A stretch of DNA of 64,000 bases, taken from positions 62,001 through 126,000 of the forward strand of contig NZ_AUBW01000005.1 of assembly GCF_000429445.1 (NCBI RefSeq), given 5' to 3'. Within the stretch, counting starts at the first letter, position 1. Every line of letters starts with the position of its first letter. The stretch comes from Algoriphagus terrigena DSM 22685. Its GTDB lineage: Bacteria; Bacteroidota; Bacteroidia; Cytophagales; Cyclobacteriaceae. Under the pieces are notes generated by a model, which ran no database searches, was not told where the DNA came from, and saw nothing but the letters and a program-made list of their open reading frames with translations. Shown piece by piece: positions 1-64,000 of the stretch. Position numbers and translations under genes: made by a program.

Positions 1-161
1 GAATTGCAATATTCTTGAATCAACCCCAACACAGGACCAAGCTTCCTATGATATACTCCAATTAGCCTCCCAAGCTCAGTATATGTATAAATTCGCCTTT
101 CATTGACGGCAACTAATAGTGCATCCCAAGCGAGGCAGGCCCGCTGTTCTTGATTAACCAT
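1..161 (-). CDS. Hypothetical protein, N-terminal part only (cut by window edge)
   Basis: An open frame starts at an ATG on the minus strand, 9 bases after the NERD-helicase stop, and runs off the window after about 53 codons. The visible part reads as a helical segment followed by a winged-helix-like stretch (YTYTELGRLIGVYHRKLG) and then GLIQEYC. I have seen similar N-termini in small uncharacterised bacterial proteins but cannot assign a function. The tight spacing suggests co-transcription with the helicase. Confidence 0.6.
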   Translation of the reverse strand, partial: MVNQEQRACLAWDALLVAVNERRIYTYTELGRLIGVYHRKLGPVLGLIQEYCN

Positions 162-169
162 GGTCGTAT

Positions 170-2173
170 TTATTGAAATTGATGAATATGCTTGGTGAAA
201 AATGAATCAAATGCCTGGTTTCCAAAATTGACAACAAATAAATTTTTCCGACATCTGGTGATGGCAGTATAAATTAATTCCTCTGAGTTAAAACCTTCAT
301 CACTTTCTGATGCGGGATCTATTGATTCTTCATTCAAGCCGCTAGATTCTTCGTCGTTTGTGATCAATAAAATTAGTGTATCCACCTCCCATCCTTTAAA
401 ACTGTGGACTGTAGAAAGTTTCAATAAACCACGATTATCCCAGTAATTAAATTTCTTGCTTCTTCGCACCTTGTAGATGTCATTTTTAACCAATTTGACA
501 TTTTTCAGAATCTTTTCTTCTTCGTCATTTATAGATTCACCTTCTTTCATTTTCTTTCGAATGGCCTTGTAATCCTTTTTGAATTGTTCATTCGAAAGCT
601 TTCTGTTTTTTAGAATCTCAAGGTAGGTTTCTTGCGATTCAAACATGGTATTTGTCTTCTGACTCGATGTCGTGGAAATATGTTCATCTATAAGTCTGAG
701 AGGTTCAACTGATGCCGATTGAATGCAAATATCATTGTCATGTAAACCGTATTTCTTGGCTACTTTTCTATAGATTCTGAATATTTCATCAGCGCTAAAT
801 GCCTGAAAATTATGATAGCCAATCTCCGACTGATCAAACAAATCACCTTGAGTCAGTATTTCATCAAATTCATACCTCCCATCGAAGAAGTGTTTCTGAA
901 ATAGTTCTGCAAGCCGTCCAATTTTATTAGAAACTCTATACGATTTTTTCAATAGATTCCATTGACCGCCGATTTTAGTGAAAGGTTTCTTCTCTTGATC
1001 ATCGAATACTCTTTGGTAGATATTCTGCTTTTCATCTCCATAGGCGACATATTCACTACTCTCAGCATTTAAAAAGTATTTGAGAACTAACTCCACCCAA
1101 GGCTTTTGATAATCTTGAATTTCATCTACGAGGATGGTGTCATATTGATCAATTGCATCCTTTACTATTTCAAAGAATGAAGTATTCTCCCATGAGTCGA
1201 AGGATAAAATTGGGCGGCTATGGTTATTGGCCATGTTGGAAAAAAACTGATGGTAATGGATGATGTGAAAATATTTCCAATCAAATCCTTCTCTCACTTC
1301 ACTGATCTTATCTCGAATATAATTCCGAAGGGTGATATTGAAAGTCAGAATTAAAACGTTTCCACCATGCCTTAAATGGGCATTTACTGCCCTTTTAGCA
1401 AGGCATAACGTCTTACCGCTTCCAGCTACACCTTTTACTTTTTGCCATGATCCAGCCCTTGATTCGATGATCTTTTCTTGTTCCTTAGAATAGGTTATTC
1501 TAATTCCCTGTTCCGAAGTATGGGTTGAGGGTGAAAAACATCTTTTGAAACTCTCGTACAATTCCTGATCAAAAAGATAGGACTTCTTCGACACCCATCT
1601 TTTCTCCATTATTGATTGGATGTTACCCTCTGTAAAAGTGTTTATACCCAACAGATCAAAGTATGACAAGTATCCTAAGTACTTATTCCAGTGCTGAGAG
1701 TCTCTTTCATCTTTTTGAAACTTGGTCTTGACAAAATCATTTAATTCCTGAGTAGAAGCATTGTGAAAATAGACTACACAATTTACGATATTGAGCATCT
1801 TGAAATTCTGAATCTGCTTTTCCAACAAGCCTTCTACATGTAGGTTAAACAAATTCTCTTTGTAATTGAGCACTTGTTTGACTGGAGATTTTATCGGGTG
1901 TCGATCTCTACCTCCGACATTCACATGCCAATTTCTTTTTTCATCAATCGTATAATGCCTCAAATCCCAATCTTTGACCTCAACGATAATCACACCTCCT
2001 CCTTTTCGCATTACGACTATGTCAGGAATATCACCATTGATGAAGGGTTGGAAAAACACTTCATATTCATCAGACAACGCTTTTCCCAAAACATCAAGCG
2101 CATGCAGCTCGCCTTCAGTCGGTTTTTGCCGTAACTTCTTGATCGTTTCTAAATTTGGATAAAATACTGCCAT
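170..2173 (-). CDS. NERD nuclease-related domain fused to superfamily 1 (UvrD-like) DNA helicase
   Basis: Residues 15-120 form a NERD domain, a PD-(D/E)XK-type nuclease fold. Candidate catalytic residues are D51 in 'GDIPDIVV' and E65-V-K67 in 'IIVEVKDW'. The helicase part has a Walker A 'GVAGSGKT' near residue 250, a Walker B 'ILVDEIQDY' near 347 and a C-terminal 'YTAITRCRKNLFVV' motif VI near 635. Family knowledge: such fusions unwind DNA and are common in defence islands and mobile elements. It is probably translated from the same transcript as the DUF6161-like gene upstream, which is 66 bases away. A role in restricting foreign DNA is inferred from its location beside a type III restriction operon. 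Confidence 0.85.
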   Translation of the reverse strand: MAVFYPNLETIKKLRQKPTEGELHALDVLGKALSDEYEVFFQPFINGDIPDIVVMRKGGGVIIVEVKDWDLRHYTIDEKRNWHVNVGGRDRHPIKSPVKQVLNYKENLFNLHVEGLLEKQIQNFKMLNIVNCVVYFHNASTQELNDFVKTKFQKDERDSQHWNKYLGYLSYFDLLGINTFTEGNIQSIMEKRWVSKKSYLFDQELYESFKRCFSPSTHTSEQGIRITYSKEQEKIIESRAGSWQKVKGVAGSGKTLCLAKRAVNAHLRHGGNVLILTFNITLRNYIRDKISEVREGFDWKYFHIIHYHQFFSNMANNHSRPILSFDSWENTSFFEIVKDAIDQYDTILVDEIQDYQKPWVELVLKYFLNAESSEYVAYGDEKQNIYQRVFDDQEKKPFTKIGGQWNLLKKSYRVSNKIGRLAELFQKHFFDGRYEFDEILTQGDLFDQSEIGYHNFQAFSADEIFRIYRKVAKKYGLHDNDICIQSASVEPLRLIDEHISTTSSQKTNTMFESQETYLEILKNRKLSNEQFKKDYKAIRKKMKEGESINDEEEKILKNVKLVKNDIYKVRRSKKFNYWDNRGLLKLSTVHSFKGWEVDTLILLITNDEESSGLNEESIDPASESDEGFNSEELIYTAITRCRKNLFVVNFGNQAFDSFFTKHIHQFQ

Positions 2174-2239
2174 AAGTAATCTTTTGGGGTATATTTCACT
2201 CCGACATATACATCGGATTTTCCTTTAATTACAAATCCC

Positions 2240-3535
2240 TTAACCTTTACCTCCCGAACGAAAAACTGAATCTATCAAACCCGGCATGGTCGGTGATGAA
2301 TCGTCCTTCAGCAAGCCTGTATCCGCCCGGCTAAACAGAGATTGAAGTACCAGCTGCCGGTCTTTCTCGTCTATCTTTTTGTCATTCACCAAAGACAAAT
2401 ACACATAGGTAAGCTGATGCCGCTCTTCGGCATCTCGTTTTAGATGGTAGGTGCTATAAGCAAGTTTTGACAGGGTCTTGATACCAAATGCCAGAAAGGA
2501 GATAAAAGTGACATAGACAATCGTCCACTTGATTGCACTGGCCTCACCCTTAAAAATATTTAGAAGCATCCCATCTGGAATCTGCCATAGCAAAATAAAA
2601 AGTGATACTGCTCCTATTCCAATCAACGTGTAAAGAAGCTTCAAATAACTCTTCCCCTCAACGCCTAATTCATCAGCTCTATCTTTCCAATACTTTGCTG
2701 GCTCTTTAAGAAAAAATATTTCATTATAAGTTTTTTCAAGTTCCTTTCTTCTTGTATCCATTGAATCTGACAAACCCCTAAACTCCTTCGTGGACTTATC
2801 AAACCATTCTTTAAAAAGGTCTTCCTTATTTTTTTTCAGTTCATCGATTTGAGTTGAAAATTCATCTGACTTCGTCTTTGATTTAGCCAGATGATCTAAT
2901 AATACTTTTTGAGATTGATCAATTGCATCCTCTATTTGTAGGGACAATTTTGATAAAGTTCCTTTCTCAGCGGGAGGTCTGGAAATCTTGGATCCTCCGT
3001 CTAATGAGAATTCATAAGCCTTAAGTGCTCCTGCAAACCCTTGCTTATCCTTTGGAATTTCCTGACCTGTAAAATAATAAAATGCCCCCTGTAACATTCC
3101 GGGAAAGATCTTGTTGAGTTCAACCAGAAACTTGGTCTCAGGACTGTCAAAGTTCAAAAGATTTCCAATTTCCCTTTGGTATCTATTTCCAACGCTCGGC
3201 CAGGAATGCGCTAATTGGTTCTTGGTAGAATGGTTATTTCTGACAAATTCCAGAAGTTCCTTTTTTAAGCCCGAAAAATAATCTTTGGACCAGTTGAGAA
3301 CACTGGGCAATTCTTTCCCAATAGAATTGAAACCTTTAATTTGCTTCTCAACAAATTCAAAAATTGATAACAACCCCTTCTTTTTGACTGTCCCCAAGGA
3401 ACATCGGAATGGGAAAGAATATTCCACATTTTCATACCAATCCTTTGATGGGGATGCAAGTACAAACTCTCTAATGTCTTTAATTTCCATAATGGACTGG
3501 TTTGATTGAATAGTTATATGCCGTCGAAAAAACAT
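2240..3535 (-). CDS. Membrane-anchored coiled-coil protein (DUF6161-like)
   Basis: The 431-residue protein has a globular N-terminal half, then a Lys/Glu-rich coiled coil at about 205-265. Two hydrophobic segments follow at about 298-318 ('LIGIGAVSLFILLW') and 332-352 ('WTIVYVTFISFLAFGI'), and the C-terminus is predicted to be cytoplasmic. This layout recalls the DUF6161 family, which has no established function; that assignment is from memory. It precedes the NERD-helicase in the same direction and diverges from the restriction operon. A membrane effector paired with a nucleic-acid sensor is a plausible but unproven reading. Its start codon overlaps the stop of a 39-codon frame upstream. Confidence 0.7.
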   Translation of the reverse strand: MFFRRHITIQSNQSIMEIKDIREFVLASPSKDWYENVEYSFPFRCSLGTVKKKGLLSIFEFVEKQIKGFNSIGKELPSVLNWSKDYFSGLKKELLEFVRNNHSTKNQLAHSWPSVGNRYQREIGNLLNFDSPETKFLVELNKIFPGMLQGAFYYFTGQEIPKDKQGFAGALKAYEFSLDGGSKISRPPAEKGTLSKLSLQIEDAIDQSQKVLLDHLAKSKTKSDEFSTQIDELKKNKEDLFKEWFDKSTKEFRGLSDSMDTRRKELEKTYNEIFFLKEPAKYWKDRADELGVEGKSYLKLLYTLIGIGAVSLFILLWQIPDGMLLNIFKGEASAIKWTIVYVTFISFLAFGIKTLSKLAYSTYHLKRDAEERHQLTYVYLSLVNDKKIDEKDRQLVLQSLFSRADTGLLKDDSSPTMPGLIDSVFRSGGKG

Positions 3536-3654
3536 TAAAGGACAAGAACTTCATTCCAGCCTCTCCCGACAACCCCGCCCCCGCCCAGCACCAACTTGTC
3601 CTTGAGGGCTAATTCCAAAATCTTCTCAAATAGATTGTCCTGATCCGGTGGCAT
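3535..3654 (-). CDS. 39-residue ORF, translationally coupled leader or gene remnant
   Basis: A short frame starts 'MPPDQDNLFEKILELALKD' and ends at a TAA that overlaps the ATG of the membrane protein gene (TAATG). That arrangement usually indicates translational coupling. The C-terminal half is Gly/Val-rich (LGGGGVVGRGWNE). It could be a true small protein, a leader peptide, or the surviving end of a larger gene. No homologue is recognised. Confidence 0.35.
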   Translation of the reverse strand: MPPDQDNLFEKILELALKDKLVLGGGGVVGRGWNEVLVL

Positions 3655-3818
3655 TCAAAAATTGAGCTTATGAAAAATGTATTTCATGCTAATTATAAGA
3701 ATTTTTACATCTCTCTTCCAACGAATTCCCTAATTTTCATAGAAATGGCTTTTCCTGCTTCACGGGTTTTCTATATATTCCCCTTCCAAACCCCTGTTCC
3801 GAATAACCCCAATATCCG
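3655..3818. promoter_or_regulatory. Divergent intergenic control region of the two defence operons
   Basis: These 164 AT-rich bases separate the minus-strand NERD-helicase operon from the plus-strand type III restriction operon. They must hold both promoters. I could not identify a confident -33/-7 pair or operator. Confidence 0.4.
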
Positions 3819-5777
3819 ATGTCTGACAAACTCGACCTTCAAAGTCCCGATCTGGTCAACCAAAATATAGAGAAACTTGCCGCACTTTTTCCTAACTGTG
3901 TCACCGAAGATCCTGAAGGCAAGTCAATCGACTTCGACCTGCTTCGTCAAGAGCTAAACCATCAAGTAGTAGAGGGAACAAAAGAGCGCTATCGCCTGGA
4001 GTGGCCGGGAAAAAAGGAAGCCATCGTCACTGCCAACCTACCCACTACCAAAACCCTCCGACCGGTACGGGAAGACTCGGTGGACTTCGATACGACAGAG
4101 AACCTCTATATCGAGGGAGACAACCTGGAAGTTCTCAAACTGTTGCAGGAATCCTACCTGGGCAAGATCAAAATGATCTACATAGATCCACCCTACAATA
4201 CAGGAAAAGACTTTGTCTATAAGGATAATTTCTCAAAAGATGCTCAGGAGGAACTACTCGAAAGTGGGCAAAAAGATGAATACAACCAACGCTTAGTGGC
4301 TAATCCTGAAACTTCAGGGAGATATCATTCTGATTGGCTAAGTATGATGTATCCAAGGTTAAAGCTGGCAAGAAATTTATTGACTGAGGATGGGTATTTT
4401 ACTATAAGTATAGATGATTCTGAGTATTCAAATTTAAAATCTCTTCTCGATCAGATATACGGCGAAATCAATTACATCGGAACTTTGGTGTTTGACAAAA
4501 ACAGGAAAAATGATGCTCGATATTTTTCAATTGGCCATGAATACATGATTGTTTATGCAAGACAAAAAAGTAAACTGGATGAAAAAGGAACAATACTAAG
4601 AGAGGAAAAAGAAGGGATAGACGATGCAAAAACTTTTTTTAGAAATCTCAGAGATAAACATTTAGATAATTGGCATGAAATTGAAAAAGAATGGAGGCAG
4701 TATTTCAGGAAACTTGACAAAAACTCTGAGGCAAAAAAAATCGGAAGATATTCAAAAATCGAAAGTGAAAGAGGTCCATTCAGAGACGACGGAAATATTT
4801 CATGGCCCGGTGGAAATGGACCAAAGTATGAGGTCATTCACCCTTTAACAAAGAAAAAATGTAAAATACCTGATGGCGGTTGGAGATATTCAAAGCCTGA
4901 GAAGTTTTGGGAAGAAGTAGAGAATGGAAATGTAGGCTTTGGGCCAGATGAATTAACCCTACCTCGTCAAATCAGATATCTATTTGAAGGAGACGGACAG
5001 GTGATGACTTCAGTATCTTTTAGTTATGCCCAAACAGCCACTATGGACTTATTCTCACTAATGGGCTCAAAAGTTTTTGAAAACCCAAAGAACTACAAAG
5101 ATTTAAAGCGAATATTCAAATATTGTAACTTAAAAGATGATGATATAGTCTTGGATTTTTTTTCTGGCTCTGCAACCTCTGCGCACGCATTGTTGGATTT
5201 GAATTCTTTTGACAACGGAAACAGGAAATATATTCAAGTTCAATTACCTGAACTATTAGATGAAAAAAGTGATACCTACAAAGCTGGCTATAAAACCATT
5301 TGTGATATAGGTAAGGAACGAATCAGACGAGCAGCCAAGAAAATCAAGGAAGAAACAGAAGCAGATATCGATTATGGATTCCGGGTATATCGCCTTGATA
5401 AGAGTAATATGCAAGATGTGTACTACCGCCCTCAAGATGTACAGCAGGGTACCTTGGATATGTTTGCGGACCATATCAAGCCTGATCGTACTGCCGATGA
5501 CCTCTTGGTCCAAGTGATGTTGGACTGGGGCCTTCCGCTATCCCTGAAGATCGAGCAGAAATCGGTGGCCGGAAAGAAGGTCTTCCAAGTCGCAGGAAAC
5601 TCCCTGATGGCCTGCTTCGACTCGGGTATCGATGAGGCCTTTGCGAAGGAAATCGCCACGGACAAACCCCTGCGAATCGTCTTCCGCGATGCCTCCTTCC
5701 GCAGCGACACCGCCAAGGAAAACGTCAAACAACTACTCAAACAACTCAGTCCGGAAACGGAGATGAAGGTTATCTGA
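3819..5777 (+). CDS. mod: Type III restriction-modification DNA methyltransferase (Mod)
   Basis: This is a beta-class N6-adenine methyltransferase: the catalytic motif IV 'DPPYNTG' (residues 123-129) precedes the SAM-binding motif I 'DFFSGSAT' (near 446), with the target-recognition region between them. It methylates one strand of an asymmetric site and confers specificity on the Res partner. The 652-residue length is typical. It is the first gene of a six-gene operon, and its stop is one base before the next ATG. The central part (about 4,270-5,390) is clearly more AT-rich than both ends, which suggests the recognition domain was swapped by recombination. Confidence 0.92.
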   Translation: MSDKLDLQSPDLVNQNIEKLAALFPNCVTEDPEGKSIDFDLLRQELNHQVVEGTKERYRLEWPGKKEAIVTANLPTTKTLRPVREDSVDFDTTENLYIEGDNLEVLKLLQESYLGKIKMIYIDPPYNTGKDFVYKDNFSKDAQEELLESGQKDEYNQRLVANPETSGRYHSDWLSMMYPRLKLARNLLTEDGYFTISIDDSEYSNLKSLLDQIYGEINYIGTLVFDKNRKNDARYFSIGHEYMIVYARQKSKLDEKGTILREEKEGIDDAKTFFRNLRDKHLDNWHEIEKEWRQYFRKLDKNSEAKKIGRYSKIESERGPFRDDGNISWPGGNGPKYEVIHPLTKKKCKIPDGGWRYSKPEKFWEEVENGNVGFGPDELTLPRQIRYLFEGDGQVMTSVSFSYAQTATMDLFSLMGSKVFENPKNYKDLKRIFKYCNLKDDDIVLDFFSGSATSAHALLDLNSFDNGNRKYIQVQLPELLDEKSDTYKAGYKTICDIGKERIRRAAKKIKEETEADIDYGFRVYRLDKSNMQDVYYRPQDVQQGTLDMFADHIKPDRTADDLLVQVMLDWGLPLSLKIEQKSVAGKKVFQVAGNSLMACFDSGIDEAFAKEIATDKPLRIVFRDASFRSDTAKENVKQLLKQLSPETEMKVI

Positions 5778-5778
5778 T

Positions 5779-7377
5779 ATGGCCCTACCGGTAAATATCG
5801 AAGAGCTGGTGCATGGAAACACCATCGAATGGGAACGACTCGAGTTCAAGCAAGGCTGGAACCCGGAGGATACCATCCATTCCATGTGTGCCTTTGCCAA
5901 TGACCTGCATAATTGGGGAGGGGGATATATCATTGTTGGAATAGGAGAAAGAGAAGGACAACCCATTCTCCCTCCAGCAGGACTGCCACAAAATCAATTG
6001 GACACCATCCAGGGAGAAATCATTCGACTGGCTGTCAACATCCAGCCCAACTATTTTCCGATCACCCAACCTTATGTATTGGATGGCCAGCATATCTTGG
6101 TCATTTGGTGTCCAGGGGGCGACAATCGACCCTATTCTGCTCCCCGTACTTTAGGGGAAAAAGGTCAGAGACACTATTATGTGCGGATCGGATCACGAAG
6201 CATTGCAGCCCAAGGAGACACCCTAAGAAGGCTATTGGAATTGACTGCCCGCATACCTTTTGATGATCGGGTAAATAATCGGGCAAGACTCGATGATTTA
6301 GACTTCGGATTAATCCGTGAATACCTGCAGGAAATACGAAGCGAATTATTGGAAGAAAGCATATATATGCCGTTTCCGGATGTATGCAAGGCCATGCTGA
6401 TTGCCAAAGGGCCCAGCGAAGACCTCCGGCCAGTCAATGTAGGGTTACTGTTTTTTTGCAAGCATCCGGAGCGTTTTTTTGAAAGAGCCTGGATTGAGTT
6501 GGTCTGGCATAGAGATGATTCCGGTAAAAACTTCCGGGAGGCCACGTTCAAAGGACCTTTGCATGAGCAGCTTAGAGATGCACTATCTTTTATTAAGAGC
6601 TATATCCTATCTGAGCAAGTGATCAAGCATGCTGATCAAGCTGAATCGGAACGGTTTTTCAACTATCCATTTGGAGCCATTGAAGAAGCCTTGTCCAATG
6701 CGGTTTATCATAAAAGCTATGAGCACGGTGCTCCCATAGAGATCCAGATCTTTCCAGACAGCATGACGATTTTGAGTCATCCAGGTCCTGTTCCTCCAGT
6801 GAATGCTCAGGTTCTTTCTACCCAAAAGAGAATCATAGCCCGGGAGTATAGAAACAGGAGAATCGGTGATTTTCTGAAGGATCTCAAACTTACCGAAGGT
6901 CGGGGTACTGGTTTTCCCACGATCTACAACGCTATGGAACGAAACGGTTCTCCCAGTCCCACTTTCGAAACGGACGAACAAACCTATGTGCTGGTCACAC
7001 TTCCTGCGAGACGTCTCGAAAGTAACACAGCCAGTATCGGAGCTAAAGTACCTTTATTCAATATTATTGAGGATGTTATTGAATATGGTAACGGAGTTGG
7101 TATCGGAGTAAGTAACGGAGCTCGGGATGGAGTTTCGATCATAAATGATTCAGTTCATGATCGGGTTAAGGAGATGCTTATGCTGTTGCTGGAAAAGAAA
7201 AAGCGCGCAGAACTTTTTAGGCGTATGGGATTGAGTAATCAAACCAAGAATAGAGAAAGGTATTTGGACCCTTTGATCTATTTTGGCTGGGTGCAGAAAG
7301 AGCATGAAGAAGACACGCATCCCGGTCAAAGGTATTTTACCAGTGAAAGCGGCAAGAGAATTTTAGAACTGATGTAG
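5779..7377 (+). CDS. AlbA_2 (Schlafen-like) DNA-binding protein with GHKL-type ATPase domain
   Basis: The N-terminal AlbA_2 domain (about 15-150) carries 'EFKQGW' and 'GGGYIIVGIGER'. A Bergerat-fold ATPase follows, with N-box 'EEALSNAVYH' near residue 300 and a glycine box 'GRGTGFPTI' near 375. A winged-helix-like C-terminus spans about 455-530. This is the family annotated as 'ATP-binding protein' or 'RNA-binding/AAA_4', often treated as transcriptional regulators. It lies between mod and res, with one base before and none after, so it is produced with them. It may regulate the operon or be part of the restriction machinery; the sequence alone does not decide. Confidence 0.85.
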   Translation: MALPVNIEELVHGNTIEWERLEFKQGWNPEDTIHSMCAFANDLHNWGGGYIIVGIGEREGQPILPPAGLPQNQLDTIQGEIIRLAVNIQPNYFPITQPYVLDGQHILVIWCPGGDNRPYSAPRTLGEKGQRHYYVRIGSRSIAAQGDTLRRLLELTARIPFDDRVNNRARLDDLDFGLIREYLQEIRSELLEESIYMPFPDVCKAMLIAKGPSEDLRPVNVGLLFFCKHPERFFERAWIELVWHRDDSGKNFREATFKGPLHEQLRDALSFIKSYILSEQVIKHADQAESERFFNYPFGAIEEALSNAVYHKSYEHGAPIEIQIFPDSMTILSHPGPVPPVNAQVLSTQKRIIAREYRNRRIGDFLKDLKLTEGRGTGFPTIYNAMERNGSPSPTFETDEQTYVLVTLPARRLESNTASIGAKVPLFNIIEDVIEYGNGVGIGVSNGARDGVSIINDSVHDRVKEMLMLLLEKKKRAELFRRMGLSNQTKNRERYLDPLIYFGWVQKEHEEDTHPGQRYFTSESGKRILELM

Positions 7378-10300
7378 ATGAAACTCCAATTCAAAGAACA
7401 ATTTTTCCAGCTGCAGGCTGTTAAGTCAGTAGTCGATGTATTTCAGGGACAGGCCTTGAAATCCAATACCTTCACCTTGGAGCGAAGTAAGGAACTGATC
7501 CGAAAAGCCAAGGAAGCTGCCTTGGGTACTAAAGGCATTGAGTTTGAAAATGACTTGATGGAAGATATTGGCTACCGAAACGCTACCATCCAAATCGGTC
7601 CGGATGTGATCTTGGATAATATTCAGGAAATCCAGAGAAAAGACAATCTTATGGAAATCCCGCAGCTCCAAAAGCCAAAAAGCAATTTGGGCTACAATCT
7701 GACTATCGAGATGGAGACTGGTACCGGTAAAACCTATACCTATATCCGAACCATGTATGAGCTCAACAAGCATTATGGCTGGAGCAAATTCATCGTTATC
7801 GTTCCATCTATCGCAATTCGGGAAGGGGTATACAAAACTTTCCAAATCACACAGGATCACTTTCAGGAGCTCTATGGGCACCGCATCGCCCCATTTATTT
7901 ACAATTCCTCCAGACCCCAGGACATTGAGAATTTCGCTTCGGATTCAAGGATCTCGGTGATGATTATCAATACCCAGGCTTTCAACGCCCGTGGGGCCGA
8001 TTCCCGAAGAATCTACATGGAACTGGATCAGTTTGGCAGCAGGAAGCCGATTGAAATCATCTCCCAGACGAATCCTATCCTGATCATTGATGAACCTCAG
8101 TCTGTAGAAGGAGAAAAGACCCTGGACAGCATGCAGGATTTTAACCCCTTGTTTACACTCCGATACTCTGCCACGCACAAAAACGAATACAACAAGATCT
8201 ATCGCTTGGATGCTTTGGATGCATACAACCAAAAGCTCGTCAAGAAAATCCAGGTTAAAGGCATCAATATCAAGGGTTCCACTGGGACAACTGGTTATCT
8301 CTACTTGGAGCAGATTCAGCTCAGTACTTCCAAGCCTCCCCGGGCAGTGGTCGAATGGGAACTCCGATCTGCCAGCGGTCAAGTCAAACGGAAAAGACAA
8401 GCTCTCGACAAAGGGGGCAATTTCTTTGATCTATCTGATGGCATGCCTCAGTACAAGAACTGGATTTTGACCGATATCGATGGATACCGAAATCAGATTA
8501 CGGTTAATGGAATGATCCTACAGGCTGGTGAAGCGGTGGGAGATTTAGATGAGAAGACGTTCCGCAGGATTCAAATTCGGGAGACTATTCAGTCCCACCT
8601 GCAAAAGGAAAAAGTCCTGTTCAAGAAAGGTATTAAAGTCCTTTCACTTTTCTTCATTGACTCGGTGGACAAATACCGGGTGTATGACAAGGACGGAAAT
8701 GAGGAACTGGGGGAATATGTCAAGATTTTCGAAGAGGAATACAACCTGCAACGAAGCGAGTTCCTGGATCTTTTCAATGAGGAATACAACACCTATCTGC
8801 AGGAAACAGATCCTGGAAAGGTCAGGGCCTATATGCCCACGGATTACCTGGACTATCTCAATCGAGACGATGCCAGCAAGGTTCACAATGGATACTTCTC
8901 GATCGACAAGAAAAAGAAAATGGTCGATCCATCGGTAAAAAGAGGTTCAGACGAATCAGATGATATATCCGCCTATGACTTGATCATGAAGGATAAAGAG
9001 CGATTGTTGAGCTTTGAAGAACCTACGCGCTTTATCTTTTCCCACTCTGCTTTGAAAGAAGGCTGGGACAATCCCAACGTATTCCAGATCTGTGCGCTCA
9101 AGCAGTCCGACTCAACAGTCAGAAGAAGACAGGAAGTGGGCCGAGGGATGCGACTCTGTGTCAATGATCACGGGATTCGGCAGGATTTTGAGACGGTGGG
9201 TGATGAAGTCCACGAACTGAATAAACTTACCGTGATTGCTTCTGAGGCATATGAGAAATTCGCCAAAGGGCTTCAGGATGAAATTGCTGCTACACTAAAG
9301 GATCGGCCTGTTAAAGCAGACGAACGATTCCTGATCGGAAAACTCATCACAGACGGCAAAGGCCTTCAAGTCCGCATTAATGATGATCAAGCACGAAAGA
9401 TTAACCGGCTACTCTACAAGGCGGACATTTTGGATGAAAATGATTCCATAACTACCATAGGCCGAGAAAAAATAGAAGCCAGTCAGATTCCTGTTCCGGA
9501 AGAACTGATTCCCTTCAAGGAGGACATCGTGAAACTGCTGAAGTCAGTGTACAGCAGCGAAGTGATGAAGCCGGAGAATGACCGGGGAATGGTGACTGTA
9601 GCTGTGAACAAGAACTATTACCGGGAAGAGTTCCGGGCACTATGGAACAAAATCAATATAAAGAGCATCTATGAGGTCCAGTTTGACTCCGAAAAGCTAA
9701 TCAGAGATTCCAAAATCCGGATCAACAAAGACCTGTACATCTCAGACCGGATATATGAAGTCAAGACTGGGGAATTCAAGGGTGGAGAAAAAGCTGATGT
9801 CGAATCAAATTCGGCATTCACTGATACCAACAGAACACATGGAAAAATTCGGGAAGATATCTACACCAATGCCACCTATGATTTGGTAGGAGAACTGGTT
9901 CAGCAGACCAATCTGACTCGAAGAACCATAGTGGAAATTCTGAAAGCCATCGAGTCTAACAAGTTTGCTATGTTCAGGAAGAATCCTGAAGAGTTTATCA
10001 TGAAGTGCGGTTCCCTGATCAACGAAGTCAAGGCAAGCCTGATCATTCACAACATTGTGTACCACAAGACCGACGAGCGATACGATGCCGCGACAGTTTT
10101 CACTAATGACAAGCAGGCATTAAGGCAGTCCGAACAGCTCAAAAAGCATATCTATGACTTCCTGATTTCGGACTCCAAGACCGAGGCAGAGTTTGCCAAG
10201 AACCTGGAACTGAGCACGGCGGTAACCCTTTATGCCAAGCTACCCCAGAGCTTTTACATCACAACTCCAATAGCCCGATTCAGTCCGGACTGGGCTATAG

Positions 10301-10494
10301 TATTTGACAAAGAGCAAACCAAGTACGTGTATTTTGTAGCTGAGACTAAAGGTTCCGAAGCAGAAATGGAGCTCAAGGGTATCGAGCAGCTAAAAATCCA
10401 TTGTGCTGATGAGCACTTCAAAGCCATCTCAGGCGCCGAGGTTAAGTTTGCCAAAGTGGCGAGTTATGAAAGGATGTTGGAGATTATAAATTGA
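7378..10494 (+). CDS. res: Type III restriction enzyme Res subunit (helicase-endonuclease)
   Basis: A DEAD/DEAH-type superfamily 2 motor with Walker A 'METGTGKTYT' (about 111-120), motif II 'DEPQ' (about 238), 'RYSATH' near 264 and motif VI 'QEVGRGMRL' near 587. The C-terminus holds a PD-(D/E)XK nuclease with 'PDWAIVF' near 970 and 'ETKG' near 989. Type III Res uses ATP-driven sliding from two head-to-head unmethylated sites and cleaves when in complex with Mod. The 1,038-residue length is in the family's usual range and all motifs are intact, so it should be active. The ATG follows immediately after the preceding TAG. Confidence 0.92.
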   Translation: MKLQFKEQFFQLQAVKSVVDVFQGQALKSNTFTLERSKELIRKAKEAALGTKGIEFENDLMEDIGYRNATIQIGPDVILDNIQEIQRKDNLMEIPQLQKPKSNLGYNLTIEMETGTGKTYTYIRTMYELNKHYGWSKFIVIVPSIAIREGVYKTFQITQDHFQELYGHRIAPFIYNSSRPQDIENFASDSRISVMIINTQAFNARGADSRRIYMELDQFGSRKPIEIISQTNPILIIDEPQSVEGEKTLDSMQDFNPLFTLRYSATHKNEYNKIYRLDALDAYNQKLVKKIQVKGINIKGSTGTTGYLYLEQIQLSTSKPPRAVVEWELRSASGQVKRKRQALDKGGNFFDLSDGMPQYKNWILTDIDGYRNQITVNGMILQAGEAVGDLDEKTFRRIQIRETIQSHLQKEKVLFKKGIKVLSLFFIDSVDKYRVYDKDGNEELGEYVKIFEEEYNLQRSEFLDLFNEEYNTYLQETDPGKVRAYMPTDYLDYLNRDDASKVHNGYFSIDKKKKMVDPSVKRGSDESDDISAYDLIMKDKERLLSFEEPTRFIFSHSALKEGWDNPNVFQICALKQSDSTVRRRQEVGRGMRLCVNDHGIRQDFETVGDEVHELNKLTVIASEAYEKFAKGLQDEIAATLKDRPVKADERFLIGKLITDGKGLQVRINDDQARKINRLLYKADILDENDSITTIGREKIEASQIPVPEELIPFKEDIVKLLKSVYSSEVMKPENDRGMVTVAVNKNYYREEFRALWNKINIKSIYEVQFDSEKLIRDSKIRINKDLYISDRIYEVKTGEFKGGEKADVESNSAFTDTNRTHGKIREDIYTNATYDLVGELVQQTNLTRRTIVEILKAIESNKFAMFRKNPEEFIMKCGSLINEVKASLIIHNIVYHKTDERYDAATVFTNDKQALRQSEQLKKHIYDFLISDSKTEAEFAKNLELSTAVTLYAKLPQSFYITTPIARFSPDWAIVFDKEQTKYVYFVAETKGSEAEMELKGIEQLKIHCADEHFKAISGAEVKFAKVASYERMLEIIN

Positions 10495-10501
10495 AAAAAA
10501 A

Positions 10502-11593
10502 ATGCAAGCAGGGCATATTAAAGGAGCAATTCTTGAATTCATTATTAGAAACATCTTAAAAAGCTGTGGATTCACTAATGTAGTTGCGGATCCGCCCTAC
10601 ACATTCAAAGATGGTGACTTATTTAAAATAAATGGAAAGGGAGCGGCTCATGATGCAGATGTAATTATGGAACCACCAATTCAAATTCCATTTTCATACC
10701 CAATGAGAATTATTTTTGAATGCAAAGCTTATGCCGACAAAATAAAACTTGAGGTAGTGAGAAATGCCGCAGGCCTGAGAGAAGACATAAATAATTTTGA
10801 AATTGTCACAAAGGATTTTCTTAATCAGAGAATTAGAAAAAAAAGGTCAGAATTTGCTTTTGAAAACAGAAACCGACATTTATATCAAGTTGGAGTAGCA
10901 TCGGTTGGTGAATTTACTAAACCAGCTATTGAATTTGCCGTTAACAATAAAATCCCGTTATTCTCAATAAATGAAAATTTTGATTCATTTACCGCTACTC
11001 AAATCAATTTGATTACCCAAACAATAATCGACTCATTTGATCAAGATGAGATTCAGAATTTATATACTTTTTTAAAAGATAGAGAGGGGGATTTGGATGA
11101 CCCTAAATATCAAAGAGCCTTAAAAGTACTCCAAACAGAAGGTCCTTTAGGAGATATAACTTCAATTTCGGGCTATTTAACAAAAAGAACAAATGTCGGA
11201 ATTCTTAACAATGGACAGATTATTTTCTTATACAGTGTCCAAGATCAAAATCTTCTTTTTGATTCAAACATGAATTTGAAATATAAAGCAGAACTTCATT
11301 GGCATCGTCCTAATTACAATAGTTGGACTTTGGAAGTATTTCCTGAAAATGATGCAACCTCAAAAATCGATTTTAAATTTTTTCTTCCCGCCCAAATATT
11401 AAAAGAATGGGGAGACTCCAATTTCGATAAAGCTAAGGCTCTTGAATTGAAAGGCAATTACTTTTCAAAAATCATGGTATTCAATAAGGGTGGTGATAAT
11501 ATTTTCCCATTATCAATAATCAAGTTAGATGAAAATTGGCTTTCCCGACTGAAAAGTGAATTAAATGAAAATCCAGGTAATGAACCTTATTGA
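10502..11593 (+). CDS. PD-(D/E)XK-like nuclease-fold protein of unknown function
   Basis: The N-terminal 100 residues read as a restriction-endonuclease-like fold: D51/D53 in 'HDADVIMEP', then E73-C-K75 in 'IIFECKAYADK', preceded by a helix and strand. Mrr-like nucleases share this arrangement. The rest (about 110-363) is not recognised. It starts 7 bases after res and overlaps the SNF2 helicase start. Base composition is markedly more AT-rich than the flanking res and helicase genes, so it may have been inserted into the operon later or exchanged with other variants. Nuclease activity is inferred from the motif only. Confidence 0.7.
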   Translation: MQAGHIKGAILEFIIRNILKSCGFTNVVADPPYTFKDGDLFKINGKGAAHDADVIMEPPIQIPFSYPMRIIFECKAYADKIKLEVVRNAAGLREDINNFEIVTKDFLNQRIRKKRSEFAFENRNRHLYQVGVASVGEFTKPAIEFAVNNKIPLFSINENFDSFTATQINLITQTIIDSFDQDEIQNLYTFLKDREGDLDDPKYQRALKVLQTEGPLGDITSISGYLTKRTNVGILNNGQIIFLYSVQDQNLLFDSNMNLKYKAELHWHRPNYNSWTLEVFPENDATSKIDFKFFLPAQILKEWGDSNFDKAKALELKGNYFSKIMVFNKGGDNIFPLSIIKLDENWLSRLKSELNENPGNEPY

Positions 11594-14500
11594 CAACATC
11601 ACCACCCGTCTTGGAGACGATCTGAAGCAGGAAATCAAGCGAGGAAGTAGAATGGCTATTGCTGCCTCCTCATTTTCAATTTATGCCTTTGAGGCACTAA
11701 AGAAAGAGCTTCGGGGAGTTGAGCAATTGAGGTTTATTTTTTCCTCACCGGCATTTGTGGAAGAAAAGTTTCAAAAGCAATCCAGACAGTTTTACATCCC
11801 TCATATCTTCAAGGAAGCTGATCTATGCGGGGGTGATTTTGAACTCAGACTCAAGAATGAATTGACCCAACGTGCCATCGCCAAGGAATGTGCTGCTTGG
11901 GTTAAAGAAAAAGTACAATTCAAGTCGAATATTCAAGTCAACCAGCCGCTCTATGGAATGATCCATTCTGAAGACAAAGAAGGGCAAGGGGTAGCATACA
12001 CGAATATTAACAACTTTACCACCGCTGACCTAGGATTTACGCCAAAGCTGGGTTTCCCCACATTAATTCATAAGATAGCCACGCCAGAAAGCAAGGCCTA
12101 CTTGGACTGGTTCAATCAGGTTTGGAATAATCAGGAAAGCCTTCAAGACGTTACCTCACATGTTCAAGAATACTTTGAAAATGCCTTCAAAGAGAACAGC
12201 CCCGAATTCATCTACTTCATTACCCTTTACAACATCTTTAATGATTTCCTGGATGACATATCCAGTGATTCCTTACCTAATGATCAAATAGGATTTAAAG
12301 ATACTCTGATCTGGAGCAAGCTGTACAATTTCCAAAAAGACGCAGTGATCGGAGCTATTAACAAGCTTGAGAAATATAATGGCTGCATCCTTGCAGATTC
12401 TGTGGGACTTGGAAAAACCTTCTCTGCATTGGGAGTCATGAAATATTATGAACTTCGAAACAAGGATGTGCTGGTACTTTGTCCTAAAAAACTTGAAGCA
12501 AACTGGAATACATACCGAAACAATGACAAGGACAATTTTTTAGCAAAGGACCGATTCCGATATGATGTACTTTTTCATACTGATCTGAGTCGAGATAAGG
12601 GCGAAAGCAATGGAAGAGATCTGGAGCGAGTCAACTGGGGCAATTATGGTCTAGTGGTCATCGATGAGTCACATAACTTCCGAAACAACAACCCAAACAT
12701 TGATAAAGAAAATCGGTATCAAAGACTCCTTAGGAAAATTGTCAAAGAGGGTATTGAGACCAAAGTCTTGATGCTATCTGCAACTCCGGTCAACAACCGA
12801 TTCAATGATTTAAAGAATCAACTTGCCTTAGCCTATGAAGGTAATCCAGGAAAGATTGATGGGAAGCTCGATACTGAAAGAGGAATCGATCAAATCTTCC
12901 GTAGAGCGCAAACTGCCTTTAATACTTGGTCCAGGTTAGATAATGTAGAAAGAACAACCGAAGTCCTCTTAGGCATGCTTGACTTTGATTTTTTTGAAGT
13001 CTTGGACAGCTTGACCATTGCCAGATCAAGAAAACACATTACCACTTATTATGATACCACTGACATTGGAGAATTCCCGGCGAGGAATCAGCCAGAGTCC
13101 ATCCAGGTTCCATTGAGTCAATATGCATCTATTACCTATCGGGAAATTGCGGAGAGTCTGGTAATGCTCAACCTTTCAGTGTATTCGCCGATGAACTACA
13201 TCAAACCAAGCAAAATTCCGTTTTACGAGGAGCGCTATGATCAAAGAGTAGGGACGGGTCGTCTTAGGCAGAAAGACCGTGAAACAAGCTTAAAAGTGCT
13301 CATGCGGATCAATCTTTTGAAACGTCTGGAAAGCTCAGTTGACTCATTCAGAATTACACTTCGGAACATCCGAAATCAAATTCAGTCAGGAATAATAGCA
13401 ATTGAAAAAGGAGATTTATCAGATACCTATTCCGGCATCGAAGCCAATTGGGGTGATGAGGAATTTGATTGGGAATCAGCTTGGGGCGATGAAGAGCAAG
13501 TCTTTGGCAGGAAGGTTAAAATCCATGTCGCTGATATGGATACGAGGAGATGGGGAGAAGACCTCAGAGAAGACCTTGCGGTAATTGATGGCCTCTTGCT
13601 TGAGATTTCTGAAATCAAAGGAAAGAATGACTCTAAGCTTCAAAAACTGAAGCATATCATATCTACCAAAGTAGAGTCCCCATTCAACCCGGGTAATAAA
13701 AAAGTACTTGTCTTCACAGCATTCGCAGATACTGCAAATTACTTGTATGATGAGTTGAAGGATTTCATGTTGGAAAAATTTGAAATCAACACTTCAATCA
13801 TCACCGGTTCAAAAAGAGCTTGTACCTCAAAGAGAATCCCAACAGAATTGAATGCGCTTCTAACCTGCTTCAGTCCCATTTCAAAAAACAAGGAATTGAT
13901 TTATCCTGGTATAAAGGATTCTATAGATCTCATAATCGCCACGGATTGTATATCAGAAGGTCAAAACCTGCAGGATGGTGACTATATGATCAATTATGAC
14001 ATCCACTGGAATCCGGTAAGAATCGTCCAGCGGTTTGGCAGGATAGATCGAATCGGTTCTAAGAATAAGACCATCACCATGGTCAACTTTTGGCCGGATA
14101 TCACCCTGGATTCTTATATCAACCTTAAGCAGCGCGTAGAAAGCAAAATGGCCATAACCAATATGGCCAGCACAGGAGACGATAACTTATTGAGAGTTGA
14201 GGAACAGGAAATGGAGTATCGAAAGATTCAACTTCAAAAGCTCCAGAAGGAAGTGATCGACCTTGAGGATTTGCGTGAAGGCGTCAGTATTACTGACCTT
14301 GGATTAAATGATTTCCGCATTGATTTATCGAACTATATCAAAACCTATGGGGATTTAAAAAGTATTCCTCAGGGGTTACATGCAGTGGCTGCCTCAAAAT
14401 TCAATCTACCTCCAGGTGTGTTCTTTGTTTTGAAAAACATTAATACAACCGTGAATATCGACAAACTGAACAGGCTCCATCCTTACTACATGGTTTATAT

Positions 14501-14810
14501 TTCCCAGGACGGTCAAGTTATACACAACCATGTTGACGCTAAGAAGAATTTGGACGACTTCCGAGCCTTAGCTAAAGGATTAAACACTCCTGACAAGAAA
14601 CTATGCGATCAACTTGCGATCGAGACGGAAGATTACCGGGAAATGGCCAACTATTCCAATTTGCTCAAAAAGGCGATTGGCTCAATTCTAAAAAGCGAAG
14701 AGGAAAAAGATGTATTAAGCCTGTTTAGAGCTGGTGGCACCACTGCGTTGGTTGAAAAAATCAAAGGCATTGAGGATTTTGCGTTAATTTCATTTTTGAT
14801 TGTGAAGTAG
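11580..14810 (+). CDS. SNF2-type helicase with degenerate phospholipase-D-like N-terminus
   Basis: I chose the second in-frame ATG (MNLIDNITTRLG) because family N-termini align there; the upstream alternative is 11,565. The first ~190 residues match the PLD-like module that precedes such helicases, but a clear HxK..D motif is missing. The motor has Walker A 'ADSVGLGKTFSA' near 272, 'DESHNFRN' near 361, 'LSATPVNNR' near 400 and 'QRFGRIDRIGS' near 816. Relatives translocate on double-stranded DNA and occur in DISARM-like and other defence islands. The start overlaps the preceding gene, and the stop is one base before the DUF4391 gene. Confidence 0.85.
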   Translation: MNLIDNITTRLGDDLKQEIKRGSRMAIAASSFSIYAFEALKKELRGVEQLRFIFSSPAFVEEKFQKQSRQFYIPHIFKEADLCGGDFELRLKNELTQRAIAKECAAWVKEKVQFKSNIQVNQPLYGMIHSEDKEGQGVAYTNINNFTTADLGFTPKLGFPTLIHKIATPESKAYLDWFNQVWNNQESLQDVTSHVQEYFENAFKENSPEFIYFITLYNIFNDFLDDISSDSLPNDQIGFKDTLIWSKLYNFQKDAVIGAINKLEKYNGCILADSVGLGKTFSALGVMKYYELRNKDVLVLCPKKLEANWNTYRNNDKDNFLAKDRFRYDVLFHTDLSRDKGESNGRDLERVNWGNYGLVVIDESHNFRNNNPNIDKENRYQRLLRKIVKEGIETKVLMLSATPVNNRFNDLKNQLALAYEGNPGKIDGKLDTERGIDQIFRRAQTAFNTWSRLDNVERTTEVLLGMLDFDFFEVLDSLTIARSRKHITTYYDTTDIGEFPARNQPESIQVPLSQYASITYREIAESLVMLNLSVYSPMNYIKPSKIPFYEERYDQRVGTGRLRQKDRETSLKVLMRINLLKRLESSVDSFRITLRNIRNQIQSGIIAIEKGDLSDTYSGIEANWGDEEFDWESAWGDEEQVFGRKVKIHVADMDTRRWGEDLREDLAVIDGLLLEISEIKGKNDSKLQKLKHIISTKVESPFNPGNKKVLVFTAFADTANYLYDELKDFMLEKFEINTSIITGSKRACTSKRIPTELNALLTCFSPISKNKELIYPGIKDSIDLIIATDCISEGQNLQDGDYMINYDIHWNPVRIVQRFGRIDRIGSKNKTITMVNFWPDITLDSYINLKQRVESKMAITNMASTGDDNLLRVEEQEMEYRKIQLQKLQKEVIDLEDLREGVSITDLGLNDFRIDLSNYIKTYGDLKSIPQGLHAVAASKFNLPPGVFFVLKNINTTVNIDKLNRLHPYYMVYISQDGQVIHNHVDAKKNLDDFRALAKGLNTPDKKLCDQLAIETEDYREMANYSNLLKKAIGSILKSEEEKDVLSLFRAGGTTALVEKIKGIEDFALISFLIVK

Positions 14811-14811
14811 A

Positions 14812-15456
14812 ATGACTCCGATCAGTCAACTACCCAAGCCAACCCAAGTTAACAAGGTAATCCCCAAAAATGCCTTTGATTCTTACTGTACTGCCCAACA
14901 GAAAAGACTCTTTACTGAAAAGGTTGAGAAAATCAGATGGACGAATAAATTGGCCTGGGAAACCATCAACTTACCGTCAGTTCAAATAAAAGAAATCCAA
15001 TGCTTTGAAATCGACCTCAGAGATCGAGAAGGAATTGATGAGGTTTTGAAGATTATAGATCGTGCAATCCCCTACCCGATTCTTTTTAGTCTTTCATTTG
15101 GGACTTTCATGAAAAGGCTAATCTCTCAAAAACACCCTCACCCTACCAATGAGGATAATGCCGTGGTTGACTGGACTTTTGAGTCTCCCTGGACAGCAGA
15201 GCCCATTGAAATCCATTTTGATTTGAGAGAGAATTTAGATGAGGTTTTCCGGAGGCTATGTTTAGCGGTATCAGGGGAGAATGAGCTTCAAATGGGAATT
15301 GATCAGCTGGTCACATTCAAAAAAGAATCACAGGACTTAGAAAGCAAGATTCAAAAGATCAAATCCCGAATTGCAAATGAGAAGCAATTCAATCGAAGGG
15401 TTGAATTGAATCTGGAATTGCAAACTCTTGAAAGAAGGTTAAAGTATTTGGTTTGA
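14812..15456 (+). CDS. DUF4391 domain protein
   Basis: The 214-residue protein opens with 'TQVNKVIPKNAFDSY', typical of DUF4391. The C-terminus (about 160-214) is a charged coiled coil. The family has no established biochemical role but is repeatedly found directly after PLD-SNF2 helicases and near type III restriction genes, as here. It is the last gene of the operon, one base after the helicase stop and about 40 bases before a strong terminator. A structural partner of the helicase is my best guess. Confidence 0.8.
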   Translation: MTPISQLPKPTQVNKVIPKNAFDSYCTAQQKRLFTEKVEKIRWTNKLAWETINLPSVQIKEIQCFEIDLRDREGIDEVLKIIDRAIPYPILFSLSFGTFMKRLISQKHPHPTNEDNAVVDWTFESPWTAEPIEIHFDLRENLDEVFRRLCLAVSGENELQMGIDQLVTFKKESQDLESKIQKIKSRIANEKQFNRRVELNLELQTLERRLKYLV

Positions 15457-15495
15457 ATAACTGAACAACGAAATGCAGAAAACATTTTCCCAGCC

Positions 15496-15522
15496 AAAAA
15501 AAAAGCCCCGAAGGGCTTTTTT
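15496..15522. terminator. Bidirectional rho-independent terminator after the restriction operon
   Basis: Arms AAAAAAGCCC and GGGCTTTTTT enclose a CGAA loop, with T-runs on both strands. It ends the plus-strand operon and also ends the truncated minus-strand gene copy. The same stem recurs at 16,728 as part of a duplication. Confidence 0.8.
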
Positions 15523-15716
15523 CAAGATTCATCCGAATCCTGTTCTTTGACAGAAACGTAAACCGTGTGGGTTTTTCCGTACTGATCAGGTTCTTTTAGC
15601 TTGGCGACATTGAACTTGACGAAGGTTTCTCCTTCATACTCGAAGGTGTGGTTTTGAAGCTCGGCCATGTTCAGGCTCACTTCTACGATGTCCATGTTTT
15701 CGACTTGCTTTCCTTT
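15522..15716 (-). pseudogene. 5'-truncated duplicate of the 71-residue ICE gene
   Basis: The minus strand encodes a near-identical copy of the small protein at 16,753-16,968, for example 'VEVSLNMAELQNHTFEYEG' and 'YGKTHTVYVSVKE', ending ...EQDSDES. Homology stops abruptly at 15,716, where the first ~12 codons should be. An internal ATG at 15,693-15,695 could still give a product of about 57 residues. The duplication includes the terminator. It marks the junction between defence cargo and ICE backbone. Confidence 0.8.
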
Positions 15717-15851
15717 ACGGGCCCACTACTACAGAACTAAAAATCGGATACTTTGGGTCTGTAAAATTTGCAAAGGCAAAGGACCTTTCTCTAGCAAATT
15801 AACTAGATCAAATTTGACCCTAATGGATCTTCAAAAGAAATTAGATACTTT
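15717..15851. other. Junction sequence without a recognisable gene
   Basis: These bases follow the truncated gene copy. On the plus strand an open stretch ends in 'CKICKGKGPFSSK...KLDTF', possibly the tail of a lost gene. It lacks its own start and overlaps the pseudogene, so I do not call a gene. Confidence 0.3.
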
Positions 15852-16442
15852 TTAAAAATATGCTTTAACTGTCGTTTTTATAGCTCTGTTGTATACTGAA
15901 TTGGAAATTTCGCTTATGTTAGCGAATCCATGTTCATAAATTAATTGTATCTGCAAGGTTTTTGAAGGGCTATACCCTAGACCAAAAACTCCTGCAATGT
16001 CGGTGTCTTTCCACAATGCCTTTGCTTCGGCTCCTTTTACTGTAATTTTAGTATCTCCTTCTCCGAAAATCATTGCAGAGGATAAAAGAAATGACGGCTG
16101 GGGTCCTCCAATAATACTGAACCGCTCTCCCAGTTGAAAATCAAAAAGTAAAGGAATATCTAAATAGCCATTTCTCACCAATGAATTAACATTGTCTAAA
16201 TTCGTCTTAGCACCCTTAGTTGCAAAGTCAACACCAGGTTCAAAACGAATAGCACTTGAAATTGGAAGGGATGTAAAGGCACCCAACGAAAATCCGTTTC
16301 GGAAATTGGTGTCCTTCCCTCCAGAATCTTCTCCTTCAAAAGTGGTTATTGAAAATCCCAACCTGAATCCGTATTTAACATCTTGAGCATTGATGGACGT
16401 TGTAAATGCAAATGCGAGTACAAAAAAGAGAATCCTTAACAT
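15852..16442 (-). CDS. Outer-membrane beta-barrel protein (PorT/OprF-like porin family)
   Basis: A signal peptide 'MLRILFFVLAFAFTTSINAQ' is followed by alternating strand-like segments with glycine/aromatic ends, such as 'YGFRLGFSITTF', 'FEPGVDFATKG' and 'AGVFGLGYSPSKTLQIQLIYEHG', and a C-terminal phenylalanine (KAYF). The length of 196 residues fits small Bacteroidetes outer-membrane beta-barrel proteins. Its exact role is unknown. It sits between the two copies of the 71-residue gene, so it is probably ICE cargo that arrived with the restriction island. Confidence 0.75.
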   Translation of the reverse strand: MLRILFFVLAFAFTTSINAQDVKYGFRLGFSITTFEGEDSGGKDTNFRNGFSLGAFTSLPISSAIRFEPGVDFATKGAKTNLDNVNSLVRNGYLDIPLLFDFQLGERFSIIGGPQPSFLLSSAMIFGEGDTKITVKGAEAKALWKDTDIAGVFGLGYSPSKTLQIQLIYEHGFANISEISNSVYNRAIKTTVKAYF

Positions 16443-16727
16443 GGTCGTTATATTTAAGTGAATTGAATCAAATGGATTTTGAAATTTTCAACAAAAAAAT
16501 TCTCATTGACAACTGAACAAAATTTAATATTAGTTGAGTTCTCATATTGTCTGATACGATATCCATGAGATTAATGTTTTTCCTTTACTAAGAAATTATT
16601 TTTCATGAAATTAATAGTTGTTGGTTCTATACCTTTTGTATCTCCACGTAATTTGGGCCATTAGCTAGTTTGATTCCGTTCTGACAACTTATTTGCACCA
16701 ACAGAGAAAAAATAAACAATTATAAAG

Positions 16728-16747
16728 AAGCCCCGAAGGGCTTTTTT
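16728..16747. terminator. Rho-independent terminator of the 71-residue gene
   Basis: Stem AAGCCC/GGGCTT with CGAA loop sits just downstream of the minus-strand 71-residue gene. The long T-run lies on the plus strand, while the minus-strand tail is weak. It is duplicated at 15,499-15,522. Confidence 0.6.
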
Positions 16748-16752
16748 CAAGA

Positions 16753-16968
16753 TTATTCTGAATCCGATTCTTTGACGGAAACGTAAACCGTGTGGGTTTT
16801 TCCGTACTGATCAGGTTCTTTTAGCTTGGCGACATTGAACTTGACGAAGGTTTCTCCTTCATATTCGAAGGTGTGGTTTTGAAGCTCGGCCATATTCAGG
16901 CTCACTTCTACGATGTTGCTATTTTCGACTTGCTTTCCTTTTCCGATGTACTTTTTTGAGAATGCCAT
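16753..16968 (-). CDS. Conserved small ICE protein, 71 residues
   Basis: Intact copy beginning 'MAFSKKYIGKGKQVENSN' and ending 'TVYVSVKESDSE'. It is short, soluble and strand-rich, and acidic at the end. No function is recognised; its low divergence from the truncated copy suggests selection. It lies alone between a terminator and a 308-base spacer. Confidence 0.7.
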   Translation of the reverse strand: MAFSKKYIGKGKQVENSNIVEVSLNMAELQNHTFEYEGETFVKFNVAKLKEPDQYGKTHTVYVSVKESDSE

Positions 16969-17276
16969 AGTATTTTGGTTTTAGTTAAAATTTATGCAGG
17001 TCATTTAGGATAGCCGGGAAAGTGAGAAAAAATTAGAATTTAAAAACTGGGAGGTAGTCCGTAGGAGACCCTGTTTTTAGAAAATTCTGCTGGAAGCCTC
17101 AATTTTTTGAAACTGACAGGCTGTCCGACCTTTGTGCATACAATTGGATAAAACCGGAATAGGGCTTCGTTTACTCGGTTCGTATAGCTAGGAAAACTAC
17201 AATTAGGAAGTCGATTGCCATCATATATTCAAGCCAGCCGACGGATGAAATCTTCTGTTCTGGACGAGAGCGGAAA
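16969..17276. other. Intergenic spacer, 308 bases
   Basis: Contains the promoter side of the 71-residue gene. I see no tRNA, clear repeat or open frame with a start that resembles a gene. The stretch near 17,140-17,275 is unusually GC-rich for an intergenic spacer and may be a decayed gene, but I cannot identify it. Confidence 0.3.
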
Positions 17277-17603
17277 CTACATCAGTTTACCAAAATCACT
17301 GAACGAATTCTCTCTTAACAGTTCTTTCACCTTCCCTTTTCTAACCTTGTTGGCTTCAATTTGCTCAAAGGACAGCAAAAGCTTCATCAACATAAATCTC
17401 AGGTCCTTATCGGTTAGATCAATTCCGTTCTGCCGAAACGACTCCTCTATAAAGGATTTGGCATTGTAAGGATATACCACTTGACCTTTGAAAGCTGCGT
17501 CTGCCGGGTGTACCACTTCATTATACATGTTCATCAGAACTATTCCGTCATCAGCCTTGTCAAGTAGGTTCAAGGCATTTTCTACTACTTTTTTGATACT
17601 CAT
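17277..17603 (-). CDS. Hypothetical ICE protein, 108 residues
   Basis: Predicted soluble and mostly helical protein ('MSIKKVVENALNLLDKADDG', 'LRFMLMKLLLSFEQIEANKV'). No domain is recognised. It is followed by a spacer and lies in the same direction as the transfer operon, so an accessory conjugation or maintenance role is possible. Confidence 0.55.
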   Translation of the reverse strand: MSIKKVVENALNLLDKADDGIVLMNMYNEVVHPADAAFKGQVVYPYNAKSFIEESFRQNGIDLTDKDLRFMLMKLLLSFEQIEANKVRKGKVKELLRENSFSDFGKLM

Positions 17604-17666
17604 TGGGTGTGTTAAGTTTCTGATTTAAAAATAGGCAAATGTTCGAGATAAGGAGCTTTCCCCTGC

Positions 17667-18161
17667 TTATTGGATAGTGATCTCTTCAGCAAGTGGAACC
17701 GAAGTTTCACCAGGTGGCAAAGCCTCATAATCGTATTGTAGATAAACCTCACCATCGGCCAAAACACTGACTGTCGCCGAAAGCGGCTGGAAAGAATCGT
17801 TAGTATCCGTTCCCAAGTGAACGGCATTGAAAACTAAGCCCAGGCTGTGGATTGGGGCTGAGGAAGTGGCCGCAATGGTGGATATTTCAGGCTCAAAAGA
17901 AAGCGTATAGGTATTGCCCTGTTCAATTACCTGAGTCCAATCGAGTTCGGTCGGCTGGTCCAACACAGGAGCGACAAAAGTAGATGTGCCGCTCAGCATA
18001 CTATGAACCGAAAATGTCACCAGATAGTCATCGTAACTACCATCCATTGCAATTTCGATGATAACGTCCTTTTCCACCAATTTGGGATTTTCATCTTCTG
18101 AAGAGCAGGCAAGGGACAGGCTGACAAGAAAAAGGAGGAGGAGGTAATTCAGTTTTTTCAT
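17667..18161 (-). CDS. Small lipoprotein
   Basis: The N-terminus 'MKKLNYLLLLFLVSLSLACSS' is a signal peptide with a lipobox cysteine near residue 19, followed by an acidic 'SEDENP' linker. The remainder is strand-rich ('YLVTFSVHSMLSGTSTFVA', 'GEVYLQYDYEALPPGE'). It is probably a surface or periplasmic lipoprotein. Function unknown; it may be recipient-sensing or entry-exclusion related, but that is only location-based speculation. Confidence 0.65.
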   Translation of the reverse strand: MKKLNYLLLLFLVSLSLACSSEDENPKLVEKDVIIEIAMDGSYDDYLVTFSVHSMLSGTSTFVAPVLDQPTELDWTQVIEQGNTYTLSFEPEISTIAATSSAPIHSLGLVFNAVHLGTDTNDSFQPLSATVSVLADGEVYLQYDYEALPPGETSVPLAEEITIQ

Positions 18162-18486
18162 CGTGAAATTGGTTTAATTTAAAAATTCTGGTTTAAGCAT
18201 AGTGAGCTGATAAATATAGCATAACCATATTAATTGACCTCGTTCAAAAACCGTTTATCGTCTTGATTAAATGACTTAACCCCCTTCTGTTTTGGTTTTT
18301 ATGTGCTAACTGTTGGCAATAATACCTTGTGAACGAAATAGGACCCTGGCGAAAAATTGAAAAATGAATACTTTTTCAGTTTATAGGCGTACAACGACAA
18401 ATCTCTAAAATCAAATGTCAGTAAAATGTCGGTTGAATGTCGTGGTAAATCCCATTTTAAGATTAAAATTAAACTCTAAATTGTAG
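18162..18486. other. Divergent intergenic region, 325 bases
   Basis: Separates the minus-strand lipoprotein from the plus-strand membrane XRE regulator. It contains the three AATGTC repeats described separately. No gene is seen. Confidence 0.4.
18414..18441 (+). promoter_or_regulatory. Three AATGTC direct repeats at exact 11-base spacing (putative operator)
   Basis: AATGTC occurs at 18,414, 18,425 and 18,436, one helical turn apart, 45-75 bases before the XRE regulator start. The phased spacing suggests cooperative binding on one face of DNA, possibly autoregulation by the downstream protein. Confidence 0.5.
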
Positions 18487-18513
18487 TTGGGATTTCTCAA
18501 AACATCTATCAGA

Positions 18514-19239
18514 ATGACTAAAGAAGACTTTGGAAGAAAATTGTTTCAAATCAGGAATGCTAAAGGATTAACACAGGATGATCTTGCAAAAAAATGCAAA
18601 ATCACAGCTAGGACAGTTCAGAGGATCGAGGCCGGCACAGTTACTCCAAGAGCTTTCACCATCAAATTAATTTCCGAAACTCTTGAATTTGACTTTTTTG
18701 ATAGTCATTACCGCTTACCTGAAATTAATTCTGACAATCAAAAATTCAATGCTAGTCGAAACCGAGTAACCCACTTCTTTAAAGATCTCCTTAATTTAAA
18801 ATCCAATGCCATGAAAAAGATTTCAATTCTGTCTCTATCCCTATTGCTGACCAGCTTTTTTTTCGCGAAAATCTTAAAGACTGATGCACAATCTGTCCCC
18901 TTGGATAAAACAAAAAATCTATCTATAGAGCTTAATAAGGATAATTCTATATCAAAGGTTAACGCATTTTTCACAAATGATCTTAGCCTAGATGAACTTA
19001 CTGAAGTAAAAAACAAATTAGCTGAAAATGGTATTAACATTCATTACAGATCTCTTGAGTTTGATGAAAATGGAGGTTTGTTAGGCATTACTTGTGATGT
19101 TGATTGCACAGATGGTTTTAAAGGAAGTTTTTCAATTGGCATGTTGAACTCCATAAATAAAGATCGACGGGTAGGATTTGTTCGCAACTACTCGGATGAT
19201 GCAGAAACACCATTTTGTACCGGTGGATGCAATCTTTAA
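18514..19239 (+). CDS. XRE-family regulator fused to a membrane segment and exported C-terminal domain
   Basis: I prefer the internal start 'MTKEDFGRKLFQIRNAKG' at 18,514; an upstream alternative is 18,487. Residues 5-60 form a lambda-repressor-like HTH ('LTQDDLAKKCKITARTVQRI'). A hydrophobic segment follows at about 105-122 ('KISILSLSLLLTSFFFAK'). The C-terminal domain has four cysteines ('CDVDC', 'FCTGGC'). Part of it, 'LSLDELTEVKNKLAENGINI', resembles the C-terminal sensor region of BlaR1/M56-type proteins. It looks like a one-component transmembrane regulator. Alternatively the segment starting 'MKKISILSLS' could be made as a separate secreted protein. Confidence 0.65.
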   Translation: MTKEDFGRKLFQIRNAKGLTQDDLAKKCKITARTVQRIEAGTVTPRAFTIKLISETLEFDFFDSHYRLPEINSDNQKFNASRNRVTHFFKDLLNLKSNAMKKISILSLSLLLTSFFFAKILKTDAQSVPLDKTKNLSIELNKDNSISKVNAFFTNDLSLDELTEVKNKLAENGINIHYRSLEFDENGGLLGITCDVDCTDGFKGSFSIGMLNSINKDRRVGFVRNYSDDAETPFCTGGCNL

Positions 19240-19258
19240 ACATAGCAAAATCAAATTA

Positions 19259-19921
19259 TCAGACCGCATTCCAATACACTTGATTAAGCTGATAAAAGGA
19301 CTCAACTCCCTTTTGCTTAGGTTTAAATGTCCGGACGGTTTGAGAGATTCCTTGTGAAATGCAGTAGGTTCGAAGCGAAAAGGTGAAAATCGATTCCTTC
19401 GAGACTTTATCGTTCTTTTGGTTTTTAAGTTGAACCCAATCATCGGACAAAAGATACCGGCAGTCCCTATCGTGAACTAGATCCTGGACTTTACAATCCA
19501 TCACCCTTCCCAAAATCGAGGCACTAAAAACCGTATTGACCTTCGCTTTTTTTGAGACCTTCTTGAATGCTTGGTTCAGCAAGTTCCAGTCAAACTCGGC
19601 CCCAATGATTAAAAAGCCAGCTTCATGAAATGAAATTCTGGCTTTGAATTGATTGGCAAAGCAGATGAGAGAAGCATAGGAGTCGGAGACAAAAATTGAC
19701 TGAGAATTTTCAGAAAGATTCAGGACAGAAATCCCTTTGGAAGCCTGCTTGTTCCGGTAAAAACTCAGGATTTCACAATCCACTTTCTTGCCATGTTTAC
19801 CAAAGAAGTCAAAAACGATCTGGCCCGTTTTATCCTGATAGGCAAATTTGGAAAATAGACGTTGGGTATCTATTTCAACCCCTTTGTAGCTCAAAATATC
19901 AAAGGTCTCTGTCAAAGCCAT
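19259..19921 (-). CDS. Hypothetical ICE protein, 220 residues
   Basis: The start overlaps the preceding gene's end by 23 bases, which indicates translational coupling with the DUF4099/DUF3945-like protein. Predicted soluble alpha/beta protein, with 'FLIIGAEFDWNLLNQAFKKV' in the middle and a basic C-terminus ('VRTFKPKQKG'). No domain is recognised. Such pairs occur at the end of Bacteroidetes transfer operons. Confidence 0.55.
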   Translation of the reverse strand: MALTETFDILSYKGVEIDTQRLFSKFAYQDKTGQIVFDFFGKHGKKVDCEILSFYRNKQASKGISVLNLSENSQSIFVSDSYASLICFANQFKARISFHEAGFLIIGAEFDWNLLNQAFKKVSKKAKVNTVFSASILGRVMDCKVQDLVHDRDCRYLLSDDWVQLKNQKNDKVSKESIFTFSLRTYCISQGISQTVRTFKPKQKGVESFYQLNQVYWNAV

Positions 19922-20825
19922 TGTCTTGTTCGGAGCGTTTTCTTGGTTTTTTTCCTTCTTCAGTATCGATGCTGTTTAGCCGTTTGATGGAATTTATATC
20001 AAAGTCATCCCTAACCGCTTTTGGTAGTGTGGAATCTGCCGAAATTTTGGAATATTCCTTCTTGATGTTGTTCAAATCACGGACTGCATCCCTGTCATTT
20101 GGGTTTCGGGAAATCCTTTGCTCTACTTGTTTTTGAACCTCCTTGATCGCTTGAAGGTATCCTTCGCTATAGGCTTTATCCTCCTGCCTTTCCTTTCCGA
20201 GCAATTTCTGGACGCCTGTGAGCAGTAGGTAGGACAGTCCTCCATCCAGCAAAACCGAAAGAACTAATCCGGATTTATTTGATCTGATGCCCTTTGGAGA
20301 GGAAGGCGAAAGTTGAAATGCTGTTCCATCTGCCAACAGCACTGTTTCCCCTTCCTTGTATTTCTTCTTTTGCTGTGAATTGAGTTCTTGCCCGTTTACC
20401 AATTGGGGAGCTTTGATGTCTCGGGGATTGTAGGAGAGAAATTGTTTGGTTCGCTGGTCGTACTCAATGATTTCGGTCTGAATGTTACCTTCTTTGTCAA
20501 CATAGCTTTTCTTGATGTTGGCCAATTCCTTTCGAACAAGCCGATAACGTTCAGCTTCATTCAAATCCGGATGAAGATTCGGTTCCCTGTAAACCGGATC
20601 AATCCGCAAGGCCGGATTCCCATCTTCTCCTCTTACTATAGAAAGTCTGGCCGGTAATTTATCGATGTAAATATCCTTCCCTTTCAGGTCGGTCAATTCC
20701 ACGATATCGGTTATCCCTCCATTCTTCAGTGCGTTGACTTCCTTTTCTGGAATAGTAAACTTTCCGTTTTTGATGACTCCAAAAATCTCCAGATCCTTCA
20801 TCGGTAATCCATTTTGGCTTTGCAT
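19899..20825 (-). CDS. DUF4099/DUF3945-like ICE protein
   Basis: The N-terminal half holds segments typical of DUF4099/DUF3945 proteins of Bacteroidetes mobile elements: 'YREPNLHPDLNEAERYRL', 'EIIEYDQRTKQFLSY', then 'LVNGQELNSQQKKKYKEG'. A short hydrophobic stretch (about 195-215) and a charged C-terminus follow. Larger relatives are fused to topoisomerases or associate with conjugation genes; the molecular function is not established. The M23 peptidase gene ends 11 bases upstream. Confidence 0.65.
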   Translation of the reverse strand: MQSQNGLPMKDLEIFGVIKNGKFTIPEKEVNALKNGGITDIVELTDLKGKDIYIDKLPARLSIVRGEDGNPALRIDPVYREPNLHPDLNEAERYRLVRKELANIKKSYVDKEGNIQTEIIEYDQRTKQFLSYNPRDIKAPQLVNGQELNSQQKKKYKEGETVLLADGTAFQLSPSSPKGIRSNKSGLVLSVLLDGGLSYLLLTGVQKLLGKERQEDKAYSEGYLQAIKEVQKQVEQRISRNPNDRDAVRDLNNIKKEYSKISADSTLPKAVRDDFDINSIKRLNSIDTEEGKKPRKRSEQDNGFDRDL

Positions 20826-20835
20826 GTTGTTTGCT

Positions 20836-21468
20836 TTATGGTTTTGATAAATAATTGATTGCCTCTTCTTTGGTCGATAGTCTTGAGATCAATTGAATGA
20901 ATAAGACTGGATTGACATATTCCTTTCCCTTTTTGATGCTCAGGTGCAGATGATCCCCGGTAGCTCTTCCCGTACTTCCGGAAATTCCCAGGATTGTACC
21001 TGGTAAGACTCGCTCGCCCTTATCTACAAGGGATTGAGAAAGGTGACCATAGATCGATTCATAGTTGCCGTGTTGGACTTTGATAAAAATTCCCAAAAGC
21101 GGATCATCGCCCACTGACACAACGGTTCCGTGGAGCATGGAAAAGACCTTTGAACGATTGGTTTCAAGATCGATTCCCCGATGAAATTTTGGCTCTCCTG
21201 AAAATGGACCGGAGCGGTAGCCAAACTCTGAAGTGAGGGAAAAATCTTCCAAGGGAAGGGAAGCCAACACAAGCTCTTCCTCTTTTTCAAAGGGTAGTAC
21301 TCGTTTTGACAAAGGGTGAATTTCGGATCTCTTCGCTTCTTGCTTGAATTCAGTTGGCTTGACCACTTTCACAGAAGTCAATTCCTTTCGAAATTCAATG
21401 GAATTGAATTGAGGATATGCCTGGTGAGCGGCAAAAAGAAGAAGTAAGATCGATAGCGTCCTTTGCAT
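20836..21468 (-). CDS. M23 family metallopeptidase (LytM-type peptidoglycan hydrolase)
   Basis: A signal peptide 'MQRTLSILLLLFAAHQAYPQ' is followed by the LytM domain. Zinc ligands are in 'HRGIDLE' (H-x3-D) and 'GDHLHLSIKKG' (HxH), with 'SIYGHLSQ' between them. It would act in the periplasm. In conjugation clusters such enzymes open the wall for assembly of the secretion channel. It lies directly downstream of the coupling-protein gene, 12 bases away. Confidence 0.88.
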   Translation of the reverse strand: MQRTLSILLLLFAAHQAYPQFNSIEFRKELTSVKVVKPTEFKQEAKRSEIHPLSKRVLPFEKEEELVLASLPLEDFSLTSEFGYRSGPFSGEPKFHRGIDLETNRSKVFSMLHGTVVSVGDDPLLGIFIKVQHGNYESIYGHLSQSLVDKGERVLPGTILGISGSTGRATGDHLHLSIKKGKEYVNPVLFIQLISRLSTKEEAINYLSKP

Positions 21469-21480
21469 GATTTCGATGAC

Positions 21481-23472
21481 TTAATTTACGGTTGCCATTT
21501 CCCTGTGCTTTTCAATAATGTCGGTAACCTGTCGGTGGATTTTTTCAAAGTGCTTGGTCAGGATCTCTTCTTTCTTGCCTTGGAAATCATAGAATTTTGG
21601 AGTGGTTCGATAGGAATTTTCTTCTTGCTTGATCTCTTTCATTTCAAGATTGACCCGACAATGAACATTTGAGGTTTTGTATTTCCCGTCAAACTGAGTC
21701 CCTTCCGTAGCGATAATTCCCGCAATTTCCCCGGTATGCATGGACGCTATTTTTCCCGCAGGAATCAGTGGATCGTATCGCTCACTATACGAAATCGAGG
21801 TTTTGTCCCGATCTATAGAAACACTCTGGCCCAACTGCCTACGCTTTCCAAACAACATCTCCAACCAAGACAGCGTATCCTTATGGCGGACTGAGCCACA
21901 AAGCACGTTTCCGATCACCGAGGTCATGGTCGATGCCGTATCCTTTCCCTGAAGCTGATTTAACTGGGGCAGTTCCTGCAAGCCGAGCAAAACAGCTACT
22001 TTATTGCTCCGGGCAGTAGAAATCAAGTTTTCGATTTTATGGATGTAAAAAGTCGGCGCTTCATCCGCTATCAAAGCGGTTGGCAGATTCCCTTTGGTGT
22101 TGATCAACCGGGTCAGCCGGTTGATGATCACAGAATAGCAGGTACCGGTGATACTCTGCGTTTCGGTACTGTTGGCAAGGACTAGAATGGATGGGCTACT
22201 TGGATCCGAGATCTTGAGGTCGAAATCATCCCCGCTGAAAACCCAAGCGGTTTCTTTGGTATTCAGTCTGGAAAGGAAAATCTTCAAGGTTCCGACCTGC
22301 CCTTCCAGCTGTTTGTAAACCTTCTTTTCAAAGGCACTTCGAAAGGGAGATACCATGGATCTGAGTTCGGGATATTTGGTCAGACAGTTAAAAATATCCT
22401 CGTAATCCCTGTTTAGAAAATCCAGCACATGGGCGAAGGTGGAATATTTGCCCTCCTCGTATCGAGACACAAAAAAGATACAGGCCGAGAGAAAGTTGAT
22501 GGCCGATTGCTCGAAAAACTTATCAGCTCCTCCGGACGAATCAGATTTTTGAAGGGATTGAAAAATAGCTTCTGCTGTTTCAGAAGCATTGGCCACTGTT
22601 CTCAAATACCTTCTGTTCATCGGATTGATCCTTCTGGAATATTCTACCTCGTCCAGATTGATCACATGGAATTTGAAATTTGGGTTTTTCTTTTTGTCCT
22701 GAGCTTTCAGATAGTGGATGTAGGCAATCTGAGCCAAATCAGGAAACTTGAAATCGTAAAGACACATGGTGAATCCCTTGCCAATCATCTGTCGAATAAA
22801 GGGATTGATCACACCAAATGACTTCCCCGAACCTGGGGTTCCAATCACGAAAGTCCCTCTGAATGGATTGACTAGGTTGATCCATCCTTTTCGGACTTTT
22901 CCCCTGTAATAGAACTTCATAGGGATGTTTACTGAGTAAGGATTTTCGATTTTTTTGGTGTCTTGCATGAAGGACTCCCCTTCGACATTCCATTCATCCT
23001 TTCCCAGACCCGATTTTATCAATTTCGACACATTGTCCAATGACGTATGGATCAAAACAGCCCCTATAAATAAACAGAGACTGTACCCGAGGTCTTGGAT
23101 GGAAGTGAGGTCCAACACCAAAAATGAATCTTCCAGTGTGTAGAGATAGATAGAACCAAAGAATAGGATCAACCCGATGGTAAAAGGAAAAATGATCTGA
23201 CTTCTCGGGTTATAATCCAGGTTCTTCCTAGAAACTGTACCTATGGCTGATAGGCAAATTGCTATCAAAATGGCCACTTTGCCAATAAGTACATTATCGT
23301 AAATCTTCAAGTTTCGCAGCTTTTCAAAAAGAGGAAAAAGAAACCTCCCCATCCCATCCATGGCTAACAACTGTGGAGCATAGACAAACATCAGAATGTC
23401 CAGAAACACCATCAGGTAAACAATGAATTGAAAGGTTGCGTGAAGGCTTTTTAATTCTCTCTTCTCATTCAT
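21481..23472 (-). CDS. VirD4-type coupling protein (T4CP), conjugative DNA transfer ATPase
   Basis: The N-terminus has several membrane segments (about 15-140). The soluble ATPase follows with Walker A 'IGTPGSGKSFGV' near residue 210 and Walker B 'TALIADEAPTFY' near 468. It links the relaxase-DNA complex to the secretion channel. In Bacteroides conjugative transposons this role is called MobC, while TraG there means the VirB4 protein. Unusually it lies at the 3' end of the transfer operon, away from the relaxase genes. Confidence 0.9.
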   Translation of the reverse strand: MNEKRELKSLHATFQFIVYLMVFLDILMFVYAPQLLAMDGMGRFLFPLFEKLRNLKIYDNVLIGKVAILIAICLSAIGTVSRKNLDYNPRSQIIFPFTIGLILFFGSIYLYTLEDSFLVLDLTSIQDLGYSLCLFIGAVLIHTSLDNVSKLIKSGLGKDEWNVEGESFMQDTKKIENPYSVNIPMKFYYRGKVRKGWINLVNPFRGTFVIGTPGSGKSFGVINPFIRQMIGKGFTMCLYDFKFPDLAQIAYIHYLKAQDKKKNPNFKFHVINLDEVEYSRRINPMNRRYLRTVANASETAEAIFQSLQKSDSSGGADKFFEQSAINFLSACIFFVSRYEEGKYSTFAHVLDFLNRDYEDIFNCLTKYPELRSMVSPFRSAFEKKVYKQLEGQVGTLKIFLSRLNTKETAWVFSGDDFDLKISDPSSPSILVLANSTETQSITGTCYSVIINRLTRLINTKGNLPTALIADEAPTFYIHKIENLISTARSNKVAVLLGLQELPQLNQLQGKDTASTMTSVIGNVLCGSVRHKDTLSWLEMLFGKRRQLGQSVSIDRDKTSISYSERYDPLIPAGKIASMHTGEIAGIIATEGTQFDGKYKTSNVHCRVNLEMKEIKQEENSYRTTPKFYDFQGKKEEILTKHFEKIHRQVTDIIEKHREMATVN

Positions 23473-23514
23473 AGCACGGACTTAGCTGAGGGGAAAATCA
23501 TTCATTGGTAGATT

Positions 23515-24351
23515 TTACAGTGTGTCTGCCGCCAAAAGATCGGCGTACTTTATCTCTAAGGAGAGCGTCCTTCCGCTGATTTGGGATTCCGAAAGCTCGA
23601 TGGTAAACACCTTGGAATTGGGGAAGGTGAATTTTTTGAACACGTAGATATTGCGATATTTCTTCTCAAAGCTTTCTGGCGTGAAGAGCTGATATTCCGG
23701 TTCTATCTCAATGGATTGGACATTGGTTGCTTTGGTGATTCGCTTGTCCTCGATCTCAAATCTCACCTGGTCTAGATCAAATTTGAGATTAGTCTTGTTT
23801 GTGAAGGAGATGTCCAAAAAGATATAATCGTCAACGGTGTAGATACTATTTACCTGACCGGAAATCCCATACTGGCTGCTTTTGGTGATCTTATCCTTCT
23901 TCTTCCCTTTAAATGCCTCTATTGAAAAGTATCGAAGCTCTTGATCACTCAGGGGGATTTTACCGACTTCCAACGGACTGGTATTGATAGGAAGAATTTC
24001 AATTTGGGTCTTCAGCTGGCGCTCATCATGAGCATACCATAAATCGTACTGAGCGATGAATTTCTGTCCTATTATGGTGATCACCCCCAAGGATTTATTG
24101 TATCCATTTAAGTCGGAAACACTGTCACGAATTGCTTTTACCCGAAACACATTCTCCAATGGAATATCCCCGATCATATTGTCAGTCGAGATATCGACGT
24201 ACTGGATAGGCTCAGGAGAAAGAAAGTGAAGGGAAATTTCCTCGTCGATATAGATCCTTGGAAGCTCTGTTTTTAACCGAGTTTCGTTTTGTTGAGCACA
24301 AACCGAAACGGAGAGGACCAAAAATAAGAGTGTTATGATTTTGAGTTTCAT
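23515..24351 (-). CDS. traN: Conjugation protein TraN (DUF4138)
   Basis: Signal peptide 'MKLKIITLLFLVLSVSVCAQ', then a strand-rich protein with 'RIYIDEEISLHFLSPEPIQYVDIS' in two halves, and 'YSVDDYIFLDISFTNKTNL'-like periplasmic repeats in the second half. It corresponds to the TraN family, which forms part of the periplasmic/outer-membrane channel, comparable in place to VirB9. It follows TraM by 6 bases. Confidence 0.8.
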   Translation of the reverse strand: MKLKIITLLFLVLSVSVCAQQNETRLKTELPRIYIDEEISLHFLSPEPIQYVDISTDNMIGDIPLENVFRVKAIRDSVSDLNGYNKSLGVITIIGQKFIAQYDLWYAHDERQLKTQIEILPINTSPLEVGKIPLSDQELRYFSIEAFKGKKKDKITKSSQYGISGQVNSIYTVDDYIFLDISFTNKTNLKFDLDQVRFEIEDKRITKATNVQSIEIEPEYQLFTPESFEKKYRNIYVFKKFTFPNSKVFTIELSESQISGRTLSLEIKYADLLAADTL

Positions 24352-24357
24352 GGCGAA

Positions 24358-25581
24358 TCAGTTTTGGTTTTGCATCCTTTTTTCGTTTTCCTGCAATTCG
24401 TTGGCATCAATCAGATAGACAGAAGTTCCATATTTGATATTTGCCTTGTTCTTTTTGATGGATTTAGAGACGGCTTGGGAAGTTGAGGTGAACATTCTCT
24501 GAAGAGCTGACATATACAGTTGGCTCATTTCATCCGAATTTTGCTGCATGCTGATATTCATTCCGCCCGCAGTATTGCTTCCGAGTTCTTTGGAAAACTC
24601 GCGAAATGCACTAGCCGGGACATACAGTCCTTCCATTCCGTCCACATCATAAATGGAAAGTTCAATCGGATAGATTTGATCGCCCAGCATCACGGATGAA
24701 ATTGTCAATTTCACGCGTTGGGCGTCATACCCTGAAATCAATGCATAGAGATAGGTCCCTTCCCTGACTAGGGCATTGCCAATCAGTATATCATCTAAAA
24801 GTCGGATTCTCAATCTGGCTCCGAGGGTACCGCTCTTGATATCCTGGTCAATGATTGCTTCGATGAACTTTCCTTTTTTTTTTATGGTGACGGTATTGAA
24901 TAAAGTAGCTGAACCTTCAGACTTTTGAACTCGATAAACTGCGTTTTCGGTGTCTTTTGCTTCTGGTTGGCTCTCCTTCTCTTTTTGCTGTAACTCCTGA
25001 TAAGCCGGATCATTCGCTTTGGAAATGGAGTCTATCACAGCCATTTGAGCTTTGAAAAGATCCATGGGATCTTCGTATTTGCTTGCCGGAAGTTGGGTCT
25101 TTTTCCCTTCCAGCTGATTGATGGCATTCAGCAATTCTTCATCTTCCTTAGAAAAGCTTTGTCGTCTGGAAGGTTGGGGAGTAACCGACGGAATCGAATT
25201 GCCCGCATCAGCTTTGGCAGAGTAGCGGCCTGAGTTTTTTAAAGCGTTGTCGATGGAATCCAAGAGCCTTTTTTCCTGCTCATTATAAAGCGTTTTGATT
25301 TGGCTGGATTCTTCCACCTCGAGTTCCAATCCTTTGATAGCCGTGTATCCATCATTTGCCCTTTTATAGGTTTCTCTGGAAGCATTCAGTTTGGAATCAA
25401 GCGGTTTTTTCTGGATCTGTTCCGATACTTCGCCGATCTCAGATTGGATTCCACTGATTCCCTGAACAGGCTCATCAGGACTGTCTTGGCTGAATGATTT
25501 ATACCCGTAAAACAGCAAACACAAAAACGGGAGCATGATAATCGGCAGAATGTATTTGGGTTGTTTGAAGTCAATTTTCAT
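24358..25581 (-). CDS. traM: Conjugation protein TraM (VirB10-like)
   Basis: I use the internal start 'MKIDFKQPKYILPIIMLPF' because it overlaps the upstream stop by only 11 bases; the longer frame starts at 25,614. A membrane segment near residues 10-30 is followed by a long charged linker. A C-terminal VirB10-like barrel domain reads 'IKSGTLGARLRIRLLDD' and 'EGTYLYALISGYDAQRVKL'. It spans the periplasm between the inner and outer membrane. Confidence 0.82.
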   Translation of the reverse strand: MKIDFKQPKYILPIIMLPFLCLLFYGYKSFSQDSPDEPVQGISGIQSEIGEVSEQIQKKPLDSKLNASRETYKRANDGYTAIKGLELEVEESSQIKTLYNEQEKRLLDSIDNALKNSGRYSAKADAGNSIPSVTPQPSRRQSFSKEDEELLNAINQLEGKKTQLPASKYEDPMDLFKAQMAVIDSISKANDPAYQELQQKEKESQPEAKDTENAVYRVQKSEGSATLFNTVTIKKKGKFIEAIIDQDIKSGTLGARLRIRLLDDILIGNALVREGTYLYALISGYDAQRVKLTISSVMLGDQIYPIELSIYDVDGMEGLYVPASAFREFSKELGSNTAGGMNISMQQNSDEMSQLYMSALQRMFTSTSQAVSKSIKKNKANIKYGTSVYLIDANELQENEKRMQNQN

Positions 25582-26002
25582 GGGAGTGGTTATTAAAGTA
25601 TTGTAGATGTTCAATTGCTTTTTCCAGATAGGCTGAATCCGTCTTGGAAATGGAATCCTGAGCGATGATTCTGTCTATTTCAGCTTTTAACTCCGCCATT
25701 TTCGCAGCTCTAAGGGTCAAATCCTGTATTGCTGAAAATTCGCCTGACAGCTCTCCCGGGATGGGCTTTAGCTCTTTTTTGAAATTCTGAGCCTGATTTT
25801 CTGAGGTAGGCTTCAGCACAAAAAAGGTCAGTATGAAAGAGGATACGATGAGAAGGAGCATGACACAAAAAATGATTTTGGCATGACGATCCATCAACCC
25901 CTTCAAATGGCCATTAACTCCAGCCAGGTGAGGAGAAAGCTCATTTTTAAGCTCTTGGAAAATGGTTGTATCCCGATCCTTAGAATGTGTTTTTCGAAAC
26001 AT
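25571..26002 (-). CDS. Small single-span conjugation protein (TraL position)
   Basis: 143 residues with one hydrophobic segment near 45-65 ('KIIFCVMLLLIVSSFILTFF') and a helical periplasmic tail. Its place between traK and traM matches TraL in Bacteroides elements, but sequence similarity is not something I can confirm. It overlaps both neighbours. Confidence 0.65.
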   Translation of the reverse strand: MFRKTHSKDRDTTIFQELKNELSPHLAGVNGHLKGLMDRHAKIIFCVMLLLIVSSFILTFFVLKPTSENQAQNFKKELKPIPGELSGEFSAIQDLTLRAAKMAELKAEIDRIIAQDSISKTDSAYLEKAIEHLQYFNNHSHEN

Positions 26003-26588
26003 TGCTCAGGTCTTTATTTTCAATGGTTTTCCAATTCGTGATCAATACCCCGTGGCTGTTATTTTCACTTCTCGGGATATCAATCAATTCCCCCTCTGTG
26101 ATGATCGACCTGGTGATCGTGGCACTTCTCCGATCAATCTTTTGCCTACCGTAATACCGAAACCTGTTCTGATCGAGGACAATCGAATCCGTCTGAATAG
26201 AAAGCACAGAACTTGAGGAGAGAATGGAATTGAAGTAGCCCTTTTCTTTCAGGTTATTGTATTGGCCAACCCCTGTCTCATCCACGAAGTACATAGCCCT
26301 GCTCATTTGATATTCGATGTGCTTATCGTCGGGAGTCAGGTTGAAAAAAAGGCTATGGAATAAGTCCACTGCTGCTTTGTACTCAGCTGGCCTATTCATT
26401 TGCATATTGGCCTGCTTGGCCAAAATGGGGATATCATTATCAAGGATATAAATGGACTGCCTTGCGTTGGCTACCTGTTTATAAGCGTAAACCGAAACGA
26501 ACCCGCAGATAATGATTGAGGTAATCAGGCTCCCCAGTGAAAGAACCGTTGCCAATCTGATTTTTGATTCAATGTTTTGGATGATCAT
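25980..26588 (-). CDS. traK: Conjugation protein TraK (VirB8-like)
   Basis: An N-terminal membrane segment (about 15-35) is followed by a periplasmic domain containing 'ELYDIPRSENNSHGVLIT'-type motifs in TraK proteins; here 'GELIDIPRSENNSHGVLITN' is seen. VirB8-like proteins nucleate the channel at the inner membrane. The start overlaps the traJ stop in an ATGA arrangement. Confidence 0.85.
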   Translation of the reverse strand: MIIQNIESKIRLATVLSLGSLITSIIICGFVSVYAYKQVANARQSIYILDNDIPILAKQANMQMNRPAEYKAAVDLFHSLFFNLTPDDKHIEYQMSRAMYFVDETGVGQYNNLKEKGYFNSILSSSSVLSIQTDSIVLDQNRFRYYGRQKIDRRSATITRSIITEGELIDIPRSENNSHGVLITNWKTIENKDLSNVSKNTF

Positions 26589-27745
26589 GGTTGAATTAGT
26601 TTAGCTCTTGAAATTGATTTTGACGCTGAAGATCCCATCCTTCCGGCGGTGGTTGCTGCCGAGGAGATTCCTGAAGTGGAAATGATCCAAGTGGAAATCG
26701 AGGGCACGGTGGTAATGGCAATAGCGCTGACAAAAAATGCCACAATCACCAGCCCGAAACTCAAAAAGCCATTGGATGCCAGCCAAGCCATTTTTTCAAG
26801 TCTATCCGCCCCGCCACCGGTTGAAAGCAAGTACTCGTACTTGTCAATCTCGACCTCCAACGCATATTGTTGGAGTCTTCCTGTGATGTAGAGAATCAAA
26901 TAGGCCACTCCCACATAAAGGTTGACGGAGACGAACCTTGCTATCCAAGTGGTGAACGCATCTCGAAATGCAGGAAGAATACTCGCCACAACTGAAAATG
27001 GTCCGAGTATTACCAACACCGTCGAGTAGATTATCTGCAACATGAAGATGATATAGACACAAACCCTAAGAATCCATATGGCCACCAATTCGATGATTTG
27101 GGTAGCAAGCAGTTGAAGGCTGGTTTGCATCCTTATCCTCATTTGGACAATTGGAGCTAAAATCTGATCGGAGAAAAACCCTTTTACTCCATCCACCACC
27201 ACCGTCCCTAAATCTTTATCGGATTCTTGCGCCTGTTCAGATGCCATCTCAGTCACTGCCTGATATTCTACCAGCTGATCAGCCATCTCGATCATGTAGG
27301 CCGCGCGGTCAAGTCGCAACGCATTATTGGTGTCGTTTTGAGTCCCGAAAAGCACTTCTGTTTTGGTTGCAATCAAATCGGTAGGAAAAGCGATGATCTG
27401 ACAGAAAATTGGCCACCACATCAAAAGAATCACCAAAGCAAATGGCCTCAAGAGGGGCATAATTTCAAGTTTCTTGTCACCTGCCATCATTTCGTAGCAT
27501 TTCAGACTGAAAAAAATCAGCATGAAAATACATGCCAACGTCTGCGCGTCTCTCATGAAAGGATCGGAGTGAGCAAAGCCATAATTCCTCATTTCTTCAA
27601 AGAAGGTCATCACTCCCCTGTCGTAAATGCTGTTTCCCTGCAAATAGCTTATGGTCTCCTTGTACTGGTCATGGTTGGCCGATTGTGCAAATCCGGAGAT
27701 TGACAAGCCAAGGAAAACAGATAGTCCTGTGAACAACTTCTTCAT
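26585..27745 (-). CDS. traJ: Conjugation protein TraJ (VirB6/TrbL-like membrane protein)
   Basis: Signal-like N-terminus, then several long hydrophobic segments, e.g. 'FALVILLMWWPIFCQIIAF', 'IFMLQIIYSTVLVILGPFSV' and 'FLSFGLVIVAFFVSAIAI'. A Ser/Ala/Gly-rich C-terminus follows. This matches TraJ, the polytopic inner-membrane component of the Bacteroidetes-type secretion channel. Confidence 0.85.
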   Translation of the reverse strand: MKKLFTGLSVFLGLSISGFAQSANHDQYKETISYLQGNSIYDRGVMTFFEEMRNYGFAHSDPFMRDAQTLACIFMLIFFSLKCYEMMAGDKKLEIMPLLRPFALVILLMWWPIFCQIIAFPTDLIATKTEVLFGTQNDTNNALRLDRAAYMIEMADQLVEYQAVTEMASEQAQESDKDLGTVVVDGVKGFFSDQILAPIVQMRIRMQTSLQLLATQIIELVAIWILRVCVYIIFMLQIIYSTVLVILGPFSVVASILPAFRDAFTTWIARFVSVNLYVGVAYLILYITGRLQQYALEVEIDKYEYLLSTGGGADRLEKMAWLASNGFLSFGLVIVAFFVSAIAITTVPSISTWIISTSGISSAATTAGRMGSSASKSISRAKLIQP

Positions 27746-28524
27746 TTTAGGACTTGGGTTTGGTTAGCAATTTTCTTGGCTCTGTCCTCCTCGCTTTTTG
27801 GATCTGAAATGATAATCTCTCCGCTGATTTTCCACTGGTTCAACTTCCGGAAGGCAAGCATATTTGAAGTCATGTCCAGCTTGTATTGCCACTTTTTAAG
27901 GACATCTCTCATTTCAAGCATGATTCTGTGATACATCAGAATTCTTTGCCCTCTTTCCATATCCAGGTTCTTGGCAAACTCATACCTCTCTGAAAGCGAA
28001 GCCATGTTGTCAACATACCATTGGTAAGCACCATGATCGGTCATGTAATTGATTTCTTCTGCCCGAACTCCCTGGAAAGCTGTGGCTTCAGGATCTTCCA
28101 AAGGCTTCAGCTCTCGCTTATAATAGAATTGGTAAAGAGGATCTGTTCCCGAAAAAGCGCCTGAAATGCGAGCCATCTCAGCTGTTGCAAGGTTCTTGAC
28201 AGTATCTGAGTGCTGCTTGTAGTAGTTGGAGGAAATCTGCATGGCCGCTGCCAACCCTAACCTTTGAGTTTGTTCTCCCCTTGGAGATAATGGCCTTCTG
28301 TCCAGATCCGGATAATTGGGATGCAATCCCCAGGTGGCATACCAAATTGGATTCGTCGGGATCCCAAGTATTCTCTTCGGTTCAGGATAGAATTTATCCT
28401 CATCCCATTGCTTAAAGACCATCCGTTCCTGCTGAGCTACAATAGCTTTATCATGGATGGGAGTCTGCCCGTAGCTTTGGATACAAACAGAAAAAAGGAT
28501 CAAAAATGAGAGAGTATGCTTCAT
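27742..28524 (-). CDS. Periplasmic conjugation-operon protein, 260 residues
   Basis: Signal peptide 'MKHTLSFLILFSVCIQSYGQ', then a helical, charged protein with a proline-rich stretch ('NPIWYATWGLHPNYPDLDRR'). Lies between the VirB5-like paralogues and traJ, overlapping both. No family name can be given with confidence. A periplasmic assembly factor is likely from context. Confidence 0.6.
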   Translation of the reverse strand: MKHTLSFLILFSVCIQSYGQTPIHDKAIVAQQERMVFKQWDEDKFYPEPKRILGIPTNPIWYATWGLHPNYPDLDRRPLSPRGEQTQRLGLAAAMQISSNYYKQHSDTVKNLATAEMARISGAFSGTDPLYQFYYKRELKPLEDPEATAFQGVRAEEINYMTDHGAYQWYVDNMASLSERYEFAKNLDMERGQRILMYHRIMLEMRDVLKKWQYKLDMTSNMLAFRKLNQWKISGEIIISDPKSEEDRAKKIANQTQVLK

Positions 28525-29183
28525 CGGGTAAGGATTTTCTGTTTGACGATGATTTCATTGATCAATCCTAAATCACGATTGATGTAAGCTTGGTAAGGAT
28601 TGAGGGATCGGATTATCCAGTTAGTCTTAGCCCAATAGATGCTGTTTTTTGCTGCAAGTACCAAGGCAAGAATTACCTGCAATTCCTTCTGGACTGTATT
28701 AAGCAGCTCGTCCCGGACATTGTAATTCATCAGGAGGTTATCCCCTTCCTTGAGAATAAGGGATGAAACGTCCGTGGCCAGGTTGAGACTTCTGTTTTTC
28801 GCCTGAACCGTGTACTCTTCCACAAAAAGAAAAAGGATGGGATTGTCGGCTGCCAACTGGAACGCCTCGGCGGAAATGGAACTGATATCCAAGACCGTCT
28901 CAACTATCATTCTTACCTGAATTGCGTTCTTGAACCCTTCATTAATTTGGGTCAGGGAGTTGACAATCATGGTTTGAACCAGTGCCAGGCTGGATGAATT
29001 GAGAATGATATCATCGGTGTTTTGCCTGATGATATCCAACGTTTGATGATACCCTATCTCGCTGGCATTCCTTACTGCAGCATTGGCATTGACTATCGAA
29101 AAATGTTCTTTGTCAAATACAACGGTCTGGGCGTAGGATTCAAAAGCCCAGAAACACATGAAAAGAAAAAAGAGATTCTTCAT
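28521..29183 (-). CDS. VirB5/TrbJ-like periplasmic protein, paralogue 3
   Basis: Signal peptide 'MKNLFFLFMCFWAFESYAQ', helical body with 'NPILFLFVEEYTVQAKNRSL' and the family C-terminus 'SLNPYQAYINRDLGLINEI'. It shares length and these landmarks with the next two genes, so the three are a tandem family. Positioned where Bacteroides elements carry TraI, a TrbJ-like protein. Its start overlaps the previous stop by 4 bases or fewer. Confidence 0.68.
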   Translation of the reverse strand: MKNLFFLFMCFWAFESYAQTVVFDKEHFSIVNANAAVRNASEIGYHQTLDIIRQNTDDIILNSSSLALVQTMIVNSLTQINEGFKNAIQVRMIVETVLDISSISAEAFQLAADNPILFLFVEEYTVQAKNRSLNLATDVSSLILKEGDNLLMNYNVRDELLNTVQKELQVILALVLAAKNSIYWAKTNWIIRSLNPYQAYINRDLGLINEIIVKQKILTR

Positions 29184-29833
29184 CGAGTCAGGGTTTTGGC
29201 GTTTTGAATGATTTCTTCTACCAAAGCCATTTCCGTTGCTACATACTGTAAGTATGGATTGACTCCCCGCTTCCTTTCGAGATGGTGTTGAAGTGATTTG
29301 GAAACGGTATAGGAAAGTCCGTTGATCTCCCTTAGTTCGTCCAGAATATGCTGGAAAAGGATTCTTCTTTCCGAAACTTTCATCTGGTTGACCACTCCGA
29401 TACTTGCCGAAAGCCCAAGGAGGTAATTCAACAGCGAGTAGGATCTTTCGACGAAAACCCGCTCAGACTCTACAGCAAAGAGCAATAATTCCGAATCTTG
29501 GCTACAGTAGAAAACGATTTGCTGTTGGTTATCAATAATAGAGTTGACCAATGGCTCAGCCGCAGCACCTATTCCAAAAGCATCGATAACTATGGAGAGT
29601 TTTGCAAATCGATCCTGAACGGCTCGGTATTTCTCCTTTACCGACTTGACCAAATTGTTATTGACCTCTTCATTAACCGAGTTTCTTCCTTGATTTTCCT
29701 TTGCCTCTTTTTGAAGGTTATATTCGGATTTAGATTCCTCGACTAGCTGGTGGAGAAGGGCCACATTGGTTTGGGCAAAATTCATCCCAATGGTTGCCAA
29801 CAAAACAAAAGGTAAAAGCCAAATTGATTTCAT
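29180..29833 (-). CDS. VirB5/TrbJ-like periplasmic protein, paralogue 2 (most divergent)
   Basis: Signal peptide 'MKSIWLLPFVLLATIGMNFAQ'. The C-terminus 'GVNPYLQYVATEMALVEEII' followed by QNAKTLTR aligns with the other two copies, as does 'SELLLFAVESERVFVERSYSL'. The N-terminal part is more charged and lacks the Thr/Ser-rich repeats of paralogue 1, suggesting specialisation. Periplasmic, likely a minor pilus or channel component. Confidence 0.66.
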   Translation of the reverse strand: MKSIWLLPFVLLATIGMNFAQTNVALLHQLVEESKSEYNLQKEAKENQGRNSVNEEVNNNLVKSVKEKYRAVQDRFAKLSIVIDAFGIGAAAEPLVNSIIDNQQQIVFYCSQDSELLLFAVESERVFVERSYSLLNYLLGLSASIGVVNQMKVSERRILFQHILDELREINGLSYTVSKSLQHHLERKRGVNPYLQYVATEMALVEEIIQNAKTLTR

Positions 29834-30501
29834 GGTTGCAGGGTTTTGGCTTTTCTGGCTATATCCTGAGCAAGCTGGATATCCATGTTGATGTAACCTT
29901 GAAAGGGATTTAAGGCCCTCACAAACCCTTTCATCTGAGCGAAATACATGGATCGATACATGCCATAAGTGTAGGATCGAAGGATGACCATCTCAGTCAA
30001 AATCTGATTGATCAGTTTTGACCTTTCTCCTGCATCCATGAGATTATTCTCTCCTCCCCTCAACACAAAAGACCTGACCTCCAAAGCCAAAGAAGTTGCC
30101 CTTTGCTGAAATAGGGTGGCATTCCGTTCGGCAAACAAGAGTAAAGCGGGATTCTCTCCGGCCAATTCCACCACTTGGCTGAGGTCACTTGAAATCCCGG
30201 TGGCTATTCGTGCGATTTCCTGCACATTGGAAAGATTGGTCAAAATCGAACTGACTTCAGAAAGCCCTTTATAGATTTTGTCCTGCATCGTGTTGACAAT
30301 GGTCAGGTTTCCGGTAATCGCCAGCTGACCCCTCTCAATCAAAGTCAACCTTTCATTGGTGGCATTAAGCTGGGAATTGATCACCGCAGAATGAGCAGCC
30401 GTTGCACCCGCTACCGCAGGATCCACATATACAGTCTGCCCAAAAGCATATCCCGAGAGGATCAGAAATACCAGTATGTTCAAACTTCTCATCTTAGTCA
30501 T
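29830..30501 (-). CDS. VirB5/TrbJ-like periplasmic protein, paralogue 1
   Basis: First of the tandem triplet after traG, 3 bases from it. Signal peptide ends near 'LSGYAFGQ', followed by 'TVYVDPAVAGATAAHSAVIN', which resembles the start of TraI/TrbJ proteins. Landmarks are 'NPALLLFAERNATLFQQRAT' and 'ALNPFQGYINMDIQLAQDI'. VirB5-type proteins sit at pilus tips; here the role is inferred. Confidence 0.7.
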   Translation of the reverse strand: MTKMRSLNILVFLILSGYAFGQTVYVDPAVAGATAAHSAVINSQLNATNERLTLIERGQLAITGNLTIVNTMQDKIYKGLSEVSSILTNLSNVQEIARIATGISSDLSQVVELAGENPALLLFAERNATLFQQRATSLALEVRSFVLRGGENNLMDAGERSKLINQILTEMVILRSYTYGMYRSMYFAQMKGFVRALNPFQGYINMDIQLAQDIARKAKTLQP

Positions 30502-30503
30502 GG

Positions 30504-32996
30504 TTAAAAAGTGGCAGCTAGTGTTTCTCTAATCGGAGCCCCTTGCTTGTTGACCTCCCCAAAAAACTCATGAAGGGAAAGCTCAGAAGCTTTGAAATCC
30601 TCGACAAAAGCGTCCAGTCCTTTTTCGTATCTTCCAAAGGCTTGGATATAGATTTCGATGGCTGATTTTTCGGGCTTTTCCGTGGTATAAGTCAGGTATT
30701 GGTACAAGGAAACTTCCACCCCATACACCTCACCGGCAGATCCTCTCCTGATATATACTTCCTTGAATCTTCCCCTCCCTTCCTGGTTATCCAGCTGATT
30801 GATCGTGAAAATCTTTTTCCTTTCATTTTCATTGATGGAAAGCAGAGAGGCGATTTGAGAATAATTGTCTTTGAACTTGGTCTGATCCAAAAGACAGATG
30901 GTATCTGAATTATTGACGATACTGTCTTTGACCACCGCATTTCCGATGATATCTCCCAGTTCTTGGGTTACCACTATGGCTTCACCCCAGAATTTTCGAA
31001 CGGTTTTATAGAGATATAAAATATAGCCTGCCATGAGTGGGGAGGCGATGGCCTTCCAAGCCTCTTCGATGATGAGCGCTTTCCGGTATTTGGTTCGGAA
31101 TCTCATTTTCTGGATGAAGACATCCATAATAATGAGTGTGACTATCGGAAAAAGTACCTTATGCTCCTTGATGCTGTCAATCTCAAAAACCACAAAAGAT
31201 TCGGTAAATAAAGACTGGTCCACTTTCTCATTGAGCAGATTTTCAAACTCTCCTCCCTTATAAAATTTCTTAAGCACGAAGCGGAATTCTTCAAGTTCAA
31301 ATCCAATGCTTTCACGGTCTTTGATTTCGGGGATTTTCTCCAGGGCGAATTCATAAAAGCTGTTGAAGCAAAGCCGGTCGATCGTACTTTCCTTGGAGAA
31401 AAAAGAGGAATAGTAGGCCGAAATCGTACTGGAAATAACATCAGCTTCAACCTGAGAAACTGTTCCTTCCGCTGTCTTCCACAAAAGGGAAATCAGGGTC
31501 AGGAGATAGTCTTTCTTCTCGATGTTATACTCTTCTTCAGTAATGGAAAAAGGGTTGGTGGTTATTGGCTTTTCCTCGGTGTAAGTGATGTATTTCCCTT
31601 GGTAGTATTGGCAAAGTCCGGAATACGAGTGGCCGGTATCGACAATGACCACATCCATCAGCCATTTCGGATTGGGTCGCTTATTCCACATGCAATACTG
31701 CTCGATCAGCGCATTCATAAAGAATGATTTCCCCGAACCGGAAGGTCCCAATACGAACTTGTTTCGATTGTTGATTCTGTTGGTTTGCATTGGCAAATCA
31801 GCCGGATCAATCTTCAAAGGGATTCCTTGCCTATCCGTAAATCGGATCTGGAAACCGCTTTTCTCATCCTTGTTCAGTGACTCCTTCAAGAAAAAACATA
31901 ATGCACCATCAGAGGTGGTTAGGAAGTAATCATAAACTTTCAACTCAGCGGTATTGCAGGGAAGTAGAGTCCTGAAAAGCTCCAATTGGTTATAGGAATT
32001 CTTGTTTGCTACAATGCCTTGTTGGAAAAGCGAGGATTCCACATAATTACAAGCTCCTTGGATGTGTTCCTTCTTGGCAGAAACGACCACATTGAAGTGG
32101 CAATTGACCAAAAGTTGGTTATGCCTGGCCACGTCTTCCAATAACCTGTCAATATCTTCGACGCAAATATTATTGGCTGGATCGGGTATCCCGGAATGCC
32201 GCTTTCGCTTCAATTCAAGCTTGGTCAGCGTGGATCTCTGCTCAATAATTTCAATGACCTGGTTGTAAACTATGGTTTGGAAATTAGGGACAACGAAAAG
32301 GAAGGCCATATTATCTACCGGAAACCCTTTAAGGCTATCCTTGTCGTTACGCTCCAAATGGGTGGTTACTTTTTCCGGAAGTTCTACTTTGTCGGTATCA
32401 ACCAAGGTGATCGACCGAAATGCTCTTTCTCCACTTTCCACTTGGCTTTCTTCGGCAAGTAGATTGTCCAGTACAATCTCTTCCTCATGGAAGTTCATAC
32501 TGAGAATTCGTTTCACATATCGGTCAGTCTCAATTCTTGAGAGTGATTCCGCCTTAATTCCTGCACGTTCAAAAAGGTCGGTAACCTTACCAAGTGTCTG
32601 GATAAAATCAACCACTGACTTTTGATTGTACCTGCCTTTTGCCCGTTTGGTAATTACCAAAAATGTCTTCAGCGAAGTATATTGACGCCCTTGGAAATGA
32701 TCATCATACTTTTGCTGTAGGTATTCTTTTGAAAATTTTTGGCTGTAGGTTTTTCTTGAAAAAATGTCCTGTTTTTGGATCAAATGCCCTTCTCCAAGTA
32801 TTTTGATCAGGTTGGTGTATAGCTGGTGAAAGGAATCGTATTTGGATGAATCGGCCGAATACTGCAATACTGGATTTTCCAATTTAAGAATAACACCAAA
32901 ATCGCCCTTGAGATTGAATAGACAATGAAACCCATGGATCTGATCTTCAACCCCCAAGTAGGGCAGCTTAAATTCATTCCTTTTTTTCCTGAACAT
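30504..32996 (-). CDS. traG: Conjugation ATPase TraG (VirB4-like)
   Basis: 830 residues with Walker A 'LGPSGSGKSFFMNALIEQY' near residue 420 and Walker B 'ALIIEEAWKAIASP' near 640, typical of VirB4. It powers assembly and transport from the cytoplasmic face of the inner membrane. The C-terminus contains 'YTTEKPEKSAIEIY', characteristic of Bacteroidetes TraG. It follows traF by 2 bases. Confidence 0.93.
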   Translation of the reverse strand: MFRKKRNEFKLPYLGVEDQIHGFHCLFNLKGDFGVILKLENPVLQYSADSSKYDSFHQLYTNLIKILGEGHLIQKQDIFSRKTYSQKFSKEYLQQKYDDHFQGRQYTSLKTFLVITKRAKGRYNQKSVVDFIQTLGKVTDLFERAGIKAESLSRIETDRYVKRILSMNFHEEEIVLDNLLAEESQVESGERAFRSITLVDTDKVELPEKVTTHLERNDKDSLKGFPVDNMAFLFVVPNFQTIVYNQVIEIIEQRSTLTKLELKRKRHSGIPDPANNICVEDIDRLLEDVARHNQLLVNCHFNVVVSAKKEHIQGACNYVESSLFQQGIVANKNSYNQLELFRTLLPCNTAELKVYDYFLTTSDGALCFFLKESLNKDEKSGFQIRFTDRQGIPLKIDPADLPMQTNRINNRNKFVLGPSGSGKSFFMNALIEQYCMWNKRPNPKWLMDVVIVDTGHSYSGLCQYYQGKYITYTEEKPITTNPFSITEEEYNIEKKDYLLTLISLLWKTAEGTVSQVEADVISSTISAYYSSFFSKESTIDRLCFNSFYEFALEKIPEIKDRESIGFELEEFRFVLKKFYKGGEFENLLNEKVDQSLFTESFVVFEIDSIKEHKVLFPIVTLIIMDVFIQKMRFRTKYRKALIIEEAWKAIASPLMAGYILYLYKTVRKFWGEAIVVTQELGDIIGNAVVKDSIVNNSDTICLLDQTKFKDNYSQIASLLSINENERKKIFTINQLDNQEGRGRFKEVYIRRGSAGEVYGVEVSLYQYLTYTTEKPEKSAIEIYIQAFGRYEKGLDAFVEDFKASELSLHEFFGEVNKQGAPIRETLAATF

Positions 32997-32998
32997 GA

Positions 32999-33280
32999 TT
33001 ATTTAGATTTTAAGGATGTGGCGATCTGAAACACTCCTATGTACCTTGTTTTGCTATGCAGGCCTTTTTTCTGTTGCTGAGAAGTGATGAGTAGTCCGGT
33101 TGTCATCACTGATATTGTGATTACACCGCCTAAAACCATGCTGGTTAAGCTTCCAATCAATCCTCCCGAGACGACACCAATGACAAGTGAGGCGACTCCC
33201 CAGCCGATAAACTTTCCCTGAAAACCCCGATAAATAAGAGGCTTCTGAAGCCCCTTATAGATCGGAAATTGTTTAGCCAT
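32999..33280 (-). CDS. traF: Conjugation protein TraF (DUF4133, VirB3-like)
   Basis: 93 residues beginning 'MAKQFPIYKGLQKPLIYRGF', with two membrane segments and a glycine-rich turn ('GVVSGGLIGSL'). Size, sequence and position before traG match TraF, the VirB3 equivalent. Its start overlaps the traE stop by one base. Confidence 0.88.
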   Translation of the reverse strand: MAKQFPIYKGLQKPLIYRGFQGKFIGWGVASLVIGVVSGGLIGSLTSMVLGGVITISVMTTGLLITSQQQKKGLHSKTRYIGVFQIATSLKSK

Positions 33281-33585
33281 TAGACACCGAAAAAAGCTTT
33301 GATGATCACACTTACTAGGACTAGAAACAGGCAGGAACCTCCCCAGCCCATCAATTCTTTATTGATATCCTGATCTCCTGAATTCCACTTGATGTAAACT
33401 CTCACACCTCCAATGAGCCCGACCACGGCTCCAATTACTAGACAAAGGCTTGCCACTGGATCGACATAGCCGAGTAGTGAAGATTCAGCCGCCGTGATTC
33501 CTGCGACACCTTGAGCTTTGGCGGATATTGTTGCAAGCGTCATTACAAATGCGCTTGCTAGGATTTTTTTGGTTCTGTTGAACAT
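33280..33585 (-). CDS. traE: Conjugation protein TraE (DUF4134), copy 2
   Basis: 101 residues with a signal peptide ending near 'ISAKAQ', then two hydrophobic helices around 'LIGGVRVYIKWNSGDQDINK'. Matches DUF4134/TraE, the VirB2-like pilin family. It is the second of two neighbouring TraE-type genes. Confidence 0.85.
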   Translation of the reverse strand: MFNRTKKILASAFVMTLATISAKAQGVAGITAAESSLLGYVDPVASLCLVIGAVVGLIGGVRVYIKWNSGDQDINKELMGWGGSCLFLVLVSVIIKAFFGV

Positions 33586-33645
33586 GACTTTTGTGGTTTT
33601 GGTAAGAAAATATTTGACTAACTATATATGATTGGATTTATAGTC

Positions 33646-33975
33646 TCATGTGAGAGGAACTCCGAAAAGGCCGCTGAGAAAAAAGCCTATGATTGACAGG
33701 AATAGACAGGCGCTAAACCAGCTTATTACCTGAATATCTATATGATGCTTTCCCATCTGCCAATTATTGTAGACTCGAAGCCCACCCAATATTCCCGAGA
33801 CAGCACCAATGACAAATGACAGTTGGGAGAGAGCGACATAGATCCTTTCCATATCTGATTCTACCTCATTAAATTCTGTTACTCCAGGAGGGGATTGGCC
33901 ATAGGCCTCAGATCCCGACAAAAAGAAAAAGAGGGAAAGGATAGCGCATAGGGTTAATCGATGAAATACCTTCAT
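33646..33975 (-). CDS. TraE-like protein (DUF4134), copy 1
   Basis: 109 residues with signal peptide 'LILF'-type N-terminus ('ILSLFFFLSGSEAYGQ') and the paired helices around 'LGGLRVYNNWQMGKHHIDI'. It clearly parallels copy 2 but is diverged. Two pilin-like subunits may form a mixed pilus, or one may be an accessory subunit. Confidence 0.75.
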   Translation of the reverse strand: MKVFHRLTLCAILSLFFFLSGSEAYGQSPPGVTEFNEVESDMERIYVALSQLSFVIGAVSGILGGLRVYNNWQMGKHHIDIQVISWFSACLFLSIIGFFLSGLFGVPLT

Positions 33976-34364
33976 GAGAACACGACTTTCTTTTTCATTT
34001 CGATAGTGCCTTCCTTGGCGAGCACAAAGAGGGAATTGAGGGTGGTCACTCCTCCCGTAGATTTGACAGGGCTGGGATCATTGATTTTAAATTCGACATC
34101 CTCTGAATCCTCATCGCTGTTGCCCCATATTTCAGTCTGGGAAGCCGATTCTATTTTGGGCTTCACAGGATCAACCATTGGATCATTATCCTCAATCACC
34201 ATCGGACTTTCGTCAAACTCGTTTAGATCGGTTTGGAAAGTGTAGGCATTCCCTGCTGACATTTCTGAAAGTTGCGGTTTGCGCAAAACATCGAAGACGA
34301 CATTTACAGCGTAGTACACCACATAGAAAAGGGATAGGTATTGAAAGAAGTCTGTCCAAGTCAT
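33972..34364 (-). CDS. Small membrane protein of the transfer operon
   Basis: I use the start 'MTWTDFFQYLSLFYVVYYAV' at 34,364 because it overlaps the preceding stop in an ATGA arrangement; a longer frame from 34,436 is less likely. One membrane segment near residues 5-25, then an acidic, disordered tail rich in D/E/S ('DNDPMVDPVKPK'). It lies in the place of TraD of Bacteroides elements. Function unknown. Confidence 0.6.
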   Translation of the reverse strand: MTWTDFFQYLSLFYVVYYAVNVVFDVLRKPQLSEMSAGNAYTFQTDLNEFDESPMVIEDNDPMVDPVKPKIESASQTEIWGNSDEDSEDVEFKINDPSPVKSTGGVTTLNSLFVLAKEGTIEMKKKVVFS

Positions 34365-34711
34365 AGCTTTATCTTTCGGTGTGATTGTTTGATTTCTTTG
34401 ATCAATTCCGGATTTTCCTTCAAAAACTCCCAGCACAAAAAATTTACAAAGGAGGTCACATCCACTCGAAAAGTGGGATTCAATAACTTCAAGACCTTTT
34501 CGGTCCTGGAATCCATTCGGATCAATCTTTTGGTTTCTCCCTTCACTTTAAATTTTCTCATGCTTTCCAAAAGGCTGTTGATATCTGATTCTTCCTTGGC
34601 GACACTTTCATTTTCTTGAGAGTCTGAAGGCACCATATCTTGGTTTCCACTGATAGCCATCTCCCCTCGAACTCCTTGCACCAGCTTATTTATGTAGTCT
34701 CCGCTTCCCAT
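34361..34711 (-). CDS. DUF3408-like conjugation operon protein (TraB/TraC position)
   Basis: 116 residues. The C-terminal part 'DVTSFVNFLCWEFLKENPEL' and the preceding 'RIDRMDSRTEKVLKLLNP'-like region ('RLIRMDSRTEKVLKLLNP') resemble the ribbon-helix-helix-like DUF3408 domain. The N-terminus is disordered. It follows the ParA protein, as in other Bacteroidetes transfer operons, and may be its partner. Confidence 0.6.
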   Translation of the reverse strand: MGSGDYINKLVQGVRGEMAISGNQDMVPSDSQENESVAKEESDINSLLESMRKFKVKGETKRLIRMDSRTEKVLKLLNPTFRVDVTSFVNFLCWEFLKENPELIKEIKQSHRKIKL

Positions 34712-35340
34712 GTGGATTCTGTTTCTATATGGTCATCAAAAAGTTTATTGAAAATTGGATCCAGAATTGGGACCAGAGTTTCAGGGGTGTAGGAGGTCGT
34801 CAGCCTCTGAAAATCAATTCTGTCAGATACCGGTGAGGATAGTTCCCCAAATTGACCCAATGCCTGGTTGACGCTTTCCAGCGTTTCGTATTTGACAGAC
34901 GACTTGACTCGATTGGGAATCAAGATGATCTTGCTCGATGGATTCACCTTTTTGACCACATAGCAAAATTCAAAAGTGCTGGTCACGCTATATTCATCGT
35001 AGCAAAAAGGGCACATGATCAATTCAGCCTCTTTAAAAACTTGGATCAGATTATCGTCATCCATTTTCCCCGCAAGGTCTATGACGGTCAGCTGCGACGG
35101 ATCTTGATTCGCCTTTTTTTGGATGGACTTAAATCCCGGAATGTTCGCAAGCTCGACCTCATATAGCTTTTCATTTTCTAGCAGATCCGAATTGAGGTAT
35201 TTGTTGTACAAGGACTGCTGAAAGTCCATGTCAAAAACCTTCACCTTTCTTTTCCTTTTCTGGACGGCAAAATTTGAAAACAGAACCGCAAGGGTACTTT
35301 TTCCCACTCCGCCTTTTTGGTTTGCGAATAGAATGATCAT
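34690..35340 (-). CDS. traA: ParA-family ATPase (TraA)
   Basis: The correct start is 'MIILFANQKGGVGKSTLAVLF' at 35,340; the longer frame would overlap the relaxase. The deviant Walker A 'KGGVGKST' is complete. 'VIDLAGKMDD' corresponds to the Walker A' region. TraA proteins in this element type are encoded first in the tra operon and are thought to help organise or partition the element. It sits 10 bases after mobB. Confidence 0.82.
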   Translation of the reverse strand: MIILFANQKGGVGKSTLAVLFSNFAVQKRKRKVKVFDMDFQQSLYNKYLNSDLLENEKLYEVELANIPGFKSIQKKANQDPSQLTVIDLAGKMDDDNLIQVFKEAELIMCPFCYDEYSVTSTFEFCYVVKKVNPSSKIILIPNRVKSSVKYETLESVNQALGQFGELSSPVSDRIDFQRLTTSYTPETLVPILDPIFNKLFDDHIETESTWEAETT

Positions 35341-35350
35341 GGCTAACCCT

Positions 35351-36679
35351 TTATCTCGTGATTTCATTGTCTCCCTTGCGTTTTTTGCTTCTTTTCCTGC
35401 CGTGCACCGCTTCATCATCGATGTCATTGGCAATATTTAGTACAGGAACCAGGTCAAAAATCTCATGACTCTGTACCCCTTTATCGGTTTCGCTTTCTTG
35501 GAAGTACTGCCTTAATGCCAGCTGCTGCTCGGGAGAAAGAATGTCGCTGGCGGCGATATCTCCTTGGACTGTTTTCAGATAAGGACTCCCCTCCCTATTC
35601 TCCACCTTCAATGAATGGTGCTCCAAGCCTTGGCGAATAGTCGAGAAATCATTGAGCGCTGATTGCAGTTTCACTTTTGCCTCGATCAAATCGACGGGCT
35701 TCTCCTTGCTTGACTTCTGTGATTGATAGAATTTTTTTTCGCCTTCCTGTTCAAAAAATCGCTGGATTGGAAATACTTCGCTGCCTTTTAAAATGACCTT
35801 GTTGGCATTATCAATCAGAGAATAACCATAGGGCCTTTTTTCATCTTTCCCATGGAACACAAGCTGAACCCCAAATTTGTCCTTTATAAAATCAGCGAGA
35901 TCCGAGCGATACCCAGTTTGTTTTCCTTTTTTGCCGCCGTGTGTAGGTTCAAAAAGACAAGTGGGTTTGGTTTGGTAAACCTTGGAATACCTATCCAGAA
36001 TCGCCTTCAGCTGCTTTGCGCGGTCCTTATCCAATTGATAGGACTGTATCTTTTGGTTGAATTCTGAAATAGGAATCTGACCTTGAATTGAACCATACTT
36101 AATCAATTCGATCTGCTCACCTTTTTCCCTCACTTTGAATCCCAAATTTTCGAGGATCATGAATCCTTGAGCTTTGGTACTGAAGCTAAATTCCATCAAC
36201 CTATCAGCAGCCTTCACCGCTTCATGCTTTGGATTCAGTCTCATGATTTCATTGATCGCTTCTTGAGCTCTCAGTTTTTCAAAAGAATCGTTGATCTTCT
36301 TTCCTTCCTTATCAATTCTTGAGGAAACAATATGAACATGATTGTTTGCGGTGTCCTTGTGAAAAACAATCAGGAAAGGATTGCTTCCATATCCCATTTT
36401 GTCGATCCACTCATGGGCTATATCAGTCAGCTGCTCCTTGGAATATTCACGGCCCTTGCAACTGATCACCGCATGAAATTGCTTGTCCTTAACAATGGAA
36501 TTTCTGTTGGAATGTGCCGTCAGATAGTTTTTTACTTCTGATGGCGTCACTCCTTTAGAATCCTGTAAGTACCCAAAATTCCGCAATCGAGTTAGCTCAC
36601 CCTTTCCGTTATTGGTCTTGTCGGTGTTGTAGTCGACCCCGTTAAATGTGCTTGTACTGGATAGAATCTTAGCCCTCAT
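35351..36679 (-). CDS. mobB: Relaxase/mobilisation nuclease MobB
   Basis: 442 residues with the three-histidine metal site 'FHKDTANNHVHIVSSR' (H107, H114, H116), and a candidate nucleophile at Y17 ('GVDYNTDK'). It would nick oriT, bind covalently to the 5' end and be carried into the recipient. It overlaps mobA by four bases. The C-terminal half is helical and charged, without a recognised fused domain. Confidence 0.88.
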   Translation of the reverse strand: MRAKILSSTSTFNGVDYNTDKTNNGKGELTRLRNFGYLQDSKGVTPSEVKNYLTAHSNRNSIVKDKQFHAVISCKGREYSKEQLTDIAHEWIDKMGYGSNPFLIVFHKDTANNHVHIVSSRIDKEGKKINDSFEKLRAQEAINEIMRLNPKHEAVKAADRLMEFSFSTKAQGFMILENLGFKVREKGEQIELIKYGSIQGQIPISEFNQKIQSYQLDKDRAKQLKAILDRYSKVYQTKPTCLFEPTHGGKKGKQTGYRSDLADFIKDKFGVQLVFHGKDEKRPYGYSLIDNANKVILKGSEVFPIQRFFEQEGEKKFYQSQKSSKEKPVDLIEAKVKLQSALNDFSTIRQGLEHHSLKVENREGSPYLKTVQGDIAASDILSPEQQLALRQYFQESETDKGVQSHEIFDLVPVLNIANDIDDEAVHGRKRSKKRKGDNEITR

Positions 36680-37041
36680 TTGATAATCTGATATATCTGT
36701 TTTAAAACCTTATTCATGAAGTCCCGGTATTCCAGATGCTTTGTCATCAATACCTTATGATCTCGAAATACCTGGGGAGAAATCCTGTCTCTGTAGGTAT
36801 TGGCATGTTTCGCCAATTGGTTGATGTTGTTGTTCACCCTAGCTTGCTCTGAAACAATTTTTTCTATCGCATTTAGGATTCCGGTGGTGTCAATGATCTT
36901 TGCTTCTGCACCATTGAGTAACCTTCTGACCAGCGCGCTTCTTGAGATGTTAAGCCGTTTAGATTCAGCTATTATTTGAGCTTCTTGGGTCGGATGAATC
37001 CTAAAAGCGACCAATTTCAAATTGGAAGCATTGTCTTTCAT
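36676..37041 (-). CDS. mobA: Relaxosome accessory protein MobA (MobC/ribbon-helix-helix family)
   Basis: I prefer the start 'MKDNASNLKLVAFRIHPTQE'; an upstream start at 37,104 is possible. The N-terminal half looks like a ribbon-helix-helix ('HPTQEAQIIAESKRLNISRS'), and 'VNNNINQLAKHANTYRDR' is a hallmark of relaxosome accessory proteins. It would bind near oriT and help the relaxase to nick. Directly downstream of the oriT candidate. Confidence 0.82.
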   Translation of the reverse strand: MKDNASNLKLVAFRIHPTQEAQIIAESKRLNISRSALVRRLLNGAEAKIIDTTGILNAIEKIVSEQARVNNNINQLAKHANTYRDRISPQVFRDHKVLMTKHLEYRDFMNKVLKQIYQIIK

Positions 37042-37114
37042 CGATCTGAATTTTGAGCAAATAATCAGATCGGCTGGGTGAAAAAAATACCTAGAACTGC
37101 GCAAAAACGAAAAA

Positions 37115-37178
37115 TAGGTATATCTGCGTATCTATATATTTATATACGCAGATATACCTACCCCTTGGGTTTAAACCC
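37115..37178. other. Candidate oriT: 17-bp hairpin plus 12-bp palindrome
   Basis: Perfect 17-base arms at 37,115-37,131 and 37,144-37,160 (TAGGTATATCTGCGTAT and its complement) enclose a 12-base loop. A second perfect palindrome, GGGTTTAAACCC, lies at 37,167-37,178. The pair sits directly upstream of mobA and mobB, where oriT normally lies. It could also be a transcription terminator or a regulator site for the LuxR gene ending at 37,190; the arms are not followed by a clear T-run. Confidence 0.5.
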
Positions 37179-37189
37179 GATTTTTTGTA

Positions 37190-38110
37190 TTATGAATAAG
37201 AGTTTAACGAGTTAATCAACTCCACTCTGTTTTTGCTTTCAGACTTCTTGTAAATCGCCTGAAGGTGTTTATTTACTGTTCGTTCCGAAATAAAAAGTAC
37301 CTCGGCTATCTCCTTACTGGTCAATCCTTGTGATACCCGTTCAGCGACTTCGCATTCTCTTTTGGTCAATCCGACCTCGGCGCATCTTTGACTGAAAAAA
37401 GCACTTTGATCAACCTGATATTTCTGGTCGAAATCATTAAGCTTCTCGAAAACTTTTCTGTTCTCGTAGATCATCTTACGGATGAACAAAAAAGTGATGA
37501 ATATGAAGCCGACATTGGTACACATCACCTCTACAAATTGAGAAGCACTCACATAGCTAAAAAGCGGAAGCAATACCCATGGAACTGCAGCCGAATAGGT
37601 AAGGATTGCATCCAGTGAATTTTGGTATCCTCTGTATTTTTTCCTGATACTTAGAAATATCCTTCCGACCAAATAGACTGCATATCCCAGGGGGATTGCC
37701 AACCCATACCAAAGAATTGTAGGTAGATCATCTAACAAGGGAAGCCCTACACTAAAGAAAAGGAAGAATGGAGCGATTAAGAATATCCAGATCCCCGTCC
37801 GTGCATCCCACCTCAAATCATCCAGACCGAAAACCCGATAGAAATACAAAGGGAAATACGCTCCCATCATAAAACCTGAACCATAGGCCAAATTGATTTG
37901 AAGCTTTATGGAAAGCGGAAGTTCTGGATCTGGAAACAATCCGCCAGCTACGTTGTAAATGATTAACAACGCCAAAAGGATCAAGTAATATTTGCGATTT
38001 TCTTCAGCCGGATTTTGGAGATAGAAAACCAACTGCGACACAAAAAATAACACCTCACAAATGACAAAAATGAATGTCGCTACGTGCATGTCCGTTCCAA
38101 AAACTGTCAT
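37190..38110 (-). CDS. LuxR-type regulator with N-terminal multi-span membrane sensor
   Basis: The first ~215 residues hold seven or so hydrophobic helices ('TFIFVICEVLFFVSQLVFYL', 'YYLILLALLIIYNVAGGLF', 'FIFITFLFIRKMIY'). A GerE-type HTH occupies 245-300 ('LTKRECEVAERVSQGLTSKE'). It may sense a hydrophobic or envelope signal and control ICE genes. Its start overlaps the stop of the GNAT gene (ATGA). Confidence 0.8.
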   Translation of the reverse strand: MTVFGTDMHVATFIFVICEVLFFVSQLVFYLQNPAEENRKYYLILLALLIIYNVAGGLFPDPELPLSIKLQINLAYGSGFMMGAYFPLYFYRVFGLDDLRWDARTGIWIFLIAPFFLFFSVGLPLLDDLPTILWYGLAIPLGYAVYLVGRIFLSIRKKYRGYQNSLDAILTYSAAVPWVLLPLFSYVSASQFVEVMCTNVGFIFITFLFIRKMIYENRKVFEKLNDFDQKYQVDQSAFFSQRCAEVGLTKRECEVAERVSQGLTSKEIAEVLFISERTVNKHLQAIYKKSESKNRVELINSLNSYS

Positions 38111-38676
38111 TGCAAATCCTTTCTGTAGAAGTAAAACGGAAAACCAAATTGAGCGGAAGAAGCATAGACTGAGAACCCGAAACGCTCATACCATTTAAAA
38201 TTGCGCTCGGTAGAAGTCTCCAAACAGACTGGAAGATTCTTTTCTTTGGCAATTTCCAGAATTGACTTCATGAGTTTGGAGCCCTCACCTGCCCCCTGGC
38301 TTTCCGGTTCTACACCAATAAACCATACATATAAGAAAGGCTCTTTTGGCTGGACTTCCTCGATGCTGGATTCCCTTTTTAAGACTTTCGAAATCTTTGG
38401 GATTCCGATTCCACGAAGAGCAAGCTTAAGATCCCAGATCCAAAGACTTAATGGCTTCCTCTTTTGATCTGAATATTTGATGAGGACACACGATTTTCCC
38501 GAATCTGAAACAAAGACCTCCCCATTTTCCAAACAGTTTTCCAAACTATACTCCATCAAAACCTCCCGTCCTTTAGCAGAATCACCGACCACAAAATCGA
38601 CGGATCTATTCCCCTTGAATGACTCTACCAGTATGTTGATGATTTTCTTTCGATCCTGTTCGATGAATTTCTTCAT
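38107..38676 (-). CDS. GNAT family N-acetyltransferase
   Basis: 189 residues with the acetyl-CoA loop 'EPESQGAGEGSKLMKSIL' and C-terminal 'YERFGFSVYASSAQF', typical of GNAT enzymes. The substrate is unknown. It is coupled to the membrane LuxR regulator by a four-base overlap, so the pair likely acts together, e.g. in modifying a signal or toxic molecule. Confidence 0.82.
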   Translation of the reverse strand: MKKFIEQDRKKIINILVESFKGNRSVDFVVGDSAKGREVLMEYSLENCLENGEVFVSDSGKSCVLIKYSDQKRKPLSLWIWDLKLALRGIGIPKISKVLKRESSIEEVQPKEPFLYVWFIGVEPESQGAGEGSKLMKSILEIAKEKNLPVCLETSTERNFKWYERFGFSVYASSAQFGFPFYFYRKDLQ

Positions 38677-39340
38677 GTTTCAATCTTTTAAAATTTAACC
38701 GAGTTGCGAGGTTAAATGGCTCCTTTTGGGTGGATTCTGTAGAGAATCCCCTAAAAGGCAAAGTCGTGTTTGGCTAAGAAATTCGTCAGAATTTGTTATA
38801 CAAATACACAACTTGCAAGGGTAACGCAATATGTACCTCAACCCTCATTTTGGGTAAAAATCCTGTCTAACCCTCAACGCTCGCTATGCTCTCCCCGTAT
38901 CCAAAAACCCACAAACTTGACGAAGCCCTCAGGCAATTAATCTTCAATCCTCAGGATTACAGGTAGTTACAAATCTTATATCTACATATAGATATATATA
39001 TATAGGCAGAAATACAGAAATCACATTTAACCCATTTCTAAATACATTTATAGGTATATATTTGTCCTAGGGTATCTTTCGAAAAGCGACAAAAGGAAAA
39101 TTATGGGAACCGGTTACATCCTCCCGTTTCAAGCTCAGCTTTCCTGCGTATGGCACATTGTGGAGATTTTAATACCTTAAGAAATCGGTACCTTTTCCGA
39201 CTTCAGTTCATCACCCAAAATGGATGATCTATAAAAGGGTATTGAACTATTCCGTTTGAATATATCCACATATACAAATATATGGTTTTGCGATATTTTC
39301 AGCGGCATTTAGTCAAACGGAATCATGACGGCAAATATTA
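38677..39340. other. Large AT-rich control region, 664 bases
   Basis: No gene is visible. It contains a short hairpin, TATATCTA-CATA-TAGATATA (38,977-38,996), several TATATA-rich tracts and the 11-bp inverted-repeat operator pair near its right end. It separates the divergent GNAT and XRE-ParA operons and may also contain a replication or partition site. Confidence 0.45.
39249..39323. promoter_or_regulatory. 11-bp inverted repeats flanking the XRE-ParA operon promoter region
   Basis: ATTCCGTTTGA at 39,249-39,259 is repeated as its exact complement TCAAACGGAAT at 39,313-39,323, with 53 bases between. The pair ends 17 bases before the GTG start of the XRE gene. A dimeric repressor bound to both could loop the promoter. 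Confidence 0.6.
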
Positions 39341-39730
39341 GTGACTGAGAATCAGCGATTAAAAATTGTTAGGGGATTTTTGGATAAAACCCAGGTGGAA
39401 TTTGCTTCATCGATTGGGCTGACTCAAGCTGGCTATTCAGACATTGAAAGAGGCAAAAACAATGTCTCTGGAAAAATTAAAATCCTTCTAAAAAGGGAAC
39501 ACCGTGTAAATGTGGTTTGGCTCGAGTCCGGTGAAGGAGAAATGTTCCTGCCAGCAGATGAAAATCAGAATTCCGAAGAACAAACTCTAATTGCCAACTT
39601 CCAATTGGAAATTCAAAGACTCCAAAAGGAAATCAATCAGCTTGCCGCTGAGAACAATCAGTTTCGCGAACAAGCTGATTCAATGAACCAAATCATTGAA
39701 AAGCTTAAAACCGATCTGAATAAAAAGTAA
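39341..39730 (+). CDS. XRE-family transcriptional regulator with C-terminal coiled coil
   Basis: Start is a GTG; no in-frame ATG precedes. HTH residues about 10-65 ('TQVEFASSIGLTQAGYSDIE'), then a leucine-rich coiled coil (85-129, 'LQKEINQLAAENNQFREQAD'). Similar phage-repressor-like proteins recognise inverted repeats. It probably controls its own operon with parA and the RHH gene downstream. Confidence 0.85.
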   Translation: MTENQRLKIVRGFLDKTQVEFASSIGLTQAGYSDIERGKNNVSGKIKILLKREHRVNVVWLESGEGEMFLPADENQNSEEQTLIANFQLEIQRLQKEINQLAAENNQFREQADSMNQIIEKLKTDLNKK

Positions 39731-39797
39731 TTACACTTTTATATAAATATATCTTTAATTAAATGATTTTTTGTATCTTGGAATAAACCCCAAGGCG

Positions 39798-40544
39798 ATG
39801 AAAACAATATCAATAATGAACCACAAGGGAGGAACAGGCAAAACCACTTCCTCAATCAATATCGGTGCTGGTCTCGCAAAAAAAGGACTGAAAGTCCTGC
39901 TCCTAGATATCGACTCCCAAGCAAATCTAACAGAGGGACTGGGAGTCGGAGATCCTGAGGAATCGGTCTATGACTCCATCAGGGAGAACAAAAAACTACC
40001 CATCCTGAACATTTCTGATAACCTGGACCTGGTTCCGTCATCCATCGATCTTTTGGGTGCTGAAATGGAGATCGTATCCAAAATTGGCCGGGAGCAAATC
40101 CTCCATAAACTCCTAAAGCCAATCCGGTCAGAATACGACTATATCATCATTGACTGTCCCCCTTCAGTTGGGCTGTTAACCGTCAATGCCATGGTAGCAA
40201 GTGACACCATTCTCCTACCACTTCAAGGCGAGTATTTTGCCTACAAAGGAGTAGATCGTCTACTGGGGATAGTAAAGGAAGTCCGGGACAACCTAAATGA
40301 CAAATTGGAAATCGGTGGTGTATTCATTACCCAAATCAACCCTAACCGAATTCTGACCAAAACCATTGTAGAAAAACTCACCGAGGATCTACAGGATAAA
40401 GTGTTCGATACCAAAATCCGGATCAATGTAGCCTTGGCTGAAGCCCAACTCCAAGGCCAAACCATTTTCGACTATGCACCTGACTCCAATGGGGCCAAGG
40501 ACTATGAAATGCTGGTCGATGAAATTCTAAACCGATTAAACTGA
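39798..40544 (+). CDS. parA: ParA-family partition ATPase
   Basis: Start 'MKTISIMNHKGGTGKTTSSI' at 39,798; the 39,771 frame start is unlikely. All motifs are intact: 'KGGTGKTT', 'LLLDIDSQANLTEGLG', 'DYIIIDCPPSVGLLT'. It probably segregates the ICE when it is excised and circular. This is a second, distinct ParA from TraA. Confidence 0.9.
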   Translation: MKTISIMNHKGGTGKTTSSINIGAGLAKKGLKVLLLDIDSQANLTEGLGVGDPEESVYDSIRENKKLPILNISDNLDLVPSSIDLLGAEMEIVSKIGREQILHKLLKPIRSEYDYIIIDCPPSVGLLTVNAMVASDTILLPLQGEYFAYKGVDRLLGIVKEVRDNLNDKLEIGGVFITQINPNRILTKTIVEKLTEDLQDKVFDTKIRINVALAEAQLQGQTIFDYAPDSNGAKDYEMLVDEILNRLN

Positions 40545-40551
40545 GCAACAC

Positions 40552-40821
40552 ATGGCTAAGAAGCTAAACGACCCAAGTAAGGGCAATAAAAACCTCGGCA
40601 CCAAACAGCGAGGAATCGGAGTGCTAATCAATTCCGAACCAGAAATTCAACAAAAAGAAAAAGTATCGAGTAAGGAGTTTGATACCGAAGATGTGAAAAT
40701 CTATTCCCTCCGAATTCCCTCAGCCATGTTTGACAAGCTCAAGTATGAAATCGGCCGAGAGACCAAAGCTTCCATGCGAGATATGATTTTGAAGGCGGTT
40801 GCGGAGTATTATGGGATTTAG
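40552..40821 (+). CDS. Ribbon-helix-helix partner of ParA
   Basis: 89 residues. The C-terminal half, 'VKIYSLRIPSAMFDKLKYEI' followed by a helix 'KASMRDMILKAVAEYYGI', fits a ribbon-helix-helix DNA-binding fold, while the N-terminus is basic and disordered. It follows parA by 7 bases and would be the centromere-binding ParB substitute. A decayed copy lies at 43,915. Confidence 0.78.
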   Translation: MAKKLNDPSKGNKNLGTKQRGIGVLINSEPEIQQKEKVSSKEFDTEDVKIYSLRIPSAMFDKLKYEIGRETKASMRDMILKAVAEYYGI

Positions 40822-41031
40822 GGAAGGAATGCACTTTATTTCTTGAAAAAAAACACTCCCTGGTAGTGCTATTTTTTATTGAAATCGCGACTATTGAGTT
40901 TGGCGCTTAGGGTATTTTCGAATTTAAGAGGACAAAATTGTCAGTTCAAAATAAAAGTAGCTACGTGGTAGAATGTCCAATCAACATTTTCACCCGCCCT
41001 TAGGCTAATGGCTCTTACTATCCCCAATGAT

Positions 41032-42087
41032 TCATAGTTCGATTTTAATGTTATTATAAAGTTCGGGGTAGGTCTTTTTTTTCTTTTCAATAAGTTGTAT
41101 TATATAAAACGCAAAGATTTTAGCATATTTGAGAGCTTGTTCTGTTTCATATAATTCTGGAATAAAACCAACATGCACAACCCGATTTCTTAGAGAATAG
41201 CATTTTTCATACCAATTCCCTATTTCAGAACCCTCTTTTGTAATATCCCATATACCACCAAGTCTTTTAGATAATTCTTTTTTAATCATAGACATAAATG
41301 TAGTATTTTCCATTACCTCAATAATTTCATCTTCATATAAACCTTCGACATTAAGGAAGTAGTAAAAAAGCCTTTTTATCTTAACCTCTATTGCTGTTTG
41401 AGCAAATGTAACCGCCTCTGAATACAACCCTTTATTCAGTTTATTTTTTGCCAATAAAAGGTACTTTTCAGGAAGTAAAAACATATATTCATTTGAAATA
41501 ATATGATTACTGAAATTTTGAAGTGCATCACATTGCTTCAATGTGATTTCATTTAAATTCACATCAATATTGTTATGCAAGACGAATAAAATGCTCTCAA
41601 CGGACCATTCTGTTGTGTTAATAAGCTCATAACCACAGAATGGAGGCAGATCAAATTTTGTTATCTGGTAAACGTATTCATCTTGAAAATGAACAGAATA
41701 GGCTAGAATAACAGCGTTCAAATGGTCTAGAGATTTGTCGAAAAAGTATGTATGCTCATCTGAAAGGATTCTTTCAACGCCGTCTTTCTCGAACGAGTCA
41801 AATTTAAATTCGGATCCCACAACACAAAGGGTCACTTCCGTCTTTTTTGTATTTAATGGTACACTTTTATCAAATATTCTTACCTGATTTTCTATATTAC
41901 GGGATGTGAAATACAAAATTGACCAATATTCGCTTCTATTATCAAAATCTGAAATAACGCAATAGCCATCTGGGACTGGTATTTGAAAAGGAAGTTCTAT
42001 TTTAGTTTGAAATAAAAATTTCCCGCTTACATTAAGCTTCTCGAAAAGGTTCTTGAATGATTTATTATAAGTTTCTTCTGTTATCAT
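41032..42087 (-). CDS. HEPN-domain protein (Rx4H), probable ribonuclease
   Basis: 351 residues. The C-terminal helical part 'GLYSEAVTFAQTAIEVKIKR' and 'SLRNRVVHVGF' (Rx4H, near residues 299-304) fit a HEPN domain, which in defence and toxin proteins is a metal-independent RNase. The N-terminal ~190 residues are strand-rich and not recognised, perhaps a sensor. Composition is AT-rich relative to the ICE backbone. RNase activity is inferred from the motif. Confidence 0.68.
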   Translation of the reverse strand: MITEETYNKSFKNLFEKLNVSGKFLFQTKIELPFQIPVPDGYCVISDFDNRSEYWSILYFTSRNIENQVRIFDKSVPLNTKKTEVTLCVVGSEFKFDSFEKDGVERILSDEHTYFFDKSLDHLNAVILAYSVHFQDEYVYQITKFDLPPFCGYELINTTEWSVESILFVLHNNIDVNLNEITLKQCDALQNFSNHIISNEYMFLLPEKYLLLAKNKLNKGLYSEAVTFAQTAIEVKIKRLFYYFLNVEGLYEDEIIEVMENTTFMSMIKKELSKRLGGIWDITKEGSEIGNWYEKCYSLRNRVVHVGFIPELYETEQALKYAKIFAFYIIQLIEKKKKTYPELYNNIKIEL

Positions 42088-42160
42088 TGTATATCTTTAC
42101 ATTATGTGGATTAAAGCTTGGTTATGATAGTCAGGAAATAAGAATCAATGGCTTTTTATT

Positions 42161-42970
42161 TCAATCAACGTAATACGAGTTTGTGTAATTCTCATCAAAA
42201 TCGTCTCTAAACTTATTAAGAATGTCCCTTAAATCTCCATTTTTTGGATCTGATTTTAAGAGCTCTTCAATTATCTTGACTCTTAGTTGATGAAGGGTCA
42301 ACTTAAAGTGGGAATTGAAGTTTGGCCTTCCGATATTGTGAAGCTCCCAGTTTCTATTGACAAAGGGATTTTCATAATATGGCACTTTCTCTAGTATGTC
42401 CTTTTTTATACCAACCTTTGAGAGCAGGGTTGATAGGTCTTCATGAAGTCGTTGAGAACTATCAGATTGAGCGCAAATGTCACAATAAGACATAACGCTT
42501 TGGAAATGCTCTTCAAGTTCGTCCAAAAGACCTAAGACTCCTTTATTAAAATCTCTTTCGATTTTTAAATCATGAAACTCAAAAGACTTCCTTGAAAGCT
42601 GGTCCCAATAACTGTTGATTTCCAAAAGCACTTGCCTTATCATGTTTTGAGTTGCCTCTCGTCCTTTTTCGGTAAATTGTGACTCATGATCCTGCTTCAT
42701 AGATCGCAGTGCGTCAGCGGTCAATGGGTCAGTTTCTTTATGGTGACGGTGACACATGAACAGCAAATTATCTGATGATCTTCTTTCTTCGTCCGATTGC
42801 TCGTGATTATAACGTTGCCCTCCTTTCTCCGCCGCATGAATATGGCAAAGCTGAGCAATGTAAAGTCCGTCATTATTAAAGATCGGATGGCTGCAATCCG
42901 GATAAGCACATACATTTCCAGATAACACATACAAATATTTTAAAGTCTCAGCGTTTGGTGATTGTCTCAT
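42161..42970 (-). CDS. HNH endonuclease family protein
   Basis: N-terminal zinc knuckle C21/C26, then 'LCHIHAAEKGG' (H43-x-H45), 'SSDNLLFMCHRHHKETD' with N68, C73 and H76/H77. The bba-Me HNH site is intact. A C-terminal helical region (about 120-269) has no known domain. It neighbours the HEPN gene in the same direction with a 73-base gap, so they may be a defence pair. Confidence 0.82.
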   Translation of the reverse strand: MRQSPNAETLKYLYVLSGNVCAYPDCSHPIFNNDGLYIAQLCHIHAAEKGGQRYNHEQSDEERRSSDNLLFMCHRHHKETDPLTADALRSMKQDHESQFTEKGREATQNMIRQVLLEINSYWDQLSRKSFEFHDLKIERDFNKGVLGLLDELEEHFQSVMSYCDICAQSDSSQRLHEDLSTLLSKVGIKKDILEKVPYYENPFVNRNWELHNIGRPNFNSHFKLTLHQLRVKIIEELLKSDPKNGDLRDILNKFRDDFDENYTNSYYVD

Positions 42971-43185
42971 TCTTAAACTGGTTGTAGGATCCTTACAAAT
43001 CTAAATTCTATTTCAAATGTGATAAATATCCGTCTTGCGTGTAGCCTATTTTACGTCAAATTAAGCAATTGGGTGATTTGATCAAGGCCCAAAATCACAT
43101 TTAAATTGGACAATGTCAAAACGCGACTGTGATTGTTTTTAATCCTACCACTTTCATCCTAGCATTCAGTTAAAAGAAAGGAAGT

Positions 43186-43656
43186 CTAAAGTTCCCCTTC
43201 ATCTGCAAAGGAAAAATATCCTTCAGAACTCAAAATAACATGATCTACAATAGGTAAATCTAAAGCACGACCGATTTCAACCAGTCTTCGGGTAAGTCTT
43301 CTATCCTGTTCAGATGGTTGAAGATTTCCACTGGGATGATTGTGACTAAGAATTAAGGAGGATGCATTCGCTTTCAATCCACCAGCAAAGACCACTTTAG
43401 GATCTACAACAGTTCCTGCCGTTCCACCGGTACTAATGCCGCAAATACCCAACACACGGTTTCCCCTGCTGAGTAACATCACTTGAAACTGCTCGATGTA
43501 TTCCAGCGCGTCAGAATTCCAGAATTTCAACAGGACATCATAAACTTGCCTGGAGCATGTAACCTTCGGACGTTGGCTTGCCTTGATTTTTGGTCGATAA
43601 GCCAGTGTAATTTCTGCGACTTCATTAAAGTGAAATGATTGATTTAAAGCCTCCAT
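43186..43656 (-). CDS. radC: RadC-like JAB-domain protein
   Basis: I use the start 'MEALNQSFHFNEVAEITLAY' at 43,656; the longer frame adds non-conserved residues. The metal motif 'LSHNHPSGNLQPSEQD' is intact. At about 156 residues it lacks the N-terminal helix-hairpin-helix of chromosomal RadC. Short RadC proteins of this kind are common on mobile elements; their exact role is unclear. Confidence 0.85.
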   Translation of the reverse strand: MEALNQSFHFNEVAEITLAYRPKIKASQRPKVTCSRQVYDVLLKFWNSDALEYIEQFQVMLLSRGNRVLGICGISTGGTAGTVVDPKVVFAGGLKANASSLILSHNHPSGNLQPSEQDRRLTRRLVEIGRALDLPIVDHVILSSEGYFSFADEGEL

Positions 43657-43914
43657 AATTTTTTGAGTTTTGGTGAAACATGAATTATGGAATGATCCCA
43701 GCCCTGTTCCGAGCGAGGCCAAGAGGAAAAGGAATAAACCAGCTGAGGATTGCGCGCGAGCTTTATGCCGGAAGCTCTTTGCCGCCCCGAGGATAAAGAG
43801 CTAACTTATTCCGGAATTCAATGCCGCCCACGTCTTTCTTTTTCAAAAAGTGTGAATGTCTCGAAGTAATTCTCTTGATGATGCATTTTTGAATATCCCA
43901 CGAAAGTTGGCCAG
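43657..43914. other. Spacer between radC and the decayed partition copy
   Basis: No convincing gene. It contains minus-strand codons without a good start near 43,763-43,957 and probably represents decayed sequence. No repeat or RNA is recognised. Confidence 0.3.
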
Positions 43915-44092
43915 GAAATCCTGGTCGAGGAAATTCTAAACAGATCAAACTGAGCAAAACATACAGAAGAAGCTAAATCTCCCTACCGACATGTTTGATA
44001 ACCCCAAGTGCGAAATCGGCCGAGAGACCCAGGCTTAATTGACGGATATGATTTTGACTGCTATTGGGAAGCATTATAGGATTAAAGATAAA
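43915..44092 (+). pseudogene. Decayed copy of the parA 3' end and RHH gene
   Basis: Bases 43,915 onward match the end of parA ('GAAATCCTGGTCGAGG' versus 'GAAATGCTGGTCGATG' at 40,505), its TGA and the start of the RHH gene. After an internal deletion of about 120 bases, the match resumes through 'GAAATCGGCCGAGAGACC' to the RHH end. Premature stops rule out a product. It is a direct repeat of 40,505-40,821 and brackets the HEPN/HNH/RadC cargo. Confidence 0.85.
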
Positions 44093-44117
44093 AAAATCCA
44101 ACTATATTAGACAGACC

Positions 44118-46442
44118 CTAAATCTTCGAAGTATTTTCTATTAACTTATCAAATTCTGAATACAATTTCGCTAAATCCATTAAGGGCTTATAATCATTCA
44201 TCTGATTCGCCAACAAAGAAACAATAGAATCGGAATTATCCTCAATTTCGAATGCGGAGATCAAGCTTGTCAGGTTATATTGAGATTGAGCAGAGCCGTA
44301 ATAATTCCTGATATCTAAAAGCAAATTAGTCAACGGTGTCTCAGAACTACCAAATCTAATTTCAGAATCATCTAAATTTCCCTTTTGTTCAAGAGTTTCC
44401 TTTCTTAAATCAGCTAGACGCTTTATTATGGAAAGTTCAGAAACATCTTCTTTGTTAAATAAAGTTGAAATAACGTCAAAAAACGAACTGGTCTTATTGG
44501 AATAATTAAAATTTGTTTCCGCAAGTGCAATCACATTGGAAGTGACTGCCTTAGGAGATATCTTAAAATTTAAGATGGACAATCTATCCACCATTTTCAA
44601 AGGTGAGTAGATATACCAAAATGACAATTGCTTATTTATCCTTGAAAGCTCCTTCCTAAATCCATAAAAAGCTGAATCCCAGGTTATCAAAAATGGCTCA
44701 TTGTGCTGACCCGTCTCTACTTCTTTATGATTTTCAGGATTTGATAAATATAGCATAGTTCTTAAATCATGCTCCCTAGCCTTATAAGAACGCTCCTTTC
44801 CAGCATATGCTAAATTGATTTCGTAAGCTTTCTTTATCCCTTGATAATCCTCATATTTAGGATGATAAATAATCTCAAAATTCGCAGCCTCAAATAAGTC
44901 AATCAATCTGTCTAATATCTCATCGAAAAAATGTGACTCTTTATAGCTTGTTATAGGTTCACCAATCAAATCCTCAATAAACTCATCAAAATCCATATCA
45001 GAATCAATAATATCCTTTGCCTTAAAAGTCAAAAAAGCGTTGAAAAATACATTTTTAGATGAACCGATATCTTCAATGAATGGAAGCTTTAGAAACCTTT
45101 GAAGTTTAATTGCCTCTTCAAAATGTCCAGCCACTTCCTCTACGTAATCTTCTGTGGTTTGCAATATAATAGATGATCTGTATCGATTAAAGGCGGTCAT
45201 CAACTTCTGCACTGCATCAAATGCCGTATCGTTGAATTCAACAGATTGTTGGTACCATACACAAAGAATACGTATTAGAATTTGCGTATCAATAACAATT
45301 GTCTTTTTCCTATCATTTATATAAGATTCTAATTTATCAGAAGCATAAAGATTGGAAAATAGGGATGTTGTTGCTAGTTTGTTAAAATAGGAATTCTCGG
45401 AACATTTCTCTAGTAGTTCCTTCGTAATTTTCTGTATCTCCTCTGATTTACCTCCCTTGGATTCAATAAATCGCTGAAGATCGCTGTAAGATCTCCTGAG
45501 CGACGCACTAAATGAACTTTCTGTTTGATTAATCTCTTCAATATCTATTTTATAGTTTTCAGTATGAATTTGCTTTAAAAACTCAACAAGTTCTAACGAA
45601 GTACAATTTAGATTATTATAAGAAATAAAGTCCTCAATCTCTTTTTCTACTTGATTCTCCTCAAGGATTATACGATCATTAATTTCTTCAATTTGTAAAC
45701 GTTTCTCTTCTGATAAGCAATAATGTGATTTAGCGTTCGGTGTTAGAATAAATCTTCTAGATTTCAGATAGTTTAGCTCTTGGAGCAAATCATGTGTATC
45801 AATTTTTGTCTGTAAGTGGGATCGTAAACCTTCCGATATTTCATCAATTGTAGAATCTCCTGCTGTATATAAATAAGAGAATATCAGGGAATAGATAATA
45901 TTTTTCCTGACCTCAACTGTATTACTATTCAAAGTAAGTACATCAAATAGAAGTTTAGATTCCTTACTAATTGTTGAGAAAGAGTTTGTCTCATTTATTC
46001 CATGAGATTTATATGCAACCTTTCTTATACTACTAAAGGAACTTGCCTCACTTGCAAGACTCTTTGCATCAATTATTTTCAAATCAATTCCATACTTCAC
46101 CTCAGCATTTAAAACTAATTTATTAACCGTGTCCTTAGGTACATCTTGGCTTGTATAAAAATCCAGCTTGTTCAAATAACCGTATTTGGCTACATTTTCA
46201 GCAGACTTAACAATATCCTTTTCGAGCTTACGTTCATATCCAGATTTTTGTACAGTAATTTGAATATTTTTTCTTAATTCCTTTCCATCAACAATAATCT
46301 CTAAGTCATTTCCACCATCATAGGGACCATCGGTTATTCGAACATGTTTAGTTGAATACTTTTCTTTGCAATATTCCTGAACAAGATCTCGGAAACTATT
46401 GACTGATAGAGTATTAATTAATTTTTTAAGTTCTTCGCTCAT
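44118..46442 (-). CDS. PD-(D/E)XK-like N-terminus with PIN-like domain, probable defence protein
   Basis: 774 residues, AT-rich. The N-terminal ~130 residues resemble a restriction-endonuclease fold: 'YDGGNDLEIIVDGK' (D46) then 'NIQITVQKSGYE' (Q61...Q65-K66). From about 375 a PIN-like domain begins, 'KKTIVIDTQILIRIL', with later acidic residues in 'TTEDYVEEV' and 'LITWDSAFYGF'. Helical linkers lie between. PIN domains cleave RNA. I have not seen this fusion named; catalytic status is inferred. Confidence 0.6.
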   Translation of the reverse strand: MSEELKKLINTLSVNSFRDLVQEYCKEKYSTKHVRITDGPYDGGNDLEIIVDGKELRKNIQITVQKSGYERKLEKDIVKSAENVAKYGYLNKLDFYTSQDVPKDTVNKLVLNAEVKYGIDLKIIDAKSLASEASSFSSIRKVAYKSHGINETNSFSTISKESKLLFDVLTLNSNTVEVRKNIIYSLIFSYLYTAGDSTIDEISEGLRSHLQTKIDTHDLLQELNYLKSRRFILTPNAKSHYCLSEEKRLQIEEINDRIILEENQVEKEIEDFISYNNLNCTSLELVEFLKQIHTENYKIDIEEINQTESSFSASLRRSYSDLQRFIESKGGKSEEIQKITKELLEKCSENSYFNKLATTSLFSNLYASDKLESYINDRKKTIVIDTQILIRILCVWYQQSVEFNDTAFDAVQKLMTAFNRYRSSIILQTTEDYVEEVAGHFEEAIKLQRFLKLPFIEDIGSSKNVFFNAFLTFKAKDIIDSDMDFDEFIEDLIGEPITSYKESHFFDEILDRLIDLFEAANFEIIYHPKYEDYQGIKKAYEINLAYAGKERSYKAREHDLRTMLYLSNPENHKEVETGQHNEPFLITWDSAFYGFRKELSRINKQLSFWYIYSPLKMVDRLSILNFKISPKAVTSNVIALAETNFNYSNKTSSFFDVISTLFNKEDVSELSIIKRLADLRKETLEQKGNLDDSEIRFGSSETPLTNLLLDIRNYYGSAQSQYNLTSLISAFEIEDNSDSIVSLLANQMNDYKPLMDLAKLYSEFDKLIENTSKI

Positions 46443-46593
46443 AATTCAAAAGTAAAAATAGAACTGGATTTTTTTTTTAACTCACCCCCAAAGATTCTTG
46501 TTTTACAATTAGAAATCCTAAGCTTCCAAATTAACAATTTCAGCGACTACTTCAAGGATATTCCTTAGCGTTTTTATAGAATTCAGGAGTTCC

Positions 46594-47658
46594 CTAAGAA
46601 ACCAATAAAAAATCCGAAGTACCATCATTTCCCACCAAAAACATATTTAAATCTTCAAAGCCTGAATAGATCTTCCGCTGATCAAAAACATCTACCTCCA
46701 TTTTCCAAATTTTCTCCTCATTCGAAGGCTCGATGCTTAAGTTGGATAGTAGCTTCCTTATTTTTTTCTTACTTCCTCTCAACAGTGTCAAATCCCAGTC
46801 AGTAGCCAATCCACGTTTGACGCAGTATTGGTACAGCTGAGCAATCTCGATAAATCCATTGGAACAAGCTCCTCCAGTAGCGTCATTATCCAGATAGAGC
46901 TCTACTTTCTGCTCTTCCTTTAAAATATCAAGCATTAGCCGCATACTTAGATTGGCCGTACTGTTCAAAATGATGGCTTTAAAATCTGTCGCTCCGGAAA
47001 GCTTCAGATAGCTCAGAAAGTCAAACCAGCCTTCAAAAACTTTGATACTTCTAATAGTCCCAAGGATCTGAATCGAAATGCCACCTCCCAGAATATTTCC
47101 TTTAAAAATAGAGGATCGGAGTACCCATCCGCCCGATTGATTAGGAAAACCCACAGCGAAATATCGCTTTCCCTTGTTCCGCCAATGCACCTCTTTGGCA
47201 AAGGGGGCAATATCCTGAAGATCTATTCCCCTGCATCTCAGGTATTGGATCAATGCATCGTGGCTGATCTCAGATACCTTCTCCACCACTATCTTTTGGG
47301 TGATTTCCGTTATTTGCCGGGAAACAAACTCTCTTTCTGAAACAGATCCAGAAAGGCTTTCTACTGACTCAAAAAAGGTTTTGTTCTCAAATTTCTGTAC
47401 CGCTGCGATAATATCTCCTCCCTTTCCGGCAGCATGATCATACCAAACATTGGCTTTGTCATCCACCGCAATAGAGCCAGTTCGCTGTTCCAAAAAGCCG
47501 AAGAAATATTCTTTCCCGTGAATGCCTTCGTATTTAAGAAATCCGGATTTGACCAAGCTTTGGAAATAATCGAGCACCGGGAAATCCTGTTTGATCCTGG
47601 CGGCTTCTTGTTTTACTTCATAGTAGTTCACAATATTTACATTTTTATATAAATACAT
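46594..47658 (-). CDS. Toprim-domain primase-like protein with degenerate CHC2 region
   Basis: The N-terminus reads like DnaG-type CHC2 ('IAVDDKANVWYDHAAGKGGD') but lacks the zinc cysteines. A Toprim domain follows with 'VELYLDNDATGG'. Such proteins are common on Bacteroidetes conjugative elements and probably prime replication of the transferred strand. The start could alternatively be a GTG nine codons in. Confidence 0.8.
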   Translation of the reverse strand: MYLYKNVNIVNYYEVKQEAARIKQDFPVLDYFQSLVKSGFLKYEGIHGKEYFFGFLEQRTGSIAVDDKANVWYDHAAGKGGDIIAAVQKFENKTFFESVESLSGSVSEREFVSRQITEITQKIVVEKVSEISHDALIQYLRCRGIDLQDIAPFAKEVHWRNKGKRYFAVGFPNQSGGWVLRSSIFKGNILGGGISIQILGTIRSIKVFEGWFDFLSYLKLSGATDFKAIILNSTANLSMRLMLDILKEEQKVELYLDNDATGGACSNGFIEIAQLYQYCVKRGLATDWDLTLLRGSKKKIRKLLSNLSIEPSNEEKIWKMEVDVFDQRKIYSGFEDLNMFLVGNDGTSDFLLVS

Positions 47659-47766
47659 CTATACATAAATAATACATCTTCCTGATTTAAAGGAGCCTTA
47701 TCTTTCCTTTTGTCGTGAATTGTCAGATTACCTGCAAAAAGAAAACGAGGGGTAAAAGGAAGGTGA

Positions 47767-47801
47767 AATCGTACGATTCGCACACCTCGTACCCCTCGTA
47801 C
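47767..47801. repeat. Palindrome and tandem CCTCGTAC repeats upstream of the primase gene
   Basis: AATCGTACGATT (47,767-47,778) is a perfect palindrome, followed by CCTCGTAC at 47,785-47,792 and again at 47,794-47,801. The location between the ATPase and primase genes is suitable for an operator or replication-origin repeat. Confidence 0.4.
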
Positions 47802-47823
47802 AGTTCGATTTTTACGATTGAGC

Positions 47824-48846
47824 TTACTCGTCTACCTCAATTTGCTTTAGCCATTTCCTCACAGCCCCTTCTGACACTCCGAGTTCTTCAGCTATCTTCA
47901 CATTCGTGTGGCCCTCATTTTTGAGTTCCAAGGCCTTGGTCTTCATTTGAGATCTATCGATCTGGTTCAGTTGCTTTAAATGATCAGACTCTTTTCCAAA
48001 TTGGAGGAATCGAAACGAACTGAAATTTGAGTCTTTGCCGATTTTACAGACTAAGACATTTTCAGATGGGTATTTAAAAGCCCCATACCTGACTTTTATC
48101 TGCTTCAAATATTTAATGGAAGGGTCTTTTTGACTTTCACCCACAGCGAAACAAGAATCGATTAGATTAATAAAGCTCTTGCTGCCTTGGATATCGTTTC
48201 TACTGATCGGAGAAAATGGGTTCCTCTTTGGAGTATGAGCAATTAAGAGGATTGACCAGCCATAAATCTTCTTCAGATTGTTTAGCCGAATCAAAAATGG
48301 AGTGGTATTCCTAGCCTTCTCATTATCTGAAATCACACAAGACAGATTGTCTATAACGAGGATTTTTGCACCTGACTTGGAGGCCTGAACCTCTATCTCT
48401 TTAAAAAGAAAGCTTTCATACTCTTCAAAAGCCTCATCAAATCCATAGGGATTGATTTCTGCCCTCAAAAAAAGATCGCTGAATTCGAAATGATCAAACA
48501 AAATATCCCTTTCCTTATCGTACTGAGCATATCTCATTTCAAATTGCTTGGCTGTCAATTCCAGGTCGAAGTAGATGACTTTGGACGCTTTCAGTTCCAT
48601 TTCCAATCCCAGGGTCGGAACTCCTTTGGACACACTGTCGATGATTTGTACTGCGAGTAAAGACTTACCTTGATTAGTATCAGCGAAGAGAATGCACAGC
48701 TCTTCTTCATACCAAAATGGGCCAAAGATCTTCTTCGGAATTGGTTTACTCTTGGCTTCATCTATCCATTCGTTGGCGGACTTGATGATCAAAAAATCCC
48801 CAGGCTGAGGATCATTGGAGTTGTTATTTTGATTAATTGAGGTCAT
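47824..48846 (-). CDS. RepA/DnaB-like AAA ATPase with C-terminal HTH
   Basis: Walker A 'ADTNQGKS' (residues 55-62) and Walker B 'ILVIDNLSCV' near 165 resemble the hexameric RepA-type ATPases of Bacteroidetes elements. The C-terminus has a resolvase-like HTH, 'GHTNVKIAEELGVSEGAVRK'. It probably unwinds the element's origin, together with the Toprim primase 165 bases downstream. Confidence 0.8.
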   Translation of the reverse strand: MTSINQNNNSNDPQPGDFLIIKSANEWIDEAKSKPIPKKIFGPFWYEEELCILFADTNQGKSLLAVQIIDSVSKGVPTLGLEMELKASKVIYFDLELTAKQFEMRYAQYDKERDILFDHFEFSDLFLRAEINPYGFDEAFEEYESFLFKEIEVQASKSGAKILVIDNLSCVISDNEKARNTTPFLIRLNNLKKIYGWSILLIAHTPKRNPFSPISRNDIQGSKSFINLIDSCFAVGESQKDPSIKYLKQIKVRYGAFKYPSENVLVCKIGKDSNFSSFRFLQFGKESDHLKQLNQIDRSQMKTKALELKNEGHTNVKIAEELGVSEGAVRKWLKQIEVDE

Positions 48847-49104
48847 ATTTTTTTGGCAATAAGGTTTCGACTAGCATTTTGTCTTAAATGCTATTTTCAA
48901 TTTTTCGTAAACTTTTAGAATCCATCCGATTAGCTATGAGCAGGATAGCAGGATCTTGTCAGCATTGTCTTGAGGATGCAAAAAGTTGAATGAACCGTCT
49001 TGCCTAGGTTGATTTTGACCAAAAGATTGTTCAAATTGGAGCATGTTTTTAATTTTGCGAAGGTTAAAAGCGCACCAAGGAACTGCCTATTGAGCATTTT
49101 CAAC
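48847..49104. other. Spacer before the excisionase-like gene
   Basis: AT-rich region upstream of the ATPase gene. It should contain its promoter. I see no open frame with gene-like codon use; a possible minus-strand frame here overlaps the terminator and is rejected. Confidence 0.35.
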
Positions 49105-49134
49105 AAAAGGAAAGGACGGCCATCCTTTCCTTTT
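49105..49134. terminator. Bidirectional terminator
   Basis: Perfect arms AAAAGGAAAGGA and TCCTTTCCTTTT around a six-base loop, directly after the excisionase-like gene stop. T-runs occur on both sides. Confidence 0.8.
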
Positions 49135-49437
49135 TTAATTCTCAAACTCCCCCGCAAAAAATCTATCCACCTCACTCTGGTGAATAAACCGTCTTTTTCC
49201 TCGGTACATGGAGCGAAACTCCTGACCCTTTAACTCCGAAACTGATTCCATTTTTGAAATCGAATAATGAGATTTCACCCCTGTCGCTTCCATGAACTCC
49301 TGAAGCGACAACCATTCATCTTTGATGGACTTACTAGCTGGATTAATACTTGAGATTTTCTCTTCCAGATTTCTGAATTTCTCTTCCAGCCATTTTTGGC
49401 TAACAGCCGAAAACGGAATAAAAGTGTCTTGATTCAT
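49135..49437 (-). CDS. Excisionase-like helix-turn-helix protein
   Basis: 100 residues. 'WLSLQEFMEATGVKSHYSIS' and 'RFIHQSEVDRFFAGEF' match the short MerR-like HTH proteins (helix_turn_helix_17/Xis type) that accompany Bacteroidetes integrases. It probably promotes excision by bending DNA. A TTTGAGT/ACTCAAA inverted repeat lies just upstream and may be its operator. Confidence 0.75.
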   Translation of the reverse strand: MNQDTFIPFSAVSQKWLEEKFRNLEEKISSINPASKSIKDEWLSLQEFMEATGVKSHYSISKMESVSELKGQEFRSMYRGKRRFIHQSEVDRFFAGEFEN

Positions 49438-49442
49438 CTTGA

Positions 49443-49463
49443 TTTGAGTTTGATTTACTCAAA
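49443..49463. promoter_or_regulatory. 7-bp inverted repeat before the excisionase-like gene
   Basis: TTTGAGT at 49,443-49,449 and ACTCAAA at 49,457-49,463 lie 6-26 bases ahead of the start codon. A possible operator for autoregulation. Confidence 0.4.
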
Positions 49464-49480
49464 TATAAAGAAAAAATGTA

Positions 49481-49507
49481 AATCGGTCACCGGGTACCGA
49501 TTTTTTT
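49481..49507. terminator. Terminator of the integrase operon
   Basis: AATCGGT/ACCGATT arms lie directly downstream of the minus-strand gene ending at 49,506, with a short T-run on each side. It separates integrase transcription from the excisionase-like gene. Confidence 0.6.
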
Positions 49508-50201
49508 ATTGAGTCAGATTTATTGGATTGAGATCATATCGGTGCCGCATTTCGGCATCAAACTTTACATCAAGCCATTTTTTCAATCTGATCAAATCTT
49601 TATTATCGTCAGTTTGTGCCATCCGAAATTGTAGCCTATCTACCTCCTGCCAATTCAAAGACTTGTAAATCTCATAATACTCGAATACTTCCTTTACCGT
49701 CTCGATTTCCATTATTCTATCAAAAAGGTCCGAGTCAAGATGTCGGAGGCCAGACAAAAAACGGATGGGACCAGCTGCCTCCAAAAGATCAATCAAATCT
49801 TGATCTATCTCTAATAGAATCAACTTGAGTTCTTTGTCCTCCAATATCTGATCGAAAAAATCAGCCACATTTTCCAAAGCAGTACTCTCATAGAATTCAT
49901 CTACTACCATAGACGGCGTAAATTCCACTCCCAGGCAATCTTCAAAGTAATCCCTCAGCATTTCAATATGCTTGACGTCGGCGTCGATAATGTTGATTAC
50001 TTCTCGGTTCAAGCCGCTTAAAGCCGCAGCATCCCCTCCATTTTGCTTCACATACCTTATCCCGAACCTAGAGGCAAATCTGGTTTTGACATTTTTATAT
50101 CTCACCATTACATACAAAGGAAAAGCAGCTGATGACTTCCCAATCTTTTCAAGTTCATTGCCGTGATAATGCTTTATCGAGAGCTTACTTTTCTTTTGCA
50201 T
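49506..50201 (-). CDS. Integrase-linked hypothetical protein
   Basis: 231 residues. The gene follows the integrase with only one base between, so expression is coupled. The first third ('VRYKNVKTRFASRFGIRYVK') resembles the start of arm-binding domains of tyrosine integrases, while the rest is helical and acidic. No catalytic residues are visible. It may be a recombination directionality or arm-site factor; this is inference. Confidence 0.55.
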   Translation of the reverse strand: MQKKSKLSIKHYHGNELEKIGKSSAAFPLYVMVRYKNVKTRFASRFGIRYVKQNGGDAAALSGLNREVINIIDADVKHIEMLRDYFEDCLGVEFTPSMVVDEFYESTALENVADFFDQILEDKELKLILLEIDQDLIDLLEAAGPIRFLSGLRHLDSDLFDRIMEIETVKEVFEYYEIYKSLNWQEVDRLQFRMAQTDDNKDLIRLKKWLDVKFDAEMRHRYDLNPINLTQ

Positions 50202-50202
50202 A

Positions 50203-51459
50203 TTATCTCTGAATTACAGAAAGGATTCTCCTATAGGTTTCTACCGTTTTCCTCTCGGTATAGTATTTCTTTAGTACCGAACCTGGGGAATGACCGAATA
50301 TCATCCTGATATCATTGTCATCCATTCCCAAGCGATCAGTCCACGTACCAAAGGTCTTCCGTCCAACCTTATTTGAAAGTACATCCGGAAATTTAATTTT
50401 CTCAGCGAGAACTTTCAGGTGCTGGTTAAACTTCTGCTCCGATATCGCCACATCCTTTGGGAACAATAATTCTTCACCTTCTCGAAAGTACTTTTTGACG
50501 ATCCTTTTGGCTGTATCGTTTAGAGGAATCCAAAATTCCTCCCCATTTTTCTTCCGCTCTCCCTGGAGCACCATGTGCTCAGGATTTTCCTTTAATAAGT
50601 TCCAGTCAAACCCGGTTCCAGACCGAATCCCGATCAAATCATTATAATAAAGAGCTGTATTGCAAAGCACCAAGAAAAGATCCCTAGTGATTTCAAGTCT
50701 ACTTTCCTCCGGTAGAAACTTCAACCCCGACAGCAGTTCATATTGTTTATCATTAACATAGATAATTTTGTCCGGCCTTTTGGTTGAGTCAACGTCCAAT
50801 CTTTCAAAAATTCTCTTCTTAAAGAGGATCCCATACTGATCACAATACTCCCGATAGATCACTTTGAGACGGTCCACATATTTTGCCACAGTAGTATCGG
50901 AATTAATCTCCGTTGCATTGCTCCGCAAGAAATCTATGAATCCCAAAACATAGGCTTCATCTAAATCCGCCATGACAGCCTGGCTTTTATAACTTGTGAC
51001 CAAATTTTTTAAAGTCAAATAAACCTTCTTCGTCCCGGCCGCCTTCTTTGATGTTGCACCAAAATTGAAGGAGTAGTCGATATAGGATGAAATTTTATCA
51101 CTTGCACCTGGAGCTGTTGCCCCATTAATGCCCTTTATTCTTACCCCTTTATATTTAACCAGATAGTAGTTTTTCAATTTTTCAGCGGTCAAAATCTCAC
51201 TCCGCTTATAAAAATCCTGAATAATCTCTCGGAGAAGATAGATTTCTCTGGCAATTACCTGATTGTAAAAATCCGCATATAGGTATTGACTATTTACCCA
51301 TTTTAATGGTTTTCCCGACCAAACATTTTTGGGGATCTTTTCAAGGTTGAGATTGATGTAGTGTCTTCCCTTACGATTAATGCACAAGTAGATCGCTTCA
51401 CCGTCGGGCGACTTCTTACTTTTCGGATTCAAAACCGCAGAAATCTTGAAATCTATCAT
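50203..51459 (-). CDS. int: Tyrosine-type site-specific integrase of the ICE
   Basis: 418 residues with an N-terminal arm-binding and SAM-like domain and a C-terminal catalytic domain. Seen catalytic residues are R367 ('VGRKTFGTW'), H390 ('FGHSPGSVLKKYY') and nucleophile Y399. The usual histidine of H-x-x-R is Lys (K364), and the first Arg is not where expected ('LYYNDLIGIR'). Bacteroidetes integrases such as IntDOT also deviate at the first Arg. It would recombine the ICE with the tRNA-fMet 3' end. Confidence 0.9.
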   Translation of the reverse strand: MIDFKISAVLNPKSKKSPDGEAIYLCINRKGRHYINLNLEKIPKNVWSGKPLKWVNSQYLYADFYNQVIAREIYLLREIIQDFYKRSEILTAEKLKNYYLVKYKGVRIKGINGATAPGASDKISSYIDYSFNFGATSKKAAGTKKVYLTLKNLVTSYKSQAVMADLDEAYVLGFIDFLRSNATEINSDTTVAKYVDRLKVIYREYCDQYGILFKKRIFERLDVDSTKRPDKIIYVNDKQYELLSGLKFLPEESRLEITRDLFLVLCNTALYYNDLIGIRSGTGFDWNLLKENPEHMVLQGERKKNGEEFWIPLNDTAKRIVKKYFREGEELLFPKDVAISEQKFNQHLKVLAEKIKFPDVLSNKVGRKTFGTWTDRLGMDDNDIRMIFGHSPGSVLKKYYTERKTVETYRRILSVIQR

Positions 51460-51484
51460 GGTTCAAAATACCGATAAAAATCAA

Positions 51485-51532
51485 GGCGGACAAGAAGGGG
51501 GACAAATTGGGGGACAAAAAGGGGGACAAAAC
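51485..51532. repeat. Four direct repeats of 12 bases (GGGGGACAAA), putative integrase arm sites
   Basis: GGGGGACAAA begins at 51,497, 51,509 and 51,521, preceded by a degenerate copy at 51,485 (GGCGGACAAG). The period is exactly 12 bases. The array lies between the integrase start and the tRNA end, where arm-type binding sites usually lie. Confidence 0.65.
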
Positions 51533-51592
51533 CATCGGAATTTAACGGAATCAAACAGATTCGAAATAATGCTAAACCCCTGAAAAACAAAA

Positions 51593-51624
51593 AACTCCGA
51601 ACAATTTTGACATTGTCCGGAGTT
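51593..51624 (-). terminator. Rho-independent terminator of tRNA-fMet
   Basis: Arms AACTCCG...ACAAT / ATTGT...CGGAGTT with one internal mismatch; on the minus strand it is followed by a T-rich tail. It sits 7 bases after the tRNA 3' end, on the ICE side, so the element may have restored a terminator to the gene. Confidence 0.7.
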
Positions 51625-51630
51625 ACCAAG

Positions 51631-51703
<73 letters not shown>

Positions 51704-51798
51704 ATATATTTTTAAGGCTATGCCCTTATTTCTATTTTGTCACCCACCCTTCCGGCGGATTGTGATACAAAGGTAAGGACAAACTCTACAAAATCAAG

Positions 51799-51806
51799 TA
51801 CCTTTG
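51799..51806 (+). promoter_or_regulatory. TACCTTTG -7 element upstream of era
   Basis: TACCTTTG fits the Bacteroidetes TANNTTTG consensus and lies 18 bases before the era ATG. A clear -33 element is not visible. Confidence 0.5.
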
Positions 51807-51823
51807 CAAAAAAATCTTGAGAA

Positions 51824-52717
51824 ATGATCGATTCTAACCACAAAGCAGGCTTCGTCAACATTGTCGGAAAACCCAATGTAGGCAAGTCAACGCTCATGAA
51901 TATCCTTGTGGGTGAGCGACTTTCGATCGTTTCTTCCAAAGCTCAAACCACCCGTCACAGGATCTTAGGCTTAATCAACACCGAAGAATATCAGATCGTT
52001 TTTTCGGATACCCCTGGCATGCTGAAGCCAAAATATGAGCTTCACAAGAACATGATGGGCTTTGTAAACCTGTCGCTGGAAGATGCGGATGTGATCGTCT
52101 TTGTGACGGATCTATTCGAAAATGACGAGGAAATAGAAGATGTGATCACCAAAATCAATGCCTCTGGGGTCCCTGTTTTGTTGGTAATCAACAAGGTCGA
52201 TCTGGCCAAAGAGGGGCAATTGGATGAAATCACAGCGTATTGGACCTCAAGAATAAAATCCGAAACGGTTATTCCGATTTCCGCTCTGGAAAAATTCAAC
52301 ACTGAGCGAATCCTCCAGGAAATTATCGATCGGCTGCCGGTGCATCCACCTTTTTACGACAAAGAGGAACTAACCGACCGCCCCGAACGGTTCTTTGCCT
52401 CCGAGATCATCCGCGAGAAGATCTTCAACAACTATAAAAAGGAAATCCCTTACAGCACGGAAGTTTCCATCGAGGACTTCTACGAAGAAGAGGCGATCAT
52501 CAAAATCCGCGCAACTATTTACTGTGAACGGGACAGCCAAAAAGGCATCATCATCGGAGATAAAGGCAAGATGCTGAAGAAAGTAGGGATTGAATCCCGG
52601 GCCGAACTGGAGAAGTTTTTCGGGAAAAAAGTCTTTCTCGAAACCTTTGTGAAAGTGGAGCAAGACTGGAGAAAAAATAAATTGAAACTTAAAAAATTTG
52701 GGTACGACCCATCCTGA
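51824..52717 (+). CDS. era: GTPase Era
   Basis: 297 residues. G1 'GKPNVGKST', G3 'DTPGM', G4 'NKVD' and a C-terminal KH domain ('RATIYCERDSQKGIIIGDKG'). Era binds the 3' end of 16S rRNA and is needed for 30S maturation. It is followed by der at a two-base gap, so the two GTPases are co-transcribed. Confidence 0.97.
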   Translation: MIDSNHKAGFVNIVGKPNVGKSTLMNILVGERLSIVSSKAQTTRHRILGLINTEEYQIVFSDTPGMLKPKYELHKNMMGFVNLSLEDADVIVFVTDLFENDEEIEDVITKINASGVPVLLVINKVDLAKEGQLDEITAYWTSRIKSETVIPISALEKFNTERILQEIIDRLPVHPPFYDKEELTDRPERFFASEIIREKIFNNYKKEIPYSTEVSIEDFYEEEAIIKIRATIYCERDSQKGIIIGDKGKMLKKVGIESRAELEKFFGKKVFLETFVKVEQDWRKNKLKLKKFGYDPS

Positions 52718-52719
52718 TC

Positions 52720-54033
52720 ATGGCAAATATTGTAGCAATAGTAGGTAGACCTAACGTGGGTAAATCCACGCTTTTCAATCGCTTGGTAGAAGAGCGAAAG
52801 GCTATCGAAGACAACATGAGCGGCGTCACCCGTGACCGCCATTATGGACATGCCCAATGGTCTGGGAAGTATTTTTCGGTTATTGACACCGGTGGATATG
52901 TGACCGGTTCGGATGACGTCTTTGAGGCTGAGATTCGCAAGCAAGTCAAACTTGCCGTCGAGGAAGCCGATGTAATCTTGTTCGTCGTCGATTGCCTAGA
53001 TGGACTGACCGATCTGGACATGGAGTTTGCAAACGAACTCAGAAGCACGACCAAGCCCCTATACATCGTTGCCAACAAGGCTGACAACCGGGAAAAAGCC
53101 ATGATGGCACACGAATTCTATTCCCTTGGCATCAGTGACTTTGAGGTCTATCCGATTGCATCTGCAAGCGGTAGTGGCACAGGTGAGCTGCTGGATGAAG
53201 TGATCAAACACTTCGAGGACGAGGGTGTGGAAGATCCCGATGCCGATATCCCCAAAATCTCCATCCTTGGCCGTCCCAACGTGGGTAAGTCTTCTTTTCT
53301 GAATGCGCTCCTTGGGCAGGAGCGATCCATCGTTACTGATGAAGCTGGCACCACGCGTGATGCGATTCACACCCGATACAAGCTGTTCGGCCAGGATTTC
53401 ATCATCACCGACACCGCGGGAATCCGCAAGAAGGCCAAAGTAAAGGAAGATATCGAGTTTTACTCGGTGATGCGTTCACTGCGAACCCTGGAAGAATCCG
53501 ACGTTGTGATCGTAATGGTCGATGCTACCCGGGGAATGGAAGCACAGGACATCAACCTGATCTCACTTGCAATCAAAAACAACAAGGGAGTGATGATCAT
53601 GGTCAACAAATGGGATTTGATCGAAAAGGATCACAAAACCATGGACAAAATCAAAGTTCAGATGCTCGAAAGACTTGGGGAACACAAATGGATCCCGATC
53701 ATCTTTACCTCTGTGACCGAGAAACAGCGAATCATGCAGGCAATAGAGCTAGCAGTGAAAGTTTTCGAAAACAAAACCCGAAGAGTACCTACCTCAAAAG
53801 TCAACGATGCGCTGCTAGCCGACATCGAGAAGTACCCGCCACCAGCATGGAAAGGGAAATACATTAAGATCAAATACGTCACCCAGCTTCCAACCAAAAA
53901 CCCAGTTTTTGCTTTCTTCTGCAATCTCCCTCAGTATATCAAAGATCCCTATACCCGATATCTGGAAAATAGGCTCCGAGAACATTTTGATTTTGAAGGT
54001 GTTCCTGTAAAAATTGTTTACAAGAGCAAATAA
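52720..54033 (+). CDS. der: Ribosome biogenesis GTPase Der (EngA)
   Basis: 437 residues with two consecutive G domains: 'GRPNVGKST' and 'GRPNVGKSS', each with its NKxD ('NKAD', 'NKWD'), and a C-terminal KH-like domain. It assists 50S subunit maturation. Length and domains are standard. Confidence 0.97.
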   Translation: MANIVAIVGRPNVGKSTLFNRLVEERKAIEDNMSGVTRDRHYGHAQWSGKYFSVIDTGGYVTGSDDVFEAEIRKQVKLAVEEADVILFVVDCLDGLTDLDMEFANELRSTTKPLYIVANKADNREKAMMAHEFYSLGISDFEVYPIASASGSGTGELLDEVIKHFEDEGVEDPDADIPKISILGRPNVGKSSFLNALLGQERSIVTDEAGTTRDAIHTRYKLFGQDFIITDTAGIRKKAKVKEDIEFYSVMRSLRTLEESDVVIVMVDATRGMEAQDINLISLAIKNNKGVMIMVNKWDLIEKDHKTMDKIKVQMLERLGEHKWIPIIFTSVTEKQRIMQAIELAVKVFENKTRRVPTSKVNDALLADIEKYPPPAWKGKYIKIKYVTQLPTKNPVFAFFCNLPQYIKDPYTRYLENRLREHFDFEGVPVKIVYKSK

Positions 54034-54050
54034 AAAATATTTGAGCGGCT

Positions 54051-54083
54051 CTTGTACAATTGAAAATAATACTAGTACCTTTG
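54051..54083 (+). promoter_or_regulatory. Bacteroidetes-type promoter of the small lipoprotein gene
   Basis: A TTG at 54,052-54,054 and TACCTTTG at 54,076-54,083 are 21 bases apart, consistent with the -33/-7 arrangement, 26 bases before the ATG. Confidence 0.6.
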
Positions 54084-54109
54084 TACTGTAATTAAGAAAA
54101 CCATAACAA

Positions 54110-54301
54110 ATGAAAAAGGTATTTGCAATTTTCGCAATCGCTGGCTTGATCGCTACTGCATCTTGCGGTAACAAAGCAACTGAAGAAGTTGTTGAAGAAG
54201 TAGTTGTAGTTGAAGAAACTCCAGTAGTAGTTGAAGAAGCTCCTGCTGTTGACACTGCTGCTGTTGCTGCTGACACTACTGCTGCTACTCCAGCTCAGTA
54301 A
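54110..54301 (+). CDS. Small low-complexity lipoprotein
   Basis: 63 residues. Signal peptide with lipobox 'GLIATASCG', then an acidic valine/glutamate stretch ('EEVVEEVVVVEETPVVV') and an Ala/Thr/Asp tail. Highly repetitive codons suggest strong expression or slippage-prone evolution. A perfect palindromic terminator follows. Function unknown, probably envelope-associated. Confidence 0.75.
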   Translation: MKKVFAIFAIAGLIATASCGNKATEEVVEEVVVVEETPVVVEEAPAVDTAAVAADTTAATPAQ

Positions 54302-54323
54302 TCAATCCGCGAAGGAAAAAATT

Positions 54324-54352
54324 AAGAGTCCCGAATTCGGGACTCTTTTTTT
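54324..54352 (+). terminator. Rho-independent terminator
   Basis: Perfect 24-base palindrome AAGAGTCCCGAATTCGGGAC... followed by a run of T, after the lipoprotein gene. Confidence 0.9.
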
Positions 54353-54364
54353 ATTTTAGGGCAA

Positions 54365-54988
54365 ATGAATCCCACAGATCAGCTCAGGAAAATTTTTGAA
54401 AAACATCTGCCCTCTCCAGCCATTGACTACTGCCTGGATCTTTGGCTGAAAATTCCCTTCACTTTTAAGGTTCAAAAACCCAGAGCTACCAAACTGGGCG
54501 ATTTTCGGTACCACAGAGACCGGAAAATCCAGACAATCACGATCAACTCAGATCTAAATCCCTATCAGTTTCTACAGACTTACATCCATGAAGTCGCCCA
54601 TCTGCATGCTTTCGCGCAGTTTGGATTAGGGCATTCTCCACATGGCTTGGAGTGGAAGAAAACCTTTCGGACACTTATGGAACCGATCCTAAATGACCGA
54701 GTTTTCCCGAAAGACATCCTGATTCCCCTCAGAAATCACATGCAAAACCCGCCCGCTAGTTCATCACGCGATCTTTTCCTTCGGAAAGAGATGAGCAAAT
54801 ATGACAGTTCATCGGCAGCTGCATCAGATGAAATCTTTCTTTCCGACCTGATGACTGGGAGGCAGTTCATCCTTTCCGGCAGGAAATTCAAAAAGGGAGA
54901 AACGCGAAGGACGAGGGTACTGTGTGAGGAAGTCGACTCAGGTAAAAAGTTTCTGGTATCCAGTCTGGCAAAGATAAAACCTGTCTGA
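54365..54988 (+). CDS. SprT-like zinc metalloprotease
   Basis: 207 residues. The 'YIHEVAHLHAF' HExxH site and a third ligand region 'SPHGLEWKKTF' fit the SprT-like family, which in eukaryotes includes DNA-protein crosslink proteases. The C-terminal part has no clear zinc ribbon. Bacterial function not established. Confidence 0.85.
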   Translation: MNPTDQLRKIFEKHLPSPAIDYCLDLWLKIPFTFKVQKPRATKLGDFRYHRDRKIQTITINSDLNPYQFLQTYIHEVAHLHAFAQFGLGHSPHGLEWKKTFRTLMEPILNDRVFPKDILIPLRNHMQNPPASSSRDLFLRKEMSKYDSSSAAASDEIFLSDLMTGRQFILSGRKFKKGETRRTRVLCEEVDSGKKFLVSSLAKIKPV

Positions 54989-54992
54989 GCGA

Positions 54993-55553
54993 TTACTCCC
55001 GCTCCTCGCCGATCTGATTTTCGGGTTGGGAAAAGTCCTTTGGCTGCGGCAAATCCTTGATCGAATTGATCCCAAAGTACTCCATAAACTTCTCCGAAGT
55101 CCCATAGATTAGTGGCTTGCCTACACTTTCCGATTTGCCTTTTATCTCGATGAGTTCTTTCTCCAGGAGCTTTTGCACAGAATAGTCGCTGTTTACGCCC
55201 CTGATCTGCTCCACCTCTCCTTTGGTAATCGGCTGCTTATAGGCAATGATTGACAGCGTCTCTAGCTGGGCGCTCGAAAGTCTCTTCTGAGATTGCTGTC
55301 TCAACAAGATGCTGATGCTGGCTTGATAGGCAGGTTTAGTCAAAAATTGATACCCGCCGCCCAGATGCTCCAAGGAAAACGCAAAATCTTCCTCGTTGTA
55401 CTTCTTTCTCAAATCATAAATCGCCGACTCGATGTGATCCAAAGGCACCTCAGCAGCAAACATCTCACTGAGACACTTGGAAATCTCGGCCACGGCAAGC
55501 GGCTCTGGAGCACAAAAAATCAGAGCCTCAATATGCCGATGAAGAAAATCCAC
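54993..55553 (-). CDS. scpB: SMC-ScpA-ScpB complex subunit ScpB
   Basis: 186 residues with two winged-helix domains ('RRLSSAQLETLSIIAYKQP'-type; here 'KRLSSAQLETLSIIAYKQPI' and 'VEQIRGVNSDYSVQKLLEKE'). ScpB is the dimeric kleite subunit of bacterial condensin. It follows the DksA/TraR-like gene with two bases between. Confidence 0.93.
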   Translation of the reverse strand: MDFLHRHIEALIFCAPEPLAVAEISKCLSEMFAAEVPLDHIESAIYDLRKKYNEEDFAFSLEHLGGGYQFLTKPAYQASISILLRQQSQKRLSSAQLETLSIIAYKQPITKGEVEQIRGVNSDYSVQKLLEKELIEIKGKSESVGKPLIYGTSEKFMEYFGINSIKDLPQPKDFSQPENQIGEERE

Positions 55554-55555
55554 TT

Positions 55556-55939
55556 TTACTTTTTGGCGAGTTTGGCCTCGATGGAATGCATGGTGTGTGG
55601 CACCGCTTTCAGTCTTTCTTTTGAGATCAATTTTCCGGTATCTACACAGATACCATACGTGCCGTTTTTGATCCGGATCAGCGCATTTTCCAAGTTGATC
55701 ACAAACTTTTGCTGACGGGCCGCAAGCTGGCTCAAGCTCTCTCTTTCCAAGGTATCCGCACCGTCTTCCAAAAGTTTTGAAGTGGAAGCAGTATAGTCCG
55801 TCCCACTGTCATTTTTCTTGCTCAGGCTCTCCTTCAACGAATTCAGTTCCTCTTTTGCACTGGCGAGCTTCTGAAGGATGATCACTTCAAATTCTCTCAG
55901 CTCCTCTTGAGAATAGGCGGTTTTTTCTTCCAAGCTCAT
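55556..55939 (-). CDS. TraR/DksA-family protein with reduced zinc finger
   Basis: 127 residues. The N-terminal coiled coil and 'IKNGTYGICVDTGKLISKER' identify the family. Only one cysteine of the usual zinc-finger set remains, as in many Bacteroidetes homologues. It probably binds RNA polymerase through the secondary channel. Confidence 0.85.
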   Translation of the reverse strand: MSLEEKTAYSQEELREFEVIILQKLASAKEELNSLKESLSKKNDSGTDYTASTSKLLEDGADTLERESLSQLAARQQKFVINLENALIRIKNGTYGICVDTGKLISKERLKAVPHTMHSIEAKLAKK

Positions 55940-56183
55940 GATAAGTAATGGGTTAAAATTTAGTACTGAGACGGATTGTTAACGGTTTGGTTCCCTAAAA
56001 TACGTCCGACTTTTACAATTGCAAAAATTAAAAAAAGTGACTTGGGAAAAGTAGGAGGTTAAAAAATCAGCTTCAAAAACAAACCCACTCCCTACCTGTT
56101 CATAATCAGGTTATTATCGTCCAGCCCGGATTCAGGAGCTGCGAAAGAGTGGTGCGTTTTTATTCAAATTGAAAAACCAACCG
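55940..56183. other. Intergenic spacer with no gene seen
   Basis: Contains the promoter side of the DksA-like gene. No confident element is seen. Confidence 0.3.
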
Positions 56184-56354
56184 TCAGGCGACGGCCTTTT
56201 CGGTATGGAGGATTTTCTCCAATCGCCTTTTCAAGACCAGCTCATCAGCCTCGATTCGGTACCTCATCCTCAGATACCTTTGGACTTCTTTCAGGTCTTT
56301 GCCATCCTGAAGCACAATTTCCTGAAGGGCTGTCAAAATCAAATCGCGGTTCAT
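56184..56354 (-). CDS. Small helical hypothetical protein
   Basis: About 56 residues from 'MNRDLILTALQEIVLQDGKD' (an upstream start at 56,378 is also possible). Helical and charged, no domain recognised. It follows the lamin-tail gene after a short gap and may be its downstream neighbour in transcription. Confidence 0.45.
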   Translation of the reverse strand: MNRDLILTALQEIVLQDGKDLKEVQRYLRMRYRIEADELVLKRRLEKILHTEKAVA

Positions 56355-56418
56355 GGGTTTAGATGTTGTTTCTTCCAAAATACTGAAAATTTGCTTTGGA
56401 ATCCACTTATCCCGCGGA

Positions 56419-58935
56419 TTAAAGTCGCGTAGCCACCACCAACGTTTTCTTCAACACCTTTGTCCGGCCACTCGGCTCATATAGCTCGACCACCAAGACA
56501 TAGTAGCCCGCCCGGACAAGTTTACCTGTTGTATCTGTGCCTGACCACACAAAAAAGCCAGTTGTACCCAAAATTTGATTTTGAGCCAACGTCTGGATTA
56601 ATTGACCTGAGGTAGCATATATCTTGAATGTCCCCGTCCAGCCCGGCTGATCCAATTGATAGCTGACGGTGGTAAATGCCGCCCCGGCGCTTCCCTCTGG
56701 ATCAAATACCTCCGGCTCGATCTGGATCCAATCGGACTGAAGCTCGTCTGACATAGTCTGCGAGTTTTTCCTCCCCGGAGTTGCAAAATCTTCACTCCCT
56801 GAGGCAGACTGCCAGTTGGACGGATCTAAAGCGGCCGAAAGCGGGGAAATTCGCTCCAAAGAAACACCCTTGGGATCTCTCAAAAGCGGATGGTGTAGAT
56901 CCTCATCATAGGCAAAAGTCTCTACTATTTGACCTTTCGGTGAAAGTAAGACCACCGTCCCACCGGCTATCGGGTAGCTCGGCAAAGTAGCTATTTCAGA
57001 AAAATTACCTTGGAAAGACTTAGGGTAGGCCTTCTTCAAGGCACTCGAGTCAGTGGTGACCGCCAGATATCCGTCTGGCTCCAAGATTGACCCCAACCCT
57101 CCAAATACCTTGGCCTGATCGGGATTTTCTGCTTCGTCCAACGCGGAAAGAGCCCAATTCTCAAGGCGAAGGTATTTCTGGCTTGTATTTCGAAGTTCGA
57201 CAAACTTGGGTTCACCGGTTCGCGGGTTAAACAGCAGCTCATTGATGATCAACTCTCCCAGTTGCGGACTTTCCGGCAAAACAAAGCTGAAACTTTGCTC
57301 AGCAAGTGGATTCCCAAAGCAATCTTCTATCCCAACTATCTTTATCTCGTAGACTTTGTTGGATTCCGCAGGAGACTTCAAGGAAATCAAAACGTCTTTG
57401 TTCGTCATAAATCTCAAGCTATCAACCGTCAGGCTTGGTAAAAACATCATATTTCCAGAGTCAAAGTCAGGAAACACCGGTTCTGTAAAAACCAACCGGA
57501 CCTGAAGTGAATCCATAAAATACACCGACTCCAATTGCGGGGACATTTGCACAGGATCTGGAGTGTAGACGGAGTTCTGAGAACCAGGAGTACCCCGGTT
57601 CGGCGCCATCGAAGGTCTTAGCAAACTGGTGTTGCTACATAGGAAATCCGGGCTTGGCACCTCCAGACTGTATCCACCATCCGCAAAGTCGCTTCCTCCC
57701 CAAGTGGCAGTCGCAAAGGAAATTTGATCAATCTCCGATCCTGAGGCGGATTTTAAGGTGATTTGGTCGCCCGAATTGAGTAGAGTTGGCCAATTCTTCA
57801 CGGGCAGCACTTTCCCAAATTCATCTAATAGATAAGCTTGGCTCTCAGGAGCCACGATCAGATATTCACCCGGCTTGATCCAATATTCGCTCAGCGCGGT
57901 CTCCGTTCGGGAGTTGGAAAGCCGTACGCCTTCCAGCCTAAACTCATTTTCCCCGTTATGAAACAATTCAATGTATTCGACATTGGGCAGGTCCCGGTCG
58001 GCTCGAGGCGCGGGCATCAGCTCATTGATTACCAATCCTTTCCGAGGGATATCAGTTGGGTCAAAAAAAGTGAACTGAAAGCTCGTGTCATTGAGAAAAT
58101 TTCCCTCCAAATCTGCAAGTTGTCGGAGGGAAAGGGAATAGGTTCTTCGCGGCTCTAATTCTTCTGAAAAAGAAAGCATTACCGTCGAATCTTGCCTCAA
58201 TTCCGCACTTTCCGGATTCTGCCCATTCAGTTCGTAGGCTAGTTGAAATACCGAAAATACCGGGTCAAGCTTTTCAGAAAACCGGACTAAAACCGAACGG
58301 TCACTGTATCCTTTCACGTCGGTGACGCTTGGAGGGATTTCATCCTTCACAAAATCCCCAAATTCAAAGTCGTCCATCAGCCATCGCGCGGCGCTTCCGG
58401 AGCCAGAGCCATATCGAATCTCGAAGAACAGAACTACCTCCGATTCATCTCTCAATTCGTCAGGAATCCGAATGGAGAACTTTCTCCACTCTTGATCTTC
58501 ATTTGCAAATTCTGAGTCCGTGCCAATTTGAGTCGGTGTCGAGAACTCTCCATTCAAACTTTCCCCCCAAGAATAAAAGACCAACGCCGGCCGCGTCCCG
58601 CTTCCATTCCGTACGGACCTCGCATAAAAAATCACCTCGGGACTGTCAAAATCCTGGGGAAAGAGACGCACCCAAATTTTACCATTAAAGGTACTGATCG
58701 GCTGGACGGCCAAGGATTTACTTGCGTTTCGTCCCAGCGAAGCGCCTTGAAAAATCCGGGATGAGCCAGCATTGACTTCATTTCCATACCAATTGGGAAG
58801 AAACTCTGCGGGGAAACTAACCGCCTGAAAATCGGCTTCGAACGTCTGCACTTGAGCAACCGCAAAGGATATCCCTATCCAATACAAAAGCAGGACAAGG
58901 ATCACCAAGCATCGTGAAAAATGACGTTTCATCAA
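56419..58935 (-). CDS. Secreted protein with two lamin-tail domains and Ig-like modules
   Basis: 838 residues. A signal-anchor N-terminus 'LVILVLLLYWIGISFAVAQ', an N-terminal jelly-roll-like region, an Ig-like segment, a lamin-tail domain at about 300-430 ('LVINELMPAPRADRDLPNVE'), another Ig-like segment, a second lamin-tail near 565-680 ('ELIINELLFNPRTGEPKFVE') and a FlgD-like C-terminal domain ('GTDTTGKLVRAGYYVLVVEL'). Probably exported or surface-bound. The substrate or partner is unknown. Confidence 0.85.
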   Translation of the reverse strand: MMKRHFSRCLVILVLLLYWIGISFAVAQVQTFEADFQAVSFPAEFLPNWYGNEVNAGSSRIFQGASLGRNASKSLAVQPISTFNGKIWVRLFPQDFDSPEVIFYARSVRNGSGTRPALVFYSWGESLNGEFSTPTQIGTDSEFANEDQEWRKFSIRIPDELRDESEVVLFFEIRYGSGSGSAARWLMDDFEFGDFVKDEIPPSVTDVKGYSDRSVLVRFSEKLDPVFSVFQLAYELNGQNPESAELRQDSTVMLSFSEELEPRRTYSLSLRQLADLEGNFLNDTSFQFTFFDPTDIPRKGLVINELMPAPRADRDLPNVEYIELFHNGENEFRLEGVRLSNSRTETALSEYWIKPGEYLIVAPESQAYLLDEFGKVLPVKNWPTLLNSGDQITLKSASGSEIDQISFATATWGGSDFADGGYSLEVPSPDFLCSNTSLLRPSMAPNRGTPGSQNSVYTPDPVQMSPQLESVYFMDSLQVRLVFTEPVFPDFDSGNMMFLPSLTVDSLRFMTNKDVLISLKSPAESNKVYEIKIVGIEDCFGNPLAEQSFSFVLPESPQLGELIINELLFNPRTGEPKFVELRNTSQKYLRLENWALSALDEAENPDQAKVFGGLGSILEPDGYLAVTTDSSALKKAYPKSFQGNFSEIATLPSYPIAGGTVVLLSPKGQIVETFAYDEDLHHPLLRDPKGVSLERISPLSAALDPSNWQSASGSEDFATPGRKNSQTMSDELQSDWIQIEPEVFDPEGSAGAAFTTVSYQLDQPGWTGTFKIYATSGQLIQTLAQNQILGTTGFFVWSGTDTTGKLVRAGYYVLVVELYEPSGRTKVLKKTLVVATRL

Positions 58936-59052
58936 AAAATGCTTTAAAAAGTCTTACCTAAATATATAAAAACCGGAGAATTTCTTTTGCCAATTCTCCT
59001 AAAAACAATTGAAAATTTTCGAACACAATCCTGAAAATGAACGCTTAGTCCT

Positions 59053-59060
59053 TACTTTTG
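59053..59060 (+). promoter_or_regulatory. TACTTTTG -7 element upstream of asd
   Basis: Matches TANNTTTG, 32 bases before the ATG. No sure -33 element. Confidence 0.45.
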
Positions 59061-59091
59061 CAGACCGAAATCAATTTAAACCTATATTAAA

Positions 59092-60081
59092 ATGAAACTG
59101 GCTGTAGTAGGTGCTACCGGACTGGTTGGCACCGAAATCCTCGAAGTGCTCGCGGAGCACAACTTCCCTTATGACGAACTTCTATTGGTCGCTTCCGAGC
59201 GGTCTGTAGGTAAACAGATAGAGTACAAGGGTAAGAAACACACTGTGATCGGACTTGCTGATGCAGTGGCAGCCAAACCCGAAATCGCCATCTTTTCGGC
59301 GGGCGGAAGCACTTCTTTGGAGTGGGCTCCGAAATTTGCCGAAGCAGGCACTTTTGTCATCGACAACTCATCAGCCTGGAGAATGGACGCTACCAAGAAA
59401 CTGGTGGTTCCTGAAATCAACGCCAAGGAAATCGGTAAAGACGATAAGATCATCGCAAATCCAAACTGCTCTACTATCCAAATGGTGTTGGCATTGGAGC
59501 CTTTGCGTCAGCGATACGGCATCAAGCGTGTGGTTGTCTCTACCTATCAGTCTGTAACAGGCACGGGTAAAGCCGCCGTGGACCAGATGATGGCTGAGCG
59601 TGCAGGAACGACTCCTGACATGGTCTATCCTCACAAGATCGATATGAACGTCCTTCCTCACATCGACGTATTCCAGCCAAACGGCTACACGAAAGAGGAG
59701 ATGAAGATGATCAACGAGACCAAAAAAATCTTCAGCGATGACACGATCAAAGTCACTGCTACTACGGTGCGAATCCCAACGATGGGCGGTCACTCAGAGT
59801 CGGTAAACGTGGAGTTCAAAGAAGATTTCGACCTGGCTGAGGTTCGCTCCCTGCTGGAATCGGCTCCCGGCGTGATCGTACAGGACGATCCGGCTAACTT
59901 CATCTATCCAATGCCGATCACAGCGCATAAAAAAGACGAGGTATTCGTGGGTCGACTGAGAAGAGACGAGTCTCAAGCCAACACGCTGAACATGTGGATC
60001 GTGGCAGACAACCTGAGAAAAGGTGCCGCAACCAACGCCGTTCAGATCGCAGAGTACCTTTTGGAAAATAAACTGGTGTAA
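59092..60081 (+). CDS. asd: Aspartate-semialdehyde dehydrogenase
   Basis: 329 residues. 'VVGATGLVGTEILE' for NADP binding, 'NPNCSTIQMV' with the active-site cysteine near 127, and 'VRIPTMGGHSESV' later. Reduces aspartyl phosphate to the semialdehyde in lysine, threonine and methionine synthesis. It overlaps the next start by one base. Confidence 0.96.
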   Translation: MKLAVVGATGLVGTEILEVLAEHNFPYDELLLVASERSVGKQIEYKGKKHTVIGLADAVAAKPEIAIFSAGGSTSLEWAPKFAEAGTFVIDNSSAWRMDATKKLVVPEINAKEIGKDDKIIANPNCSTIQMVLALEPLRQRYGIKRVVVSTYQSVTGTGKAAVDQMMAERAGTTPDMVYPHKIDMNVLPHIDVFQPNGYTKEEMKMINETKKIFSDDTIKVTATTVRIPTMGGHSESVNVEFKEDFDLAEVRSLLESAPGVIVQDDPANFIYPMPITAHKKDEVFVGRLRRDESQANTLNMWIVADNLRKGAATNAVQIAEYLLENKLV

Positions 60082-61304
60082 TGGATCTCAGCGAAATCAA
60101 TAGCGCTGAACTCAGACAATTTGTGCAGGATCATCTCAGCGAAGATCCTGCACTTTTGCTTTTAAAGCATCAGGGCAAAGTTAAGTTTGATCTGAAAACT
60201 GCGGTTCAGCAGATCGCTGCCCGTCAAAAAGCTGCGAAAAAGCTTCCCGATTGGGTAGCAAACGCTGACTTGATTTTTCCAGCTACGATCTCCTTGGAGC
60301 AAAGTTCGTCTGAAGAAACCGCGCGATTCAAAACCGACCACCTATCCGGAGAAGCAATGATTGACCTCACGGGCGGCTTTGGCGTTGACTGCTATTATCT
60401 CAGCGAGAACTTCGGGAAGGCTATCTATTGCGAGCAAAATGAAGAACTGGCAGCGATTGCCGAGCATAATCTCAACATGCTCGCTCCCAGGAAATTTGAA
60501 GTTGTCAGCTGTGACGGCTTGGACTTTTTGCAAAAAACCGAACTTCAGTTTGACCTGATCTACGTGGATCCGGCCCGTCGCGGCAGCGGCAACCAAAAAC
60601 TCTACAAACTCCAGGACTGCCAGCCGGACGTGGTCAACGCGTGGGAACTGATGAAAAGCAAGTCCAATCGGATTCTGCTCAAAGTCTCTCCGATGCTGGA
60701 CATCTCGCAGGCTTGGTCGGAACTCCCGGAAATTCAAAAAATCACCGTCGTCTCAGTCAAAAACGAGGTGAAGGAGCTTTTGCTGTATTGGGAAAAGGGT
60801 CGAGAGGAAGCTGAAAAGCAAATTGAAGTCAGAGATTTGGGAAGCGATTTGCCGGGATTCGATTTTTCTCCCAGCGAAGAAGAAGCGGTTTCGTCAGTTT
60901 TGGGTGAAGTCGAACAATATCTCATTGAGCCAATCAGCGGAATATTGAAAGCAGGTGCCTTCACGCTTTTCGGAGAACGGTTTGGACTGAAAAAGCTGGA
61001 CAGAAACAGCCATTTGTACACCGGGCCTGCTATCCCCAGTCAAATCCCCGGGCGGATTTTCGAGGTGATCCGGGAGATTTCTCCCAAAAAGCAGGAGATC
61101 AAATCCCTTTTCCCTGCGGGAAAAATCAACGTCATCTGCCGAAACTACGTCACCGGAGCTGAGGAACTCAAGAAGAAATTGGGCTTGAAAGATGGCGGCG
61201 AAGACTTCCTGATCGGAACCAAAACGCAAAGCGGATACAAGGTCTTTTGGTGTAAGAGAGTAAATAGCCTTACGCAAAATCCACTCACTCCACAATCGTC
61301 CTGA
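60081..61304 (+). CDS. Class I SAM-dependent methyltransferase with THUMP-like C-terminus
   Basis: 407 residues. SAM motif 'DLTGGFGVDCYYLSE' near 95, 'YVDPARRGSGNQKLYKL' near 163, and a THUMP-like C-terminal domain. Likely an RNA methyltransferase of unknown target. Its start overlaps the asd stop, and its end overlaps the alkB end on the opposite strand by 20 bases. Confidence 0.82.
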   Translation: MDLSEINSAELRQFVQDHLSEDPALLLLKHQGKVKFDLKTAVQQIAARQKAAKKLPDWVANADLIFPATISLEQSSSEETARFKTDHLSGEAMIDLTGGFGVDCYYLSENFGKAIYCEQNEELAAIAEHNLNMLAPRKFEVVSCDGLDFLQKTELQFDLIYVDPARRGSGNQKLYKLQDCQPDVVNAWELMKSKSNRILLKVSPMLDISQAWSELPEIQKITVVSVKNEVKELLLYWEKGREEAEKQIEVRDLGSDLPGFDFSPSEEEAVSSVLGEVEQYLIEPISGILKAGAFTLFGERFGLKKLDRNSHLYTGPAIPSQIPGRIFEVIREISPKKQEIKSLFPAGKINVICRNYVTGAEELKKKLGLKDGGEDFLIGTKTQSGYKVFWCKRVNSLTQNPLTPQSS

Positions 61305-61893
61305 AAGTCAAATTCACTCTGGGTCTCGTGATGAGTTTCGTAGGCGGGAGCCGGTGTAGCCAATGCGTCTGAGTCACCCCTTTCATGACCAAGAGGCTTC
61401 CGTGCTCCAAGACAAGCTCCACTTTCTCCTTCGTCTGCTTGTGCTTGAAGGCGAATTTCCGCTCCGCTCCAAAGCTCAGCGAGCCAATGGCACCGTCCTT
61501 TTTCAGATCGGTTTCTCCGTCGCTGTGCCAAGCCATTCCCTCGTCGCCGCTATGATACAAGTTGAGCAGGCAAGAGTTAAACGTCTCTCCAGTTTCATCC
61601 TCAATGAGCGCTCTTAACTCCAGCAGTTCCTTCGTCCAGGGCAAAGCACGCTTGGTGGTATTGGAATAAGTGTACTCGAAAGGCTTTTCTCCGTACCAAG
61701 CCACTTTCCGTTTGGTGATAATCTTCTTCCCGAAGATCACTGCCTCGTCATTCCTCCATTCGATGTTTTCGAGCAGGTTTTTAAAGTAGAAACCCGCCTT
61801 CTCAAGGGACAGGAGTCTCCCGTAGTAGTTTACCGTCCCCTCGTAGGGAAGCCAGTTTTTGTGTTTATCTATTGCTTCGCTGAACAGATCCAT
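61285..61893 (-). CDS. alkB: AlkB-family alkylated-DNA dioxygenase
   Basis: I use the start 'MDLFSEAIDKHKNWLPYEG' at 61,893; the longer frame from 61,926 overlaps its neighbour further. Iron ligands 'WHSDGETDL' (H-x-D) and a later H, with 'RPRVNLTFR' binding 2-oxoglutarate. Removes methyl groups from 1-meA and 3-meC. Last gene of the alkylation-repair operon. Confidence 0.92.
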   Translation of the reverse strand: MDLFSEAIDKHKNWLPYEGTVNYYGRLLSLEKAGFYFKNLLENIEWRNDEAVIFGKKIITKRKVAWYGEKPFEYTYSNTTKRALPWTKELLELRALIEDETGETFNSCLLNLYHSGDEGMAWHSDGETDLKKDGAIGSLSFGAERKFAFKHKQTKEKVELVLEHGSLLVMKGVTQTHWLHRLPPTKLITRPRVNLTFRTIVE

Positions 61894-62120
61894 AGTTTGT
61901 ATTCTACCCTCATGCAATGTCCACAAGGACGATAATTGTGTTGAAGAGCTTCTTTCTCCGACGAAAAGAACACTCTGTTTTCTCTTTTCATTCGCTTGCC
62001 TGACTTGCAGTCTAAGGTTCCGTAGATCTTCAGCCTGCTGTTCCCGCCAAAAACAAGCTCTTTGCTCCTGATTCTCTTCCAGAGTTCTGAATCGGATAGC
62101 CCACCATGCTCAACCATCAT
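61869..62120 (-). CDS. Stand-alone Ada metal-binding domain protein
   Basis: 83 residues. 'FGGNSRLKIYGTLDCKSGKR', 'VFFSSEKEALQHNYRPCGHC' match the Ada N-terminal zinc domain that accepts a methyl group from phosphotriesters. C41 ('LDCKSG') and 'PCGHC', with 'WICS' near the end, are zinc-ligand candidates. Normally fused to AraC and OGT; here it is separate, overlapping alkB by 25 bases. Confidence 0.85.
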   Translation of the reverse strand: MMVEHGGLSDSELWKRIRSKELVFGGNSRLKIYGTLDCKSGKRMKRENRVFFSSEKEALQHNYRPCGHCMRVEYKLWICSAKQ

Positions 62121-62132
62121 TCTCGAACAAAG

Positions 62133-62846
62133 TTAACTGACCGCATCGTGAAAGATGATTCCCAAGGTGTGACGCTGGCCCTCTTTCACTTCGCTGACGC
62201 CATGTTTCATATTCACCCGATAGTAGCCCTTTGCTCCTTTTTCGGGCTTGAAATTAGTAGTGAAGATCAACACATCACCTTTACTGGGCTTCAAAACAAT
62301 CGCCTTCGATTGTGCTCTGGGAATCTGTTGCGTCAAGACAAACTCTCCTCCTGTGAAGTCACTGTCCGGCTCATTCAGGAAGAGAACGATCTGTATTGGG
62401 AAATACACGTCGCCATACAGATCCTGATGCAAGGTATTGAATCCACCTTTTCCGTACTTGAGGATCAAGACCGTTGCTTTCTGCTGCCCGCTTTCGTGGC
62501 ATTGTCGGAGCAGTTCTTGATGCTCCAAAGGAAACTGGACCCCTATCTTCAGCGCGTTAAACCAAGCATTTGCGATGGGGGACAGATGCGGATAAATGCT
62601 TGTCCGGATTGTCTGAATCAGGTCAGGCAGGGGATAGTTGAAGTATTTGTACTCTCCCAAGCCAAACCGGTGTCGGGCCATGACGACCGTCTTTCGATAC
62701 AATTTCGGGTTGTCATAGGCAGCTTTCAAGGCCTCACATTGCTCCTCGGTTAACAATCCGGAAAGGATGGCGTAGCCGTTTTGATGCATCTCTTCGGTGA
62801 TACTGCCCCAAGCCGCATCTTCGATCTTTTGAGTGATTGTCTGCAT
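62133..62846 (-). CDS. 2OG-Fe(II) oxygenase of the alkylation operon
   Basis: Start 'MQTITQKIEDAAWGSITEEM' at 62,846. 'TLHQDLYGDVYFPIQ' provides H-x-D, and a later His and Arg (near 'KHGVSEVKEGQRHTLGIIF') complete the site. It belongs to the prolyl-4-hydroxylase-like branch common next to ada in Bacteroidetes. Probable DNA or protein demethylation; substrate unknown. Confidence 0.82.
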   Translation of the reverse strand: MQTITQKIEDAAWGSITEEMHQNGYAILSGLLTEEQCEALKAAYDNPKLYRKTVVMARHRFGLGEYKYFNYPLPDLIQTIRTSIYPHLSPIANAWFNALKIGVQFPLEHQELLRQCHESGQQKATVLILKYGKGGFNTLHQDLYGDVYFPIQIVLFLNEPDSDFTGGEFVLTQQIPRAQSKAIVLKPSKGDVLIFTTNFKPEKGAKGYYRVNMKHGVSEVKEGQRHTLGIIFHDAVS

Positions 62847-62856
62847 GGTTTCCGCT

Positions 62857-63705
62857 TTAGAATTCCAATTGAGTCTTTGCCCCTTCCCAGCCGATGATGG
62901 CAGCCTTCCGGGTTGGTCCCCACATGTATCCGCCAAAGGTCCCGGAAGATTGGATCACCCGGTGGCAAGGAATGAGAAAGGCCACGGGGTTGCTTCCGAT
63001 AGCAGTACCGACCGCGCGGGAAGCGCTCGGATTGCCGATTTGCCCGGCGATGGTGCCGTAGGTTGACAGTTTTCCCATCGGGATTTTGAGCAAGCTCTCC
63101 CAGACTTTGAGCTGAAAGTCGGTTCCCTTCAGGTGTAGTTTGACTTCGCTCAGTTTGCTCCAGTCATTCTGAAAGATGAACAGGGCATTTTGCTGCAGCA
63201 AGTCAAGTTTCCGTTGAAAATCCGCATTTGGAAACCTCAGTTTCAGATCTTCCAAAGCAAGGTTTTCGTCATCCTGAAAAGCCATGTAGCAAACTCCTTT
63301 TGCCGTCGAAGCTACAATTAAAGATCCGAAGGGACTTTCTGCAAAACTGTAGTTGATCGCCAGGTCTCGGCCGCCGTCTCTGTACTCCGCCGGGGTCATT
63401 CCCTCAATGTTTACAAACAAATCATGCAAGCGGCTGGTGCTCGAAAGGCCAGTTTCATAGGCCGTTTCAAACAAAGTCGCCTGCTCGTTTTTGAGGAGTC
63501 TCTTTGCGTGCTCCACGCTGATGTACTGCAAAAACTTTTTCGGGCTCGTTCCCGCCCAGTCTGTGAACAGCCGCTGAAAATGGGAAGGACTGAGGTGAAC
63601 CTTTTCCGCAACTTCATCCAGGTTAGGCTGGACTTTAAAGTTGGCTTTGATGTAGTCAATCGCTTCCGCGATTCGATGATAGTTGAGATCTGCCTGTGTT
63701 TCCAT
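62857..63705 (-). CDS. ada: Ada: AraC-type regulator fused to methylated-DNA-cysteine methyltransferase
   Basis: Start 'METQADLNYHRIAEAIDYIK' at 63,705. An AraC-like HTH spans about 10-105 ('HLSPSHFQRLFTDWAGTSPK'), and the C-terminus has the acceptor cysteine in 'IPCHRVIQSSGTFGGYMWG' near 244. It removes O6-methyl groups and is likely to activate its own operon. The N-terminal metal domain is missing here and is supplied by the separate 83-residue protein downstream. Confidence 0.93.
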   Translation of the reverse strand: METQADLNYHRIAEAIDYIKANFKVQPNLDEVAEKVHLSPSHFQRLFTDWAGTSPKKFLQYISVEHAKRLLKNEQATLFETAYETGLSSTSRLHDLFVNIEGMTPAEYRDGGRDLAINYSFAESPFGSLIVASTAKGVCYMAFQDDENLALEDLKLRFPNADFQRKLDLLQQNALFIFQNDWSKLSEVKLHLKGTDFQLKVWESLLKIPMGKLSTYGTIAGQIGNPSASRAVGTAIGSNPVAFLIPCHRVIQSSGTFGGYMWGPTRKAAIIGWEGAKTQLEF

Positions 63706-63792
63706 AATGTTCAATTTATAGGACAAATCTTCAAAATCGCCGCGAGCCCTAAAATCCGAATTTTGCGATGTTTAAAACAGCTGCCAAATAAA

Positions 63793-63824
63793 AAAGGTCT
63801 GTGCGGACACAGACCTTTAATTTT
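63793..63824. terminator. Bidirectional terminator
   Basis: AAAGGTCTGTG and CACAGACCTTT arms around CGGA, with A- and T-runs on either side. It separates the ada operon promoter side from the minus-strand gene entering from the right. Confidence 0.75.
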
Positions 63825-63841
63825 TATAAGATTAGCAAAGA

Positions 63842-64000
63842 CTACTCTTTTACTTCTTCAAAGTCGACGTATTCCCCGCCTTCGATATTTTTCTTCCGTT
63901 TTTCCAGCTCCTCTTTCGGGATAAAATCCACGTTCACTGAGTCCTTTGGCCTAGAAGCCTGCTTTTGAGCTCGTTGTTGCTCTTCGGCTGCCGCATTTAC
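63842..64000 (-). CDS. DUF4834-like protein, C-terminal part only
   Basis: The last 52 codons run off the window. They read '...EELEKRKKNIEGGEYVDFEE' and end VKE. The GGEYVDFEEVK end resembles DUF4834 membrane proteins of Bacteroidetes, an assignment from memory. The visible part is charged and cytoplasmic. Confidence 0.5.
   Translation of the reverse strand, partial: VNAAAEEQQRAQKQASRPKDSVNVDFIPKEELEKRKKNIEGGEYVDFEEVKE

What the first reader, a model, noticed from the sequence alone, without database searches (positions are those of the whole stretch)
3819..15456. Type III restriction operon with four extra subunits
Mod and Res are separated by an AlbA_2-GHKL ATPase and followed by a PD-(D/E)XK-like protein, a PLD/SNF2 helicase and DUF4391. 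All six genes are co-directional with 7 bases or less between them, two overlapping. This packing suggests one machine, not neighbours by chance. Known: Mod-Res alone make type III restriction, and SNF2 helicases with DUF4391 recur in islands. The joint function is not something I know to be described.
Basis: partly seen in the sequence, partly recalled or inferred. Interest (0 to 1): 0.72.

Follow-up and report, generated by a model that had tools for sequence, protein, structure and literature searches.

The report
Type III restriction with extra motor
A bacterial anti-virus gene cluster pairs a classic two-part DNA-cutting system with a second DNA motor and a small linker-like protein that travel with it across many bacterial groups, while the other two genes in the cluster look like swappable passengers.

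Summary
The six packed genes are real, but not one six-part machine. Four are a conserved core: type III Mod and Res, a SNF2 helicase with a PLD-like N-terminal domain, and DUF4391. Of the best 80 of at least 589 genome relatives of the helicase, 73 loci are not cut by a contig end and 72 of these hold all four. The other two look like exchangeable cargo: the AlbA_2/GHKL gene sits in the Mod-Res joint, filled in 43 of 93 joints by varied families, and no relative of the Mrr-like gene was found in the related loci. L073 is a bare core. The helicase's HKD nuclease motif is absent beside type III partners (0 of 104; viral contigs 0 of 55) but intact in a sister branch (8 of 8; 5 of 5) whose Eco57I-type methyltransferase has a DUF4391-like N-terminal domain. 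So DUF4391 looks like a methyltransferase-side adaptor for a nuclease-dead motor. Murray et al. 2021 reported an extra ATPase beside some type III systems; the one at the probable Eco86II locus is another lineage. Mechanism inferred.

The parts
3819..5777 (+). mod: type III beta-class DNA methyltransferase (652 aa), core gene
   Evidence: PDLC03634 762 bits over the full length; 280 bits to EcoP15I Mod 4zcf; DPPY at 123 and DFFSGSAT at 446
5779..7377 (+). AlbA_2 (Schlafen-type) + HATPase_c_4 (GHKL) protein (532 aa), exchangeable cargo in the Mod-Res joint
   Evidence: Pfam hits over cut-off; both families match 21 of 56 Mod-Res inserts scanned, this one included; joint empty or differently filled in close relatives
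7378..10494 (+). res: type III restriction subunit, SF2 motor + PD-(D/E)XK nuclease (1038 aa), core gene
   Evidence: PDLC03647 961 bits; 210 bits to EcoP15I Res 4zcf; GTGKT, IIDEP, PDW...ETK present
10502..11593 (+). Mrr-like PD-(D/E)XK protein (363 aa), exchangeable cargo in the Res-helicase joint
   Evidence: Mrr_cat E 5e-4, just under its cut-off; D...ECK motif; profile hit only itself in the loci then held; 0 of 96 other related genomes; other ORFs fill this joint in 7 of the other 11 loci that have it
11565..14810 (+). SNF2 helicase with PLD-like N-terminal domain lacking the HKD residues (1081 aa; likely true start 11580), core gene
   Evidence: C3a139 HKD+Snf2 418 bits; SNF2 motifs present, no HxK; HKD columns changed
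14812..15456 (+). DUF4391 protein (214 aa), core gene, proposed adaptor
   Evidence: PF14335 E 2e-46; AlphaFold2 model pLDDT 95.2; directly follows the helicase in most loci

Best explanation
This is an extended type III restriction-modification system. Its core is Mod + Res + a SNF2 motor + DUF4391; two passenger genes sit in the operon's joints. Proposed working: Mod2Res1 recognises and methylates an asymmetric site as in EcoP15I, and Res cuts unmethylated DNA (by family). DUF4391 binds the methyltransferase side and docks the SNF2 motor onto it (inferred from the sister branch, where a DUF4391-like domain is fused to the methyltransferase). The motor no longer cuts: its PLD nuclease motif is gone, probably because Res supplies the nuclease (loss shown at sequence level; reason inferred). 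The motor most likely moves along or remodels DNA, clearing bound proteins or bringing distant or badly oriented sites together, so that Res can act on phage DNA that plain type III enzymes miss (inferred). The AlbA_2/GHKL protein and the Mrr-like nuclease are exchangeable back-up effectors, perhaps held silent by the R-M complex as PrrC is by EcoprrI (inferred by analogy).
For: Core conservation: 72 of 73 uncut loci among the best 80; also on plasmids and E. coli chromosomes opened and on viral contigs. Res tree (quick method): the window's clade is 46 module-bearing rows plus 3 contig-cut rows and no module-less row. Starting from Res in Pseudomonadota: 13 Res hits of this type, one of them the centre genome G296 that was chosen for having the set; of the other 12, 7 have the helicase on the same contig, 1 is split over two contigs, 1 has DUF4391 next to Mod with the helicase side cut off, 1 lacks both, 2 are cut. 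Co-divergence: helicase-Res r 0.93 (n 76), helicase-DUF4391 r 0.88 (n 92). HKD absent with type III, present with Eco57I-type partners: 0 of 104 against 8 of 8, and 0 of 55 against 5 of 5; PLDc_2 over its cut-off in 5 of 5 sister helicases scanned, not reported for P0005. DUF4391 link to the methyltransferase N-terminus: Pfam E 2e-6, 7e-5 and 9e-5, all under the gathering score; sister-domain HMM against 165 DUF4391 proteins best E 1e-6, best reversed control 0.023; profile-profile E 1.6e-4; matching run of strands and helices in two models. Cargo turnover.
Against: No experiment shows any role for this helicase or DUF4391. Murray et al. 2021 found that a different extra ATPase was not needed for methylation and was not detected in the cutting preparation of Eco86II; if that holds here, the motor is not needed for basic cleavage in vitro. 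The DUF4391-methyltransferase homology is weak in sequence: hhalign probability 50%; only 6 of 165 DUF4391 proteins match the sister HMM under E 0.001, all from the second type III clade, and the window's protein is not among the 25 best. No structural superposition could be run, and the elements before the shared run differ between the two models. G381 keeps this Res type with no helicase found in its genome at E 1e-50, and G405 and G558 show no helicase either. In the permuted order DUF4391 is not next to Mod. AlbA_2 distances also follow the core (r 0.89 with the helicase, n 19), so in some lineages it may be more than a passenger. The correlations do not remove host relatedness.
Confidence: 0.6

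Rival explanations
1. One six-subunit machine: all six proteins are needed together.
For: Tight packing and overlap; AlbA_2 family in 21 of 56 Mod-Res inserts scanned; AlbA distances follow the core.
Against: No relative of P0004 in the related loci then held; L073 is Mod-Res-helicase-DUF4391 with gaps of 3, 4 and -1 bases and no cargo; L080 has a different AlbA and no P0004-slot ORF.
Confidence: 0.06
2. Two independent defence units that travel together: a plain type III system and a separate helicase-DUF4391 unit.
For: Many type III systems lack the pair; a helicase of this family sits beside another kind of methyltransferase in the sister branch.
Against: Among the 73 uncut loci of the best 80 none showed the pair without a methyltransferase gene or fragment; Res and helicase distances correlate at 0.93; the helicase lacks its own nuclease motif where Res or Mod is present.
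Confidence: 0.12
3. Helicase and DUF4391 act on modification or control rather than on restriction, for instance helping Mod to keep newly replicated sites methylated or holding Res off until methylation is complete.
For: The DUF4391-like domain is fused to the methyltransferase in the sister branch; mobile systems need such control, and relatives lie on plasmids and viral contigs, the window's copy on an apparent conjugative element.
Against: Sister-branch helicases keep a nuclease motif, which points to restriction; Mod alone methylated in E. coli in the Eco86II and BspHIV cases.
Confidence: 0.18

Closest known systems
Type III R-M, EcoP15I (Mod2Res1)
   Same: Mod and Res match EcoP15I chains (Mod nearly full length, Res over 68-601 by phmmer) and have the catalytic motifs
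   Different: Two more conserved core genes, helicase and DUF4391, and variable cargo genes
Type III systems with an extra ATPase, Eco86II and BspHIV (Murray et al. 2021, PMC8259958, whole text read)
   Same: Type III Mod and Res with a helicase-like ATPase gene 5' of mod, role unknown, said to be close together in more than 500 genomes
   Different: At the locus I take to be Eco86II the helicase is DrmD-like (663 bits) and shares mainly motor motifs with P0005 (best segment 64 bits); no DUF4391 gene is annotated there; Res shows no significant BLASTP similarity. BspHIV was not examined
Type-2 BR / Hma-type systems (PMC12839542, passages read)
   Same: N-terminal HKD on a SNF2 helicase working with a DNA methyltransferase and a small alpha+beta protein (DUF3780)
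   Different: Those centre on a DUF499 ATPase; neither DUF499 nor DUF3780 was hit in the six window genes, where instead Res is present and the HKD motif is lost
DISARM (DrmD)
   Same: SNF2 helicase beside a methyltransferase
   Different: P0005 scores 146 bits against NCBIfam DrmD, cut-off 610; Drm models shown for the six proteins are weak matches to the motor of P0005
EcoprrI-PrrC, a toxin gene inside an R-M operon (PMC12707154, passages read)
   Same: A defence gene embedded in an R-M operon
   Different: Here the joints lie in a type III operon and hold many families; silencing by the R-M complex is not shown

Membership tests
Type III restriction-modification | beta-class Mod with DPPY and AdoMet motifs, related to EcoP15I Mod | tested here: met
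Type III restriction-modification | Res with SF2 motor and C-terminal PD-(D/E)XK nuclease | tested here: met
Type III restriction-modification | system made of mod and res only | tested here: not met
   helicase and DUF4391 are conserved partners
Type III restriction-modification | asymmetric site, one-strand methylation, cleavage with two inverted sites | not testable with these tools
   needs methylome and cleavage assays
Murray 2021 extra-ATPase group | extra helicase of the Eco86II lineage | tested here: not met
   against the locus taken to be Eco86II; BspHIV not tested
Murray 2021 extra-ATPase group | m4C methylation | not testable with these tools
   sequence alone does not settle m4C against m6A
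HKD (PLD) nucleases | HxK and GSxN catalytic signature | tested here: not met
   no HxK anywhere in P0005
DISARM | DrmD at the family cut-off | tested here: not met
   146 bits, cut-off 610
Hma / DUF499-centred BR systems | DUF499 ATPase | tested here: not met
   no such Pfam hit in the six genes
DUF4391 (PF14335) | hit over the Pfam cut-off | tested here: met
   159 bits, cut-off 29.9

The most novel reading that the evidence does not exclude
DUF4391 is an unrecognised methyltransferase-docking module that lets one family of SNF2 motors plug into two unrelated R-M chassis. With Eco57I-type methyltransferases it is fused to the enzyme and the motor carries the nuclease. With type III Mod-Res it became a separate protein and the motor lost its nuclease, giving a two-motor restriction complex whose joints hold exchangeable back-up defence genes.
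Probability: 0.42. Interest if true: 0.75.

Novelty: new variant of a known kind. Interest (0 to 1): 0.6.

Why it matters
Type III R-M is usually described as a two-gene system. Here a multi-phylum clade of it nearly always carries a second motor without its nuclease and a small protein of unknown function. A role for DUF4391 (a name found in one paper of the library) becomes testable, and the nuclease loss gives a sharp evolutionary prediction about division of labour between two motors. The operon joints also seem to act as docking sites for defence genes, so new effectors can be looked for there.

Tried and rejected
Six-gene machine: rejected because cargo genes turn over while the core stays. 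Identity with the Murray 2021 extra ATPase: tested on the SNF2-Mod-Res set of the NCTC86EC record and rejected on helicase type and absence of an annotated DUF4391 gene; I read three stretches of that record, not the whole. DUF4391 as a nuclease: by eye, no D..ExK-like set among the positions conserved at 75% or more in 69 aligned sequences. Known fold for DUF4391: Foldseek against PDB gave no match at E 0.001 or better for the DUF4391 model or the sister domain; sequence search of PDB gave nothing of use. DISARM, BREX and Hma membership: not met. Mobility by flanking repeats: the only direct repeat of 40 nt or more found in 1-20000 flanks a beta-barrel gene, not the operon. Promoter and terminator scans were no better than shuffled controls. 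A paper search on the MADS system gave unrelated papers.

Corrections on recount. One search printed 61 canonical and 11 permuted loci; L133 was called permuted only because of a 140-aa Mod fragment upstream, its order is canonical, so I count 62 and 10. One search printed 71 of 80 with all four; six-frame search found DUF4391 in L112, so 72. Seven loci are cut by contig ends (L074, L077, L089, L103, L134, L138, L140); L110 keeps a Mod fragment and no Res.

Rows dropped or counted apart: for HKD, L038 (type III) and L161 (Eco57I) had no readable N-terminus; 9 rows of unknown partner and L151 (partner cut off, HKD intact) were left out, 15 loci with no visible partner (none with HKD among the 14 readable) and 1 unreadable type III row were left out. 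The HKD test reads alignment columns; one type III row has K in the K column, none has H. Sets hold near-duplicates. In the Res tree every second full-length Res of the 80 loci was used; 7 rows were labelled contig-cut. L035 inserts were left out of the Pfam scans. In viral contigs L276 has helicase then Res with no Mod or DUF4391 seen, and L295 and L299 showed no DUF4391 hit.
Full report
OBSERVATION. The six ORFs and their spacing are as described. Translations and family scans give Mod, AlbA_2+HATPase_c_4, Res, a weak Mrr_cat protein, a SNF2 helicase whose best PADLOC match is 'HKD+Snf2', and DUF4391. The motor and catalytic motifs looked for are present except HxK of the PLD domain. The window is part of a 5.78 Mb, 57-contig genome that has one DUF4391 hit and one RE_endonuc hit.

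THE CORE IS FOUR GENES. With profiles made from the session's own sequences, 76 of 80 had DUF4391, 73 Mod, 73 Res, 71 all three; six-frame search added DUF4391 in L112, so 72 of 80, or 72 of the 73 not cut by a contig end. By record titles these loci come from Bacteroidetes, Proteobacteria, Firmicutes, Acidobacteria, Planctomycetota, Campylobacteraceae, Akkermansiaceae and others; a Mycolicibacterium plasmid adds Actinomycetota. Of the 72, 62 have the order helicase-DUF4391-Mod-Res; 10 have Mod and Res upstream of helicase-DUF4391, eight of them in the window's order Mod-Res-helicase-DUF4391 and two (L076, L078) with Res before Mod; 9 of the 10 are Bacteroidota by title. Eight plasmid loci were opened: seven carry annotation, and profiles or names give all four genes in each of the eight, the DUF4391 of L059 being annotated 'hypothetical' and L058 being unannotated; in L055 mod is interrupted by an IS1-like transposase gene. 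In E. coli, 68 of 5426 complete genomes have some match to a plasmid helicase, 10 over at least 80% of it; three such loci opened show the four genes. Of 76 loci on viral contigs, 56 have Mod or Res beside the helicase, 5 an Eco57I-type partner and 15 neither, several of these cut by contig ends.

IS IT OBLIGATE? The loci above were chosen by helicase, so I also started from Res. In 296 Bacteroidota genomes the RE_endonuc family matches 70. In 40 stretches taken around such hits, chosen because one search gave no helicase of this kind beside them (a few are ends of broken contigs), profiles found no helicase or DUF4391. On a quick-method tree of 87 Res proteins the window's clade holds 46 module-bearing and 3 contig-cut rows and none without the module; another clade mixes 5 module-bearing, 5 module-less and 1 contig-cut rows, and one of the module-less (L053) keeps what looks by eye like a helicase fragment. 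In 349 Pseudomonadota genomes, 13 Res hits score at or above 774 bits, the next 613. One is the centre G296, chosen for having the set. Of the other 12, seven have the helicase on the same contig, G302 has the set split over two contigs, G558:C326 has DUF4391 beside Mod at a contig start, G381 shows neither on its 10 kb Mod side (its Res side is cut), and G405 and G558:C56 are cut; no helicase was found at E 1e-50 in G381, G405 or G558. So the pair is nearly, not strictly, obligate in this Res type. Helicase distances follow Res (r 0.93, n 76), DUF4391 (0.88, n 92) and Mod less well (0.73, n 87), as expected if Mod swaps recognition domains; host relatedness was not removed, and AlbA_2 also follows (0.89, n 19).

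TWO GENES ARE CARGO. Joints between core genes hold ORFs of at least 120 aa in 43 of 93 Mod-Res joints, 23 of 84 DUF4391-Mod, 8 of 12 Res-helicase and 6 of 100 helicase-DUF4391 (mechanical ORFs). Of 56 Mod-Res inserts scanned, the window's included, 21 match AlbA_2 and 21 HATPase_c_4, 7 YhcG/DUF1016, 4 RhuM, 3 Fic, 2 DUF4276, with others such as Abi_2, zeta toxin and PIN once each (first 25 of 29 families shown). Of 45 inserts in other joints scanned, P0004 included, 6 match 23S_rRNA_IVP, 3 GmrSD_N, 3 AlbA_2, 2 AAA_13 and 2 Mrr_cat, one of these at E 2e-19 in another locus's insert (first 25 of 35 shown). In the window's close kin Res and helicase are 57-83% identical, yet L080 has another AlbA (31%), L070 a similar one (70%), L069, L071, L072 and L073 none, and L073 has no cargo at all. 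L047 holds a 126-aa ORF that starts like P0002 beside a different AlbA gene, perhaps a scar of replacement.

THE MOTOR LOST ITS NUCLEASE MOTIF. In the N-terminal domain H and K of HxK are never both present in helicases whose locus has Mod or Res (0 of 104 readable), but are in all 8 readable ones with an Eco57I-type partner. Viral contigs repeat this, 0 of 55 against 5 of 5. Fisher p is 2e-12 and 2e-7, though rows are related and not independent. Partner type was called by profile or by similarity to L051 and L052; Pfam Eco57I itself was checked in L051, L052 and L275. PLDc_2 passes its cut-off in 5 of 5 sister helicases scanned and is not reported for P0005 or the E. coli plasmid helicase.

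WHAT DUF4391 MAY BE. The sister helicases are followed, directly or after one gene, by a large Eco57I-type methyltransferase. Its N-terminal part matches DUF4391 in Pfam at E 2e-6, 7e-5 and 9e-5 for three proteins, below the gathering score. An HMM of the sister domain finds 6 of 165 DUF4391 proteins under E 0.001 (best 1e-6, all from the second type III clade), against a best reversed-sequence control of 0.023; the window's protein is not among the 25 best. hhalign gives E 1.6e-4 with probability 50% over 73 columns. The AlphaFold2 model of the window protein (pLDDT 95.2) and of the sister domain (pLDDT 77.1, five sequences) share a run of elements: strand 11, helix 4, strand 9, helix 11 or 12, strand 7, strand 11, strand 8 or 13, then helices; the elements before it differ. 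Neither finds a PDB match at E 0.001. I therefore read DUF4391 as a methyltransferase-associated adaptor; binding is not shown.

PRIOR WORK. Murray et al. 2021 (PMC8259958, whole text) describe an extra ATPase 5' of mod in BspHIV and Eco86II, close to mod and res in more than 500 genomes, of unknown role, not needed for methylation and not seen in the Eco86II preparation. On the NCTC86EC record I found one SNF2-Mod-Res set near nanM, nanC and fimB, which I take to be Eco86II because the paper reports one type III system in that strain with this gene order; its helicase is DrmD-like and no DUF4391 gene is annotated. [quoted passage not shown] Passages of PMC12707154 describe PrrC. The passages shown of PMC12458937 and PMC2292703 do not describe this set. 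Searches (listings and abstracts) showed no paper that describes helicase-DUF4391-Mod-Res as a system; most subscription papers are outside that library. PADLOC 2023 gave no hit for the two DUF4391 proteins scanned.

VERDICT. The mechanism beyond sequence is inference.

Noticed in passing
window 19899-36679 and 50203-51703: Conjugation genes (T4SS coupling protein, TraM, TraG, relaxase) and a tyrosine integrase next to tRNA-Met suggest that the operon rides on an integrative conjugative element; its ends were not mapped.
   Followed up: partly
window 15499-15716 and 16724-16941: A 218-nt direct repeat at 94% identity flanks an outer-membrane beta-barrel gene just downstream of the operon.
   Followed up: no
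window 170-3535: Divergent neighbours upstream: a NERD-UvrD-like helicase and a DUF6161 protein.
   Followed up: no
L051 4972-13281, L052 1-7570, L275 8114-15985: Sister system: HKD-SNF2 helicase with intact motif followed by a DUF4391-like::Eco57I methyltransferase, with a DUF1016/YhcG nuclease gene between them in L051 and a gene of similar size in L052 (not scanned); it seems to be an R-M-like system of its own.
   Followed up: partly
L068 20031-29448: SNF2 (DrmD-like)-Mod-Res without an annotated DUF4391 on E. coli NCTC86EC, probably Eco86II: apparently an independent recruitment of a SNF2 motor by a different type III lineage.
   Followed up: partly
L047 11037-11417: 126-aa ORF beginning like P0002 beside a different AlbA gene: perhaps a scar of cargo replacement.
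   Followed up: no
L065 9172-9336: The E. coli NCTC11023 copy is preceded by an HTH gene annotated mads1, a name from another methylation-linked defence system.
   Followed up: no
L276 5858-12114: A viral contig with helicase directly followed by Res and no Mod or DUF4391 seen.
   Followed up: no
L055 12680-15497: On the Acinetobacter plasmid mod is interrupted by an IS1-like transposase gene.
   Followed up: no
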